A stretch of 64,000 nucleotides of DNA from Sulfolobus islandicus Y.N.15.51 (lineage in GTDB: Archaea; Thermoproteota; Thermoprotei_A; Sulfolobales; Sulfolobaceae). Of this stretch, positions 1 to 64,000 are shown in pieces. The notes under the pieces are model-generated. The model was not told where the DNA came from. It saw only the letters and a list, made by a program, of their open reading frames with translations, and did not search any database. A program made the translations under genes and the position numbers. The DNA lies in NCBI RefSeq assembly GCF_000022485.1, contig NC_012623.1, positions 186,001 to 250,000 of the forward strand, written 5' to 3'. The first letter of the stretch is position 1. Every line of letters begins with the position of its first letter.

Positions 1-20
1 ATTTAGGGGAGAGGTAAAGT

Positions 21-1352
21 GGGGCTACTGGGTATAGTTGTGTGAGAAAATATGTAAGCAGAAGGTTAAAAGTCTTCATCAAGACTCACCTGGAACCTTG
101 AAGCGTGGAGTTGTTTGAGATGATATGAGTAATGCCTTATCACCGACATGGGCCTGAACTTCCAACGCGAATTACTTTCATGGATCGAAACGTAGAGATA
201 GACCTCCAAGGAGCGAAGAGAGGGAAAGTAACCTCCGAGCTCCTCCTCGAACCTAGCCAGGGTCGAGTTGAAACTCTCCGACGTGTTATTAGTGTAGAGG
301 TAGTGTCTAATCTCCCTGGGGAAGTTGAGAAAGGAACAATACTTGTCAGCAGCGTCAAGAAGCCTCTTGGCTCGGGCTGGAGAAAAGGGTTGGACAAGTT
401 GGCTGAGGGACAATATAGCCTTCCTTCCCTCCTCCACGTTCCTGGAGGACTTTAGATCCCTAACTCTAATCATTAGTTCCTCCTTCTCCTTGTCTGGGAG
501 GACCCTCATGAGGTTCCTAACCATGTGTGTTATACAGAGCTGGTGTTGAGAGGAGGGAAAGAGCGTGGACACGACGCGATCGAGTCCAGAGAAGTCATCG
601 CTCACGATTACGTCAACCCTGCTGACTCCCCTGCTTACGAGTCCGCTCAAGAAGGACTTCCAACCGTCCAAGTCCTCCCTATCCCTAACTTCGTAGTCCA
701 AGACGAACTTATTCCCTTCTAAGTCAACTCCTATGGCAATGTAAATGGCTCTCTCCATGATCGACTCGCTGATTCTGACCTTTACGATCTTCACATCGAT
801 GTAAAGGGCTAGGAGATCGTGAGGTAGTTCGCGGCTCTTGTATTCCTTGAGTTTGTTGGATATTCTCTCGGCAACCCGATTCATTACGATCTCACTATAC
901 GGTATTCCCTTGGCTGCTAACACGGCCTTGACTTGACTTGGAGTCATGCCTGATAGAACGAGCTGCTGGAGGAAGTCCTCGTAATCTGGGCTGGTCCTCT
1001 CGTACTTCTCCGGAAGGATCTTGGGTCTGAAGCCACCCTTTCTGGTTCTCGGTAATCTGAGTCTTAATACTCCGTCTCCGGTTCCCAGATATCTGAAGTA
1101 GGTCCCGTTCTTGTGGTCGTCCTCAACTTCTAGGTAGGCTTCCCTCTCTTCCATCATGGCCTCTTGCAAGATTATCTCCTCTATTTCCCTTAGGCTAACT
1201 CCTTCTTTGATTGCCTTTCTTATCTTTTCTCTTATTTCTTCCATTACCTTCATGGTATTACTCTCCCTTATGGTATTACCCCTTCCGGGGTTATTTTTAC
1301 TTTTTGTCATTATTTTTCACCTTTTGCTACCACAACTATAACTGGTAGCCCC
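21..1352 (-). mobile_element. IS256-family insertion sequence (ISC1332-like), complete
   Basis: The element is bounded by imperfect inverted repeats. The left end begins GGGGCTACTGGGTATAGTTG at 21 and the right end, read inverted, begins GGGGCTACCAGTTATAGTTG up to 1352. It encloses one full-length transposase. The span is 1332 bp, which matches the length in the name ISC1332, an IS256-family element of Sulfolobus as I recall it. The flanks (GAGGTAAAGT and CATTTTCACA) are not a duplicated target, so one flank has probably been rearranged. The right flank is an IS5-like element remnant, so this copy lies within another insertion sequence. Confidence 0.85.
66..1310 (-). CDS. IS256-family (mutator-type) transposase
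   Basis: This 414-residue protein is the DDE transposase of the surrounding IS256 element and catalyses its cut-and-paste or copy-out transposition. The length is typical of the family. Visible family features are the acidic 'LYIDVKIVKVR' stretch, the 'VIVSDDFSGLDRVVSTLFPSS' region, the following 'QHQLCITHMVRNL' block and the C-terminal 'NNTSESFNSTLARFEEE' block that carries the last catalytic Glu. An internal Met (residue 20) is an alternative start. The last 120 or so codons also occur as a detached fragment at 58279-58650 with no difference I could see, which suggests recent activity or recombination between the two loci. Confidence 0.9.
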   Translation of the reverse strand: MTKSKNNPGRGNTIRESNTMKVMEEIREKIRKAIKEGVSLREIEEIILQEAMMEEREAYLEVEDDHKNGTYFRYLGTGDGVLRLRLPRTRKGGFRPKILPEKYERTSPDYEDFLQQLVLSGMTPSQVKAVLAAKGIPYSEIVMNRVAERISNKLKEYKSRELPHDLLALYIDVKIVKVRISESIMERAIYIAIGVDLEGNKFVLDYEVRDREDLDGWKSFLSGLVSRGVSRVDVIVSDDFSGLDRVVSTLFPSSQHQLCITHMVRNLMRVLPDKEKEELMIRVRDLKSSRNVEEGRKAILSLSQLVQPFSPARAKRLLDAADKYCSFLNFPREIRHYLYTNNTSESFNSTLARFEEELGGYFPSLRSLEVYLYVSIHESNSRWKFRPMSVIRHYSYHLKQLHASRFQVSLDEDF

Positions 1353-1597
1353 CATTTTCACAAGTGTTTTATGCCTTGCTGATAAATGTTCATAGGGGAC
1401 CGGGCCGTTGTAGTATTCTATCCAAGGCTTCATGTGAATCGGTACTACATCGTCCCGGTTCCCTTTAAGTATTACGCGACTTTTTGCTTCAAGCGAAAAT
1501 TCAAAATTTCTCAGTAATTCACGATATCTTTTGAATTATTATCTATAAACCTTTACATAGATTTATTCAATTATTTGCACTTGGGACACTCTCTCGA
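1353..1597 (-). mobile_element. IS5-like element, terminal remnant
   Basis: This stretch matches the 5' end of the complete IS5-like element at 52375-53680. It shares the region upstream of the transposase start ('AGGGGACCGGG', 'TCCCTTTAAGTATTAC') and the terminal repeat, seen here as GGGACACTCTCTCGA. The rest of that element is absent because the IS256 element begins exactly where the similarity stops. On its other side the terminal repeat abuts the interior of an ISC1225-like transposase gene, so this IS5-like copy had inserted into that gene. Confidence 0.75.
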
Positions 1598-1896
1598 CTT
1601 GCTTTCCACCGAATCGTTCCATAAACACGCTGAGATGAGGGTTCTCGCCACCTCTTCCCCTTTCTTTCCCTTGAAGTTCAGCATGGAAAGTAATTTATAT
1701 CCTATTTGTTGTAAGTTGTTTTGGTGAGGGAGTACCGGTGTTACCATCTCACTTACTCACGTGGTAATACCACATCTCCCTCACCTTAAACCTTTCTTCA
1801 ATTGAATTCTTAATACTCATATAAATCCTGTTATCTATCATGAATCGATATTATTCTGTCAGAATTATTTTTCATAATACGATTTTGGGTCTACCG
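1593..1896 (-). mobile_element. ISC1225-like element, 5' fragment
   Basis: Read on the minus strand this is the first ~300 bp of the element seen complete at 25996-27219. It has the terminal repeat CGGTAGACCC (ending at 1896), the conserved leader hairpin with arms GGTGAGGGAG and CTCCCTCACC, and about 40 codons of transposase ending near the 'ESKSR' codons. The remainder is lost at the junction with the IS5-like remnant. The terminal repeat abuts a tRNA-like sequence at the position of an anticodon loop. Confidence 0.8.
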
Positions 1897-1935
1897 TACC
1901 AAGGCAGCGCTCTAGCCAGGCTGAGCTACCGCGGC
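1897..1935 (-). pseudogene. 5' half of a tRNA-Thr(GGU)-like gene cut by an insertion sequence
   Basis: Read on the minus strand, 39 nt reproduce the acceptor 5' strand, D-arm and anticodon 5' strand of tRNA-Thr(GGU), ending TTGGTA in the anticodon loop. They differ at two positions from the intact gene at 6455-6529 (D-loop C to T and loop position 32 C to T). The sequence then runs directly into the terminal repeat of an ISC1225-like element. The 3' half is not present on the far side, because that side of the insertion sequence is deleted. It is either a disrupted second tRNA gene or an old attachment-site copy. Confidence 0.75.
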
Positions 1936-2059
1936 ACTATTATGCAGATTTTAAGTAAAGGGTTATAAATGTATCGTGACTATTAAGAATACATTTTTAC
2001 GTTGAAGCTATATCGTCATCTATGCCTTTGCAAGTTTTTAATTATTTATAGCTTAATAT

Positions 2060-2188
2060 TGCTTTGTGGAATTCTTCAGTTTTTCTCAAAAGGAACATAT
2101 AATTAACTTTTAACTCAACGTAGGATTTAGAATTTATTTTACTTCTTCTAGTCTAAGACCTAAGAAATTTCAACTAATCCACAAAGCA
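2060..2188. mobile_element. MITE with ISC1058-like ends (SM3-like)
   Basis: This is 129 bp of non-coding DNA with inverted ends TGCTTTGTGGA (2060) and TCCACAAAGCA (2188). The same terminal sequence bounds the IS5-family element at 27644-30136 (TGCTTTGTTGATC and its inverted counterpart), so this is a non-autonomous derivative moved by that kind of transposase. The length fits the SM3 class described in Sulfolobus as derived from ISC1058. I see no clear target duplication. Confidence 0.65.
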
Positions 2189-2330
2189 GCATGACAGTTA
2201 TTTATATAGTTAGTATTCAGCTTACTTAGTTCTTAAATGGATTAAAAGTAAAAAAGTTAAGAAATAATAACACGAAATGTTACAAACTAATTAACACATT
2301 TTTATGAGTTTTCTAATAATTCTTCATAAT

Positions 2331-3095
2331 ATGATAATTCGTAAGATTAAAAGAGAGGATTTAGATAACGCTGCAAAGGTAATGGTAGAGGCAATGAATG
2401 CAAACTTAGAAGGGGCTAAAATAACCTTTAATCTTTTTCTTGAATTAGGAGAATGTTTACTAGCTGAAGAGGAAGGAGAAATAATTGCTACAGCATGTTA
2501 CATTCCATATAAGATATTATCCTGGATAGGAAACGTTGCAGTTAAACCTCGATATCAGCGTAAGGGTTACGGTAAGAGGTTGATGAGTGAGCTACTTAAG
2601 TTAATAAGTACAAAGGTCATAAGACTTGATTCGACTACTGAAGGTTACCGACTTTATAGGAGCTTAGGATTTATAGAAGAGTATGAAACTATCCTTTATG
2701 AGTTAAGGGATCTAAAAGGTAGTAATAACGTTAAGACAAGCGATAAATTGGAAGACTGGATGATGGACTTGGACAAGAAAGCTTTTGGTGACGATAGGGG
2801 AAAATTACTAGGTCGAATAAACGGATTAATATTATATACACAAGGGGGTTATGGAATATTAAGCCGAAACATTTTAGGACCTTTAGTAGCAGAAGACGAT
2901 TTTATCGCGGAAAGTATAATAAGAAAAGCTGTAGAACTCGGTGCAAGGATAATAATAACAATAGAGGATAAGACTGAGTTCATTGAAGATTTAGGAGGAA
3001 GAAGATTGTATACATGTACAAGAATGATGCTAGGTGAGTCAATTAACGAGAATAGAAGTCTAATTTATGGAATTTATAGATATGCATTTGGATAA
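2331..3095 (+). CDS. two-domain GNAT N-acetyltransferase
   Basis: This protein transfers an acetyl group from acetyl-CoA to an unidentified amine. About 254 residues run from the chosen Met. The N-terminal half is a GNAT domain with the acetyl-CoA motif 'VKPRYQRKGYGKRLMSEL' (R-Q-K-G-Y-G) and the usual 'YRSLGF' segment of the last strand. The C-terminal half resembles the second domain of YitH-like acetyltransferases. I prefer the ATG at 2331 to the one at 2304, because 'MIIRKIKREDLDNA' is a normal GNAT amino end and the extra nine residues look like leader. It stands alone between MITEs, so its substrate cannot be read from neighbours. Confidence 0.75.
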   Translation: MIIRKIKREDLDNAAKVMVEAMNANLEGAKITFNLFLELGECLLAEEEGEIIATACYIPYKILSWIGNVAVKPRYQRKGYGKRLMSELLKLISTKVIRLDSTTEGYRLYRSLGFIEEYETILYELRDLKGSNNVKTSDKLEDWMMDLDKKAFGDDRGKLLGRINGLILYTQGGYGILSRNILGPLVAEDDFIAESIIRKAVELGARIIITIEDKTEFIEDLGGRRLYTCTRMMLGESINENRSLIYGIYRYAFG

Positions 3096-3189
3096 AAAGC
3101 TATTAAAAGTTCCTATAATTAATTGATATGTAAATTATAATGTATTGTAATTATAACTAGACTTAATGCTCATCCTTATAATGTTAAAA

Positions 3190-3390
3190 AGCATGTTCCT
3201 AACTTCTTTTATAATCAGAAAGGTCTATGAACTCCTCATATTCCTATGCCTTCCATAATATTATGTTATGTAATGAATAAATAAAACCCTTAATTAAGCT
3301 TAAATGATCTTCTCTAAGTACTTCATTTAGTGGAAATTTTATAGCAAAATCCTGGAAATAAGTTAATTTACTAGGAAATATGTTTCCATT
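3190..3390 (-). pseudogene. possible decayed coding fragment
   Basis: The minus strand gives a coherent peptide ('KLTYFQDFAIKFPLNEVLRE', then 'IKGFIYSLHNIILWKA') broken by stop codons. It has no recognisable family. It may be a relic of a small gene lost between the GNAT gene and the MITE at 3441. The rest of 3096-3635 apart from that MITE shows nothing I can identify. Confidence 0.25.
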
Positions 3391-3440
3391 ATCATTTAAA
3401 AGTATTTAACAAGGTTATCTTTACTATCAATTTAATTTTC

Positions 3441-3556
3441 ATATAGTGTAGATATTAAGCTATAAATTATTTAGAAGCAATTTATTGCATAGTATAATGT
3501 TGCTCATGTCTTTATAAGTTTACTAATCTGTTCGTAGCTTAATAACTGTACTATCT
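3441..3556. mobile_element. MITE-like repeat, GATAGTGT...TTATTAAGC family
   Basis: The ends are inverted relative to each other: ATATAGTGTAGATATTAAGC on the left, and on the right the complement of AGATAGTACAGTTATTAAGC. The span is 116 bp with no coding capacity. The same end sequence appears in the better-preserved copy at 43850-43983 and in copies at 5877-5996 and 4782-4917. The autonomous partner is not in this window. Confidence 0.6.
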
Positions 3557-3635
3557 CATTTTTCCACTTATTTCACTTAAAAAAAATTTCTATAATATCT
3601 CTCCATTACTTTATAATAACTGTATAAGGCTGGAA

Positions 3636-4691
3636 TTACCTTAATCTCTTTGCAGCCTCCTTATAAATTGGATCTAGGAACTCATAATCTTTAATAATAC
3701 TTAACTTTTCTAAATTAGTTATAATATTGTCGAATACACTAGAAGATATTGTAGACCCCTCTTCCTCCTGTAAACATTGCAAAAGCGAGGACCACGTATT
3801 CTTCCCTCTTGCTAGGCATCTTAAAGTATTTTTATATCTCCTCCCAGTTATTTGAGATACATTACTTTTCTCCTCAATTAAGTGTTCTAATTCTCTTTTA
3901 GCTATAGATATAGCTCTTTCTTTAACCTCTTCAATTTTCCTCATATTTAAATACGCATTACCAGCAAATGTTAGCCATCCAGGAATTCCGTCAAAATAGT
4001 CTGCAATCTCCTTAATGATATTATCCTCAACTTTTAACGAAAACTCTTCAAATCCTCTTCTTAGAAATCCTTCACTTAAATCTCTGCTAAATCTTTCTAA
4101 GGATAATTCGAAATAATATCTACCGTAAAGCGGAGAATTTTCGTTATCTATATCTAATAAATCATGAAGAAGACCGACTTCAGATCCAGTTAGAATGAAG
4201 GTTAAATTCTTATCGTAATCGTATGCGTGGGCTATAGCATCTTTCACCTCATTACTCATGGGTCCCCTTAATCTCTGCGCCTCATCTATTGCAATTATTA
4301 GTCTTTTTTTATTTAAGTTATCTAAGAGATCTGAGAGACTTAAATACTCCCTACCTTTCCATTTTATTTCAACGTAGTTTCCTAATATACTTATTCCTCT
4401 AACTCTCTCAAGAATGTCCCTTAAGTAAGAAAGTTTAGATGATAAGGCTTGAGAGAAAAGAGAATATAGGTCTTTTCTTCCGTAATTTTCCTTTAATTTT
4501 CTACAATCTATTAAGATAAAGTTTTCCTTAATCTCGTTTAACGCAACTAGCAATACTGACGTTTTACCTATTCTTCTGACTCCTGAAATTACAATTAAAG
4601 GTCTTCTTATGTTATTTTTAATCGTTAAAATTTCATTATCTCTATCAAATAAATCCTCCCTTCTCTCTTTAGGTCTTTCATCAAACAACAT
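3636..4691 (-). CDS. archaeal P-loop ATPase (PF01637-type)
   Basis: This 351-residue STAND/AAA-like ATPase is of a family largely confined to archaea. Walker A is 'GVRRIGKT' at residues 37-44, Walker B is 'LIIAIDEA' near 131-138, and a sensor-like 'LTFILTGSEVG' follows near 163-173. The C-terminal third is probably a winged-helix domain ('ITGRRYKNTLRCLARGKNTW' and on). Such proteins are very numerous in Sulfolobus and often sit near mobile elements. Their function is mostly unknown. It stands alone on its strand, with a MITE on each side (3441-3556 downstream, 4782-4917 upstream). Confidence 0.8.
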   Translation of the reverse strand: MLFDERPKERREDLFDRDNEILTIKNNIRRPLIVISGVRRIGKTSVLLVALNEIKENFILIDCRKLKENYGRKDLYSLFSQALSSKLSYLRDILERVRGISILGNYVEIKWKGREYLSLSDLLDNLNKKRLIIAIDEAQRLRGPMSNEVKDAIAHAYDYDKNLTFILTGSEVGLLHDLLDIDNENSPLYGRYYFELSLERFSRDLSEGFLRRGFEEFSLKVEDNIIKEIADYFDGIPGWLTFAGNAYLNMRKIEEVKERAISIAKRELEHLIEEKSNVSQITGRRYKNTLRCLARGKNTWSSLLQCLQEEEGSTISSSVFDNIITNLEKLSIIKDYEFLDPIYKEAAKRLR

Positions 4692-4781
4692 ATTCTACCC
4701 CAGAATTCATATTCTGCCCCAGAAGTTATAAGTATTAATAACGATGATTATAACTCCCTAGATTTCATCATAATTAATAGA

Positions 4782-4917
4782 GAAAAGTGTTACATTTATT
4801 CTATATAATAATTATTTATTAACAAAGAAATACTCTTTATAGAGTAGAAATATAAAATAAAATTTCTATATGTCTTATAAACAAAAACCAAATTTGTAGC
4901 TTAATAACTACAGTATC
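4782..4917. mobile_element. degenerate MITE-like repeat, same family as 3441-3556
   Basis: The right end is clear: TTTGTAGCTTAATAAC followed by TACAGTATC is the family's end sequence inverted. The left end (GAAAAGTGTTACATTTATTC) matches only partly, so the left limit is uncertain. The remainder of the 4692-5161 intergenic stretch shows no gene. Confidence 0.4.
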
Positions 4918-5161
4918 AATTTTCTAAACTTTTCTTATCCTGCAGTTTTCAACATTACGGCTTGTCGGGGAGAAAAAGTTAACGTTATTTAATGTTGTTT
5001 AACAATCCTAACCTCTTTAATGAATAGCTCTTAAGTTTTCTCCATATAATGATTTCGACTTCTAACTTTAAAGCAATATAATTTTTATTCAATAAAACTC
5101 AAAATTAATGATGTTAATTTACTTCCTCGTTATTTATATTCTTGCTCAATAACCTTATCTT

Positions 5162-5575
5162 ATGGTTTCTAGTGAAGCTAACGAATTAATGGAAAAGGCT
5201 AAGAGATACTTAGAATTAGCTAAGATTTCGCTTGAAAAAGGATTTTACTCTGAAGCTTACTTCCTTTCTAGCCTTTCAGCTGAATTGTACATTAAAGGAG
5301 TTAGTATTTCATTAGTTGGAGGTTTTCCTACAGTCCATGACATTAGGGAAATTTTAAGCTATATAAGGTTAAAAAGAAAGGATCTTGAAATTATTGAAGA
5401 TTTTATAAGGAATAATAGGGACAAACTAAAAGATATAAGTAATGAATACCTAGTTTCAAGATATAATCTATCTTATACATATAATAGACAGGATGCAGAG
5501 GAGTGTTTAAATACTGCATTAATGGTGATAAAATTTGGAGAAAATCTTCTTCATTCAATTAGCGGAAAAGATTAG
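5162..5575 (+). CDS. HEPN-domain protein, toxin-side partner of an HEPN/MNT pair
   Basis: This 137-residue all-helical HEPN protein opens with 'ANELMEKAKRYLELAKISLEKGFYSEAYFLS' and continues 'SAELYIKGVSISLVGG', a typical PF05168 pattern. Family knowledge: in HEPN/MNT modules the HEPN protein is the RNA-cleaving or RNA-binding toxin and the MNT partner modifies it. I do not see the R-x4-6-H catalytic motif of active HEPN RNases, so this may be a non-nuclease type. Its 3' end overlaps the MNT gene by 41 bp, so the two are co-translated. The pair is bracketed by MITEs. Confidence 0.8.
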   Translation: MVSSEANELMEKAKRYLELAKISLEKGFYSEAYFLSSLSAELYIKGVSISLVGGFPTVHDIREILSYIRLKRKDLEIIEDFIRNNRDKLKDISNEYLVSRYNLSYTYNRQDAEECLNTALMVIKFGENLLHSISGKD

Positions 5576-5849
5576 ACCGATATTTGGAAAGATAGCTATA
5601 ATTCTCCACGGTAGTAGGATTAAAGGAAATTATTATACCGCTAGTGATCTGGATATTTTAATAATTAGTAAGAATTGCTTAGATAGAAAAGGATTGAAAA
5701 TCCTTTACTCATTTGGTGAAGAACTTAATGGAATAAAACTTGATTATCAATTAGTTTGCTATAAAAATAAAGATTATTGGATAGTTAAGAACGTTCTTTC
5801 TTCACCTCATTTAGTTATTATAGATGATTTTAACGAGTTCATGACATAA
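5535..5849 (+). CDS. MNT-type nucleotidyltransferase, antitoxin partner
   Basis: This 104-residue minimal nucleotidyltransferase has the signature 'ILHGSRIKGNYYTASDLDIL', that is GSR-x2-G followed by S-D-L-D, the metal-binding Asp pair of the pol-beta fold. In HEPN/MNT modules this enzyme neutralises the HEPN toxin, in studied cases by AMPylating it. The start is a TTG at 5535 inside the HEPN gene; no ATG fits the conserved fold. A MITE copy begins 28 bp after its stop. Confidence 0.8.
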   Translation: MEKIFFIQLAEKIRPIFGKIAIILHGSRIKGNYYTASDLDILIISKNCLDRKGLKILYSFGEELNGIKLDYQLVCYKNKDYWIVKNVLSSPHLVIIDDFNEFMT

Positions 5850-5876
5850 TTTTTAGGATAAAAGTCAGTGGTGTTT

Positions 5877-5996
5877 GAAAATGTCGTTATTAAGCTATAA
5901 ATTTTATATTTCAATATATATACTAATCATTGTACTTAGTGCAGAAAGTATATTATAATGTTATGATGATTTTTGTAGCTTAATAATTACACTATC
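5877..5996. mobile_element. MITE-like repeat, same family as 3441-3556
   Basis: This 120-bp non-coding element has ends GAAAATGTCGTTATTAAGC (left) and the inverted GATAGTGTAATTATTAAGC (right). It lies just after the HEPN/MNT pair. The internal sequence differs from the other copies, so the copies are old or the family is held together mainly by its ends. Confidence 0.6.
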
Positions 5997-6149
5997 GCAA
6001 CTGCTGACGCTTTAGAGCAGAAATCTGAAACAAATACAAAACTATCAGAACTCAAACTTAAAATGAAGCAAGTAAAGAAGGAAATAGGAGCAAAAGACGT
6101 GAAAAATATTCATGGGCATCTGTCAATCCTGCCCAGATTTACGTTAATT

Positions 6150-6356
6150 TTAGTTGTTTGGGCTAAGAATCGCGGGTAAAAAGTTTAGAGAGTGCTGTTT
6201 GAAGTACCGTGAAGAATTGGTAAAGTAACGATTTAATGTTAACCTACCTACACCTATAAAACAGGAAACATAACTTAAGCCATGCTTTTCAACAGACTTT
6301 TTCAATACGTTAAGCTTTTTCTGGTCATCTATCGTATTAACGTTAATTCTTGACAT
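6150..6356 (-). CDS. small ORF beside the tRNA, possibly a decayed integrase N-terminus
   Basis: This 68-residue reading frame starts about 100 bp past the 3' end of the tRNA-Thr gene, on the same strand. Its middle ('VEKHGLSYVSCFIGVGRLTL') looks like a helix-turn-helix, as found in amino-terminal regions of some archaeal plasmid integrases. The last 20 residues look like out-of-frame read-through. Its position next to a tRNA and its size suggest an integrase remnant. This is inference; it could equally be a chance ORF. Confidence 0.3.
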   Translation of the reverse strand: MSRINVNTIDDQKKLNVLKKSVEKHGLSYVSCFIGVGRLTLNRYFTNSSRYFKQHSLNFLPAILSPNN

Positions 6357-6454
6357 AAAATCTCCCTACCATTTGCCAACTTTTACACTGTTGCAAATTT
6401 AACCTTTACTGTTGCATTCAGTATCATTCTATTAAAAGAGTAGAACATAAAATA

Positions 6455-6529
<75 letters not shown>

Positions 6530-6772
6530 ATCATAATGTTTAATTTGTAACTGGTTAAAAAGTCTTCTAGTCATATCTGCACCGTTATCATCTTAATGGT
6601 AATTAGATTATTCCACTAGTTGATACGACGAAGCCCATAATGTATAATATTATTGTAGCTAGTCTTCTCATTATATTTTATGGTACTCTAATGATCAAGA
6701 ATCTAGATATTAGGAGAATCTGCAAAAACTATCCCACTAGGTATTACACGAAGGAAAGTCTCCCGCTATCAT

Positions 6773-7006
6773 CTACAAACTAATAATAAAGATAACGACC
6801 TCTATTCCCTCGCCTATTATTGGTAAAAATGCAATTTTGAGTTTTGGATATTCGATTAGTATAAGTGCCGTATCCATACCTAAAGACAGTATTTCCAATG
6901 CGAACTTCAAAAAGTGTTCTATAAGATCTGAGACTAAAAATGGTAATAATAAATAGGTGAAATAGGTGAGAGCAATTACGCCAATAATCCCAAAGATCGT
7001 ACCCAA
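6773..7006 (-). CDS. possible small membrane protein
   Basis: This 77-residue frame is strongly hydrophobic, with two or three likely membrane segments ('IIGVIALTYFTYLLLPFLV' and 'EGIEVVIFIISL'). It lies downstream of the phosphoesterase gene on the same strand. No family is recognised. It may be real, or a chance frame in AT-rich DNA. Confidence 0.25.
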   Translation of the reverse strand: MGTIFGIIGVIALTYFTYLLLPFLVSDLIEHFLKFALEILSLGMDTALILIEYPKLKIAFLPIIGEGIEVVIFIISL

Positions 7007-7102
7007 ATTTCCATTATAGACTTTGATGCTAAGAAGGAGAAGAAACCCATCTCCAATCCTTCAAAACTTGAAGGTAAAAATGAAATGAGGAATGCTGGTA
7101 GT

Positions 7103-8632
7103 TCATTTCTTTCTCCCCCTAACTAATAATGCTGTTCCTCCAATTACTCCTATCAGTGACGAATATAGATAAAATTCTGCAATAAAACTATATAAATTAT
7201 AAAAAGTATAATAATAAGTCGAAATTCCAAGCACAATCAGTAACACTATGAGACCTATAGGAGTCAGTATCTTTTTCCTCACTATTATTAATATGATTCC
7301 GACTATTTCTAGAGGCAATAGATATTGCAATGAAGGGGCCGGATAGACTGTAGTATAACTTTTGTAGTCGTTAGTAACTACAGCAATGTAACCATAATGG
7401 ATAGGATTTTGTAATGGAATCGGATAAGTCCAATTACTTGGTGAGAGAATGATAGGGGACCTTGGCTTAGATGAGAAGTTAAACGCTTGTAATAATCCTT
7501 GCAAGTCACTGTTCTCCACGTATTTAGTTAACCACGGTAAATGCCAATTATAGTCAATAAATGCCAGTAACGTATAACCGGAGATGGTGTAATTATCCAC
7601 GTAACCTTCCTTTGCATAAGGTGAAATTATAAATAACGGAACTCTCTGCCCTAGTCCGTAGTAATTAATTGCAGGAGGAGCTATGTGATCATAATACCCA
7701 CCGCCCTCATCAAAGGTTATAAATATTACAGAGGAGTTCCAAGACTTACTCTCCATTACAGCATTAATTACTTTAACAAGTTCCATTTCACTAGCAGTAA
7801 CATTATAGGGTGGATGCATATCATACTTATCGCTATTACCTCCTAAGAACATCACCCAACTAACGGCTGGAAGGCTACCATTGTCCAAATCCTTAAAGAA
7901 CACTGATAAATCGTAAATATAAGTCATATTAATTCCCGTAAATGCGGTTAGAGGCCATGGTATTCCATTAATGTTATAAACGAAATAACCCCAACTTATA
8001 TTGCCCTTCTCTAGCTGATACATTATGGTCTCGTTGAAGGGTACTACGTTATACGCTTCATCGCTGAAGAAGTCAGGAGGAAATCCAGTTAAATAAGCTA
8101 CCCTATTTGGTTCAGTCAATCCTAATACCGGCGAGAAGTAAGCATCGGCTAGTGTGTATTCCTCAGCGTAATCCCAAAGTATTCCAGCTTGTTGATAAGA
8201 AAAGTAGGCCATTGACTGTGTACCGGAGTAAAATACGAAACCAATTGGTTTTCCAAGCCAGTAATCTCCATGGTATACAGTCCAACCTTCAGAAGGATCT
8301 ACTGTATCATAAGCATTAGCGTAATATGGATGGGAATACGACAATGGTAACCAAGGGATTGTAGGTACTGATATCCAATCAAGGACTCCGTTTTTAGTGT
8401 TCTCAAGCTGTATGTAGTTATCGTATAGTCCATCCGGCCACATTACGGATAGTGTAATATTGTTTATAATTGGTGGGTAACCAAATGGATAAGTCCCAAA
8501 TAAATTATCGAATGAGTGATTCTCTTCTATTATTATAATAACGTGTTTTATTGTCATTGAGGTATTTGCATGGAAGGTATTATTCATCAATAAAAGTGGG
8601 ATTAGTATTATTAGAATTAACAACTTTTTCAT
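7103..8632 (-). CDS. secreted, membrane-anchored phosphoesterase (phospholipase C / acid phosphatase family)
   Basis: This 509-residue protein of the phosphoesterase family PF04185 probably hydrolyses phosphate esters outside the cell. An N-terminal signal peptide (residues 1 to about 23, 'LLILIILIPLLLM') is followed by the family start 'IIIIEENHSFDNLFGTYP' (about 33-50), where the Glu-Asn pair binds the metal. Near the middle is 'FITFDEGGGYYDHIAPP', the second metal site. The C-terminal 80 residues hold hydrophobic segments that would anchor it in the membrane, with the catalytic domain facing the acidic exterior. Many Asn-x-Ser/Thr sites fit a glycosylated exoprotein. It is transcribed alone. 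Confidence 0.85.
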   Translation of the reverse strand: MKKLLILIILIPLLLMNNTFHANTSMTIKHVIIIIEENHSFDNLFGTYPFGYPPIINNITLSVMWPDGLYDNYIQLENTKNGVLDWISVPTIPWLPLSYSHPYYANAYDTVDPSEGWTVYHGDYWLGKPIGFVFYSGTQSMAYFSYQQAGILWDYAEEYTLADAYFSPVLGLTEPNRVAYLTGFPPDFFSDEAYNVVPFNETIMYQLEKGNISWGYFVYNINGIPWPLTAFTGINMTYIYDLSVFFKDLDNGSLPAVSWVMFLGGNSDKYDMHPPYNVTASEMELVKVINAVMESKSWNSSVIFITFDEGGGYYDHIAPPAINYYGLGQRVPLFIISPYAKEGYVDNYTISGYTLLAFIDYNWHLPWLTKYVENSDLQGLLQAFNFSSKPRSPIILSPSNWTYPIPLQNPIHYGYIAVVTNDYKSYTTVYPAPSLQYLLPLEIVGIILIIVRKKILTPIGLIVLLIVLGISTYYYTFYNLYSFIAEFYLYSSLIGVIGGTALLVRGRKK

Positions 8633-8723
8633 ATATTAAAATGTAACGTATAGATTTTAAGCGTTGCTATATAGAGTATATAATCCATCTATGGTGAAAA
8701 CGTATTAGGAAGTCAAAGAGTTT

Positions 8724-9134
<411 letters not shown>

Positions 9135-9136
9135 TC

Positions 9137-9705
9137 CTAACACCGCAACGCTGAATCCCCCATTCCAGACTCCATCTTATGTTGTGCTGTAATCTCAGCC
9201 AACTCAATTAGATTCTTCCTTATCTCTACCTTTATGTCTTTGGGCAATGATATTAAGTTACGAATTAAAATAGTTCTCGCACCCATGTTGCTTATAGGAA
9301 TAGCGTAATCTATATGGGGAGTAATGAAAGTAATTGAGCCTAATGGTGAATTAGCTTTTCTAGATATGAACATTAAGACCTCTTTTGAGGGAAAGTATTT
9401 ATTAGTGTCCTCTGGTGTTATTACGTCTTGTACGAATGTATCTATGTTATGTCTTAAAAGAAGTGATTTAGCGTCTATTTTAGGTAAGTTAGTTACAACG
9501 TAAATTCTAGCCCTATAATTTAACTCTTCTAGATACTGTGAGTCAGGGTAGGGTTTAAATTTAGAAATATCGAGATCTCCTATTACTGTCTTCAGCAAAT
9601 CCTTAGGTGGATAGTATCTTACATTTGAGAGGGATGAAGTGATTATTCTATAGATTTCAATAGAGGATAGATCGAAGATTGCATCTAAGTCAATAATGTA
9701 TGGTA

Positions 9706-9709
<4 letters not shown>
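9137..9709 (-). CDS. HAD-like protein with degenerate active site, reductase operon
   Basis: This 190-residue protein has a HAD-superfamily layout. An amino-terminal 'YIIDLDAIFDLSSI' stands where DxDx(T/V) is usual. 'IYVVTNLPK' matches motif II, and 'ITFITPHIDYAIPISNMGAR' matches the last motif, but without the GD pair. The catalytic Asp is partly kept and the acidic motif IV is not, so enzymatic activity is doubtful. Start and stop overlap the neighbours by 3-4 bp, so it is translationally coupled in the operon. Confidence 0.6.
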
Positions 9710-11186
<1,477 letters not shown>

Positions 11187-11187
<1 letters not shown>

Positions 11188-11837
11188 TAATTTACACCTA
11201 AATATTTTCTCTCAAATTGAAGAAACTTAGCCAATTCAGAACATACAATTTTGTATATATTTGATCTCGGATCGTTAATTACGTCATTGATCCAATCGGG
11301 AATCCACGAGAAAATATGGGTTAGTGTGAAATTCTTCTCATCTTGTACTATTTTAAACGGATCTCTTCCTTCACTTCTGTGCTCATACTCTTCCTCAATA
11401 AGCAAAGACATGAATGCGAAAATAGAAGAAACGTGATCAGGTTCAGGATTAAATTGGGATGAGAATTTCATAACAATCCCCTTGGATTTGTAGAACCTAA
11501 TAACATCAGTGTACTTGAAAGTGGCAACTTTCTCTCCCATAAGCTGAAATAATCTCTTACTTTCCACTGGCAACAAGGGTTTAACTCCAAATCCAGAAAG
11601 GAATAAGGTTGAGTATTCCAACAGATAATCTGACCTTTTAGTCTCACTAAAAACCCTTTTTATTTCAGTAGCTCTTATCCCCATAACCTCTTCCAATTGT
11701 TTATCTAGTTCTCTATCCACTACGTCAATCTTCTCCAAGAGCTGTTTATACTCATCTTCTACAAACTTATAAAGGAAGAGATCCGCGAATAAATCGTATA
11801 ACGCATGCCTAACGTTTAACAAGACGGAAACTGACAA
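11187..11837 (-). CDS. TorD/DmsD-family redox-enzyme maturation chaperone (SreE-like)
   Basis: This 216-residue all-helical protein has the TorD-family pattern: '[20 protein letters not shown]' (the Y-x2-LF and P-x-ES type motif) and '[22 protein letters not shown]' (the E-P-D-H motif). Such chaperones bind the twin-arginine signal of a specific molybdopterin enzyme and help insert the cofactor before export. Its natural client is the split catalytic subunit immediately upstream, which has an RRDFLK signal. With that subunit disrupted, the chaperone may now have no client. Confidence 0.8.
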
Positions 11838-11859
11838 TATAAGTCACCAAACAAAAAAA

Positions 11860-12702
<843 letters not shown>

Positions 12703-12712
12703 ATTTATCACC

Positions 12713-15112
<2,400 letters not shown>

Positions 15113-15194
15113 ACCGGGGAGCTTCCGGTATAAAAACCTTTCCATGAAAAATCGAGCATAGTCCACACTACTTACGCAAGTGATGAAACCTGCT

Positions 15195-16145
15195 TTACTC
15201 ACTAGCATCAAATGGTTTATTATAATACAGCACAGCCCAAGTAATAACAGCCAATTTCCTTGCACAAGCAGTAATCAACTTCTTACCCTTTAACCTACCC
15301 TTGTGCTCCTCATAAAAACGCTTGATAACAGGATTAACCTTGATGGCAGTCAAAGCTGCCAAATAAAAAGCCCTCCTCAAAACAGCATCACCCCTCTTGG
15401 ATATACCCCTTGAGACAACACTCTTACCACTAGACTCAACAAGAGGGTCGAGACCACAATAAGCAACAAACCTCTTCTTATCACTAAAGCGCCTAACATC
15501 ACCAACCCTAGCCAAAATAATACAACCCAAGGTTTTACCAATACCGGGAATAGTGAAAATCAAACTATCCTTGGAAACAACATTCTCAAGCTCCTTCTCA
15601 ATCTCCCTCTTCCTAGTTTTAAGCCTCTCAAGCTCCTCCAAAAGAAACCTAACCTCAGCCAAGACAATACTATCCCCACCCCTCAAAACCTCCTCCAAGT
15701 TTTTCTTAGACAAACTATCCCTATAGCCTAAAAGTACCAAATCCCTCCTCAACCTATTCTTAACCCTAGCAATACTCCTAGTAACAAAATCCCACTGGCT
15801 AGTCAACTCCCTAGCATCACTTGTTGTAAACCCACTACCCATACTTACAACTATTTCCGCAAGCTTTTTAGCATCATTCTTATCACTCTTCTTACCCCTA
15901 AAACCCTTGAACTTCTTGAGAATAAAGGGATTAATGATCCTAACATCATACTCATTATTCAAGTACTTTGCTAGGTTAACGTGGTAAACTCCAGTACTCT
16001 CAATACCCACTTTGCAACCCTTAGGCAAGATCTTCCTTATCTCCTCAAACCCTTGCCTATCATTAGGAAACTCGTAGAGTTTACCTTGAAAATACATAAT
16101 TAATTTATCTTTTGATACATCTATTCCTGCGACTGGGGCCTCCAA
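15195..16145 (-). CDS. IS110-family DEDD transposase (recombinase)
   Basis: This 316-residue recombinase has an N-terminal RuvC-like DEDD domain: '[15 protein letters not shown]' (first Asp), '[14 protein letters not shown]' (Glu), and '[16 protein letters not shown]' (Asp pair). The C-terminal transposase_20 domain has '[20 protein letters not shown]' and '[18 protein letters not shown]'. The length is within the family range and the frame is intact, so the copy may be active. Family knowledge: these enzymes use a bridge RNA encoded in the element's own non-coding end to choose their target. Confidence 0.9.
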
Positions 16146-16306
16146 TTATACTCACCCTTATGTTTTATTCGGGCTTTTTGCCCAACTTCCGGTTCGAATT
16201 GGAGGAGGCCAAGCTCCCCGTCGAGCTTTAAGCCCAAGGAAGTCAACGGCCTACACCCCAGTCAGATCTGTGTAATACAGATCTGACTAATATGTTTTAT
16301 ATAAGG
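16146..16306 (-). ncRNA. putative IS110 bridge (seek) RNA leader
   Basis: This is the non-coding end of the IS110 element, upstream of its transposase and read on the minus strand. It has a hairpin with perfect 11-nt arms (AGTCAGATCTG and CAGATCTGACT) around TGTAATA, near 16258-16290. It is followed by G/C-rich paired blocks (GGGCTT/AAGCCC, GAGGCC/GGCCTC). Two mini-elements conserve these blocks while parts between them differ, as expected for a guide RNA with variable loops. There is no expression evidence. Confidence 0.5.
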
Positions 16307-16308
16307 TA

Positions 16309-18180
<1,872 letters not shown>

Positions 18181-18260
18181 GATATCTCTTTGTTCACTTC
18201 CGTGTGTTATTTATTTAAATATTCATTTCATTTTACCGATATTTCCGATTTCACATATTT

Positions 18261-19085
<825 letters not shown>

Positions 19086-19195
19086 ATTTTAATATATAAT
19101 TATATTAGCAAAAAAGTTTATTTAAAAATATGTACGATTGAACATATCGGAAGACTGAAATGAAACTTTATTTAAATTATTAGTCAACTTTATAA
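19086..19195. promoter_or_regulatory. divergent promoter region between TPR and NrfD genes
   Basis: This is a 110-bp AT-rich spacer between divergent genes. TTTATTTAAATTATT begins about 30 bp before the NrfD start and is a good archaeal TATA box for a leaderless message. On the other strand TTTTTAAATAAACTT lies at about the same distance before the TPR gene. It would control both halves of the sulfur-reductase locus. No clear operator palindrome was seen. Confidence 0.5.
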
Positions 19196-20272
19196 ATGAT
19201 AAAAATGGGACTATTTAATGCACCTGAACCAGGAACGTCCTTTGGAGTACAAGCTCCCATCATCCAGATAAATCAGTATCCATTATGGGGAGAGTACGTA
19301 GCACTAGCGTTATACTTCACTGAGATAGCAGGTATGCTAATGGCCATAATAGGTTTAATGGAAGTAACTGGAAAGTATAAAGCGTTCAATAGGAGGGCAT
19401 CTGTTGCGGCTTTTATCGCATCCATTTTAGCTTTACTGTTTTTTGATATTGATTTAGGTAGACCAACTGCAGCTATACTTGCCCCAGCTGAAGCCTTATT
19501 CTATTTTGCTTTCTCTTGGATGGCTAGAGGTATAATATTTGTAGGTGGGCTATTACTTTTCTAGTTCCTATATATGGTAATTTCTTTACTTAATGTGAAG
19601 AACAAGTGGTCTAGAGGAGTCGTAGCTGTATTAGGAGCATTTGCAGGAATATTCTCCACAACTTATAGTGGATTTGAATTAGCTGCTACTACTGGAATAC
19701 CGTTCTGGAATAACGGTGGATTGCCAGCACTCTATCTAGCTGATGGTGTCTTCGCTGCTAGTGGACTTGGATATTTGATAGCATTAGTAGGTAAAAATGA
19801 AGATGTTATAAGGGCTAGGGTAACACTCACTAAAGTATTGTTCTATTCCAGTATCGCAATTTTAGCAACATGGTTTCTATTCCTAGCTAACGTTAATTAC
19901 TTGAATGTTTTTAATCAAGTAGCCTATGAATATTTGTTATCTCAAGCGACTTTCTATGTAGATATAACATTATCTGTACTAACCTTGATAATATCTGGAA
20001 TAGGTTATATGTCAATAACTAGGTTCCTAATGTTCGGAATAAAGCAAAAAGCTCCAGAATCAGCGATAGGTCAAATTCCAGTAATGGATCTGCCAACTGT
20101 AATTAAATACGTAATAGTTGTGGCTGCAATATTTGCGCTAGTTGCTGGTTTCTTAGCAAGAGCTGATGTATTATTTGCTGGGCAATATGCATATCAACTA
20201 TCCCCAATGACTCCATTCCAGTCAGTCTCTAATCAGCCAATTCCAATTGGTTCCTTTGGCTGGAGAGGTTAA
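19196..20272 (+). pseudogene. NrfD/PsrC-like membrane anchor with in-frame amber stop (SreC-like)
   Basis: This is a quinone-interacting membrane anchor of a polysulfide-reductase-type enzyme, about 358 codons with eight or so hydrophobic helices. Codons 1-122 (19196-19561) and 19574-20272 are in the same frame. They are separated by a single TAG at 19562-19564 that falls inside a membrane helix ('GGLLLF' then 'FLYMVISLL'). Family signs are '[20 protein letters not shown]' (the D-L-G-R-P motif) and '[20 protein letters not shown]'. A point nonsense mutation, with no frameshift, explains it. Together with the split catalytic gene it indicates loss of the enzyme. Confidence 0.75.
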
Positions 20273-20439
20273 AAGGAATAATCGTTTTTATACTCTTTTT
20301 CATTTATTAGATTTAGTGTTTCTTTAAAAAACTAAGCAATTTAAGAAGTAGTGTTAGTTGAGTAGAGAAACATAAAAATTTTTTTGCCCTAAATCATGAT
20401 AATAAGAATATATAAACTGACATAATATATTTATTATTG

Positions 20440-21066
20440 ATGAGTATCAAAATCCTCGATGATAGGGATACCATAATATTAGAATTCTTAGTAATATATG
20501 GATATCTAACTTCTTATAAATTAGCTATAATCTCAGATATTCCAATGGCTACAGTATGGCGTATACTAGTTAACTTAAAATCCTTAAGTCTAGTGACAAA
20601 ACAAAAGAAGGGATTTACAATTACTCCACGTGGCTTAGTATTTGCATATTATTTAACAAAGAAAGATAATATACGCTTACAAGCTCTTCAAAAGCTTAAA
20701 GAATCATGGAAGTATGACGGTTCCGTGAATGAGATTAGATCATTTTTAGATGCGTTGAATCAATTTTTGAAAAAATATGAAATTTCGCTAATAAGTGTTT
20801 GTTTTAACCATCCGCTTTCCGTGATAAGCCTTATGTTACCCAAGGCAAAGGAATTAGATGAGTTTAGTCAACGTTTACTAGCTAGATTCATATTGAAAGC
20901 ATTTCCAACAGTCGTTCTTCCTACAGGATGCAAGGCTATCATAAGCTTTGACGAAAAAGGTGAACCTTATGCACTAGCTGCAGATTGTAAAGATGAGGGA
21001 GTACACATATTCCATAAGTGCCCCTATATAAATAAATACTTTAGTGTAGAGGTTAAACCAAGGTGA
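20440..21066 (+). CDS. winged-helix transcriptional regulator of the reductase locus
   Basis: This protein is about 208 residues. The first 80 form a winged helix ('YGYLTSYKLAIISDIPMATVWRILVNLKSL', then the wing 'TKQKKGFTITPRGLVFA'). The C-terminal part holds cysteines ('GCKAIISF', 'ADCKDEGVHIFHKCPYINKY') that could bind metal or sense redox state. The ATG at 20440 is preferred over a TTG at 20437. Its stop overlaps the next start (GTGA), so the two are coupled. Position suggests it controls the sulfur-reductase genes or its own operon. Confidence 0.7.
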   Translation: MSIKILDDRDTIILEFLVIYGYLTSYKLAIISDIPMATVWRILVNLKSLSLVTKQKKGFTITPRGLVFAYYLTKKDNIRLQALQKLKESWKYDGSVNEIRSFLDALNQFLKKYEISLISVCFNHPLSVISLMLPKAKELDEFSQRLLARFILKAFPTVVLPTGCKAIISFDEKGEPYALAADCKDEGVHIFHKCPYINKYFSVEVKPR

Positions 21067-21962
21067 TTCAACTACAGAGGAAATTTTTCCTTAATCTCTC
21101 CCAATTAGTTAAACAAGGTTTCCATCCAGCCCTACTCCTAACTGGTTGTCAGAAGAGGGCATTACCAGTTATGAAGATTATTAACTCGAACGGAGACTTA
21201 AGAGGTGATCTTAAGATAAACTTGTGTATTAGGATGGGATTGAGGGAGGATAAAAGTTGTGAATTCTTTTATCCATCCACGAGGGAAATTACTTACAAAA
21301 AGGAAATCTCTACGTCTAAAGGTAATGGATTGCTTTTAGCTAGTAGTGAAGGTTTACTCTTAGTAGATGCCATATACCCTGAGAGGAATAAGGAAATACT
21401 AAGAGCTACACTATCTAATTTAATAACAATATGGGGAGTTAAGTGGTACGAAATTGAAACTAAGGATAATATAGTAGGTTTCGTATGGGGTTTTACGGAT
21501 AGGATATATATGGAAGTTAAGGAAGGAATGAAAGTAGGAATGATAAATAGACCAGGAGGAACGTTGCCAGTAAAGTTGCTTTATAAGGCATTAAATGGAA
21601 ATATTGAATATCTTGAGAAGAGAGGTATTGGTATTAATTATATTTACGAACTAGCAGAAGAGACTTTCAGTAGGGCTACTAAAATATTGAAATTAAACAG
21701 TAACGTTTTGCCAATAAATATTACTAGAATAGGAATTAATAATATAAATAGTTTATTTGCAAACTATTCACTAAAAATTCAATTACCAACGCCATGGTAT
21801 GCAGAAATCATGAGAGAGATTGCTCCCCTTATTCAAGACCCATTACAGTCAGAGTTGTTAGTACTTGTAATAGGCGAAAAAAGAGAGGTAGAAGATGCCC
21901 TTCAAGAGGCAGAAAAACAAGGATTTCCATCTTTCCTAGTTGGCGAAGTGTTAAGGAGATAG
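21063..21962 (+). CDS. unrecognised protein coupled to the regulator, sulfur-reductase locus
   Basis: This 299-residue protein begins with GTG overlapping the regulator's stop. I do not recognise it firmly. An early 'GFHPALLLTGCQKRALP' and the tail 'REVEDALQEAEKQGFPSFLV' followed by 'GEVLRR' resemble the C-terminal AIR-synthase fold of HypE/PurM-like proteins, where that tail is common, but the middle does not clearly follow. A maturation or cofactor role for the reductase would fit the context. Its end overlaps the convergent dehydrogenase gene by 12 bp. Confidence 0.6.
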   Translation: MIQLQRKFFLNLSQLVKQGFHPALLLTGCQKRALPVMKIINSNGDLRGDLKINLCIRMGLREDKSCEFFYPSTREITYKKEISTSKGNGLLLASSEGLLLVDAIYPERNKEILRATLSNLITIWGVKWYEIETKDNIVGFVWGFTDRIYMEVKEGMKVGMINRPGGTLPVKLLYKALNGNIEYLEKRGIGINYIYELAEETFSRATKILKLNSNVLPINITRIGINNINSLFANYSLKIQLPTPWYAEIMREIAPLIQDPLQSELLVLVIGEKREVEDALQEAEKQGFPSFLVGEVLRR

Positions 21963-22946
21963 GAAAATTCTACCATCCCTCTCTTTAGAGAAAAGTTCTT
22001 TCAGAGCTTGTTTACCCTCCTCTAACTTAAATATCTTCCATGTCTTTACTTTACAATCCTTACAAATGTCTAATAATTCTACAAAGTCCTTCCTATTACC
22101 CCTATTAACACCTAGAATACTAATGTGTTTGCTATATAACTGACTTAAATCAACCTTCACATTGCCACCTAACAATGTTCCAAAGGTGACTAACTTACCC
22201 CTAATCCCTACAACTGAAAAGCTCTTATCCCAAAGTTGTTCTCCTAAGGAATTGACAACTACGTCAGCCATCTTAGCATTTGTAATTTCCTTCACCTTTT
22301 CCTCTACTTCATTATAATCAACTACAAAATCGGCTCCATATTCCCTTAACCAACTCTTTCTTGATACAGCTATTACTTTTGCCCCAAACTTCTTACCCAA
22401 TTGTACCAAAAACATTCCAGTATTTCCAGATGCCCCAAATATAACCAGCGTTTGTGATGGCCTCAATTCTGCTTCCTTTAATGCATGATAAGCTGTTAAA
22501 GCAGCTACAGTCAAGCTCGATCCCATTTCCCACGTATATTCATTTGGTAACTTAAACACATACTTCTCTTCAACTGCAATATACTCAGCCCATCCACCAT
22601 TAGCGTCAACTCCTATTCTTCCACCATTTCTACAGACTGTTTCATATCCAGTCATGCACATGTCACAAGTTCCGTCAAATATTCTACCATAAATTGTAAC
22701 TCTGTCGCCTACACTTAAACTTTTAACATGATCTCCAACCTTAGCTACCTCCCCGCTAAATTCAACTCCGGGTATATGTGGTATCGGGTTCGCTTTTAGT
22801 CTCTCAACAGTATAATAGTCAACTGGATTTACGCCTGCCAGTTTCACTCTTATTAATACTTCATGGTTACCTATTTCTGGGTCTTTATAATCTGTAAACT
22901 TTAGGTTTTCTATTCCGTTCTTATCAAATACGAGAGCCTTCATCAC
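21951..22946 (-). CDS. zinc-containing medium-chain alcohol dehydrogenase-like protein
   Basis: This 331-residue MDR-superfamily oxidoreductase is NAD(P)-dependent. The Rossmann motif is 'LVIFGASGNTGMFLVQLGKK'. 'IPHIPGVEFSGEVAKVG' carries the His and Glu of the catalytic site, but the usual first catalytic Cys is replaced (Asp in 'VNPVDYYT'), so catalytic zinc may be absent. A structural-zinc loop is visible ('GTCDMCMTGYETVC'). The substrate is unknown. It is transcribed convergently with the previous gene. Confidence 0.8.
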   Translation of the reverse strand: MMKALVFDKNGIENLKFTDYKDPEIGNHEVLIRVKLAGVNPVDYYTVERLKANPIPHIPGVEFSGEVAKVGDHVKSLSVGDRVTIYGRIFDGTCDMCMTGYETVCRNGGRIGVDANGGWAEYIAVEEKYVFKLPNEYTWEMGSSLTVAALTAYHALKEAELRPSQTLVIFGASGNTGMFLVQLGKKFGAKVIAVSRKSWLREYGADFVVDYNEVEEKVKEITNAKMADVVVNSLGEQLWDKSFSVVGIRGKLVTFGTLLGGNVKVDLSQLYSKHISILGVNRGNRKDFVELLDICKDCKVKTWKIFKLEEGKQALKELFSKERDGRIFLSP

Positions 22947-23048
22947 CTTTAACTTAAGCTTAAAAGGTTAATAAGTTAACTTTAGATTGGTAAAGATAAT
23001 AAGCAAAGTTAGGAGAAAAATTATCTTAAACGCATCTCGTTAGATTGC

Positions 23049-23062
23049 TCATAAGTCCAACG
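23049..23062 (+). promoter_or_regulatory. 14-base motif upstream of cbsA (copy 1 of 3)
   Basis: TCATAAGTCCAACG, identical to copies at 33098 and 34129. It ends 45 bp before the cbsA start and is followed by a TATA-like TTTAATAG. It is a likely binding site for a regulator shared by the cbs-sox genes. Confidence 0.6.
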
Positions 23063-23107
23063 ATTCATGTTTAATAGTAACGTCTGCTTAAGCACTTTTG
23101 TGAGAGG

Positions 23108-24523
23108 ATGAGTATTAAGAGAAGGTCAAAATATACGTTAAGCGTTCTTCTACTTGCTTCATTTTTAGCTATTATAATGGGATTAGCAAACGTTCCAATG
23201 GCTCAGACTTCTCCGCAAATTCCCGTTTATAAAGTAGTTGGTAGTGCGGATTTGTCAAATCCTGGATCTGCAAGTTATTGGAACCAAATACCATGGATTA
23301 ACATTTCATTAACTGCAAATATACCAATGGCTCCCACATCTGGATTAACTCACTATTTATTAGTTAAAGCAGTATGGAATGGATCTTGGATAATAATATT
23401 AGAAAGATGGTACGCTCCAGAACCCGCATTTGGTGCTTGGTCAGCAGCCGCAGCAGCACTTTATCCCCCTGCTTCTGGTCCAGGTTTGTTTAGACAAATA
23501 ATGCTGACACCTAGTACTACTTATACGATAGAAAAGAATTATACTAACTATTTCTCAATAGTTAATGGAAATACTATACAAGGGAGATTAGTATTAAACT
23601 ACTCTGGAATCTTGTTACCAACTCCAAACAATACACAAATTAGTGTAATGTCTAATGGTACAATAATATTATGGCATTCCCCAAGACCAATGGAAGATCT
23701 TCTTTATTCAGATGGAATGTTTTATGGTTATTATACTAACTCAACGTGGTATTATCCAGATAGAGCTGCTATAATGTGGTATATGGGTAGTGTAATACCA
23801 CCTACTAAAGATGGGATGAATATTGGTGGCAAAGTCCCTGGCCAAACATTTGATGGTGTGACTTTTAAAGATGCCGGAGGCTCTTTAGTACAGTCTGGAG
23901 GCGCAGCAAATATATGGATGTGGGTATCAGGGGCTACATGGAACAACGCAACTTATGATCCTGCATTTAAAGCAAATCTCTGGCAGAACACATCACTAAC
24001 TGGATTATCTTATGTAGACCCTAATAATCACGGATTTGCAGTTCCACTATATACTAATAATACTAACATGTATGAAGTAGACACTTCTGGAATATGGTAT
24101 GCACCAGTTGCATCAAGTGGATTAAACGGATCGCTATTCTTTATATGGACTGGTGCAACATATCAGAATGGTTATTGGACATTAGAGTTTGCTAGACCCC
24201 TTGCAGTTCCTTCGGCTTATGCAAATTGGATGCCTAATATAACAGTTGGTAAAACCTATTATGTAGCGCTTGCAGTATGGCAAGGAAAACTTGGTGAGAC
24301 GTTATTCGACAAGTCTATTACGTCAAACTTCTTAACATTAGAATTAGTTACTACTCCACCTACGAGCACGACCTCCAGTACAACGCCTACCACTTCAGTT
24401 ACTAATACAACTAGCGTTATTACAGTTACAAGCATACCCTCTGCTACAATATATGTTACAATAGTTGGCGTCGTGATAGCTATAATAGCACTTATAATAC
24501 TTTATGTGGTGTTTAGAAGATGA
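23108..24523 (+). CDS. cbsA: cytochrome b558/566 subunit A, exposed glycosylated haemoprotein
   Basis: This 471-residue ectoprotein has a signal peptide (residues 1 to about 33), a large extracytoplasmic domain rich in Asn-x-Ser/Thr, a Thr/Ser-rich stalk ('[20 protein letters not shown]') and a C-terminal membrane helix ('[20 protein letters not shown]'). This is the architecture of CbsA from Sulfolobus, a mono-haem b cytochrome related to the haem domain of ethylbenzene dehydrogenase. The order with cbsB, soxL, soxN and odsN confirms it. It is thought to accept electrons from the SoxL-SoxN bc1-like complex on the outer face. The gene is intact and overlaps cbsB by 4 bp. Confidence 0.9.
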
Positions 24524-24745
24524 AAATAGTAGATGAATTAAAAGGTAATTTAAACCTTTTTTTAATTTCACTTGGCATTTCCAGCCTTTTACAGTTTTCA
24601 TTCAAACAAGCCTTTATGTTTCCCTCTATCCTACCTCTTAATATCCCTAATACAAATTTACTTCTCGTTATAGGAAATATCTCGTTCTACTTCTTCTTCG
24701 TATTTCTGTTGATAGTCAGTATAATTTTATCCTTTACAAACCTGG
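24520..24745 (+). pseudogene. cbsB: cytochrome b558/566 subunit B, 5' part
   Basis: This is the first ~75 codons of a very hydrophobic protein in the cbsB position, overlapping the cbsA stop by 4 bp (ATGA). Coding similarity stops where an IS110 element begins (GGGCGTTCAG at 24746). The rest of the gene resumes about 7.6 kb downstream at 32397. The frame runs on for only ten residues inside the element. Confidence 0.85.
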
Positions 24746-25964
24746 GGGCGTTCAGTAATAAATATTTCGGTTGAACTTCAAGCATAGTGTCAACTAAGAT
24801 TGCCACGTGAATCCTTTCAATTCACGTGGCGATTTTGGGTCACTTGGGCTCATAAGGCTTATTATTATACCAAACGCTCCACACAACCTTAGCCAACTTT
24901 CTCGCCAAGGCAGTGTATAACTTCCTACCGTGAAGCTTATCCTTGTGATACTCGTAAAACCTCAATAAGGTCGGGTTCTTTGAACAGTTCATCTGCGCAA
25001 GAAAGTAGAAAAGGCTGTGCAAATACTTGTTACCCCTCCTTGAGATTCCCTTACTTACCACCGCCTTACCGCTCCTCTCCACTACCGGATCTAGACCGCA
25101 ATAAGCTACGAAAGACTCAGGCTTAGGGAAGCGCCTAATATCACCTACAACGCCAATGATTATCCCTGCAGCAAGCTTCCCAACTCCCGGAATCGTCAGT
25201 AGGACGTGGTCTTCCGGTACTTGGCTCTCTATCATCTCCTTGACCTCTTTTAACTTCTCTTGCGTCTCAAAGAGGGCCTTAGCCAGTATTTTGACTTCTT
25301 CAAGTACTATTGGCGTGTATTCAAGTTGGTAGAGTACTTCTTGTGCGAAGTCTCCGCTTGCTAGTCTTTCCAATCTCTCCTTGTTTATCTTGTCGTTGTC
25401 GCTTACTAGGAATAGTGCTCTCTTTAGTCTGTTCTTTTGTTTTACTTCCATGTCCTTTAAGAACAGGTATAGAGTTACGAGTTCTCTAAGGACGTTATAC
25501 TCGTACTCCTTTGCCTTGTCGACCATGTTTTCTAATTTTTCTGCGTCGTAAAAATCTGTTTTCTTTTCCCTGAAGTCCTTTTCCCTTGATAGCACGTTTG
25601 GGCTTACTTGTAGTACTCTTACCCCTCTCTCCTTGAAGTATTGGGAAGGCTTTATTGAGTATACTCCGGTGGGCTCTAGGACTATCGTGCAAGGCTTCAT
25701 ATCGAGGATTTTCTCATAGCCTTTTAGGTTGTTCTCGTATTTTCCTCCCCTGCTCGTGATTAAATTATCTTTTGACACGTCTATTCCTAGGACCCCTACC
25801 TCCTTGTCACACCTATATGGGTGGATTTTCCCACAATGTTCAGTCCGACAGTAGGGGTCGGTCACGCCGGAAACCGAAGACTTAGCTTCAGAAATACTAC
25901 CGACCATACTCCCAACCCTAGGAGTATTACTCTTTACTCTCTAGAGCTAATAAAACCTATATAG
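24746..25964 (-). mobile_element. IS110-family element (second type) in cbsB
   Basis: The limits come from comparison with an internally deleted relative at 43370-43849. Both start GGGCGTTCAGTAATAAA and both end near CCTATATAG. The span is about 1.22 kb. It contains one transposase on the minus strand and a conserved segment at 25790-25960 that is likely a leader RNA rather than coding. Confidence 0.75.
24840..25907 (-). CDS. IS110-family DEDD transposase, second type
   Basis: The frame is 355 residues, but the true protein probably begins about 36 codons in, just before 'GVLGIDVSKDNL', the first DEDD Asp. The preceding part is conserved as nucleotides with the mini-element at 43700-43849 and contains GAAGC...TCTTCGG-type pairing, so it is more likely leader RNA. 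Other motifs are 'IVLEPTGVYSIK', 'REKKTDFYDAEKL', 'LLTIPGVGKLAAGIIIGVVG' and '[16 protein letters not shown]'. The frame is intact, so the copy may be functional. Confidence 0.85.
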   Translation of the reverse strand: MVGSISEAKSSVSGVTDPYCRTEHCGKIHPYRCDKEVGVLGIDVSKDNLITSRGGKYENNLKGYEKILDMKPCTIVLEPTGVYSIKPSQYFKERGVRVLQVSPNVLSREKDFREKKTDFYDAEKLENMVDKAKEYEYNVLRELVTLYLFLKDMEVKQKNRLKRALFLVSDNDKINKERLERLASGDFAQEVLYQLEYTPIVLEEVKILAKALFETQEKLKEVKEMIESQVPEDHVLLTIPGVGKLAAGIIIGVVGDIRRFPKPESFVAYCGLDPVVERSGKAVVSKGISRRGNKYLHSLFYFLAQMNCSKNPTLLRFYEYHKDKLHGRKLYTALARKLAKVVWSVWYNNKPYEPK

Positions 25965-25995
25965 GGTTAAGGGAGCGGAAAGCCTCGCCCCTTCT
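25965..25995. mobile_element. IS605-type right end, left piece (continues at 27220)
   Basis: The bases ending GCCCCTTCT at 25995 and those starting TTCTAGGGCAGAGAGG at 27220 join, after removing one TTCT, into GCCCCTTCTAGGGC. This is the hairpin seen in the right ends of the IS605-type elements at 32360-32396 and 36915-36950. An ISC1225-like element split it at the hairpin loop. The second piece runs to about 27243 (GAAGTCAG). Confidence 0.6.
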
Positions 25996-27219
25996 CGGTA
26001 GACCCAAAATCATATTAGAAAAAATATTTCTGATAGGATAATATCGAATTTATAAAAGATAAAGAAATTTATAAGAGTATAAAGAATTCAATTGAAGAAA
26101 GGGTTTAAGGTGAGGGAGATTGAGTATTACCACGTGAGTTAGTGAGATGGTAACACCCGGTCTCCCTCACCAAAATAACATTCAACAAATAGGATATAAA
26201 TTACTTTCCATGCTGAACTTCAAGGGAAAGAAAGGGGAAGAGGTGGCGAGAACCCTCATCTCAGCGTGTTTATGGAACGATTCGGTGGAAAGCAAGTCGA
26301 GGGCTTATGGCGTGTCCCCACAGACCGTGAGGAATTACGTGGAGGAGCAAGGGGTGGAAGTTATTGAGAAACTCTTGGAAAGCGCCAGGAAGATATCCTT
26401 GAAGGTACTGAAGGGAGTCAAGGAGATAGACGTCTCAATAGACTGGACAACCAAGACGTGGTACGGGAGACCGGTGGGAGGGCTCGGGAGTTCGGAGGAG
26501 GGAAACTCTTGGAACTACGCAACTGCGACGACAAAGTTTAATGGGAAAGTGCTCCTACTGGCCTTCATCACTCAAGTCAAGGGGATGACTAAGGAAGAGA
26601 TCGTGAAGGCCCTCGTGGAGCAAGTCGTCGCGATGGGGTTCAAGATAAGGTTGATAACTCTTGACGCTGGTTTCTATACTGTTGATGTGCTCAACTTCAT
26701 TTCACAGTTTAAGTATATAGTTGCTGTGCCTGTTGGGGATGTTAAGGTTTATGAGGAGTTTGACGGGGATTACACAACTAATAGTAAGAGGCATAGGAGG
26801 GATGAGCAGGTCAAGTTCAGGCTTCTCGTGTATAGCAAGGAAAAAGTGAGGAGAAAGAAGAAGAGTCTTGTTTATTTTGCTAGGGCTACTAACCTAGACC
26901 TATCCAAGAGGGAAGTGTTGGATTTGTACAATAAGGTAAGAGGTCCCATAGAGACCTCTTACCGGAACATCAAGGCTTTTCTTCCATTTACTAGTTCTAC
27001 TAAGTTCGTCTTCCGCACGTTGATCTTCGTGCTGGCCGTGGCCTTCTACTCCCTGTACACCGTGTTCAAGGGGGAGGTGAGGAGGGAGCAGTTCAGGATA
27101 CTCCTAATACTCTTGTTTTCTGATGATTTATTCTATCTAAAAGATTTTCTATTTAAATCAATAGAACCGCTTATTAATAATATAGATTTATTTTCAAGGA
27201 GGTGATTTTGGGTCTACCG
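25996..27219 (+). mobile_element. ISC1225-like insertion sequence, complete
   Basis: The terminal inverted repeats CGGTAGACCCAAAATCA (25996-26012) and their complement (27203-27219) are perfect over 17 bp. The length is 1224 bp, close to the 1225 bp in the name ISC1225. The flanking TTCT on both sides (25992-25995 and 27220-27223) is the target duplication. A leader hairpin with arms GGTGAGGGAGA and TCTCCCTCACC lies at about 26112-26171. Confidence 0.85.
26147..27205 (+). CDS. transposase of the ISC1225-like element (IS4/ISH3-like DDE type)
   Basis: This 352-residue DDE transposase is the only complete one of four copies in the window. 'EIDVSIDWTTKTWYG' gives the first Asp, 'RLITLDAGFYTVDVLNFI' the second, and 'RGPIETSYRNIKAFLPF' the Glu with the Y-x2-R-type (Y-R-x-I-K) motif of the IS4 superfamily. 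The ATG at 26147 lies inside the leader hairpin; the Met at 'MLNFKGKKGEE' is an alternative start. The last helices are hydrophobic. The family assignment between IS4 and ISH3 is from memory. Confidence 0.8.
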   Translation: MVTPGLPHQNNIQQIGYKLLSMLNFKGKKGEEVARTLISACLWNDSVESKSRAYGVSPQTVRNYVEEQGVEVIEKLLESARKISLKVLKGVKEIDVSIDWTTKTWYGRPVGGLGSSEEGNSWNYATATTKFNGKVLLLAFITQVKGMTKEEIVKALVEQVVAMGFKIRLITLDAGFYTVDVLNFISQFKYIVAVPVGDVKVYEEFDGDYTTNSKRHRRDEQVKFRLLVYSKEKVRRKKKSLVYFARATNLDLSKREVLDLYNKVRGPIETSYRNIKAFLPFTSSTKFVFRTLIFVLAVAFYSLYTVFKGEVRREQFRILLILLFSDDLFYLKDFLFKSIEPLINNIDLFSRR

Positions 27220-27238
27220 TTCTAGGGCAGAGAGGAAG

Positions 27239-27625
27239 TCAGTTTCGCTTTAGATATCTGATTTTTGAGGGGTCTTTTATTAAGAGTCTATAATAGATAT
27301 CAATGAAAGTTGCAGTCCAGTCAAAACTTTCTGACCCTATATATTTTTTCTTAATCTTTTTCGCTTTTACAAATTTTTTCTCAACTAACAATATCTCTGT
27401 TGTACGGTTGTACTTATCTTTAGCGTGAATTTCATACACCCCTTTTTTCAGACTGAACGTGCACGGCTGCCAATTTACGCCGTTTAACGAATACTCGACA
27501 TATATTGACACATATTCCTCACCAGGTATAATATGTGCGGTGTTCTGCCCTATGAATTTCTGTCTATAAATCACGCCCTCCTTCGGCTCCCATATACCCA
27601 CCAGTTTCTTTAGGATCCTTAGCAT
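27239..27625 (-). CDS. unrecognised 128-aa protein, probably from the integrated virus remnant
   Basis: This 128-residue basic protein ('YIVEYSLNGVNWQ'-like beta-rich centre: 'EYVSIYVEYSLNGVNWQPCT') has no family I recognise. Its upstream flank is directly continuous with the integrase-bearing segment once the IS5-type element is removed, because a 9-bp duplication (ATTAGAAAC) marks that insertion. It therefore belongs to the same segment as the SSV-type integrase and the 58-aa ORF. All three are on the minus strand. A fusellovirus accessory protein is likely. Confidence 0.5.
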   Translation of the reverse strand: MLRILKKLVGIWEPKEGVIYRQKFIGQNTAHIIPGEEYVSIYVEYSLNGVNWQPCTFSLKKGVYEIHAKDKYNRTTEILLVEKKFVKAKKIKKKYIGSESFDWTATFIDIYYRLLIKDPSKIRYLKRN

Positions 27626-27950
27626 ATCATGTTTATTAGAAACTGCTTTGTTGATCTCTTCAATTTATTTCATAAGCATGATATGATACACTGAGAATTT
27701 TTCAGTAATTAATATTTATTTCAACGTTATTCGCAAGCTCACACCCTAATACCCGGAGCTCTACCAACTAAAGAATTAGCCAAGTGGACCATCCATGCAT
27801 AAGCCCAGAACTTGAGCTTAGCCTCAACCACTTGTCCTAAAAAACTCCTACGGGGCAATCCACGCAAAACAAGAGAACGAATAAAACCAAGTATTACAAG
27901 AGAAAAGGAAATAAACAAGTAAGGAGAAAAACAACATAAGCTCATAGAAA

Positions 27951-28140
27951 ACATGGGGATAAAACCCCATCTACAAGGCTAGCTGTGAAGCCCCTAGAAC
28001 GATCTAACAAGAGGGGATAAAAACCCCCGAGTAGGAGGTTGTAACAAAATACTCTAGGGGCTGAAACACTTAACACTATGCAAAGAAAACAAGGTATTAT
28101 GAGAACAAAAAATATCTCGAGAAACGCGTAATACACAAGC
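27951..28140 (+). ncRNA. putative IS110 bridge (seek) RNA leader
   Basis: This non-coding leader stands directly upstream of the IS110 transposase. It shares an 18-nt hairpin (ATGGGG-ATAAAA-CCCCAT), AGGCTNGCT, GATCTAACA and GAGTAGGAG with the leader at 61891-62087, although the two transposases are well diverged. A long-range stem AGCCCCTAG (27989-27997) with CTAGGGGCT (28054-28062) encloses an inner hairpin GGGG/CCCC. The other copy keeps the pairing with different bases. This is the arrangement expected of a structured guide RNA. Confidence 0.65.
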
Positions 28141-29301
28141 ATGGAATTAAAAGTTACAAACAAGGCCTTCGCAATTGATATTTCACAAAGCAAACTAACA
28201 GCAGCAAAGGGAGAACTAGTAGTAGAACAAGAAAAATCAGCAGTATACGTCAAGGAGGTAAAGGAATTCAACCACGACAACGAGGGAATAGAGGAACTAA
28301 TTAAATTCCTAGGAGAATATAAGGAAGGAATAATAGAGGCAACTGGAATATATTACTTCTACCTACACGAAAAACTAACGGAAAAAGGATACAAGGTAAC
28401 AGTAATAAACCCACTACACCTAACAGAAATACTAGGGAAAAAGACAGACAAACTCGACGCACAAAGGTTACTAGTAGCACACATGACCGGAGTAATCAAG
28501 GGATCATACATACCAACAGGAGAAATAATGGAGCTAAGAGAACTAACGAGATATAGGGAAAGCTTAGTAGAGAAGACAACACAAGTAAAGAACGAGATAA
28601 GGAAAATATTAGAATTCGCGGGATATAAAATACAACCATTCGACAAGAAGGGAAGAAAACTACTTGAAAAGCTAGTAAAGGGGGAGGGACTAAGCAAGGA
28701 AGAGAAGGAGGAACTAAAAGAAAAACTAGGGAGAAACTTAAACGACGCGGAAAAACTAGCGTTAAAACAATTAGTTGAACTGTTAAAAAACTTGGAGAAA
28801 ATGATTAAGGAGGTTGAGGATATGATAATTTCCAAGATTCCAAAACCAGTAATTGAGTTGAGTAAGATCCCCGGAATTGGTTTGATTAGTGCTGCAACTA
28901 TTTACGCTGAGTTCGGTGATGTTTCCCGTTTTTCCAGTTCTAAGGCTGCTAGGGCTTATGCAAGCTTTGCACCCAAAACTAAGCAGAGTGGTGATAGCGA
29001 GTCTCACTCCGGTATGATTAGGGGTAATAAGTATTTGCGTAGAGCTCTCTACTTGGTTGCCAAGGTTGCTAGGGGTCTTGAGCCTTTTAAAGGGTATTAT
29101 GAGAGGCTTATTGCTAGGGGGAAGAGTGTTACTCAAGCTACTTGTGCTCTTGCCGGAAAGCTTGCAAGCATTTGTTATCATGTTATAAAGGACGGTGTTT
29201 ACAAGGGAGTTGTCAAGAAGAGTTTTAGGATTCCTAGGGGTAAGGAAGTTAATGTCAAGGACTTCGACGTGGGAGACGCGCTAGACTCGTTATCCCCATA
29301 G
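28141..29301 (+). CDS. IS110-family DEDD transposase, third type
   Basis: This 386-residue recombinase is intact. DEDD motifs are 'AFAIDISQSKLTAAKG', 'GIIEATGIYYFYLH' and 'GKKTDKLDAQRLLVAHMTG'. The C-terminal domain is 'LSKIPGIGLISAATIYAEFG' and 'ASFAPKTKQSGDSESHSG'. A charged helical insertion of about 80 residues separates the two. The flanks are the two halves of an ISC1058-like transposase gene. The related copy at 62088-63239 has a similar right-flank sequence (TTAGAGGC...GCATGT), so the two share target preference or element end. Confidence 0.9.
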   Translation: MELKVTNKAFAIDISQSKLTAAKGELVVEQEKSAVYVKEVKEFNHDNEGIEELIKFLGEYKEGIIEATGIYYFYLHEKLTEKGYKVTVINPLHLTEILGKKTDKLDAQRLLVAHMTGVIKGSYIPTGEIMELRELTRYRESLVEKTTQVKNEIRKILEFAGYKIQPFDKKGRKLLEKLVKGEGLSKEEKEELKEKLGRNLNDAEKLALKQLVELLKNLEKMIKEVEDMIISKIPKPVIELSKIPGIGLISAATIYAEFGDVSRFSSSKAARAYASFAPKTKQSGDSESHSGMIRGNKYLRRALYLVAKVARGLEPFKGYYERLIARGKSVTQATCALAGKLASICYHVIKDGVYKGVVKKSFRIPRGKEVNVKDFDVGDALDSLSP

Positions 29302-30074
29302 GTTTGTTAGAGGCGTCAGCATGTAGTGCCTTGTAGCCCTAACAGATTCCCCAAAAGTACGCTTCACAGCATAGAACAAGGACTCAATCCTCCACCTAAC
29401 ACCATAACCCTTCTCCTCCCTCCAACGATTATAACCCAACTTCTTGAACTCCCTTACAGCCTAGCAGGATGGCCACGCCTAGTAGAAGCGTTCTTCCTAG
29501 GTGGGACAACAACCTCAACCCCAGTCTTGTAAATTGACATCATAAGCCTTATCCTCATAAAACCTTCTTTCCCTTATCTTGTAAATCCTTAACCGTCTTA
29601 ACTGCAGTCTGAACCTCGTTGCTGGTTACTTCAGCGTTTATTACGTTGAATTGGTCCTTATCCATTACTATTTCGATCTTGAGGAATTTTGAGTCCTTGG
29701 TTTTACCCCATTTTGCAATTGTCCTCCTTTGTTTGTGCTTATTCCCGTTGCGTCTGCTTCTAGTTGGTCATTTGCCTCTGGGAATTTTATGTTCATGTTT
29801 CTTACTCTTTCCCATATTGTTGAGTAGTCTAGGCTTGATGATTTTCAGTCTTTCTAGTGCTCTCAATACTCCTTCTATATAAGGTAGGAAGATGTGGAGG
29901 AATGCTAGGAATTCGTTGAACTCCTTTGGTGCCTTGTAGGTTTTCTTGGCATGCCTATTCTCCTCTGCTAGTTAACCAGTGTTGGAAGACGTAGAAGGGG
30001 AACATTAGGGTATATCTCGTTATAACGTTCTCGTCGTACTTGTGCCAATCCCTCTTGTACTTACTCTTTCCCAT
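29302..30074 (-). pseudogene. ISC1058-like IS5-family transposase, 5' part, decayed
   Basis: Reading on the minus strand from ATG at 30074 gives 'MGKSKYKRDWHKYDENVITR' and then, through several frame changes and stops, 'RWRIESLFYAVKRTFGESVR'. The latter is the Y/R-x-E block of IS5 transposases. The 3' part ('LRGLPRRSFLGQVVEAKLKF') is at 27739-27900, beyond the IS110 insertion. It is non-functional. Confidence 0.7.
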
Positions 30075-30163
30075 GGGTAATACTCGGTATAATTATTTAT
30101 AAATTTTTGTATAATTCTGAAGTAGCCCACAAAGCAATTAGAAACAAAATATTTAAATCATGT

Positions 30164-30340
30164 CTACTTTAAAAGCGCTTCTTTCACATTCCCGTACTGG
30201 TCTACGAACACTAAGTGTTTGCCGTTGACGCTAAGAATTTTTTTCGCGTTCACTGTACCGTTTATCGTGTTGAGTTTGATCGTTTCGTTATTATCTCCAA
30301 TCATTTCGATATCGTTTTGTTTGCGCGAAAAGAACATCAT
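30164..30340 (-). CDS. 58-aa ORF of the virus remnant
   Basis: This short frame begins ATGATG at 30340 ('MMFFSRKQNDIEMIGDNNET') and ends with the peptide 'VFVDQYGNVKEALLK'. It lies 18 bp beyond the 9-bp duplication of the IS5 element and downstream of the integrase on the same strand. The composition is coherent (polar, beta-rich), but I do not recognise a family. Being attached to an SSV-type integrase it is probably viral. Confidence 0.45.
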   Translation of the reverse strand: MMFFSRKQNDIEMIGDNNETIKLNTINGTVNAKKILSVNGKHLVFVDQYGNVKEALLK

Positions 30341-30384
30341 AATTAAAATAAGGTGTTGAGGAAAAAATGATTTTTTGTTAGAAT

Positions 30385-30430
30385 GGGGATTCTAATAAAC
30401 GCGGTGGCAGTTAATCCTACTCGAATCCCC
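30385..30430. other. inverted repeat downstream of the integrase
   Basis: GGGGATTC (30385-30392) and GAATCCCC (30423-30430) can form an 8-bp stem around a 30-nt loop, just after the integrase stop. It could be a transcript-end structure or part of the viral attachment region. It does not fold as a tRNA. Confidence 0.4.
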
Positions 30431-30455
30431 TATAGCACGCGTGGTTTCCGACAAT

Positions 30456-31235
30456 TTAAAAATTGTTACTTAGCCATTCGGCGTATTTTCTGTAATGCTC
30501 TTTTGCTATTCCGAAAAGCGAAACGTAATGTTGCGTTAGTACGCGGGTAGGCTTACGCCCCTGAATAAAATCGATAATGTCGAGAGGAATCCCGAGTTCT
30601 GCCATTTTTGTGGCCACAAATTTCCTAAAGTATTTAGGCGGTACTAAGCCCAATTTCTTTGTGTATTTATCTATGTAAGACTTAGAGACCTTAACCCTCC
30701 GCAATTGGGTCAAGTGAAACGCATAGAATGAACCTTTCTGACCCCTGACCCAATTAATTTCGTATGCACATATACCGTTTTCACACCTATCACGTGTACT
30801 ATCGTAATCATTAAGTATCTTTAATGCCTCACTTTCCCTTATCCCGCTCTCTAAGAGTAAACTATATAGTAAATATAAATTAGGATATTGTTTAGCCCTC
30901 TCTAATGTTTGCCTAATTTCGTCAAGTGAAGGGATGCGTAAGTCTGCTTTAGTCTTCTTAATTTTTAGAGTTTCGGGCGGGTCTCTGTTTAGCACGAATT
31001 TGTAGAAATTACGCCATGCCTTAATGCAGTTATTTGAGTCCTTCTTATTTTGCTTAATGCAATTAATATATTTCCTTATTGTATCCTTAGAGATATTTTT
31101 ATCTTTTAACGCTATTTCGAATTTCATTATATTATTTGCTGTTATTTCAGAGTTGTTAACAAACGTTTCTACATAGCCGTTTGTGATAACTTCTTTCAAT
31201 TCATCATAATTAGCATTGGGGGTCTTAGGGGTGTC
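30456..31235 (-). pseudogene. SSV-type (fusellovirus) tyrosine integrase, C-terminal part
   Basis: This site-specific recombinase of spindle-shaped viruses is truncated at its amino end. 'LLYSLLLESGIRESEALKIL' carries the first catalytic Arg, 'FRKFVATKMAELGIPLDIID' the box II region, and 'IQGRKPTRVLTQHYVSLFGI' the Arg and the nucleophilic Tyr. The end ('KEHYRKYAEWLSNNF') is nearly that of SSV1 integrase as I recall it. In-frame codons before the TTG at 31199 ('GDTPKTPN') also match, then a stop follows. About 85 amino-terminal residues are missing, consistent with the intC half left by SSV-type integration or with loss at the IS605 junction. Confidence 0.8.
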
Positions 31236-31269
31236 CCCCCTAATGCGGGCCTCTCTGAACCCCTCCTAG

Positions 31270-32332
31270 TCCTCGTTAATAACTACGTAAAGGCAATACG
31301 TTTCACCCTATTCTGGTTGAAGGAAAATGTCCCGAACCCAGACGAGAAGGGAGTGTTAGGAAAAGTCCACGAGGAGTTATACAAGAGGTTAAGGGAGGAG
31401 TACAATCTACCTTCAAAGGTTGCCGAGGATTGTTATAGGGATGCCCTCTCAGTGTACAAGGGATGGTATAATAATCCTAGAAGAGGGCGTTTTCCTAGAG
31501 TATATAGGCCAACTGTTTGGCTAACTCCTAAAGCTAGCTATAATGTGGATTTTGAAGCAATGACTGTTAGGATTGCAAGTGTTGGTGATCTTCAAATTCT
31601 GGGTTATCCTAGGAACTTAGGGGAGTATGCAAACTGGAGGATGAAGGAGGCTAGGTTAGTAGTTAGGGGTGATAAGGCTTTTCTAAAAGTGGTTTTTGAG
31701 AAACCGTTGGAGAAGGTCGAAGTAAAGGAAAGTGTTGCTGTTGATATTAATATGAGTGAGATTGTTGTAGGAAAGGATGATATTAGCTACGTTAGGATTC
31801 CAACTCGTTTGAACGAGGTTCATCACTGGAAGTCTTTAGCTGAAAGCCTACAAAGGAAGTATCCAAGGATATGGAAAGAGAATAAGAGGATCTTGTATAG
31901 GATTCATTCCTTCCACCTAAAGGCTAGGAGGATTTCGCTAGGAAGGTTGGGAAGTGGGTTGTTGAAATTGCTAGGGATTTTGGTGCCAATGTTGTTAAGT
32001 TGGAGAGTCTCAAGAACCTTGTCAAGAATGTAGATAGACTGCCAAGAGAGTTTAGGGATAAACTCTACTTGATGCAGTATCGTAGGATTCAATATTGGAT
32101 TGTTTGGCAGGCTAAGAAACACGGTATTCTAGTTCAATATGTTAACCCTAGTTATTCTTCTGTTTCATGTCCTAAGTGTGGTAAAAGGATGGAAGAAAGG
32201 GGATATCGTTGGTTTAGGTGTTCATGCGGTTATGAGAATGATCGTGATGTTATTGCAGTTATGAATTTAAACGGGAGGGGGTCTCTGGCCCTCTCGTCTG
32301 CCTACCAGATGAGAGATGTAAACCCGAATTGA
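31270..32332 (+). pseudogene. tnpB: IS605/IS607-type TnpB (RNA-guided nuclease), frameshifted and 5'-truncated
   Basis: The protein reads '[20 protein letters not shown]' onward in one frame to about 31935. It continues in another frame as '[20 protein letters not shown]' to the end, so a single indel lies near 31935-31945. RuvC motifs are '[15 protein letters not shown]' (Asp), '[11 protein letters not shown]' (Glu) and '[14 protein letters not shown]' (Asp). A zinc ribbon '[20 protein letters not shown]' lies between. The amino end is cut near the integrase fragment, and no TnpA accompanies it. Confidence 0.8.
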
Positions 32333-32396
32333 TGGTGGGAACTATGAACCCTCTGGGAGGGGAACCATCGCCCTTCCAGGGCGGTGAGAAAGTCAG
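32333..32396 (+). ncRNA. IS605 right end, omega-RNA 3' scaffold remnant
   Basis: Directly after tnpB is a conserved right-end sequence with hairpin GCCCTTCCAGGGC and the border GAAAGTCAG. In TnpB systems this end is the 3' part of the guide (omega) RNA, and the flanking bases (here TTATAAGTCATTAATACC, from cbsB) become the guide. Relatives are at 25965/27220 and 36915-36950. Confidence 0.5.
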
Positions 32397-33123
32397 TTAT
32401 AAGTCATTAATACCCTTGACAGTTATATTGCTAGTCTCACCCTTTATTACATTAATACCTAACTACGAGAACACTTTCTTGCTATATTCTCTCGAAATGG
32501 CCATCTTATATTAGGATTAGCAAGCACTATTGAAGGCTTAATTAAATCCTCGTTATTATCAATTCTCTTAATTCCTACGTTAATCTTAGTAAATCTTGGA
32601 ATATTTGCATCAATACTTCTTAGTATATTTCATGACGCATTATTTATAAGCTACCTCAGAGTTTATTTAATTTCTATTGCGGGGGTATTTGGCATTTGTA
32701 ATATTATGGGGCAAAATTAAATCCTTTAGAAATTACATAGCTATTTCAGTTGGCCTCCTTTCAATTATACCATTTTTATTTTTTGAAAATATGATAAGCC
32801 AAAATAGGTACTTGGAAATTTTAATGAATATGATATTGCCCGCAACTCTGGGAATAAACTTGTATAATCCTTATCATATTACTCTCTTAGTGATCGCATT
32901 AGGTTTAAGTATAATGGGTATTGTTACATCCTTAATAAAGGGTAATGCTGGTGCAAGTGTTGGATATTTTTTGATAATAACTACTGTTTTTCTTGGAATT
33001 GATGGTTTCTCGTTATTAATATATATGCTAACTCCAATAATTGGTTTCTTAGTAATTACTTCTGGTGAAATTGAAAGTAAAAAGCGTTTAATTGATATCA
33101 TAAGTCCAACGAGAAATGGATAA
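32397..33123 (+). pseudogene. cbsB: cytochrome b558/566 subunit B, 3' part
   Basis: Hydrophobic coding sequence resumes right after the IS605 right end ('LIPLTVILLVSPFITLIPNY'). It then shifts frame near 32497 ('HLILGLASTIEGLIKSSLLS') and shifts back near 32677 ('[20 protein letters not shown]' to the stop at 33123). The two shifts compensate, so they could be real decay or sequencing errors. The mobile-element island upstream breaks the gene regardless. The end is followed by soxL after 36 bp. Confidence 0.75.
33098..33111 (+). promoter_or_regulatory. 14-base motif upstream of soxL (copy 2 of 3)
   Basis: TCATAAGTCCAACG lies within the last codons of cbsB and ends 48 bp before the soxL start. 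A TATA-like ATAAAAGCTATAT follows. It is identical to the copies before cbsA and soxN. Confidence 0.6.
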
Positions 33124-33159
33124 AAGCTATATTTTACTGTTTATTTTTTGTGATTCAAA

Positions 33160-34134
33160 ATGATTAGATTTAAGTCAGATAAAGAAGATAAGCCTATCTT
33201 AGACTACTCTAACCTAACATTTATTAGAAAATTAACGAGCAAAATGAGAGATCCTAAGACAAAATTTGATACAAAAGAATTTGTAAATAAGGGTGAAGAC
33301 TATTTATTCAACTATACAAATAAGAACGTTGGAAGTGTTGACGAAAAAAGACGAAAATTTCTCAAATCATTAATCTTTGGGATAGCGGCTGCTGCGGTAG
33401 TTGGTGTTATACCGGGACTTAAAGTATTGGTTCCACCAACAGTTACAGTTACTACTGGTTTCCCTAAGTCGTTATTGGTAGACTCTTCTGGAAATCCAAT
33501 TAAAGCATCGCAAATTCCAGTTAATAGTCCATTTATAGTTATATTTGAGTATCCAATGACAGGTGAACCAAACTTTTTAATAAATCTAGGTGATTCCTCA
33601 GGGAAACCAGTAGAGATTCCTTCTACAACTGTAGAAGTTCCTCAAAATGGTAAAACCTATACTTTTCCTGGGGGTGTCGGACCTAATAAGTCAATAGTAG
33701 CATATTCTGCTATTTGCCAACACTTAGGATGTACTCCGCCTTATATTCACTTTTTCCCTCCACAATATGTAGGTCCTTCCCAGTTAACTGCATCTGAACC
33801 AGATCAGCTAACGGCGGCAGCATTATTAGCAGCTAAACAAGCGAAGGTCCCTGCATTAATACATTGTGATTGTCACGGTTCTACTTATGACCCTTATCAT
33901 GGTGCCTCAGTACTAACGGGACCAACGGTTAGACCATTACCAGCAGTGATATTAGAATGGGATTCATCAACTGATTACTTATATGCCATAGGTGCAGTTG
34001 GTGTAGCAACTTATCCGAACGGAAGTAACGGGGTACCTACAGATAATCCTACTGACGATTTAAGCTCAAGTTTCGGTAGCTCTGTTAGTGATAAGACAAC
34101 AGTGCAAGAAACTGAGAATCCTTTTTCATCATAA
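33160..34134 (+). CDS. soxL: Rieske iron-sulfur protein of the bc1-like complex
   Basis: This 324-residue Rieske protein is anchored by one N-terminal helix and preceded by a twin-arginine-like 'EKRRKFLKSLIFGIAAAAVV'. The 2Fe-2S ligands are in 'YSAICQHLGCTPPY' (C-x-H-x2-C) and 'LIHCDCHGSTYDPYHGA' (C-x-C-H). About 45 residues between the two boxes form an insertion typical of archaeal SoxL. It takes electrons from quinol at the SoxN site and passes them outward, probably to CbsA. The gene is intact and begins with its own motif-bearing promoter, so it can be expressed despite the broken cbsB. Confidence 0.9.
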   Translation: MIRFKSDKEDKPILDYSNLTFIRKLTSKMRDPKTKFDTKEFVNKGEDYLFNYTNKNVGSVDEKRRKFLKSLIFGIAAAAVVGVIPGLKVLVPPTVTVTTGFPKSLLVDSSGNPIKASQIPVNSPFIVIFEYPMTGEPNFLINLGDSSGKPVEIPSTTVEVPQNGKTYTFPGGVGPNKSIVAYSAICQHLGCTPPYIHFFPPQYVGPSQLTASEPDQLTAAALLAAKQAKVPALIHCDCHGSTYDPYHGASVLTGPTVRPLPAVILEWDSSTDYLYAIGAVGVATYPNGSNGVPTDNPTDDLSSSFGSSVSDKTTVQETENPFSS

Positions 34135-34142
34135 GTCCAACG
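34129..34142 (+). promoter_or_regulatory. 14-base motif upstream of soxN (copy 3 of 3)
   Basis: TCATAAGTCCAACG overlaps the soxL stop codon and ends 37 bp before the soxN start. TTTAATAC follows immediately, as it nearly does at cbsA. Confidence 0.6.
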
Positions 34143-34179
34143 TTTAATACTTTTTACCTCTTTTCCTTAATTTATTCTT

Positions 34180-35790
34180 ATGAGATCTAAATTATCAGAT
34201 TGGTTTAAGGAGAGACTAGGATTAGATGACTTACCCTTCTTCAAAACACCAGATTATATGTACAAGGTAGACTATTGGCTAGGTGCATTAGTTGCGTCTG
34301 CGTTCATTTATACCGTAATAACTGGGCTTATCCTTTTGTTATATTATAATGCCCAAGCTGGATACAATTCAACGGAGTTCGTTATAAATAGCGTACCATA
34401 CGGTTCAGTTGTGCTTTACAGTCATTTATATGGGGCATATGCCATGATAATCCTAGCCTATGTTCACATGTTTAGGAATTATTTTGCTGGAGCGTATAAG
34501 AAGCCTAGAGAATTGTTATGGATAATTGGAGTTATAATGCTAATACTTACTCTGGGCACTGCGTTTTTAGGATATAGTTTAATAGGTGATGCATTGGCAA
34601 CTAGTGCTGTGGATGTAGGAGAGGGTATAATTAGTAGTATACCGGGCCTTTCCATCTTCATTCCGTTACTATTTGGGAATTACGATGCTGGAGATTACGG
34701 TAGGGTATTAGCATGGCACATAATATTTACCGCGTTAATAGGCTTGTTATTCGTCTTCCACTTCTTCATGGCCGAACATTATGGCATGATGCCCTCCAGG
34801 AAAGTTAAGGATAAAGTACCAGCAGTATATACAAAAGAAGAGTGGCAGAAATTCAATCCGTGGTGGCCTAGGAATTTCGTTTACATGATGTCCTTAATAT
34901 TCTTGAGCTGGGGATTCATTCTCATAATACCAAATGCCTTAGCATACATTAATGGATTACCGCAACAATTGAATCCATTCTTAAATCCGAAACCAGCTCC
35001 CCCACCAAACAGTCCAGCTGCAGCGCATATAACAACTTATCCACCATGGTTCTTCCTGTTCTTATATAAGATAGCGGACTTTACAAGTGATGTAGTAATA
35101 TTCTTATTTATTGGTGTAATTATTCCACTAATATATCTTATCATAGTGCCATTCTTGGATAGGATAGAATACTTACACCCGTTAAAGAGGAAAGTGTTTG
35201 TAGGGATAGGTATTCTAATGTTAACTTACTTAATACAAACAACCATATGGGGTGACCTAACACCTGGCGTAGAGATTCCAGTTAGTCAACAAGTTTTAGT
35301 ATATTTACCACCGGCAATAATAGTAGCTTTAGGGCTTGCTGCGATCAAACCAAAAACGGATAACAAAGGGAATATAAAAGGGACAATAAGTCCCATAACA
35401 GCTCTGGCATTTGTTTTAGTTTCATCTCTGTTTGTTATAGCTGGAATCGAGCTACTAGCTAATCCTACAATTTTAACGGTTGGAGTATTTATCTCTCTTG
35501 CAGGAATATTTATACTAACTACTAAAAAGATCGCACCTATAGCATTAAAGGCGGAACAAAGAAGCGAGAATATGACAATAAGTGAAGAAAGAGTACCAGA
35601 GTGGAAAAAGAAACTGGCTGAAGGCTTAGTAGCAGTGCTATTCATTTATGCAATAATATTAGCAGCACAAATATGGACAATACCAGCTACTGGATACTTC
35701 TCTAATTTATTCGGTATAGATTTAGGACTAATCTTTCTAATGCTAGGTGAAGGCATTTCCCTATATCATTATGTGGTATATAGGAAATAA
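34180..35790 (+). CDS. soxN: cytochrome b of the bc1-like complex
   Basis: This 536-residue di-haem cytochrome b with many membrane helices is the quinol-oxidising core of the SoxL-SoxN complex. Haem-ligand helices are 'LYSHLYGAYAMIILAYVHMF' and 'LAWHIIFTALIGLLFVFHFF'. The quinol-site PEWY-type motif appears as 'TYPPWFFLFLYKIADF', with a P-P-W-F variant. The C-terminal third has extra helices. It follows soxL by 45 bp and precedes odsN by 12 bp. The gene is intact. Confidence 0.9.
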   Translation: MRSKLSDWFKERLGLDDLPFFKTPDYMYKVDYWLGALVASAFIYTVITGLILLLYYNAQAGYNSTEFVINSVPYGSVVLYSHLYGAYAMIILAYVHMFRNYFAGAYKKPRELLWIIGVIMLILTLGTAFLGYSLIGDALATSAVDVGEGIISSIPGLSIFIPLLFGNYDAGDYGRVLAWHIIFTALIGLLFVFHFFMAEHYGMMPSRKVKDKVPAVYTKEEWQKFNPWWPRNFVYMMSLIFLSWGFILIIPNALAYINGLPQQLNPFLNPKPAPPPNSPAAAHITTYPPWFFLFLYKIADFTSDVVIFLFIGVIIPLIYLIIVPFLDRIEYLHPLKRKVFVGIGILMLTYLIQTTIWGDLTPGVEIPVSQQVLVYLPPAIIVALGLAAIKPKTDNKGNIKGTISPITALAFVLVSSLFVIAGIELLANPTILTVGVFISLAGIFILTTKKIAPIALKAEQRSENMTISEERVPEWKKKLAEGLVAVLFIYAIILAAQIWTIPATGYFSNLFGIDLGLIFLMLGEGISLYHYVVYRK

Positions 35791-35802
35791 GGTGTGTCCT
35801 TT

Positions 35803-36096
35803 ATGATTAATGTTGGTTTTTATTATAAGGTTAAGATAGGTTTCGAGAAGGATTTTGAGGATAAGTTTAGGGAGGTTTTGAGTTATTTGAGGGCTAATGC
35901 TGATGGTTTTATTGATGCAAAACTTTACAAGAGTGTTGATGAACCATCGGAGTATTTGATTTATAGTGTTTGGAGAGATTTGGATTCGTTTAAGAAATTC
36001 ATTTCCAGTGATGCGTATAGGAGTACTGTAAATTACGGTAAGAGTATTATTGAGAGTAGGCCAACACATAGAATACTACAAGAAATAAACGAATGA
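35803..36096 (+). CDS. odsN: OdsN-like small protein with antibiotic-biosynthesis-monooxygenase fold
   Basis: This protein of about 97 residues has the ferredoxin-like ABM/dimeric alpha-beta-barrel pattern ('GFYYKVKIGFEKDFEDKFRE', then 'YLIYSVWRDLDSFKKFISSD'). In Sulfolobus the gene after soxN is odsN, whose role is unresolved. I prefer ATG 35803 to a GTG at 35794, because AAGGTGTG sits in front. It is likely translated from the soxN message. Confidence 0.75.
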   Translation: MINVGFYYKVKIGFEKDFEDKFREVLSYLRANADGFIDAKLYKSVDEPSEYLIYSVWRDLDSFKKFISSDAYRSTVNYGKSIIESRPTHRILQEINE

Positions 36097-36213
36097 AAGG
36101 TAAGATTTTTGATTCTCACTTTCTATGTCAAAAGAAGCTTTATTTAATATAAGTGTTTAAGCATAGAGAATTCAAATATAAAGTTTATTAATATAAATAA
36201 CACATATTAACAT

Positions 36214-36492
36214 ATGGCAGAAATAGACAAAATATTAAAAAATCTTAGTATGGGAGAGTTAAAGTTTTGGGTTGACGGCGTATATTGTAATAATTGTGTT
36301 AATAGAATTCATAGAGCGTTAAAGACCATAAGCGGTGTAGAGGATGTCGAAGTTAAACCAAATTTCAAGGAACTTAGGGCTCTTGTAATACTAAAATATA
36401 GGGGGGAAGTGAGTAAAAAAGACATTGAGGAAGTCCTCTCAGAAGCTTCAGATGAGACTCCTTATCATGAGTATAAGCCAATTTGGGAGTAG
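36214..36492 (+). CDS. heavy-metal-associated (HMA-like) domain protein
   Basis: This 92-residue single-domain protein resembles copper chaperones. 'FWVDGVYCNNCVNRIHRALK' has the C-x2-C metal site after the first strand, then 'ISGVEDVEVKPNFKELRALV'. The Met of the usual MxCxxC is replaced by Val-Tyr, so the metal may differ. TTTATTAATATAA lies about 30 bp before the start, so the message is probably leaderless and independent of odsN. Confidence 0.75.
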   Translation: MAEIDKILKNLSMGELKFWVDGVYCNNCVNRIHRALKTISGVEDVEVKPNFKELRALVILKYRGEVSKKDIEEVLSEASDETPYHEYKPIWE

Positions 36493-36836
36493 AAACCTAT
36501 CATCGCTTCCATAATTTTTTGTTTACTCTCCTCAATTCCCTTTTCTTCTAGACATTTATAGTAGTTTTCTTGGATTATTTCGAAAATTTGTCTGAACTGA
36601 CGTTAAGCTTACTTTTAAATCAACGCTTGATTTTGAATTTAAGAAAATTTGATGAGTTTAGCATCTAAGAAAATTGAACTCATCTACAAAGCATTTTTCT
36701 TAATATCTCTTAATGTTGCTAATGAAGCTACTTCCCAGCTCGATTGAGGTATTAATAGGAATGGGACTAAGGGAGGGCATTTACTATCGTCCTACTCTGT
36801 ATCATGTGCTTCGGAGGAATTCTATGATGGATCCCT
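36493..36836. other. intergenic stretch with decayed sequence and an ISC1058-type end
   Basis: On the minus strand 36493-36600 gives a peptide fragment ('QFRQIFEIIQENYYKCLEEK') without a start. GAACTCATCTACAAAGCA ending near 36691 matches the terminal repeat of the ISC1058-type elements and MITE, with no matching second end. A 66-residue frame at 36713-36913 runs into the IS605 remnant and is not a credible gene. Confidence 0.35.
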
Positions 36837-36950
36837 TCAAGTGGGGGCTTTCTGACTACTCACAAAATGAGAGATGTACTCTCGAATCAATGGTGGGATT
36901 AATGAACTACTGACTGAGGAATCTCGCCTCTGTGAGGGCAGAGAAGGAAC
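36837..36950 (+). mobile_element. IS605-type 3' remnant
   Basis: The peptide and nucleotide sequence here ('[20 protein letters not shown]'; then a hairpin GCCTCTGTGAGGGC and GAGAAGGAAC) correspond to the tnpB stop region and right end at 32270-32396. Only the end is present. It cuts the DUF929 gene on its right. Confidence 0.55.
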
Positions 36951-37721
36951 TAGATAAAGTGGACTACTATTACTGCTATCTTGCATAAAGTGAGAGCATA
37001 CATTATAAGGCTTATATCCATCCACTTTACAAATCATTTCGGTTATTAAATTAGCCTCAGAGTAAATTTCTTTATAAACTAAGCTGTTGGGGTTTTGAAG
37101 TTGCTCTAGAACATATGTCCAGTTGTGTCCAGATATTAATCCTGGATCTATGCTTGTTCCTACTTTATAGTAGTATTCTGTTATTATGAAAGGAATAGAT
37201 AGATTTCCATACTCCTCCCACATATTATATATTTGAGTCGGTACTTTATCTAAGGGTTGATAATTTCTGTCTTGGTATTCTATGCCATAAAATGATATGT
37301 AGGTACTACTATATGTAGAATTTGCAAAAGTAAAGGTAGGAGTATTGGGATATACATCGGTGGAGCTTGAAAGCATATACTCTAAATTAGAGAAATTCCC
37401 AAATCTGAGAAGAGCTATAATTAGAGCCCATCTCTCAGCTGCACAATATGGGCACCATTCTGCACCAACATATATTATAGCTGGTTTACCATTTGATGAG
37501 AAGTTAAGTGGTAATACTTTAAAGTAATTGGTAGGTAAGGCACTTATATTATAACCTTGATTACTTATTTCCAGTAACTGATTATATACATCATTCGATA
37601 TTGATTGACCTATTAAAGGTGAGCTAGTACTCCTTAGCTGTAATAATACACTACCCGCTATCACTATAATAGCTACTATTACTATCGTGAAGTAGATGTA
37701 TCTTAAGGTTTGTCTTCTCAT
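36951..37721 (-). pseudogene. DUF929 thioredoxin-like membrane protein, C-terminally truncated
   Basis: This is a membrane-anchored, outward-facing protein with a thioredoxin-like fold. It has an N-terminal helix ('[20 protein letters not shown]') and then '[20 protein letters not shown]' with the C-x2-C redox site, the DUF929 signature. Native sequence runs to about '[12 protein letters not shown]'. The reading frame then continues to 36837 through IS605 DNA, adding a false tail of about 35 residues. The protein may still be made because the redox domain is complete. Confidence 0.7.
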
Positions 37722-37821
37722 AGAATATTAAAATTAAAAATTGAATATAAGGTTTGCGTTAGAAACTTTCAAACACATAGTTAAATTTCTGTAATTTAGT
37801 ATACTATTAGTGATTCAAGAA

Positions 37822-38904
37822 ATGAAAAAAGAACCAAGAGCAGTATCTAATGCGGTTTTTGCAGGAGTAGTAATAGTATTGGTAATAATAGCAGCGATAG
37901 GCTTCGTACTATATGCTACAAAACCATCAACTATTTCAACCACATCGCCCCCAACAACCTCCACAACCACCTTAACAGTTACTCAAACGTCTACACAAAC
38001 TACTACAGCGACAGCAACAATGACAGCCACAGTTACTCAGACTGCTACACAAACTACTACAACAACACAGGTTGTAACTAGGCCAGTTACAGTAAATGCA
38101 AGTGGATCGTTTCTCGATGGAAAGGTAATAACATTCTTATATACCAGCCAATTTATGTGCACACCTAATGCTACTGTATTCTTCCCTAATGCTGTAAATC
38201 AAAGTAAGGTAGCGATGGGTTGTGAAGTAGGTGCAGGAAATATATCAGCTTTTCCTAAGGGAGCAGAACCAGTATTTGTCCTAGTACCAGCGTTTGCTGG
38301 ATTATCCATTTTTGGAGTTCAAAGTCTAGGTGCAACTCCTCAAGGATTTCCAACATTCCATTATAATGGACAAAACTATACAATAATAACCCAGTGCGGT
38401 GCAGCACTTACTCAAACTGCATGTCCAGATCATATGACTCTAATATACTCTCCAGCGTTTACTGTAGTTGAGCAATACTTAGGTATAAAGAATGGAGTTT
38501 TCGGACTACCAGAAGGAGTTTTACCTACACCTGCACATGATCACATAGTAACATTTGCCACTAATACGTCAATACCATGGTATATTGTTGTAGTATTAGT
38601 ATTTAATCCTAATATCTTTCCTAATCCAATCACTGGACAATGCCAACAAATAGTACCTTCTAACCAAACCAATCCAACTGGATTATGCTTGAATAGTATT
38701 AACGCATTAGAACAGGCAATGGGAACTTATGATAGTGCAGTAGCAACTGCTAATGCAAACAATCCCATATGGCAAGCCCTAGGTAAACCCGAACTAGATG
38801 TAGTGGTACCTGGAATAAGTTCACCATCTCAGCTATTAACAGCCACTAACTCCAATATGTTACTGTTCTTCAGTGATCCAGCAGTTTATCCATATCCAAT
38901 TTAA
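37822..38904 (+). CDS. membrane-anchored secreted protein with Thr-rich stalk
   Basis: This protein of about 360 residues has an N-terminal helix ('AVFAGVVIVLVIIAAIGFVL'), a long Thr/Ser/Gln stalk (about residues 35-90) and an exterior domain with six cysteines ('FMCTPNAT', 'MGCEVGAG', 'TQCGAALTQTACPDHM' and others) and 'PTPAHDHIVTF'. I do not recognise the family. The downstream gene begins 19 bp after its stop and encodes a membrane Fe-S protein, so the pair may form an electron-transfer or metal-handling system. ATG 37822 is chosen over GTG 37810 because a TATA-like element lies about 26 bp before it. Confidence 0.7.
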   Translation: MKKEPRAVSNAVFAGVVIVLVIIAAIGFVLYATKPSTISTTSPPTTSTTTLTVTQTSTQTTTATATMTATVTQTATQTTTTTQVVTRPVTVNASGSFLDGKVITFLYTSQFMCTPNATVFFPNAVNQSKVAMGCEVGAGNISAFPKGAEPVFVLVPAFAGLSIFGVQSLGATPQGFPTFHYNGQNYTIITQCGAALTQTACPDHMTLIYSPAFTVVEQYLGIKNGVFGLPEGVLPTPAHDHIVTFATNTSIPWYIVVVLVFNPNIFPNPITGQCQQIVPSNQTNPTGLCLNSINALEQAMGTYDSAVATANANNPIWQALGKPELDVVVPGISSPSQLLTATNSNMLLFFSDPAVYPYPI

Positions 38905-38923
38905 TGTTAACTGGTGAGTAAAA

Positions 38924-40342
38924 GTGAATATAAAGGTGACTATTTTTAATTATATTTTAGATAGGTCTTATATTTTTCTTCTATTCATTCTTTTTATATC
39001 TTTAATTTTTCCTATAGTTTCAGCATTCATTAGTCTCATATTTGTGGGTTTACTCTTTCAAGGAATTTATTTAAGAAGACAGAGTTCAGCAAATAGCCCT
39101 TATATAGTATTAGAGATACTTTCTATGCTATTATTAATTTATACTGTTCAGTTTTTTGTGTATTTATTAAAAATAACGGATATTGTTCCTTTATCCTACT
39201 CCGTAGTAATCTTTCTCTCCTTATATAGGTTAAAGAGAGGAATTAAAAAGAAGACTAATTATTTACAAAATTCAAAAATAGCTTTCGCGTTATTATTATT
39301 AGCTTTTTTATTAAGTTGGTTTATTAGTGGGTTTTTAGATTTAAGCCAAGGCAACTTTTCTGTCTTTGGTCAATTTGGCTATTTCTCCTATCCCTTTTTA
39401 GCTTTCATGAATTTCATATCAGCTTTTGCATCTGTCACTGCTAGCCCCTGGTTCATGATAGATATGGGAATATGGCTTGGAGTAATTGGCATATTTAGAA
39501 TAATAGAATATAATAAGATAGAGAATAAAATAAGATATTTGCTAATGATGTTTGCTTATGCGTTCTATAGTATTTACCTCCCAACATTCTCACCCATATC
39601 GAGTGAGGTGAAATATATTCCTTATATGTGGTTTAATGGATTAGGAACTTATGGACCAGTTAAATCATCTTACCTGCTAGATGGTATTATAGGAACTTTT
39701 ACAGTTACAGCAATCCTCTCTTTCATGTTTGGCTCAAGACAAATATGCTCTGTAACGTGCACAGCTCCTTATATGTTGCAAGGGACATTCCTTAATTCTA
39801 TGAAGAAGTATAACAGATCATCAAAAGTTGGCAGGAACACATTAACATCGAGAATAAGCTCTTGGTATAAATGGATAATAACTATAACATGGATCTCATT
39901 GCTAATCTTAGCAATTTTATCATATCTAAAATTTTCAATTTTAGGAAATGATCCAACAATGCTTTATACTAGCTTATATTTTAACGTAATCTGGTACTTC
40001 CAATTCATGTTAATGCCATTTTTAGGAAATTACGCTTGTGTAAATAATGGGATATGCGCATGGGGCTCTTTCAATCAATTTTTCGGTTATTTAGGGCTTT
40101 TCAAGCTTAAAGTTAGAGATCCGAAAAAATGCTTAACTTGTAAAACAGTAGATTGTGCATATGCCTGCCCAGTAGGATTAACAGATATGAGAGCCTCGTT
40201 CATAAAGAAAGGAGAATTTAAGTCATTTAAATGTATAGGTGTTGGAGATTGCGTAGAAGTATGCCCTTATAATAACATAACATTTTATGATGCTAGATCT
40301 TGGATAAAAGAAAAGTTACATTCAATAAACTTTAACTTATGA
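38924..40342 (+). CDS. membrane protein with C-terminal 4Fe-4S motifs (NapH/NosR-like)
   Basis: This 472-residue protein has about ten hydrophobic helices, then a cytoplasmic tail with 'CLTCKTVDCAYACPVGLTD' and 'CIGVGDCVEVCPYNN' (4Fe-4S sites). Between the helices is 'SRQICSVTCTAPYMLQG', the C-x3-C type motif of NapH/NosR membrane electron carriers. It probably moves electrons between the quinone pool or ferredoxin and an exterior acceptor such as the upstream secreted protein. The start is GTG at 38924, preceded by GGTGAG. Confidence 0.75.
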   Translation: MNIKVTIFNYILDRSYIFLLFILFISLIFPIVSAFISLIFVGLLFQGIYLRRQSSANSPYIVLEILSMLLLIYTVQFFVYLLKITDIVPLSYSVVIFLSLYRLKRGIKKKTNYLQNSKIAFALLLLAFLLSWFISGFLDLSQGNFSVFGQFGYFSYPFLAFMNFISAFASVTASPWFMIDMGIWLGVIGIFRIIEYNKIENKIRYLLMMFAYAFYSIYLPTFSPISSEVKYIPYMWFNGLGTYGPVKSSYLLDGIIGTFTVTAILSFMFGSRQICSVTCTAPYMLQGTFLNSMKKYNRSSKVGRNTLTSRISSWYKWIITITWISLLILAILSYLKFSILGNDPTMLYTSLYFNVIWYFQFMLMPFLGNYACVNNGICAWGSFNQFFGYLGLFKLKVRDPKKCLTCKTVDCAYACPVGLTDMRASFIKKGEFKSFKCIGVGDCVEVCPYNNITFYDARSWIKEKLHSINFNL

Positions 40343-40537
40343 ACTACTTGTCCTAATGGAAAGAGTTTCTGCTTTACAGCAAAAAACATTTATGGGAAAA
40401 ATTTGTAACTTCTTGTCTCCAGTTGTTCGTAAAAGCAAGTAAAGGTGTACACTATCGGATGCCATGAGGAGAATTACCATTTAAAAAACAAATGAATTTA
40501 CCTTATTATTAATAATATATCCTATTTTATAGTTAGC

Positions 40538-41065
40538 TTATATACTAAGTGAACTTATATTCTTAGACAAATACTTATCTACGAATACTTGTGGTGTTAT
40601 CATTTTCTGCAATTCTTTTATCACTGCACTAGGCAATAGTCTACCAAGAAATCCTATATTAACCATCATTGAAGATAAAATAACCAATTGAGAGTTTTCT
40701 TCATTTATTTTCTTTATTTTGAATCCAAAATTATATATTAGTTTATCTGCAGTAAATTTATATTCAATGAGATCGATATTTAATTTTGGACCCTCTAACT
40801 TTCCCACAATGCTTCGCTTTAAAACTAATCCCATTTTATCTTTACTTAACGGTAAATACAATATAGCCTTATCTCCCATTGGCACAATAACATTTGATAT
40901 TCCGAATAGCAAATTCGGACTTCTCAGAATATTATACAATATGTCATTTCTTATTCTCAAGTTGAGGCTATCGGAGTGATTTATCCTGTGCCAATTCCTG
41001 CTTCTTATATGTTTTTTAAAATCTATTTCTGTCTCAAATGTCGATTCACAGCATGCGTATACCAT
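40538..41065 (-). CDS. SRPBCC (CoxG-like) domain protein with N-terminal zinc-finger-like motif
   Basis: This 175-residue protein opens with 'YACCESTFETEIDFKKHIRS', then 'NWHRINH', a C2H2-like arrangement. It continues as a START/SRPBCC-type domain of the CoxG kind ('GPKLNIDLIEYKFTADKLIY', then 'GFLGRLLPSAVIKELQKMIT'). These domains bind hydrophobic ligands or help cofactor assembly. It stands alone between convergent genes. The zinc-finger plus SRPBCC fusion is unusual; the metal site is inferred. Confidence 0.5.
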   Translation of the reverse strand: MVYACCESTFETEIDFKKHIRSRNWHRINHSDSLNLRIRNDILYNILRSPNLLFGISNVIVPMGDKAILYLPLSKDKMGLVLKRSIVGKLEGPKLNIDLIEYKFTADKLIYNFGFKIKKINEENSQLVILSSMMVNIGFLGRLLPSAVIKELQKMITPQVFVDKYLSKNISSLSI

Positions 41066-41143
41066 ATGATTTTCTATAAAAAACTTACCTTTATTTTTGT
41101 GTTAGAACCTATTTAATGTTTTGTTAAGGATAAAATTATAGAT

Positions 41144-41914
41144 TTACTGAAACATATAATCATATATAATCATTACGTCAGCTGTGCTATCTATTTGCCT
41201 AGCTAAATCTATATATTTTCTGGCTCTCTCCATATTATCTGCATAACATACTGTTATTCCAGCATAGCCATCAGTAAATTGCCATAATTTACATTCCTGT
41301 AATACTACCGTTATTTCATCTATGTTTTTAGAGAATATAGAGAATATTATGATATCGGTTTTACCTAAATCAATTTGTGGGGCTACAAGTATTAAACCTC
41401 TATGCCTTAAATATCTTATGTGTTTTTCGATAATTCTGGAACTAATGTTCATTTTCTTAGAAATTTCAGAAGAAGATAATCTAGGATCTACCTTTAGTAT
41501 TTCAACTATTTTCTGATCCAAATTAGATGCCCTAAATAGAGATTGCAGAGGGAAATAAGACAAAATTGGTTCTCCTAACTCTTTGGTCATGTAACCTATC
41601 TTGTCCTTCAATTCGGTGTTATCTGAAGCATATATTCCGTAAACGTTTAGCCACTCAAGACATTTCAGTTTGAACGATATCCAATCCGCGTCTATATCGG
41701 TATAATTCTTAAAAGCAATAAAAATCTGATATTTTCCAAAGAAGTTAGGATTGACGTAAAGTTTAAAGCCCTTTAAAATTCCACTATCCATAAGTTTCTT
41801 AAATCTATAATTTAGGCTAGCGGGCGTTAGATTTAATAGTGAAGCTATTCTCCTTTGTGATATTCTCCCGTCTTTTAAAAGGTAAAATAGTATTCTCTTA
41901 TCAATTATATCCAT
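41144..41914 (-). CDS. Lrp/AsnC-like regulator with two helix-turn-helix domains
   Basis: This 256-residue DNA-binding protein has an N-terminal HTH 'DGRISQRRIASLLNLTPASL' and a second HTH in the middle 'DPRLSSSEISKKMNISSRII'. The end resembles an RAM/AsnC ligand domain ('DEITVVLQECKLWQFTDGYA'). It is followed on the opposite side by DUF1059 genes, the nearest of which (41922-42131) is on the same strand 7 bp upstream and likely co-transcribed. Confidence 0.75.
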   Translation of the reverse strand: MDIIDKRILFYLLKDGRISQRRIASLLNLTPASLNYRFKKLMDSGILKGFKLYVNPNFFGKYQIFIAFKNYTDIDADWISFKLKCLEWLNVYGIYASDNTELKDKIGYMTKELGEPILSYFPLQSLFRASNLDQKIVEILKVDPRLSSSEISKKMNISSRIIEKHIRYLRHRGLILVAPQIDLGKTDIIIFSIFSKNIDEITVVLQECKLWQFTDGYAGITVCYADNMERARKYIDLARQIDSTADVMIIYDYMFQ

Positions 41915-41921
41915 GCCTTTT

Positions 41922-42131
41922 TCACACTTTCTTTATACTTTGTTTTATCTTGTTTTTCATATCATCTGAGATTTCTTTCATGTGATGCACATTTTTAGCA
42001 TGAATCTTTAAAATTTCTAGTATTTCCTCTTCTGAACTCGCTCCTTTTACTTCAAATCCACAATCCATACCAACACTTCCACAACTAAACGCAAACTTCT
42101 TCTTCTTCCCTATACCAAATACCATTTTCAA
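41922..42131 (-). CDS. single-domain DUF1059 protein
   Basis: This 69-residue protein has the DUF1059 pattern: 'FSCGSVGMDCGFEVKGASSE' with two cysteines and 'ILKIHAKNVHHMKEISDDM' with the His residues. It is a likely small metal-binding protein of unknown role. It lies just upstream of the Lrp-like regulator on the same strand and is divergent from a two-domain paralogue. Confidence 0.8.
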   Translation of the reverse strand: MKMVFGIGKKKKFAFSCGSVGMDCGFEVKGASSEEEILEILKIHAKNVHHMKEISDDMKNKIKQSIKKV

Positions 42132-42220
42132 CCATATATATTTATGGTATAATTAATATATAACCGTTAATTAGAAGAATTCTTACGCTTTTTTATAAAC
42201 TTAAACTGAAATTATAATAT

Positions 42221-42580
42221 ATGCCAAAATACACATTCAAATGTGAGGACGTAGGAATGGATTGTGGATTTGAAGTAAAAAATGCAGGAAGCGAGGATGA
42301 GCTATTAGAAATGCTTAAGATACATGCGAAATCGAGTCACGGAGTTACTTCCATTCCTCCAGATCTATTAAATAAAATAAAACAAAACATAAAAAAGGTC
42401 GGGAAGTACTATTTCAGCTGTGCTAGCGTAGGAATGAACTGTGGATTTGAAATTATGGGAGCTCAATCTGAACAAGAATTACTGGAAGAGTTAATGGTAC
42501 ACGCTAAGATGTCACATGGGATGTCATCTATTCCACAAGATACATTAAATAAGATAAAACAAAACATAAAGGAAATGTAA
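42221..42580 (+). CDS. tandem DUF1059 protein
   Basis: This 119-residue protein consists of two DUF1059 repeats, each with the C...G-M-x-C-G-F-E and I/V-H-A-K...H pattern ('CEDVGMDCGFEVKNAGSEDE' and 'CASVGMNCGFEIMGAQSEQE'). It is divergent from a single-domain copy 90 bp away, so the pair arose by duplication. The function is unknown; four Cys and four conserved His suggest metal binding. Confidence 0.8.
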   Translation: MPKYTFKCEDVGMDCGFEVKNAGSEDELLEMLKIHAKSSHGVTSIPPDLLNKIKQNIKKVGKYYFSCASVGMNCGFEIMGAQSEQELLEELMVHAKMSHGMSSIPQDTLNKIKQNIKEM

Positions 42581-42929
42581 AGTAGTTTTTTATTTTGATT
42601 TTTCTCTATTTTTCTTTAGCTTCTCTTTAAAAAGTTTTATAATTATAGGAACATCCATTCTTTAAGTTTATGAGGATTAAGGGGACGAAAAGCTTAACCT
42701 GCAGAAATAAATAACCCCTCATATTAAAATCCAAAAGCGCGCTCCCAACGAATATTTCTTAGTGATGCTGACGGCGCATTTAGTTCTTTATTGCGAGAAA
42801 TAGAAGGAAGAATTAAGGTAGAAATGCTAAGGGGAAAAATCCAGGTAAGTCCGGGTCGATATTATTTAATACTAGATATATTGATAGAGTTATTATTGGA
42901 GATCCTTTTCCTACTGAAGAGGAGTTAAA

Positions 42930-43282
42930 TGAATTGGGAGAATCAAAGGGATTATACTAAAATTAGAGTCCTTGTATATCTTGGAATAACTGAAGAGGAA
43001 AAGAAGATATTTAATATAAGATTTTCGGACGTGAGAGTTAAAAAATACGCCATAGCGTTAAATAAGAGTATCGAAAAATAATATAAAACAAAAATAATAA
43101 AGAGATTTAGAGGATCTGTGGCTGTAATGAATGGAAGGAAGAACGTAGTAGAAGTATTGATATTTAAGAAGGAAGTAGAGGCTGACCCTAGATTTAACGT
43201 TATAGGTGAAGTCTCACTTGAAGATATAGATATGTTAGATCATATAGGAGAGGGAATTGACGTTAAATTAATCCCAATATAA
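42930..43282 (+). pseudogene. small gene with in-frame stop, family not recognised
   Basis: Codons from ATG 42930 ('MNWENQRDYTKIRVLVYLGI') run to TAA at 43079. The same frame then continues to 43282 as 'KIIKRFRGSVAVMNGRKNVV' and 'DMLDHIGEGIDVKLIPI'. A single nonsense change thus splits a protein of about 116 residues. Upstream (42750-42929) further coding-like pieces ('DADGAFSSLLREIEGRIKVE') suggest the original gene was longer. Confidence 0.4.
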
Positions 43283-43369
43283 ATGAAATAAAAATGGATT
43301 GATTGCTAACAATTTTATTTATAATCAAATTCTCTTGATGGGAATAGTGCACCAACTATTACAAAATTT

Positions 43370-43849
43370 GGGGCGTTCAGTAATAAACCTTTCGGTCAAA
43401 CTTCAAGCATAGTATTAGCTAACATTGCCACGTGAGTCCTTTCAACCCATGTGGTGATTCGGGGGAAGGGTTCACCTATTTAGGCTCACAAGGCCTATAC
43501 CAAACACTCCATATAATCCTAGCCAACTTTCTAGTCAAAGCAGCAGACAACTTCCTATCGTGAAGTCTATTCCTATGAGACTCGTAAAACTCAACAAAGT
43601 AGGGTTTCTCGAAGAATTCACCTCTGCTAAAAAGTAAAGCAAGCTCCTCAAGTACTTATTACCCCTCTTCGAAATACCCCTACTTATTATAGCCCTCCCA
43701 CTCCTATATGCGTGAATTTTATCACAATGTTCAGTCCGACGGTAGGGGAGGGTCACGCCACACCCCGAAGACTCTGCTTCAGATAGTGCCTCGACCATGT
43801 TTCCTCAGCCGAGGAGAGATTACTCTCCCCGACTAATATACCTATATAG
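43370..43849 (-). mobile_element. internally deleted IS110 element (second type)
   Basis: This 480-bp derivative of the element at 24746-25964 keeps both ends. On the minus strand it keeps the leader plus a scrap joined to the C-terminal part ('[20 protein letters not shown]'); the catalytic domain is deleted. It is non-autonomous. An 87-residue frame (43535-43798) across the junction is not a gene. Confidence 0.75.
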
Positions 43850-43983
43850 TCGATAGTGTCGTTATTAAGTTACAAATTTATTAAATAGAGGATTCTCCGA
43901 TAGAGTATAACCTAGTTCAGATTCTCAGAGACGCTTTTTTTACGTTAAGGTATAAATTTATAGCTTAATAACGACACTATCGA
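43850..43983. mobile_element. MITE with perfect 20-bp inverted ends
   Basis: TCGATAGTGTCGTTATTAAG at 43850-43869 is repeated, inverted, without mismatch at 43964-43983. The interior (134 bp in total) is non-coding. It is the best-preserved member of the family also seen at 3441, 4782 and 5877. It ends 59 bp before the acyl-CoA synthetase gene and so forms part of that gene's upstream region. Confidence 0.75.
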
Positions 43984-44042
43984 CACACTCCGTGAACTCA
44001 ATAAATTAAAAAACTTATTAGAATAAAATGCGATAAATATTT

Positions 44043-45563
44043 ATGGATTCAACAATAATGGACTACAATCTCAATATAAAATCCATATTTTGGAGAATAG
44101 AAAAATTGTATAAAGATAAGGAGATTATATCTCGAACCCATGAGGGAATAGTCCGTTATACATATTCTGATTTCGCATTAAGGGTCAGGAAATTAGCATC
44201 TCTCTTGAAGGCTAATAGTATAGCAAGTGAAACGGTTGCCTCAATAGCATGGAATACTCATAGACATTTAGAGTTGTACTTCGCAGTTCCTTTACTAGGT
44301 GGGGTTTTGCATACAGTTAATGTAAGGTTTCACGAATCTGAAATGGATTATGTAGTTAAGGCAATAGGAGACAGAGCGGTATTTATGGACAAGGACATAA
44401 CTTATAAGAATTCCACTTTACCTACTTTCATTTTTGACGAAAGATATGATGAAGATATAAATTCACAAGAACCGACTAGGAACTTTCCTGACGTAGACGA
44501 AAGGCAAGGTGCAATAGCTTGTTTTACTTCGGGTACAACCGGGAAGCCAAAGGGAGTTGTATACAGTCATAGGAGTATATTCATTCATTCATTATCACTA
44601 TTAGCAGCTGACGTACTAGGTATTTCATCTTCTGAAACAGTAATGCCAATAGTTCCCATGTTTCACATATCAGCATGGGACTTACCATTTGCGTCACTTA
44701 TGACCGGGGCAAAATTAGTTCTACCTGGTCCTAGGCCTAAGGCTGAGGATATAGTAAAATTGATAAAAGAATTTAAGGTCACGGTAGGAGCTGGAGCTCC
44801 TACTGTCTGGATTGATGTGGTAAATTATGTGGAAAGGGAGAATCTGGACCTACCACTGAAAGTCGTAGTTACTGGTGGTGCTGAGCCACCATTAGGATTG
44901 ATCAAGAAACTGAAGGAACTTGGAGTTAAGACTTATCATGCGTGGGGAATGACTGAAACTGAGGCAATAGCTACAGTAAACAAGAGCGATAATATAGAGA
45001 GGATCTCGGAACAAGGCTACCCAATTCCAGCATTTGAGGTTACACTAATGGACCCAGAGGGAAATGAGTTACCTTGGGATGGAAAATCGACAGGTGAGTT
45101 AGTGACAAGAGGGGCGTTTGTAACTAAAAGGTATCTTAACGATAAATCCGATACACAAATTAGGTGGTTTAGGACTGGAGATGTAGCAAGGATAAATCCT
45201 GACGGAAGTGTAAAAGTTGTAGACCGGCTAAAGGATTTAATTAAAAGTGGTGGAGAGTGGATAAGCAGTGTTGATCTAGAAAACGCCATCATGACATATG
45301 AGAAGGTGTTAGAAGCAGTAGTTGTTGGAGTTAAGGATGAGAAGTGGGGCGAGAGGCCAATAGCTCTTGTTGTGAAAAAACCAGGGAGAGATGTTAGTGA
45401 ACATGAAATTATAGAATATTTGAAGTCGTTAAATAAATTTCCAAAATGGTGGTTGCCAGACAAGATAATATTTGTTGATTCAATACCAAAAACTAGTACT
45501 GGCAAACTCGACAAGAAATTAGTAAGGGATCAGCTGAGATCAATGATAGAAAGTAGCAAGTGA
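44043..45563 (+). CDS. AMP-forming acyl-CoA synthetase
   Basis: This 506-residue enzyme of the ANL superfamily activates a carboxylic acid with ATP and CoA. The P-loop-like motif is 'ACFTSGTTGKPKGVVYSHRS', the A5 motif is 'YHAWGMTETEAIATVN', the hinge region is 'WFRTGDVARINPDGSVKVVD' with 'RLKDLIKSGGEWISSVDLEN', and the catalytic Lys is in 'PKTSTGKLDKKLV'. The substrate is unknown (short- or medium-chain fatty acid likely). An acetamidase/formamidase gene follows after 39 bp, possibly in one transcript. Confidence 0.9.
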   Translation: MDSTIMDYNLNIKSIFWRIEKLYKDKEIISRTHEGIVRYTYSDFALRVRKLASLLKANSIASETVASIAWNTHRHLELYFAVPLLGGVLHTVNVRFHESEMDYVVKAIGDRAVFMDKDITYKNSTLPTFIFDERYDEDINSQEPTRNFPDVDERQGAIACFTSGTTGKPKGVVYSHRSIFIHSLSLLAADVLGISSSETVMPIVPMFHISAWDLPFASLMTGAKLVLPGPRPKAEDIVKLIKEFKVTVGAGAPTVWIDVVNYVERENLDLPLKVVVTGGAEPPLGLIKKLKELGVKTYHAWGMTETEAIATVNKSDNIERISEQGYPIPAFEVTLMDPEGNELPWDGKSTGELVTRGAFVTKRYLNDKSDTQIRWFRTGDVARINPDGSVKVVDRLKDLIKSGGEWISSVDLENAIMTYEKVLEAVVVGVKDEKWGERPIALVVKKPGRDVSEHEIIEYLKSLNKFPKWWLPDKIIFVDSIPKTSTGKLDKKLVRDQLRSMIESSK

Positions 45564-45602
45564 ACGCTCTACACTTATAAGTAAAGAAGGAGAGTTAATA
45601 TT

Positions 45603-46559
45603 ATGCAATATACTATTCATGCAATAACCCACAACAAATGGGATAATTCCTTACCTCCAATTACGACGATAAGTGATGGGGATATTATAACAGTAGAGAC
45701 TAAAGAGGCCTCTGATGGCCAAGTTACGCCCTCATCTACAGAAAAGGATCTACTAAAACTAGACTTCTCTAAGATTCACCCATTAACCGGTCCCATAGAG
45801 GTAAAGGGGGCAGAACCTGGAGATGCTTTAGAAATAGAGTTTCTGGATTTTAGGCATAAGGGGTGGGGATGGACTGGAGTACTTCCTGGATTTGGATTTC
45901 TTGCTGATGAACAATATACTGGACCTATAGATCTCCAAGGCCCTGCCCTCAAGATTTGGAAAGTTGATGAGAGATACGCTTACGCCAAGTTTGGTGATTT
46001 AAATGTTAAAGTCCCCATATATCCTTTCCCTGGTGTAATAGGTACTGCATTACCATATAGGGGAAAGCTGAGTACAATACCTCCCAGAGAAAACGGAGGA
46101 AACATGGACATAAAGCACTTAACCATAGGCACGAAGTTATATCTCCCAGTGTTTGTAAGTGGAGCGCTACTTTCCATAGGTGATACTCACTTGGCTCAAG
46201 GAGATGGTGAGGTATGTGGAACTGCAATAGAGGCTCCCATGGAGGTTACAATGAAGGTTAGGTTAATTAAAAATGTTGGTCTAACTCAACCACTCTTCGT
46301 AGCCAAGAAAGTAAAGGAAATGGAATATGACGAATACATAGCTTATCCCGGTATAGATCCTAACTTGTGGAATGCGGCAAAAAAGGCTATTAAGGGAATA
46401 ATCTCTATGTTGTCCAAACACATGGCCCCAGTAGAGGCTTACATATTGACTAGTGTTGCAGTAAATCTTAGGGTCAGTGAGGTAGTCGATGTTCCCAACT
46501 GGATAGTTACAGCGTATTTACCGAAAAATATCTTCGACACGAATGTGGATGTGTTCTGA
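45603..46559 (+). CDS. acetamidase/formamidase family amidohydrolase
   Basis: This 318-residue protein of the FmdA/AmdA family hydrolyses short amides to ammonia and the acid. Family features are 'EVKGAEPGDALEIEFLDF', 'IGDTHLAQGDGEVCGTAIEA' (the conserved D-x-H-x-x-Q-G-D-G-E metal and active-site region) and 'MEVTMKVRLIKN'. The length is normal. It may supply acetate or a related acid to the synthetase encoded just upstream. Confidence 0.9.
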   Translation: MQYTIHAITHNKWDNSLPPITTISDGDIITVETKEASDGQVTPSSTEKDLLKLDFSKIHPLTGPIEVKGAEPGDALEIEFLDFRHKGWGWTGVLPGFGFLADEQYTGPIDLQGPALKIWKVDERYAYAKFGDLNVKVPIYPFPGVIGTALPYRGKLSTIPPRENGGNMDIKHLTIGTKLYLPVFVSGALLSIGDTHLAQGDGEVCGTAIEAPMEVTMKVRLIKNVGLTQPLFVAKKVKEMEYDEYIAYPGIDPNLWNAAKKAIKGIISMLSKHMAPVEAYILTSVAVNLRVSEVVDVPNWIVTAYLPKNIFDTNVDVF

Positions 46560-46644
46560 TTAAGTTTAAATACTTTAAAAGGTTTAAATCTTATATTTCT
46601 ATATTTTGGAAAAATATTCAAGATAACCGTTTTATGATAGAGTT

Positions 46645-47022
46645 GTGAAGGAAAATAAGGAATTAGCTAAGGGTATCGTTTCGTTTAGATAAGTTGTTAC
46701 TTAAGGTATTGGTAGTCCCCTGCAATGGCTAGTCTAGTGACACTAACTGAAGGCGCTACTTATGTCTCAATTCCTTCGGCAGTTCTAATTGTAACTTTAG
46801 AGTGCTATTAGATACAACCAGATTATCCATTACTGGTAGGTATGTTCAAGAGTGCAAGTGGATATATACCTCTATTTCCGCTGGGTTAGTAAGAGCTAAA
46901 GGTTTCATTTCAACAGCATCTATTAACGCCTAGTATTGGCTAGTGGTCACATTATTTATATATGGATGGTAAATGACGCGATTTATAAAATGCTTGCAAA
47001 TAAGAAAGCAAGTGAAACTTAA
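46645..47022 (+). pseudogene. decayed amino-acid-permease-like gene
   Basis: Fragments in changing frames read 'VKENKELAKGIVSFR', 'MASLVTLTEGATYVSIPSAV' and, near the end, 'NDAIYKMLANKKASET'. This is a pattern of APC-type transporters, which open with a basic region before the first helix. Stops and shifts interrupt it and most of the gene is missing. The assignment is tentative. Confidence 0.4.
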
Positions 47023-47033
47023 AATTTTAAAAT

Positions 47034-47828
47034 CTAAACTTTATTGGATATTTCCACAAAGAATTGAAAAGCTTGTGGCATTTGGGATTGCATGAATATT
47101 AAATAATTGTCCTTAATTCCTACAAAGTAGTAAACACTACCATACTGACTAACGAAGCTCAAATTAAAGTACTTCACACCATTAATGGTTGATACTGTGA
47201 CGTTCTGTCCAGTGCTTCTCAATAAATAGGTAAATAGTGATGATATGTTTGACGAGTTCGCTAGATCTATTGAGATATATGAGTTGTTATACATTATGGT
47301 TTCGAAATAAAGGGTGTAGTTTTTAGTTATAGCGTTGCCGAACTCCAAGAGTGAAACGCTACTATTAGCTGGGAATAATAGCTGGTTGAGCTCTGGTTTA
47401 AGACCATTTCCACTCTTCAAGGTTTCTATTTCTAGGTTCTCTATACTACTCAAGTCAAACTTGCTTGAGTTACCGGTTATGTTTGCGGAAACCAGATACT
47501 TTCCAATCTTAACTCCTTTTAATGTTGTGGTTGAGGAGTTCAATTGAATTACATTGAGCGTTATGGTTTGATTTCCCTTTTGGATGTATTCTTGAAATAA
47601 AGCTGTACCTCCAGGGTATTGCCGGTTAACTGCACTACTGTAATTCTCCTCAAATAAACCAGTTATGTTCCACCCATTCCCTAAAATTGAAGAAATTTGG
47701 TTTTGGTCAGGAAATACCACTTTTGTCAAATTTGTCTGCTGTTGTGAAACATTATGAATCAGAATAACAATACCAGATACAATTAATATAACGGCAATAA
47801 CTGCGACCAAAATTATATATAACTTCAT
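47034..47828 (-). CDS. membrane-anchored secreted protein, unknown function
   Basis: This 264-residue protein has one N-terminal membrane helix ('IILVAVIAVILIVSGIVILI') and an outward domain with at least a dozen Asn-x-Ser/Thr sites, typical of glycosylated Sulfolobus surface proteins. No catalytic motif or known family was seen. It is monocistronic, with an IS110 mini-element just upstream of its start region. Confidence 0.6.
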   Translation of the reverse strand: MKLYIILVAVIAVILIVSGIVILIHNVSQQQTNLTKVVFPDQNQISSILGNGWNITGLFEENYSSAVNRQYPGGTALFQEYIQKGNQTITLNVIQLNSSTTTLKGVKIGKYLVSANITGNSSKFDLSSIENLEIETLKSGNGLKPELNQLLFPANSSVSLLEFGNAITKNYTLYFETIMYNNSYISIDLANSSNISSLFTYLLRSTGQNVTVSTINGVKYFNLSFVSQYGSVYYFVGIKDNYLIFMQSQMPQAFQFFVEISNKV

Positions 47829-47888
47829 GCTAATTAGTCTATGCTGAATATAATAAAGTTATTTTTACAACCGAAAGCCTTGAGGGCA

Positions 47889-48204
47889 GGGAGCTCCGGT
47901 ATAAAAACTTTTCCTTGAAAATCGAGCGTAGTCTACACTACTTACGCAAGTGATGAAACCTGCTTTACTCAACGTTAAACTGCTTATTATAGTACAGTTA
48001 ATTTATCTTTTGATACATCTATTCCTGCAACTGGGGCCTCCATGTATACTCACCCTTATGTTTTATTCGGGCTTTAAGCCCAACTTCCGGTTCGAATTGG
48101 AGGAGGCCAAGCTCACCGACGGGCTTTACGCTCAAGGGAATCAACGGCCTACACCCCAGTCAGATCTGTATTACTCAGATCTGACTAATATGTTTTATAT
48201 AAGG
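47889..48204 (-). mobile_element. IS110 mini-element (non-autonomous), copy 1
   Basis: This 316-bp derivative of the element at 15113-16308 keeps both ends and the leader hairpin (AGTCAGATCTG...CAGATCTGACT near 48162-48190). Nearly all of the transposase is deleted. The internal joint is ACAG directly followed by TTAATTTATC, the same joint as at 60434-60716. It ends 24 bp from the stop of the acetyltransferase gene. Confidence 0.75.
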
Positions 48205-48227
48205 AAATCAGAACAAGGTAAGAAGCC

Positions 48228-48722
<495 letters not shown>

Positions 48723-48834
48723 TTAAAGTATAGGTTTAAATAGATTGCTGTAATCTTTAAACGTAAGATCTAAAACATATATCTATGAAATCTTTTATGA
48801 GGAATCGTTCAATAAATAAATATTTTTTTATCAA

Positions 48835-49101
48835 TTACATGAATTTACATGTTTTGCAGTTTGGAAACACGGTGTTCAATACTTTAACTAAACAATCCTC
48901 TCTGGATATACCGTTGCATTCGAATAGTTTATAGCCCATTTTAACTGCATCAAGAACTTTATTCCGATCAGTCTGCCTAACTATAAGGATATCGATTTTC
49001 TTTGGTATAATTCTATTCATCTTAACTATTAATCCGTTATCGTTTATTAAATAGAAAGTTTCGGTATCATCTTCGAATTTTACAGTTAACTCTCTGTTCA
49101 T
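48835..49101 (-). CDS. small cysteine-containing hypothetical protein
   Basis: From the internal Met at 49101 this is an 88-residue protein ('MNRELTVKFEDDTETFYLIN') ending in 'VFPNCKTCKFM' with two further cysteines ('FECNGISREDCLV'), a possible metal site. The longer frame from 49140 adds 13 residues unlike an amino end. No family is recognised. It is divergent from the oxidoreductase operon. Confidence 0.5.
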   Translation of the reverse strand: MNRELTVKFEDDTETFYLINDNGLIVKMNRIIPKKIDILIVRQTDRNKVLDAVKMGYKLFECNGISREDCLVKVLNTVFPNCKTCKFM

Positions 49102-49140
49102 TAGAATATTTATGTAGCAGTACCTTAATAAAGGTAGCAT

Positions 49141-49477
49141 AAAAAAGTTATGTGATATTTTTAATTAGATCTAATGTAGCATTATAATTACTAGAACCTT
49201 TCAAATAAGTGAAAACTTTCACAAAAACTATAATTACCGATATTATATAGTTACATAACTTATGTAGTCAATTTAAATCTTTCTTAGATATATCGTCTAA
49301 TGTTTGGAAAGTTTGTACTGAAGGAAAATCCAGTTTATGAATTCTTAAGTTATTATTAGATTTACATAATATAATAAACTACCTCACTAATATTTTTAAA
49401 CATTAGGAAGTAAGTACATATTTTTAGTAGGGATACTCTTATTTACCATTATATCTATAATTATATACTGATAACTC
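49141..49477. other. AT-rich spacer upstream of the 2-oxoacid oxidoreductase genes
   Basis: No gene is seen. A TATA-like stretch (TCTATAATTATATACTG) precedes the start at 49478 and would serve the oxidoreductase operon. A 9-bp inverted pair CTAATGTTT (49297) and AAACATTAG (49398), 110 bp end to end, may be an old MITE or chance. Confidence 0.4.
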
Positions 49478-52280
<2,803 letters not shown>

Positions 52281-52558
52281 GATATAATATTTCCTTTTTC
52301 TTTTTATCTCTTTCACAATTTTTATTTTGATTCAGTGAAATCCTTGCAATAAAGGGACTATTTTATACTCTTCACTCGAGAGAGTGTCCAGAATGCAAAT
52401 AATTCAATAAATATAATGTGATAGAAAAACAATATTATAACTAGTTGAGAATAGAAGTCAATTATATCTTTCAATATGAGGGAAGATTAATATTTTATTG
52501 TAATATAAAATAACTTATAGTTGAGAAAAAATGAATTTCAAACATACCCCATATTATT

Positions 52559-52587
52559 CTAGTTAACCCTAGCCTAGGGTTAACTAG
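52559..52587. terminator. perfect 14-bp-arm palindrome at the transposase end
   Basis: The arms CTAGTTAACCCTAG and CTAGGGTTAACTAG lie around a single C, spanning the transposase stop codon. As RNA it would form a strong hairpin and could end or protect the transposase message or block read-through. Confidence 0.5.
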
Positions 52588-53518
52588 AGAGTTTGACAAA
52601 TTCCTCTTGCGGAACTTTTGCTAACACGGAAGTGTAAATCAAGGAATTGTAAATTATTCCAATAACGTAAACAAAAACCTCAACCATATCCTTGTTAATA
52701 GCGTAAGGTCTCCAATACCTCTTCAAGAAAATACCAAAGAATTCAACATAACGTCTAAAACTAGAAAAACCAATTATCCAAGTTGAGGGCATTCCCAAGA
52801 AACCCCTATCAACAACCTTATAACCACTCATACCAAAACCAACCTTATTATCGGGAAAGTTTGCAAACTCAACTTGAATTGCGTGAAGAATCATGGTTGG
52901 GGAAATAGCATATAAAACCTTGAAGCCGAAGAAACTCCTACCCCTCTTCTTCGCAAACTCACCCTTAAATCTACGATGAATCTTAGCCCTCATATAGTAG
53001 TAAATTAAGTTTGCTGCTTCCCTAAACTTTCCTTGTCTCAAGTTGAGTTCTAGCTTTTTCTTTAATGTCTCCTTGTTTCTCTTTCCGAAGGGTACTTCGA
53101 TTATGTTGGAATCTATTGCCCAGAGTTTGTTAACTTTGCCGTATAAGGCACTACTTGGCAAGTAGTTTTCTAGTTTGCTTAGCTTTTCCTCAAGTTCTTT
53201 TGCGTATTCCTTGAATGCTTTCTTTATTTCTCCCCTAAGTTTCTTTGCCCTTCTGTGGTTTTCGGATTTTGACTTGCGTTCTCCTAGAAACCATCTTACT
53301 ACAATGTCCGTGTAATAGTATGCTTCTACATCTCTGTAGGAGCATTGCCATATCATCATGACGATGAGTACTCTAAGTATGTATAGGTCTAGTGATGATA
53401 GTGCTTTTGAGGTGATTAGTATGTAGTGCATTTTCAAAAGAGTTTTATGCCTTGATGATAGTTTATCATAGGGGACCGGGAGATTGTAGTATTCTATCCA
53501 AGGTTTCATATCTCCCAA
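52580..53518 (-). CDS. IS5-like transposase
   Basis: This 312-residue DDE transposase has 'NKLWAIDSNIIEVPFGKRNK' for the first Asp, 'GMSGYKVVDRGFLGMPSTWI' for the second, and 'FFGIFLKRYWRPYAINKDMV' in the last block. The N-terminal third is the IS5-type helical domain ('IMTVMMIWQCSYRDVEAYY'-like: 'IVMMIWQCSYRDVEAYYYTD'). The frame is intact. The exact subgroup is uncertain. Confidence 0.8.
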   Translation of the reverse strand: MGDMKPWIEYYNLPVPYDKLSSRHKTLLKMHYILITSKALSSLDLYILRVLIVMMIWQCSYRDVEAYYYTDIVVRWFLGERKSKSENHRRAKKLRGEIKKAFKEYAKELEEKLSKLENYLPSSALYGKVNKLWAIDSNIIEVPFGKRNKETLKKKLELNLRQGKFREAANLIYYYMRAKIHRRFKGEFAKKRGRSFFGFKVLYAISPTMILHAIQVEFANFPDNKVGFGMSGYKVVDRGFLGMPSTWIIGFSSFRRYVEFFGIFLKRYWRPYAINKDMVEVFVYVIGIIYNSLIYTSVLAKVPQEEFVKLSS

Positions 53519-53748
53519 TCCTTGTACTACGTCTTCCCGGTCCCCTTTAAGTATTACTCAAGATTTTACTCCAAGTGAAAATTCAAAATTTCTCAAGAGT
53601 TTATGCTTTCTTTTGAGTTATTATCTATAAACTTATACATAGATTTATTGAATTATTTACACTTGGGATGCTCTCTCGAGGACTTTAAATTACATCCTTT
53701 TTTGTGAAATCTTAAAAACTATCAAGAATACTCATTATAGAGGTAGAA

Positions 53749-55581
53749 TTGCCGGAACTCAAAGTTGTTGTTTCAATAAAGCAGGTCCCAGATGTGGATG
53801 AGCTAAGGATTGACCCAGTAACTAATAATTTGGTAAGGGAAGGAGTACCAGCTGTTATTAATCCCCCCGATTTACACGCAATAGAAGAGGCTGTTAGATT
53901 AAAGGAAAGATACGGAGCGAAAACTATAGTTATAACAATGGGTCCCCCACAAGCTGATTCAGCACTCAGGGAAGCTCTGGCTATGGGAATCGATGAGGCT
54001 TATCTCATAAGTGATAGGGCAATGGCTGGAGCAGATACTTGGGCAACTTCATATACCGTATCTAAGGCTGTTCAAAAGTTGGGCGGAGCTGATTTAATAC
54101 TCTTTGGGAGAAGGGCAGTTGATGGAGAGACTGAACAAGTGGGACCTCAGACTGGAAAATGGCTTGGACTCCCAGTTATAGGTTATGTCAGTGAGATAAA
54201 GAAGTTAGAAAAGGATAAAATAATAGTAACTAGAACCACTGAATTTGATGAAGAAGTTATTGAAGCTCCTATCCCCACAGTATTAACTATGTTGGAAGTT
54301 GCGAATAAACCAAGACAACCTGATATATTAAGCCTAATTAAAGCTAAAACTGCTAAAATTACAGTATGGAACAAGGATGATATTAAGGCTGAGCCAGACA
54401 AAATTGGTTTAGCTGGATCTCCTACTAAGGTAATAAAAGTTCAACCCCCACCCAAAACTAGAAAGGCTGAAATAATAGATGGTAGAAAAGATATTGAAAA
54501 AGCTGCAAAATGGTTCTTAGATAAGATTTTCGAGTCGTTAAAAGAAGATGAGAGCACATTAAAGGAGTATGTGAAACCTAAACCAAAGGTTAAGGTAAAT
54601 GGGGAAATTTGGGTATATATAGATCATATTGGAGAAAAACCAAATAGAGCGTCTTTTGAAATTATGGGAGAGGCAAGAAGGATTGCTGATTTAATGGATA
54701 CTAGTCTTTCTGCAGTAATAGTTGGTGGTGAGGCTACTAAATCCTTAATAGATGAAACTTTTGAATATGGTGCGGATAAAGTATATTTTGTGGAAACTAA
54801 GGGATTCGATAGATATGATAATGAAGTGTATACTAGAGCATTGGCCACTGTGATAAAGAAGTACAAGCCAGAGGCAGTTTTCTTCCCAGGAACTAAAAAT
54901 ACGAGGGAATTAGCATCTACTACTGCAATTGAAGTAAATACTGGATTAATTGCTGATTGTACTAACTTCGATGTAGATGATAAAGGAGTTTTACTTTCAA
55001 CAAGACCAGACTTCGGAGGTAAAGAGATGTCCACCATAATATGTCCTAAACATAGACCAGTGATGGTTACAGTTAGAGCTGGTGTATTTATGCCATTACC
55101 AAGAGTGCAGGGTAGAAAGGGAGAATTAGTAAGAGAGGAGATTGATGATCTATTCACTAGACTTAAAGTATTAGATTATAGAGTTATAGAAAAGAGAAAC
55201 ATCTTAGCGGAAGCAGATATAGTAGTAGGCGTAGGTAGGGGTATTAGAAGCCCAGAAAATATAAAGATGGCAGAGGAGTTAGCATCATTATTAGGTGGTG
55301 TGGTGGGAGTTTCTAAGCCATTGGCAGATATGGGTTGGTATCCTAAGGAAAGACAAGTTGGTCAAACTGGTACAACAATTAGGCCTAAAGTTTATATAGC
55401 GTTAGGAGTTTCTGGTGCAGTGCAACACTTAGTTGGCATATTATCTTCCAGAAAGATAGGGGCAATAAACTTGGACCCAAGTGCGCCAATCTTCGAGAAT
55501 TGCGATTTTGGAGTGGTTGGAGATATCTTCGAGATAGTACCTAAAATGGTTGAATTGCTTAAGAAAAAGGAGGTGAGTTGA
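53749..55581 (+). CDS. electron transfer flavoprotein, fused beta-alpha subunits (EtfBA)
   Basis: This 610-residue fusion has the ETF beta domain in the first ~250 residues ('VVVSIKQVPDVDELRIDPVT', 'GRRAVDGETEQVGPQTGKWL'). The alpha domain follows to the end, with the FAD site 'KERQVGQTGTTIRPKVYIAL' and 'GVSGAVQHLVGILSSRKIGA'. It accepts electrons from dehydrogenases and delivers them to the FixC-type protein encoded next. The start is TTG at 53749 with GAGGT in front. Fusion of the two subunits is known in Sulfolobus. Confidence 0.92.
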   Translation: MPELKVVVSIKQVPDVDELRIDPVTNNLVREGVPAVINPPDLHAIEEAVRLKERYGAKTIVITMGPPQADSALREALAMGIDEAYLISDRAMAGADTWATSYTVSKAVQKLGGADLILFGRRAVDGETEQVGPQTGKWLGLPVIGYVSEIKKLEKDKIIVTRTTEFDEEVIEAPIPTVLTMLEVANKPRQPDILSLIKAKTAKITVWNKDDIKAEPDKIGLAGSPTKVIKVQPPPKTRKAEIIDGRKDIEKAAKWFLDKIFESLKEDESTLKEYVKPKPKVKVNGEIWVYIDHIGEKPNRASFEIMGEARRIADLMDTSLSAVIVGGEATKSLIDETFEYGADKVYFVETKGFDRYDNEVYTRALATVIKKYKPEAVFFPGTKNTRELASTTAIEVNTGLIADCTNFDVDDKGVLLSTRPDFGGKEMSTIICPKHRPVMVTVRAGVFMPLPRVQGRKGELVREEIDDLFTRLKVLDYRVIEKRNILAEADIVVGVGRGIRSPENIKMAEELASLLGGVVGVSKPLADMGWYPKERQVGQTGTTIRPKVYIALGVSGAVQHLVGILSSRKIGAINLDPSAPIFENCDFGVVGDIFEIVPKMVELLKKKEVS

Positions 55582-55583
55582 GA

Positions 55584-56771
55584 ATGAAATTCGATATAGT
55601 TGTAGTTGGAGCTGGACCAGCTGGTTCATCCGCAGCCATAACAGCAGCTAGAGGAGGAGCCAAGGTTCTATTATTAGAAAGAGGTCCAGAGCCAGGCTCG
55701 AAAAACGTTTCCGGAGCAATGATAAGGTTAGAGGATTTCTCTTCAGTTTATGATATAGCTTCTATACCGATAGAGAGAAAAGTAAAGAATGTGGATTTGA
55801 TCTTACTAAGTAATTCTAATAGAACGAGAATCAGTGTAAATGTTGAATCAAATTTAGCAACTGTTGCAAGGTTAAAATTAGATAAATGGATGGCTCAACA
55901 AGCAGAAAAGGCTGGAGCACTACTGATAACAAAAACGACTGTGTTAGGAGTTGAAAGGGAGGGAAATGAATATAAGGTAGAAACTGACAGGGGAGAAGTA
56001 AGGGCAGATAGAGTAGTATTAGCTGAGGGCGTCAACGCCCTAGTTTCAATGAAAGCTAATATAAGACCTGATCTAACCCCAGATCATGCTGTGCAAACAG
56101 TTAAAGAGGTCTATAGTTTAAATAAGGATGAAGTTAATAAGCGATTTGGATTCAAGGCTGATGATGAGGGTGTGAGTTGGAGGATATTAGGGATAGATCC
56201 AGTTCCATACGCGGGCTTTCTTTACGTATATAAGGATGCAGTGGCAATAGGTGCCGGAATTCCGATGAAGATACTTATAAAGAGAAAAATAACACCTTAT
56301 ACTGTATTAGATGAGGTTAAGGAAAGATTGGGCTTTAACGAGTTGGTCAAAGGAGCGTCACTCAGAGAATACTCTGCAAAGGTTATACCAGAATATGGTT
56401 TCCCATCTTGGAAAGCTTGTTCAGGTAAAATTTATTTGGCTGGAGATGCAATAGGTCTGGTGGATCCATTAACATTTAATGGTATAGGACCCGCAGTGGC
56501 CTCTGGAGTAGTTGCAGGGAAGGCAGCGTTAGAATCTTATGAATGCAGTAAATATGAAAGTGAATTGATGAAAAATAGGGAAGTTAGAAGAGTTGTGAAT
56601 GGCAGACCATTAGTGAAGGAGTTAATAGAGGAGGAGAACTTCAAATATTATGTGAAAACAATTAATGATCTTCTGCACGGTTGGGTTTACAGTGACTTTT
56701 CTAAAGTTAAATTGGACACGTCTAAACTACTTAAACACTTATTATTGGGTATGGGGGTATTTAAGTCATGA
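55584..56771 (+). CDS. fixC: ETF:quinone oxidoreductase-like flavoprotein (FixC)
   Basis: This FAD protein of about 395 residues has the dinucleotide motif 'DIVVVGAGPAGSSAAITAAR' and the GD motif 'GKIYLAGDAIGLVDPLTFNG'. 'RGPEPGSKNVSGAMIR' is typical of FixC/ETF-QO. Electrons from EtfBA pass through it, with FixX, to the quinone pool. ATG 55584 is preferred over a TTG at 55578; AAGGAGGTGAG is the ribosome-binding site. Confidence 0.92.
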   Translation: MKFDIVVVGAGPAGSSAAITAARGGAKVLLLERGPEPGSKNVSGAMIRLEDFSSVYDIASIPIERKVKNVDLILLSNSNRTRISVNVESNLATVARLKLDKWMAQQAEKAGALLITKTTVLGVEREGNEYKVETDRGEVRADRVVLAEGVNALVSMKANIRPDLTPDHAVQTVKEVYSLNKDEVNKRFGFKADDEGVSWRILGIDPVPYAGFLYVYKDAVAIGAGIPMKILIKRKITPYTVLDEVKERLGFNELVKGASLREYSAKVIPEYGFPSWKACSGKIYLAGDAIGLVDPLTFNGIGPAVASGVVAGKAALESYECSKYESELMKNREVRRVVNGRPLVKELIEEENFKYYVKTINDLLHGWVYSDFSKVKLDTSKLLKHLLLGMGVFKS

Positions 56772-57055
56772 GAGTAGAGGAAAAACTTTACACTTTAAGA
56801 TATAAAAAAGACGAGCAACCTCATTTAGCCATAATCGATCCCAATAAATGTCTTAAATGTGAAGAAGTTAACGGAGTTCCCCAACCTTGTATTGCAGTCT
56901 GCCCTGCAAACGTCTATTCATGGATAGATAAAAGAATTGTAGTATCATATGAGAATTGTGTGGAATGTGGTGCTTGTAGGATTGCTTGTCCCTATTCTAA
57001 CATCTCTTGGAAGTATCCAAGGTATGGGTTAGGCATAGCATTAAGGTATGGGTGA
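56768..57055 (+). CDS. fixX: ferredoxin-like protein (FixX)
   Basis: This 95-residue ferredoxin partner of FixC has 'DPNKCLKCEEVNGVPQPCIA' to 'VCPANVYSW' and 'SYENCVECGACRIACPYSNI', of which the second is a complete C-x2-C-x2-C-x3-CP 4Fe-4S site. It overlaps fixC by 4 bp. Together EtfBA-FixC-FixX form the electron bridge to quinone. An ISC1225-like element starts 16 bp after its stop. Confidence 0.92.
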   Translation: MRVEEKLYTLRYKKDEQPHLAIIDPNKCLKCEEVNGVPQPCIAVCPANVYSWIDKRIVVSYENCVECGACRIACPYSNISWKYPRYGLGIALRYG

Positions 57056-57071
57056 ACTATCCAGCCCTCAC

Positions 57072-58277
57072 CGGTAGACCCAAAATCATACTATAAAAAA
57101 TAATTCTGACAAGATAATATATTGAATTCATAAAAGATAAATGGAATTTATAACAATATAAAGAGTTCAACAAATTGAAGAAAGGGTTTAAGGTGAGGGA
57201 GATGTGGTATTATCACGTGAGATAGGAAGATGGTAACACCCGGTCTCCCTCACCAAACATTCAACAAATAGGATATAAATTACTTTCCATGTTGAACTTC
57301 CAAGGGGAAAAGGTAGAGAAGGTAGCAAAAACTCTCATCTCCGCGTGTTTGTGGAACAACTCTGTAGAGAACAAGTCCAGAGCGTATGACGTATCCCCAC
57401 AGACCGTGAGGAATTACGTAGAGAAACAATGGATGGAAGTGATTGAAAAGCTATTGGAAAGAGCTAGGAAAATATCCTTGGAGATATTAAAGGGGGTAAA
57501 GGAGATAGATCTTTCAATAGACCGGACAACCAAGACGTGGTATGGGAAACCAGTGAAAGGGAGATCTGAAAAAGGAAACTCGTGGAACTACGCAACAACC
57601 AAGTATAAGGGGAAAGTACTTTTACTTGCCTTTATTCCGCAAGTGAACGGTATGACTAAGGACGAGATAGTGAAGGTTCTTGTGGAGCAAGTAATGGCAA
57701 TGGGGTTCAAGATAAGGTTGATAACTCTTGACGCTGGTTTCTACACAGTTGATGTGCTCAACTTCATTTCACAGTTTAAGTATATAATTGCTGTGCCTGT
57801 TGGGGATGTTAAGGTTTATGAGGAGTTTGACGGGGATTACACAACTAATAGTAAGAGGCATAGGAGGGATGAGCAGGTCAAGTTCAGGCTTCTCGTGTAC
57901 AGCAAGGAAGAAGTGAGGAGAAAGAGTCTTGTTTATTTTGCTGGGGCTACAAACCTAGACCTATCCAAGAGGGAAGTGTTGGATTTGTACAATAAGGTAA
58001 GGGGTCCCATAGAGACCTCTTATAGGAACATTAAGGCTTTTCTTCCATTTACTGGTTCTACTAAGTTTGTTTTTCGCACGTTGATCTTCGTGCTGGCCCT
58101 TGTACTCTACTCCTTATATACCATATTCAAGGGGGAGGTGGGGAGAGAGGAGTTTAGATTATTATTAATTCTTTTATTTCCTGATTTATTCAATCCAGAG
58201 AATTTTACATTTAATCTAGTAGAAACACTTATTTACACTATAGATTTATTTTCAAGGAGATGATTTTGGGTCTACCG
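57072..58277 (+). mobile_element. ISC1225-like insertion sequence, second full-length copy
   Basis: It has the same inverted ends as the copy at 25996 (CGGTAGACCCAAAATCA and complement) and is 1206 bp long. The left flank is AGCCCTCAC and the right flank is the interior of an IS256 transposase gene, so the flanks do not match. Recombination or deletion has joined two different insertion sites. Confidence 0.85.
57233..58263 (+). pseudogene. transposase of the ISC1225-like element, N-terminal frameshift
   Basis: Compared with the copy at 26147, four bases are missing soon after the leader hairpin, so the long start is out of frame. A 324-residue frame remains from the internal ATG at 57289 ('MLNFQGEKVEKVAKTLISAC'). 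All catalytic regions are present ('EIDLSIDRTTKTWYG', 'RLITLDAGFYTVDVLNFI', 'RGPIETSYRNIKAFLPF'), though the usual D-W-T after the first Asp is D-R-T. If translation normally starts at the internal Met, it may still be active. Confidence 0.65.
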
Positions 58278-58278
58278 A

Positions 58279-58696
58279 AGGTGGAGGAGGGAAGGAAGGC
58301 TATATTGTCCCTCAGCCAACTTGTCCAACCCTTTTCTCCAGCCCGAGCCAAGAGGCTTCTTGACGCTGCTGACAAGTATTGTTCCTTTCTCAACTTCCCC
58401 AGGGAGATTAGACACTACCTCTACACTAATAACACGTCGGAGAGTTTCAACTCGACCCTGGCTAGGTTCGAGGAGGAGCTCGGAGGTTACTTTCCCTCTC
58501 TTCGCTCCTTGGAGGTCTATCTCTACGTTTCGATCCATGAAAGTAATTCGCGTTGGAAGTTCAGGCCCATGTCGGTGATAAGGCATTACTCATATCATCT
58601 CAAACAACTCCACGCTTCAAGGTTCCAGGTGAGTCTTGATGAAGACTTTTAACCTTCTGCTTACATATTTTCTCACACAACTATACCCAGTAGCCC
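58279..58696 (+). mobile_element. IS256-family element, 3' fragment
   Basis: This is the last ~120 codons of the transposase plus the terminal repeat, in the opposite orientation to the complete element at 21-1352 and, as far as I could compare, identical to it. The 5' part is cut off at the ISC1225-like element (junction at GTGGAGGAGG). The terminal repeat ends at about 58696 in CCCAGTAGCCCC. Confidence 0.85.
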
Positions 58697-59264
58697 CTCT
58701 CCATAGCTATGAGCTGGGTTGGGGAGGGCGAGAAACCCTTGTCAGCTATCTTAATCCCCTTGAGCGGGGACTTAAATCTCGGGGCTACTGGGTAGGCACT
58801 TCTCCTCAAGCTTGAAGGAAATTTCCAGCAACTTCTTCCTCACTTCGTATACTCTTCCTACGAAATCGTGTAACGTGCTCTTGCCCACTTTCCTCCCAAC
58901 GAACCACGCCACAACGACGTTCACGTTGACCATCTTTACCGCGTCTCTATAGGAACAGGAGTAGAGTACCATGACGATTAGTAACTTCAGGTAAACCAGA
59001 GTGCCTTCTCTTAGAACTCTTTCTAAATCTAGGGTGTCTAGCACGGGTTTGATATCCGTTAACCATTTTTCCCTCCACGGCATATCCTCTCTTGGGGGGA
59101 GAGAATAGTACACTAAGTTTGGGATGCGTCTTAGTGTACGTGCCATGGTACTACTCTCTCCTCCCATAACTTAAGTATTACTACAATTTAATCCAAGATA
59201 ATGCTAAGAATCAATTTATTCTCAAAAATTAAAATTCAGTTTTTTACATTCCGGACACTCTCTC
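58697..59264 (-). mobile_element. IS5-like element, 5' part interrupted by IS256 ends
   Basis: On the minus strand from ATG 59167 a 120-residue transposase N-terminus ('LKLLIVMVLYSCSYRDAVKM') is visible, related to that at 52580-53518. It runs into a second IS256-type end (CTACCCAGTAGCCCC at about 58780). Between the two IS256 ends about 85 bp code for 'FKSPLKGIKIADKGFSPSPT', a later transposase segment. The far end at 59264 has CGGACACTCTCTCG, the IS5-like terminal repeat. Confidence 0.65.
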
Positions 59265-59323
59265 GTGGTACCGCTTTAATATTTAAATATCAGCTTAGCT
59301 AGTTTAACTATAGTGAAACTAGC

Positions 59324-59593
59324 TTGACTCTAAAAGTGGAAGTTGGAAAGAAAGGTTACATAATTATTCCTAAGGATATCAGAGATCTCCTAGGCATAAA
59401 AGAAGGTGACAAGCTTATTCTTAACGTCTATGACGGTAAAATTATCCTTGAACCTGAAAGGAAGGTTGACATTAATGAGATCTTAAAAAGACTTGAGGGA
59501 CATCACGCTAAAATATCCGCTTATGCAAAAAGCGCTAAATTAGGAGACTTGCTTTATTCGAGCCTTGAGGAGGAATTTGATGATTTTTCTTGA
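59324..59593 (+). CDS. vapB: VapB-type antitoxin (AbrB/SpoVT fold)
   Basis: This 89-residue protein has an N-terminal swapped-hairpin AbrB domain ('KVEVGKKGYIIIPKDIRDLL' then 'GIKEGDKLILNVYDGKIILE'), which binds DNA and represses the operon. The C-terminal tail wraps the toxin. The start is TTG 59324 (a GTG four codons later is possible). It overlaps vapC by 14 bp. Confidence 0.85.
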   Translation: MTLKVEVGKKGYIIIPKDIRDLLGIKEGDKLILNVYDGKIILEPERKVDINEILKRLEGHHAKISAYAKSAKLGDLLYSSLEEEFDDFS

Positions 59594-59969
59594 CGCAAAC
59601 TTTATCATATACTTGAATTTGGGTGTAAAGGAAGTAGAAAATTTTTATATTAAAGTCCTACAAGAAGATCGACTAGCTTTAGACCCATTAGTTATAGATG
59701 AAGTAATTTATATTTCAAAGAAAAAATATAACGTGAACTTTAACGATACAATAAGTTTTCTAGACGAGATCGTTTTACCTAACTCTCTCATCCTTCCTAT
59801 AAGAAAAGAAGATTATGATAAAGCAAAAGAGATAATGCTACAATATAACCTAAAGCCTTCAGACGCATTTCACGTTGCCGTAATGTTAAATAACTCAATT
59901 AGTAAAATTATAAGTGAAGATAAGGATTTTGATAGAACTAAAGAAATACATAGAGTTTGGATAACTTAA
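59580..59969 (+). CDS. vapC: VapC-type PIN-domain toxin
   Basis: This PIN RNase of about 129 residues has acidic residues in 'IFLDANFIIYLNLG' (first Asp), 'LALDPLVIDEVIYIS' (Asp and Glu), 'KPSDAFHVAVML' and 'SEDKDFDR'. It cleaves RNA when free of VapB. ATG 59580 is chosen over an upstream TTG, with GAGGAGG as the ribosome-binding site inside vapB. Confidence 0.85.
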   Translation: MIFLDANFIIYLNLGVKEVENFYIKVLQEDRLALDPLVIDEVIYISKKKYNVNFNDTISFLDEIVLPNSLILPIRKEDYDKAKEIMLQYNLKPSDAFHVAVMLNNSISKIISEDKDFDRTKEIHRVWIT

Positions 59970-60009
59970 GATGAACTTATCTAGGCTTATTAAATTAACG
60001 CCCAATTAA

Positions 60010-60433
60010 TCACATTTTCTCTAATGAGAACTCTAATAGTTTTGAAGAGTACAATTTTAGCTCTTCTTCTATTTTATTAACTTCCTCAATAAGTGAAGGA
60101 TCTAAATTATAAGTTTCAACCCACTCTTTAACTATGCTAGAATCGACCTCTACGTGAAATTGGACTCCAATAGCTTTACCTAATCTAAATGCTTGGAACC
60201 TTTAGGCAAAGAAAAAGTATCGCCGTGAAGTTGAAAAACTTTAATTTTTTTCAGTGCCGAACAATTCCTTAAACTCGTCAATTAGGCTAACTTCTTGAAC
60301 TCCTACCTCTTGTCCATAAGGACCTTTAATAACCTTTCCACCCAAGGCTTCCGCAATTATTTGAGAACCTGAGCAAACTCCTAGTATCTTTTTTACCTTC
60401 GCTATACGCCTTCCGTGAGTTATTACTTTTACT
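60010..60433 (-). pseudogene. class-I glutamine amidotransferase, truncated and frameshifted
   Basis: The minus strand gives 'AKVKKILGVCSGSQIIAEAL' (nucleophile-elbow Cys), 'GGKVIKGPYGQEVGVQEVSL' and, after a frame change near 60210-60240, 'AIGVQFHVEVDSSIVKEWVE' (catalytic His). The amino end is missing because an IS110 mini-element begins at 60434. It was probably a GMP-synthase-like amidotransferase. Confidence 0.7.
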
Positions 60434-60716
60434 CCTTATATATTAGTCAGATTTGTGTAATACAGATCTGACTGGGGTGTAGGCCATTTTGGGTTTAAAG
60501 CCCGAGGGAGAGCTTGGTCGCCTCTGAACCGGAAGTTGGGCATAAAGCCCGAATAAGGGTAAATTTGGAGGTCCCAGTTGCAGGAATAGAAGTATCAAAA
60601 GATAAATTAACTGTACTATAATAGGCAGTTTAACGCTAGTGAGTAAAGCAGGTTTTATCACTTGCGTAAGTAGTGTGGACTATGCGCGATTTTCAAGCAA
60701 AAGTTAGAAGTCCGAG
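60434..60716 (+). mobile_element. IS110 mini-element (non-autonomous), copy 2
   Basis: This is the same derivative as 47889-48204, in the other orientation. It keeps the leader hairpin (AGTCAGATTTG...CAGATCTGACT), the leader and both ends. The internal joint GATAAATTAA directly followed by CTGTACTATAAT is identical (inverted). It has more divergence and small deletions than copy 1. It disrupts the glutamine amidotransferase gene. Confidence 0.75.
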
Positions 60717-60910
60717 TTATTATCCTCTCTAATTTTTCAATCTCCCTCTGTAGGGAGTAAGTGTATGAGGGTTGTGTTCTTCCCATGAAAATAAACATGT
60801 TGAATAAATAAATAAGCTTAGAGAGTAAACCAAAAGTGAAAAATTGAGGTATTAGTTTCGGCTTTAAAAAGTATTACTTCGTTGAGATTATGCTTTGATG
60901 ACTCTCCACA

Positions 60911-61294
60911 TTATTCCTTAGGAATCAGTATTACCTTAACCTCTTTAACTTTACTAAGCTCGTGATCGCTCGTTACAGCTGTTGAATTTATACTTTTAGC
61001 AGATGCTAATAAAAAAGCATCTCCTAAGGAGAGGTTATACTTAATTTTCAACTTAGCTGTGCTTTTAATTATATCCTCATCGTTAACATCTATTAGCTCA
61101 AAGGTGTTTCTTATTAAAGAATATTTTAATAGGGATTCTTTCCAACCTTTGACTTTTGCGTATGAATAAAGGAATTCTGTAAGATTTACTGAATTTACAA
61201 AAGCCTCATTCATATTTTTCTCTATTATCTCTTTTGCTTTTTTATTTCCATAAAAATACAAAATTAATGTAGAGGCGTCAAGTACTACTTTCAC
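60911..61294 (-). CDS. vapC: VapC-type PIN-domain toxin, second pair
   Basis: This 127-residue PIN RNase has 'KVVLDASTLILYFYG' (first Asp), 'FVNSVNLTEFLYSYAK' (Glu), 'LSLGDAFLLASAKS' and 'AVTSDHELSKV'. It is co-directional with and overlaps its antitoxin by 17 bp. Its sequence is unlike the first VapC, so the two pairs are not a recent duplication. Confidence 0.85.
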   Translation of the reverse strand: MKVVLDASTLILYFYGNKKAKEIIEKNMNEAFVNSVNLTEFLYSYAKVKGWKESLLKYSLIRNTFELIDVNDEDIIKSTAKLKIKYNLSLGDAFLLASAKSINSTAVTSDHELSKVKEVKVILIPKE

Positions 61295-61508
61295 GTTCTC
61301 TTCTCCTCTCCTCTTCCAGAATGTCTAAAGCTTTTATTGCGTCCTTGTCACTACCAAAGTATTTTCTAATATCATCACGAGGAAATATATAAATTCCATC
61401 ATCGTCAACTATAACGTTAACTTCGTCACCTTCTTTCAAGTTGAATTTTTCTCTTATCTCCTTCGGTATTACAATAATACCTTTCTTATACACCTTCAAT
61501 CTATACAT
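61278..61508 (-). CDS. vapB: VapB-type antitoxin (AbrB fold), second pair
   Basis: This 76-residue AbrB protein reads 'YRLKVYKKGIIVIPKEIREK' then 'FNLKEGDEVNVIVDDDGIYI', followed by a charged tail 'LDILEEERRRERESST'. It represses the pair and neutralises the toxin. It is the first gene of its operon, with AT-rich promoter DNA just upstream. Confidence 0.85.
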   Translation of the reverse strand: MYRLKVYKKGIIVIPKEIREKFNLKEGDEVNVIVDDDGIYIFPRDDIRKYFGSDKDAIKALDILEEERRRERESST

Positions 61509-61890
61509 ATAAGAATATTCTCGTTAAATGCTTTAAGTTTAACTTTACCTGAACTTAAGTTAAACTAATGCTGAATTTTAACGGTTTAAATTAATAACTC
61601 ATTCTTCTCTCTATGACTTATTCCACTACCTAGAAGAGGGATAAAGAGAGATTTTAACAGAATTAAATTGTAAAAATTATCTTAATTTCCAAATATTTTC
61701 ATAGTGTTAGAATCGTATTAATGAAATTAAACTGGTCTATAAGAGACCAGTTATTACGCAAAACTGGTCGGAAAAAGACGTGAACTCCTACGGCGATTTT
61801 CACGAACAACACTCCTAAACAAGAAGACAAGCTTTACAAGAGTAAAACTTTTATAAAGAGAACAAGAAAATAACACAAGCCGAAAGTGAA
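61509..61890. other. gene-free stretch with a hairpin, then the left end of an IS110 element
   Basis: AACTGGTCT (61730-61738) and AGACCAGTT (61744-61752) form a 9-bp hairpin with a 5-nt loop. From about 61790 the sequence (ACTCCTACGG...) resembles the left flank of the IS110 element at 28141, so the element end or its preferred target begins there. No gene is seen. Confidence 0.45.
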
Positions 61891-62087
61891 CATGGGGATA
61901 AAACCCCATGGGGTAGGCTGGCTATACGTCCCCCGCGATCTAACATGTGGGACAACATCCCGAGTAGGAGTGTGCAAAAATTTAAGGGGACGTTCTCATA
62001 GTTAGTTCGCACTATCTCCTAACAAAATTAACAATACAACGCGTATTATTATAGAAAAATTCAAGAATCAGAAAAAGAGTATTACAC
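61891..62087 (+). ncRNA. putative IS110 bridge (seek) RNA leader, second copy
   Basis: This is the counterpart of 27951-28140. It has the same 18-nt hairpin (61892-61909), AGGCTGGCT, GATCTAACA (61937-61945) and GAGTAGGAG (61962-61970). The long stem is ACGTCCCC (61926-61933) with GGGGACGT (61986-61993), and the inner hairpin is GGGA/TCCC. The paired bases differ from the other copy but the pairing is kept. Confidence 0.65.
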
Positions 62088-63239
62088 ATGGAAAGGAAGA
62101 TAAAGCCTAAAGTATTTGCAATAGATGTGGGGGAATCAAGACTTGTTGCAACCAAGATGGAAATAAACAACAACACAGTAAAAGAAGCTGATACGAGAGA
62201 ATTCAAATACAACGAGGAAGGACTCAAAGAACTTATAAAATTCCTAGAAGGATACGAAGAAGGAATAATGGAAGCAACAGGAGTATACTTCTACCACGTA
62301 TACAACGTACTGAGAGACAAGGGACTAAAAGTAAACGTGATAAACCCTGTCCAAACAGTTGAAGTCCTAGGCAAGAAGACAGACAAGAACGATTCCATAA
62401 GACTCGCAATAGCCTACGCTGCAGGCACAGTAAAAGGATCGTACATACCAACGGGAGAAATGCAAGAACTAAGAGAAATGACAAGACACAGAGAAGGACT
62501 AGTAGAGAGAAAGACACAAGTAAAGAACGAGATAAGGAAAGTTCTAGAAACAGCAGGATACAAGCTACCTCCCTTCGAAAAGAAGACAAAGGAAATAGTG
62601 AGAAAACTAGCCACTGATGAGAAGCTAACTGACGAAGAGATCAAGGAGTACTCCAAATTATTGGGAAGAAAATTAACTAGAATAGAAGCGTTCATCCTAA
62701 AACAACTCCTGGACCTACTGAACATTATAGAAGAACAAATCAAGGAAGTGGAGAACGAGATAATGAAGTTCCTACCCGAGGAAGCAGTAGAGTTGACTAA
62801 GATACCCGGAATAGTCCCAATCTCTGCAGCCACAATTTACGCTGAGCTTGGAGACGTGAGCAGGTTTGAGTCTTCGAAACAAGCTGCTTCTTATGCTGGA
62901 GTTTCTCCAAGGACTAAGCAGAGCGGGAAGACCGAATTTCACAACGGTCTCATCAAGGGGAATAAGCACTTATCCCGCGTTCTATTCCTTGTTGCAAGGT
63001 CCGCTAAGAACACGGTCCAATTTAATGGCTTCTATCAAGCCTTGTTGAAGAGGACAGGTAATTCCAAAAAGGCTACATTAGCCTTGGCCAACAAGATATG
63101 TAGGATAGTTTATCACGTACTCAAGGATGGGGAATACAAGGGTGAGACTAAGAAGACTAGGTATAGGGGAGGAGGTGGTGAAGGCCCTCAAGTTGACCCC
63201 AATCAAGTAGTTCCTTCGGCTCTTCAAGCCATCGCCTAG
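62088..63239 (+). CDS. IS110-family DEDD transposase, third type, second copy
   Basis: This 383-residue homologue of the transposase at 28141 is clearly diverged from it over most of its length. Motifs are 'VFAIDVGESRLVATKM', 'GIMEATGVYFYHVYN', 'GKKTDKNDSIRLAIAYAAG', 'LTKIPGIVPISAATIYAELG' and 'SYAGVSPRTKQSGKTEFHNG'. The frame is intact. The two elements are sister lineages, so their shared leader is informative. Confidence 0.9.
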   Translation: MERKIKPKVFAIDVGESRLVATKMEINNNTVKEADTREFKYNEEGLKELIKFLEGYEEGIMEATGVYFYHVYNVLRDKGLKVNVINPVQTVEVLGKKTDKNDSIRLAIAYAAGTVKGSYIPTGEMQELREMTRHREGLVERKTQVKNEIRKVLETAGYKLPPFEKKTKEIVRKLATDEKLTDEEIKEYSKLLGRKLTRIEAFILKQLLDLLNIIEEQIKEVENEIMKFLPEEAVELTKIPGIVPISAATIYAELGDVSRFESSKQAASYAGVSPRTKQSGKTEFHNGLIKGNKHLSRVLFLVARSAKNTVQFNGFYQALLKRTGNSKKATLALANKICRIVYHVLKDGEYKGETKKTRYRGGGGEGPQVDPNQVVPSALQAIA

Positions 63240-63281
63240 CCATGTTAGAGGCAAAGCATGTGGAGCCTACCCCGCCCTCAC

Positions 63282-64000
63282 CGGTAGACCCAAGATCATA
63301 TTAGAAAAAATATTTCTGGTAGGATAATATCGAATTTATAAAAGATAAAGAAATTTATAAGACTATAAAGAATTCAACAAATTGAAGAAAGGCTTAAGGT
63401 GAAAAAGACTGTATTATCACAAGGTGAACCACGATGATAACACCTGGTCTTCCCCACCAAAATAACACTCAACAAATAGGGTATAAATTACTTTCCATAT
63501 TAGACTTCCAAGGGAAAAAGGCAGAGAACGTAAAGAAAACGCTAATCTCAACATGTTTATGGAACGACCCCATAGAAAACAAGTCAAGCGCATACAACGT
63601 GTCACCACAAACCGTGAGGAACTACGCAGAGGAGCAAGGTGTAGAAGTAGTTGAGAAACTCTTGCAATAAATGAGGAAAATATCCCTAGAGACGCTGAAG
63701 GGAGAGAAGGAAATAGACATTTCAATAGACTGGGCCACTAAAACCTGGTACGGGAAACCGGTGGAAGTAAGCTCGGAAAAGGGAAACTCATGGAACTACG
63801 CCACTGAAATGACTAAACATAATGGAAAAGTGCTCCTACTGGCTTTCGTCACACAAGTAAACGAGATGACCAAGGACTACATCGTGAAGATCCTCGTGGA
63901 GCAGGTTACTGCAATGGGGTTCAAGATAAGGTTGATAACTCTTGACGCAGGTTTCTACACAGTTGATGTGCTCAATTTCATTTCACAGTTTAAGTATATA
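63282..64000 (+). mobile_element. ISC1225-like element, third long copy, runs off the window
   Basis: It begins with CGGTAGACCCAAGATCA after the flank CGCCCTCAC. The leader hairpin arms are degraded (GGTGAAAAAGAC, GTCTTCCCCACC). The transposase frame from 63434 meets a TAA at 63668 and then continues in the same frame from ATG 63671 ('MRKISLETLKGEKEIDISID') to the window end. The copy carries a nonsense mutation and is probably inactive. Confidence 0.8.

Follow-up and report, generated by a model that had tools for sequence, protein, structure and literature searches.

How proteins that face hot acid attain their correct disulfides and metal centres, and keep them, is poorly understood, and a locus of Sulfolobus islandicus Y.N.15.51 raises the question of which neighbouring genes serve a cysteine-rich protein on the cell exterior. 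The window, i.e. the whole stretch of DNA that was analysed, comprises 64,000 nucleotides (C1:186001-250000) of the 2.85 Mb source genome (G000). Within it, a gene for an exterior protein is followed by a gene for a membrane Fe-S protein; the original prediction, made from the letters alone, held that the two could pass electrons across the membrane to an exterior acceptor or maintain a metal or thiol centre outside, and that a DUF929 thioredoxin-like protein upstream adds to a redox theme. The features of the locus, in window positions, are as follows.

36837 to 37721, minus strand: gene of the DUF929 thioredoxin-like protein (PF06053), predicted to be exported, with CPYC and a second conserved Cys pair.
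37822 to 38904, plus strand: gene of the exterior protein, 360 aa, from ORF calls and homologues; no Pfam or NCBIfam family above cut-off.
37852 to 37920, plus strand: hydrophobic anchor after RAVSN, compatible with a putative class III (pilin-type) signal.
37927 to 38097, plus strand: Thr-rich stalk, read from the sequence.
38119 to 38901, plus strand: conserved domain with six invariant Cys and conserved His, from the 53-row alignment A2 and an AlphaFold model.
38158, 38221, 38395, 38422, 38641 and 38686, plus strand: first bases of the Cys codons of this domain.
38431, 38536 and 38542, plus strand: its conserved His codons.
38924 to 40342, plus strand: gene of the membrane Fe-S protein, 472 aa, with Fer4 domains and a NapH model match below cut-off; a neighbour of the exterior gene in 23 of 23 Sulfolobaceae.
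39746 to 40057, plus strand: membrane-proximal pairs C275/C279 and C372/C378, invariant in 13 of 13 aligned sequences.
40130 to 40264, plus strand: ferredoxin-type tail with C403-x2-C-x4-C-x3-CP and C437-x5-C-x3-CP, from the Fer4 match and the alignment.

The exterior protein consists of an N-terminal membrane anchor, a Thr-rich stalk that differs in length among its relatives, and a globular domain of 261 residues, which holds every one of its exactly six cysteines. The reading frame, ending at 38904 on the plus strand, could start from a GTG at 37810 or an ATG at 37822, and the ATG appears preferable because close homologues fit it (MKKE.RAVSN). The description of a Thr-stalked exterior protein with six cysteines is borne out by this reading frame and by the conservation of the domain, in which each of the six residues is kept throughout the 53 aligned homologues, which come from several phyla, an invariance that, judging from the alignment, is not a matter of chance. 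In one genome (G022; L171, 9358-11166) the domain occurs twice in tandem in a single reading frame of about 602 residues.

A structural role, in which a pilin-like or S-layer-associated surface protein merely needs a neighbouring folding machine for its disulfides, would suit the Thr-rich stalk, the presence of two exterior copies in G022, G032, G042, G066 and G090, and the class III-like N-terminus, a [KR][GA] pattern before the hydrophobic helix, seen in 17 of 24 Sulfolobaceae exterior frames. The same type of pattern, however, is found at just 12 of 43 exterior loci of a wider genome-contig set, and sequence conservation is above what would be expected of a purely structural protein: identity to the window domain is 40-60% in most cross-phylum pairs, and E118 is retained in 53 of 53 and H140 in 52 of 53 sequences. 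Such a role is accordingly considered quite unlikely. As a general rule for the exterior protein, a class III signal peptide of the kind carried by PibD substrates was not upheld (12 of 43 wider loci); in Sulfolobaceae (17 of 24 frames) it is a putative feature.

Two further histidines are conserved in the domain, namely H142 (47/53) and H105 (45/53; domain numbering in A2). The losses of H105 fall in Micrarchaeota-type rows and one Marsarchaeota-titled row that groups with them, the three-His site being incomplete in several Micrarchaeota, and H142 is replaced by Gln in one Thermoplasmata row (L087). The H105/H140/H142 site is compatible with a metal, and its conservation suggests that it probably binds one or forms an active site. 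C93 and C102 probably form one disulfide, since the Thermoplasmata relatives described below retain only these two cysteines, whereas the remaining pairs, 14-35 and 175-190 of the domain, are guesses from Cys spacing.

The exterior domain was unfamiliar when first described, and indeed no Pfam or NCBIfam family fits it. No relative appeared among PDB sequences either, the single weak match of the profile having E 1.2, and literature searches found no paper on the protein as far as the listings show. An AlphaFold2 model built on A2 (mean pLDDT 92.0, pTM 0.91), which replaced a discarded model on the shallow alignment A1 (pLDDT 35), gives the confident fold prediction that had been suggested as a check, but the fold has no PDB match: Foldseek reached E 1.2 at best, and none of the 144 best Foldseek chains, to which the VIA-align comparison was restricted, reached Z 2. 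A search of BFVD likewise gave no match (best E 1.6). As the comparison covered PDB and BFVD only, the lack of a match to this model does not prove a new fold. Haem or copper ligands had also been proposed as something to look for: the translated exterior protein contains no CxxCH haem motif, and no cupredoxin domain or fold of the sulfocyanin or rusticyanin kind matches it in Pfam, NCBIfam or PDB, while the three-His site keeps the possibility of a metal.

More remote relatives extend the family. Weak matches from Thermoplasmata turned out to comprise one or two domains, with two Cys arranged as C ... C-x-DHP plus the motif PGHDHL, and their set (A3) aligns with A2 in hhalign at 98.3% (E 1.8e-14). 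By way of one of them a protein of the Pseudonocardia plasmid pBCI1-2, WP_060577138.1, was reached, which was recovered by a second query (E 3e-6) and is matched by the A2 and A3 profiles with E 4e-8 and 3.9e-19; the best of 1000 shuffles scored 3.1 and 7.5 bits, respectively. In hhalign with A2 (96.6%) all six Cys, CTMHP and PSHSH are aligned, and the secreted Pseudonocardia protein thus retains the six Cys and three His. Plasmid searches with the window domain or one Thermoplasmata domain gave no match, no phages with the Pseudonocardia-type protein were found, and none of 55 pattern matches in viral contigs was confirmed. On the Pseudonocardia plasmid (L200:2335-6165), the gene is part of a set of overlapping genes, the others encoding a lipoprotein with weak cupredoxin similarity and two proteins without a name.

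The membrane gene begins 19 bp after the exterior gene, as the ORF coordinates confirm. Its product had been called NapH/NosR-like with two cytoplasmic 4Fe-4S motifs, and both descriptions hold in part. The NapH model (NF007013) matches with E 1.4e-9, but its 37.5 bits against a cut-off of 234, like the 33.5 bits of the NapH/MauN model (TIGR02163) against 213.05, lie below the family cut-offs and indicate only partial resemblance; a NosR-type exterior FMN-binding domain is absent among Pfam matches to E 1. The NapH/MauN feature of a dicluster ferredoxin tail downstream of the membrane spans is present according to hydropathy, and Fer4_10 matches this C-terminal tail with 36 bits (cut-off 25.5). 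The first cluster motif has four conserved cysteines (C403, C406, C411 and C415), the second only three (C437, C443 and C447), and their side of the membrane, together with that of C275, C279, C372 and C378, is presumably cytoplasmic because the loops are rich in Lys and Arg. These eleven residues are invariant in 13 of 13 aligned membrane proteins (A5, taken from 20 rows by omitting truncated, split and near-identical ones, with one row a long paralogue), and if the truncated and split ORFs are left in, the same Cys are kept in 18-19 of the 20 rows. A caveat to the presumed cytoplasmic placement is that, at the threshold used, hydropathy finds only one segment between the first Cys pair and the others for the window protein, compared with two for the long paralogue.

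Longer paralogues of the membrane protein, of about 620-660 aa, are common in Sulfolobaceae. Some 84 bp behind the one of this genome (L179:8240-11184) lies a gene that, by eye, looks thioredoxin-reductase-like; this was rejected as a general arrangement, as only G000 and G146 show it, whereas the remaining loci of long paralogues that were inspected (L038-L046, with flanks of at most about 1.5 kb, and L182 and L184, with longer flanks) do not.

Reduction of a metal by the membrane protein is, by analogy, a serious rival to disulfide chemistry, because the protein resembles in outline CcoG, which is membrane-bound, has two tetranuclear Fe-S clusters and acts as a cupric reductase (PMC7558416). 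In a copper-handling locus the three His would bind copper, the membrane protein would be a CcoG-like cupric reductase and the DUF929 protein would act in metal insertion of the Sco/TlpA type. This would fit the three His common to the window protein and its Pseudonocardia homologue, which ends in DHHAGMNHG and whose same-strand gene run includes the lipoprotein with a weak match to Cupredoxin_1 (E 0.033, 14.7 bits vs 27), as well as a heavy-metal-associated (HMA) gene at 36214-36492 of the window. The HMA gene, however, belongs to no cluster common to three or more regions, the exterior protein matches neither a cupredoxin nor a known copper protein, and its His site is incomplete in some Micrarchaeota; strongly acid surroundings are, moreover, generally known to disfavour exposed His ligands. 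On balance, copper handling appears unlikely.

The gene neighbourhood in related genomes provides the main evidence for a function in thiol chemistry. Within the order, the exterior domain was found in 21 of 147 genomes, i.e. in 20 of the 22 family genomes sampled, G059 being counted among them with an exterior remnant only, and in one chance match (L021 in G064, E 9.3e-4), the frame of which overlaps frames of an ATPase-like stretch (named by eye). Among the 31 Sulfolobaceae genomes searched, 24 have the exterior protein and seven gave no match; in 23 of the 24, with G059 as the exception, at least one exterior copy has the membrane gene and a DUF929 gene no further than about 5 kb away (locus L071 was assigned to G1101 on matching contig coordinates). 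Additional exterior rows at L177, L178 and L071, which a wrongly chosen query had produced, were left out. The family (f1) is Sulfolobaceae, as it includes the locus of Metallosphaera yellowstonensis. The proposed pairing is thus conserved in Sulfolobaceae, and an unlinking of the two genes in most relatives, which would have refuted it, is not observed there.

Five gene orders and one split form were observed. In the first, as in the window, DUF929 adjoins a co-directional exterior-membrane pair, and in the second the pair is divergent with DUF929 behind the exterior gene. The third order (G011, G146 and G1098) has DUF929 between the exterior and membrane genes, the fourth and fifth have the membrane gene in the middle, in one orientation in G066 and in the opposite one in G096 and G1101, and in the split form (G042 and G032) one of two exterior copies is found with the membrane gene and the other with DUF929. 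Since all 23 genomes keep the linkage across these arrangements, it survives rearrangement. In G136, G141 and G1097 exterior frames are broken or have lost the N-terminus; G146 has a truncated membrane gene and G125 a split one, each alongside a full-length exterior frame. G059 has no short membrane paralogue besides its exterior remnant, G114 has no exterior match and a 51-aa membrane-gene remnant beside a DUF929 stretch with two stops, and G084 has neither an exterior match nor a short membrane paralogue; these three look like module genes decaying together, which speaks for a module.

The redox theme proves stronger than first stated. The upstream gene is confirmed as DUF929 (172.9 bits for PF06053, gathering cut-off 24.6), and the C90, C93, C231 and C242 of its product are invariant in 14 of 14 aligned sequences (A4, 14 of 18 DUF929 loci). 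The seven best of 14 weak PDB matches of the DUF929 profile (E 0.0095-0.069) are of thioredoxin, DsbE or CcmG types or antigen MPT53, while the lower-ranked ones include unrelated chains. DUF929 proteins were detected in the experimentally determined secretome of Picrophilus torridus (PMC8345856). A VKOR gene (PF07884; 75.9, 67.3 and 63.4 bits vs 27.5 for three module neighbours in relatives) lies inside the module in 10 of the 23 genomes (G022, G072, G078, G102, G108, G119, G125, G131, G136 and G1097); in G022, G072, G102 and G108 it overlaps the membrane gene at the 3′ end, and in G078, G119 and G136 it follows DUF929. Eight more genomes have VKOR elsewhere, including the window's own genome (C1:2252286-2252669, outside the window), and five have no match (G066, G090, G096, G141 and G1101). 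VKOR is therefore above the Pfam cut-off in 18 of 23 genomes with the exterior protein versus 0 of 8 without it (Fisher 1.6e-4, relatedness ignored), where the eight include G059, G1099 with one VKOR match below cut-off, and G1095 and G1100, which are less than 90% complete. Since DUF929 is as constant as the pair (23/23) and VKOR occurs both in the locus and, by this comparison, genome-wide, the Sulfolobaceae locus is better described as a thiol-redox module than as a pair.

DUF929 itself is present in 31 of 31 Sulfolobaceae genomes, with or without the exterior gene and with one to seven matches each; in G042 and G032 the single match adjoins an exterior gene. In genus g6 (G078, G131, G141 and G119) a distant membrane-protein paralogue, at C1:1700867-1702281 in G078, stands tail to tail with a DUF929 gene in four of four sampled genomes, which again suggests that membrane proteins of this type are associated with DUF929.

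Outside Sulfolobaceae the picture is different. A genome-contig scan with A1 gave 44 exterior loci from Marsarchaeota, Thaumarchaeota/Nitrososphaeria, Thermoplasmata, Micrarchaeota, two Sulfolobaceae, three entries titled 'archaeon' and one 'bacterium', and the isolate names in the titles suggest mine drainage, acid sediments and hot springs as sources. The membrane gene is near the exterior gene at both Sulfolobaceae loci but at 0 of the 42 others (22 with at least 3 kb on both sides, 15 with about 8 kb), and no neighbour is widely shared there, the commonest cluster occurring at 7 of 44 loci. The exterior protein is thus far more widespread than the exterior-membrane pair. Genome searches with A2 found it in 14 of 245 genomes of the Micrarchaeum-genome phylum, 14 of 350 of the Nitrososphaeria class and 17 of 350 of the Thermoplasmata class, five of the last with weak partial matches only. 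A tree of the 53 domains broadly follows phyla, except for Marsarchaeota rows, two of which stand beside Sulfolobaceae, one in Nitrososphaeria and one in Micrarchaeota.

The partners nevertheless tend to co-occur with the exterior protein. DUF929 is present in 33 of 40 exterior-positive versus 8 of 39 exterior-negative genomes outside Sulfolobaceae (Fisher 2.9e-8, relatedness ignored; the 40 omit G722 and five genomes with weak partial matches) and absent from 7 of the 40. The positive set divides into the Micrarchaeum phylum (14/14), Thermoplasmata (10/11), Nitrososphaeria (8/14) and Marsarchaeota (1/1), versus 6/10, 2/15 and 0/14 for the first three in the negative set. Near-full-length homologues of the membrane protein (E < 1e-50), with frames 666-790 aa long, were found in 13 of 40 exterior-positive and 2 of 39 exterior-negative genomes, the 13 being from Thermoplasmata (10/11), Nitrososphaeria (2/14) and Marsarchaeota (1/1), with 0/14 in the Micrarchaeum phylum. 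This co-occurrence may reflect only lineage or habitat. In the L148 region of two Thermoplasmata genomes, G148 (contig C11) and G569 (C28), the exterior gene has three DUF929 genes no more than about 11 kb away, such clustering outside Sulfolobaceae being seen only in these two.

Of the original idea of electron transfer to an exterior acceptor or upkeep of an exterior centre, the conserved pairing and the redox theme stand; since the exterior gene is unpaired at all 42 outside loci and G146 and G125 keep its frame with a damaged membrane gene, it is not tenable to regard the exterior protein simply as the acceptor of the window membrane protein's electrons. The same observation bears on a respiratory role, in which the exterior protein would take or give electrons via the membrane Fe-S protein, with the window's cytochrome genes close by. 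Upstream lie a cytochrome b protein gene above the SoxC cut-off (34180-35790) and a Rieske-like ORF (33160-34134, named by eye), which in G042 and G032 has a homologue no more than 10 kb from the exterior gene. The Rieske-like ORF, however, is present in only 3 of 24 regions compared, the exterior protein shows no haem motif or cupredoxin match, and other phyla carry it without the membrane gene nearby, which makes a respiratory role very unlikely.

Other features of the window were noted as well. A block of about 7.5 kb with transposase-like, integrase-like and TnpB-like ORFs (24840-32332, named by eye) is flanked by a gene with an ethylbenzene-dehydrogenase-type domain (23108-24523), the product of which is presumably CbsA-like, and by the Rieske-like and SoxC-type genes (32677-35790), and apparently splits a cbs/sox cluster. 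Downstream of the module, a small protein with two DUF1059 domains is encoded at 42221-42580, with a similar ORF at 41922-42131 (by eye).

Taken together, linkage through rearrangement, VKOR in the locus and in the genomes, the CPYC of DUF929 and the six invariant Cys point to extracytoplasmic thiol chemistry that serves the exterior protein. The reading preferred here, with a probability of roughly 45%, is that this protein, which belongs to an unnamed family and has three disulfides and a His site, depends in Sulfolobaceae on DUF929, VKOR and the Fe-S membrane protein for its formation or upkeep. The exterior protein would be membrane-anchored, extracytoplasmic and stabilised by the three disulfides; DUF929 would be an exported thiol oxidoreductase acting on it, and VKOR would re-oxidise DUF929 and pass the electrons to quinone. 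The NapH/CcoG-like membrane protein would shuttle electrons between its Fe-S clusters and the membrane, with an output that most likely reduces misformed disulfides or bound metal outside. The client relation and the direction of electrons are, like the disulfides with their pairing and the metal, our reading of the gene linkage, conservation, domain assignments and predicted fold. Several observations argue against the module reading: no conserved Cys of the membrane protein is assigned to the outside, which leaves its route to an exterior thiol unexplained, no neighbour is widely shared outside Sulfolobaceae, 7 of 40 exterior-positive genomes there lack DUF929 and 5 of 23 within have no VKOR match, the membrane gene is truncated or split in two genomes, the His site is incomplete in several relatives, and DUF929 is present in all 31 Sulfolobaceae, with or without the exterior gene. 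A bolder proposal, of a new family with a new fold, would make the domain a three-disulfide extracytoplasmic metalloprotein with a C-x2-H ... P-x-H-x-H site, spread over several acid-habitat archaeal phyla and Actinobacteria and served in Sulfolobaceae by an undescribed kind of transmembrane Fe-S/thiol relay; as a whole it is doubtful. The preferred reading ties DUF929, of unknown function, VKOR and an Fe-S membrane protein to one testable exterior client, and Sulfolobus acidocaldarius is an organism with genetics.

The locus can be compared with several known systems. Sulfocyanin, rusticyanin and other cupredoxins are exterior proteins of an acid habitat; in contrast to them, the exterior protein has no cupredoxin match in Pfam or NCBIfam and no PDB fold match. 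With NapH/MauN and CcoG-type membrane ferredoxin proteins the window membrane protein shares several membrane spans and a ferredoxin-type tail, and with NapH also the membrane-proximal Cys pairs, whereas it lies far below the NapH/MauN cut-offs and has a three-Cys second cluster motif. NosR carries an exterior FMN-binding domain, while the window protein has no exterior Ig or FMN domain among its Pfam matches. Export folding by VKOR/DsbB and DsbA-type proteins is similar in that a CPYC thioredoxin-like protein and VKOR share one locus in 10 of 23 genomes, although the module adds an Fe-S membrane protein and a dedicated exterior protein, and VKOR is outside the window here and without a match in 5 of 23 genomes. 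Finally, MauD, MauE and MauN are encoded by Mau maturation genes that accompany the disulfide-rich MauA, and while the window exterior protein matches no named family, the two loci are analogous in placing a thioredoxin-like protein, a membrane partner and a NapH-like protein beside a disulfide-rich exported protein.
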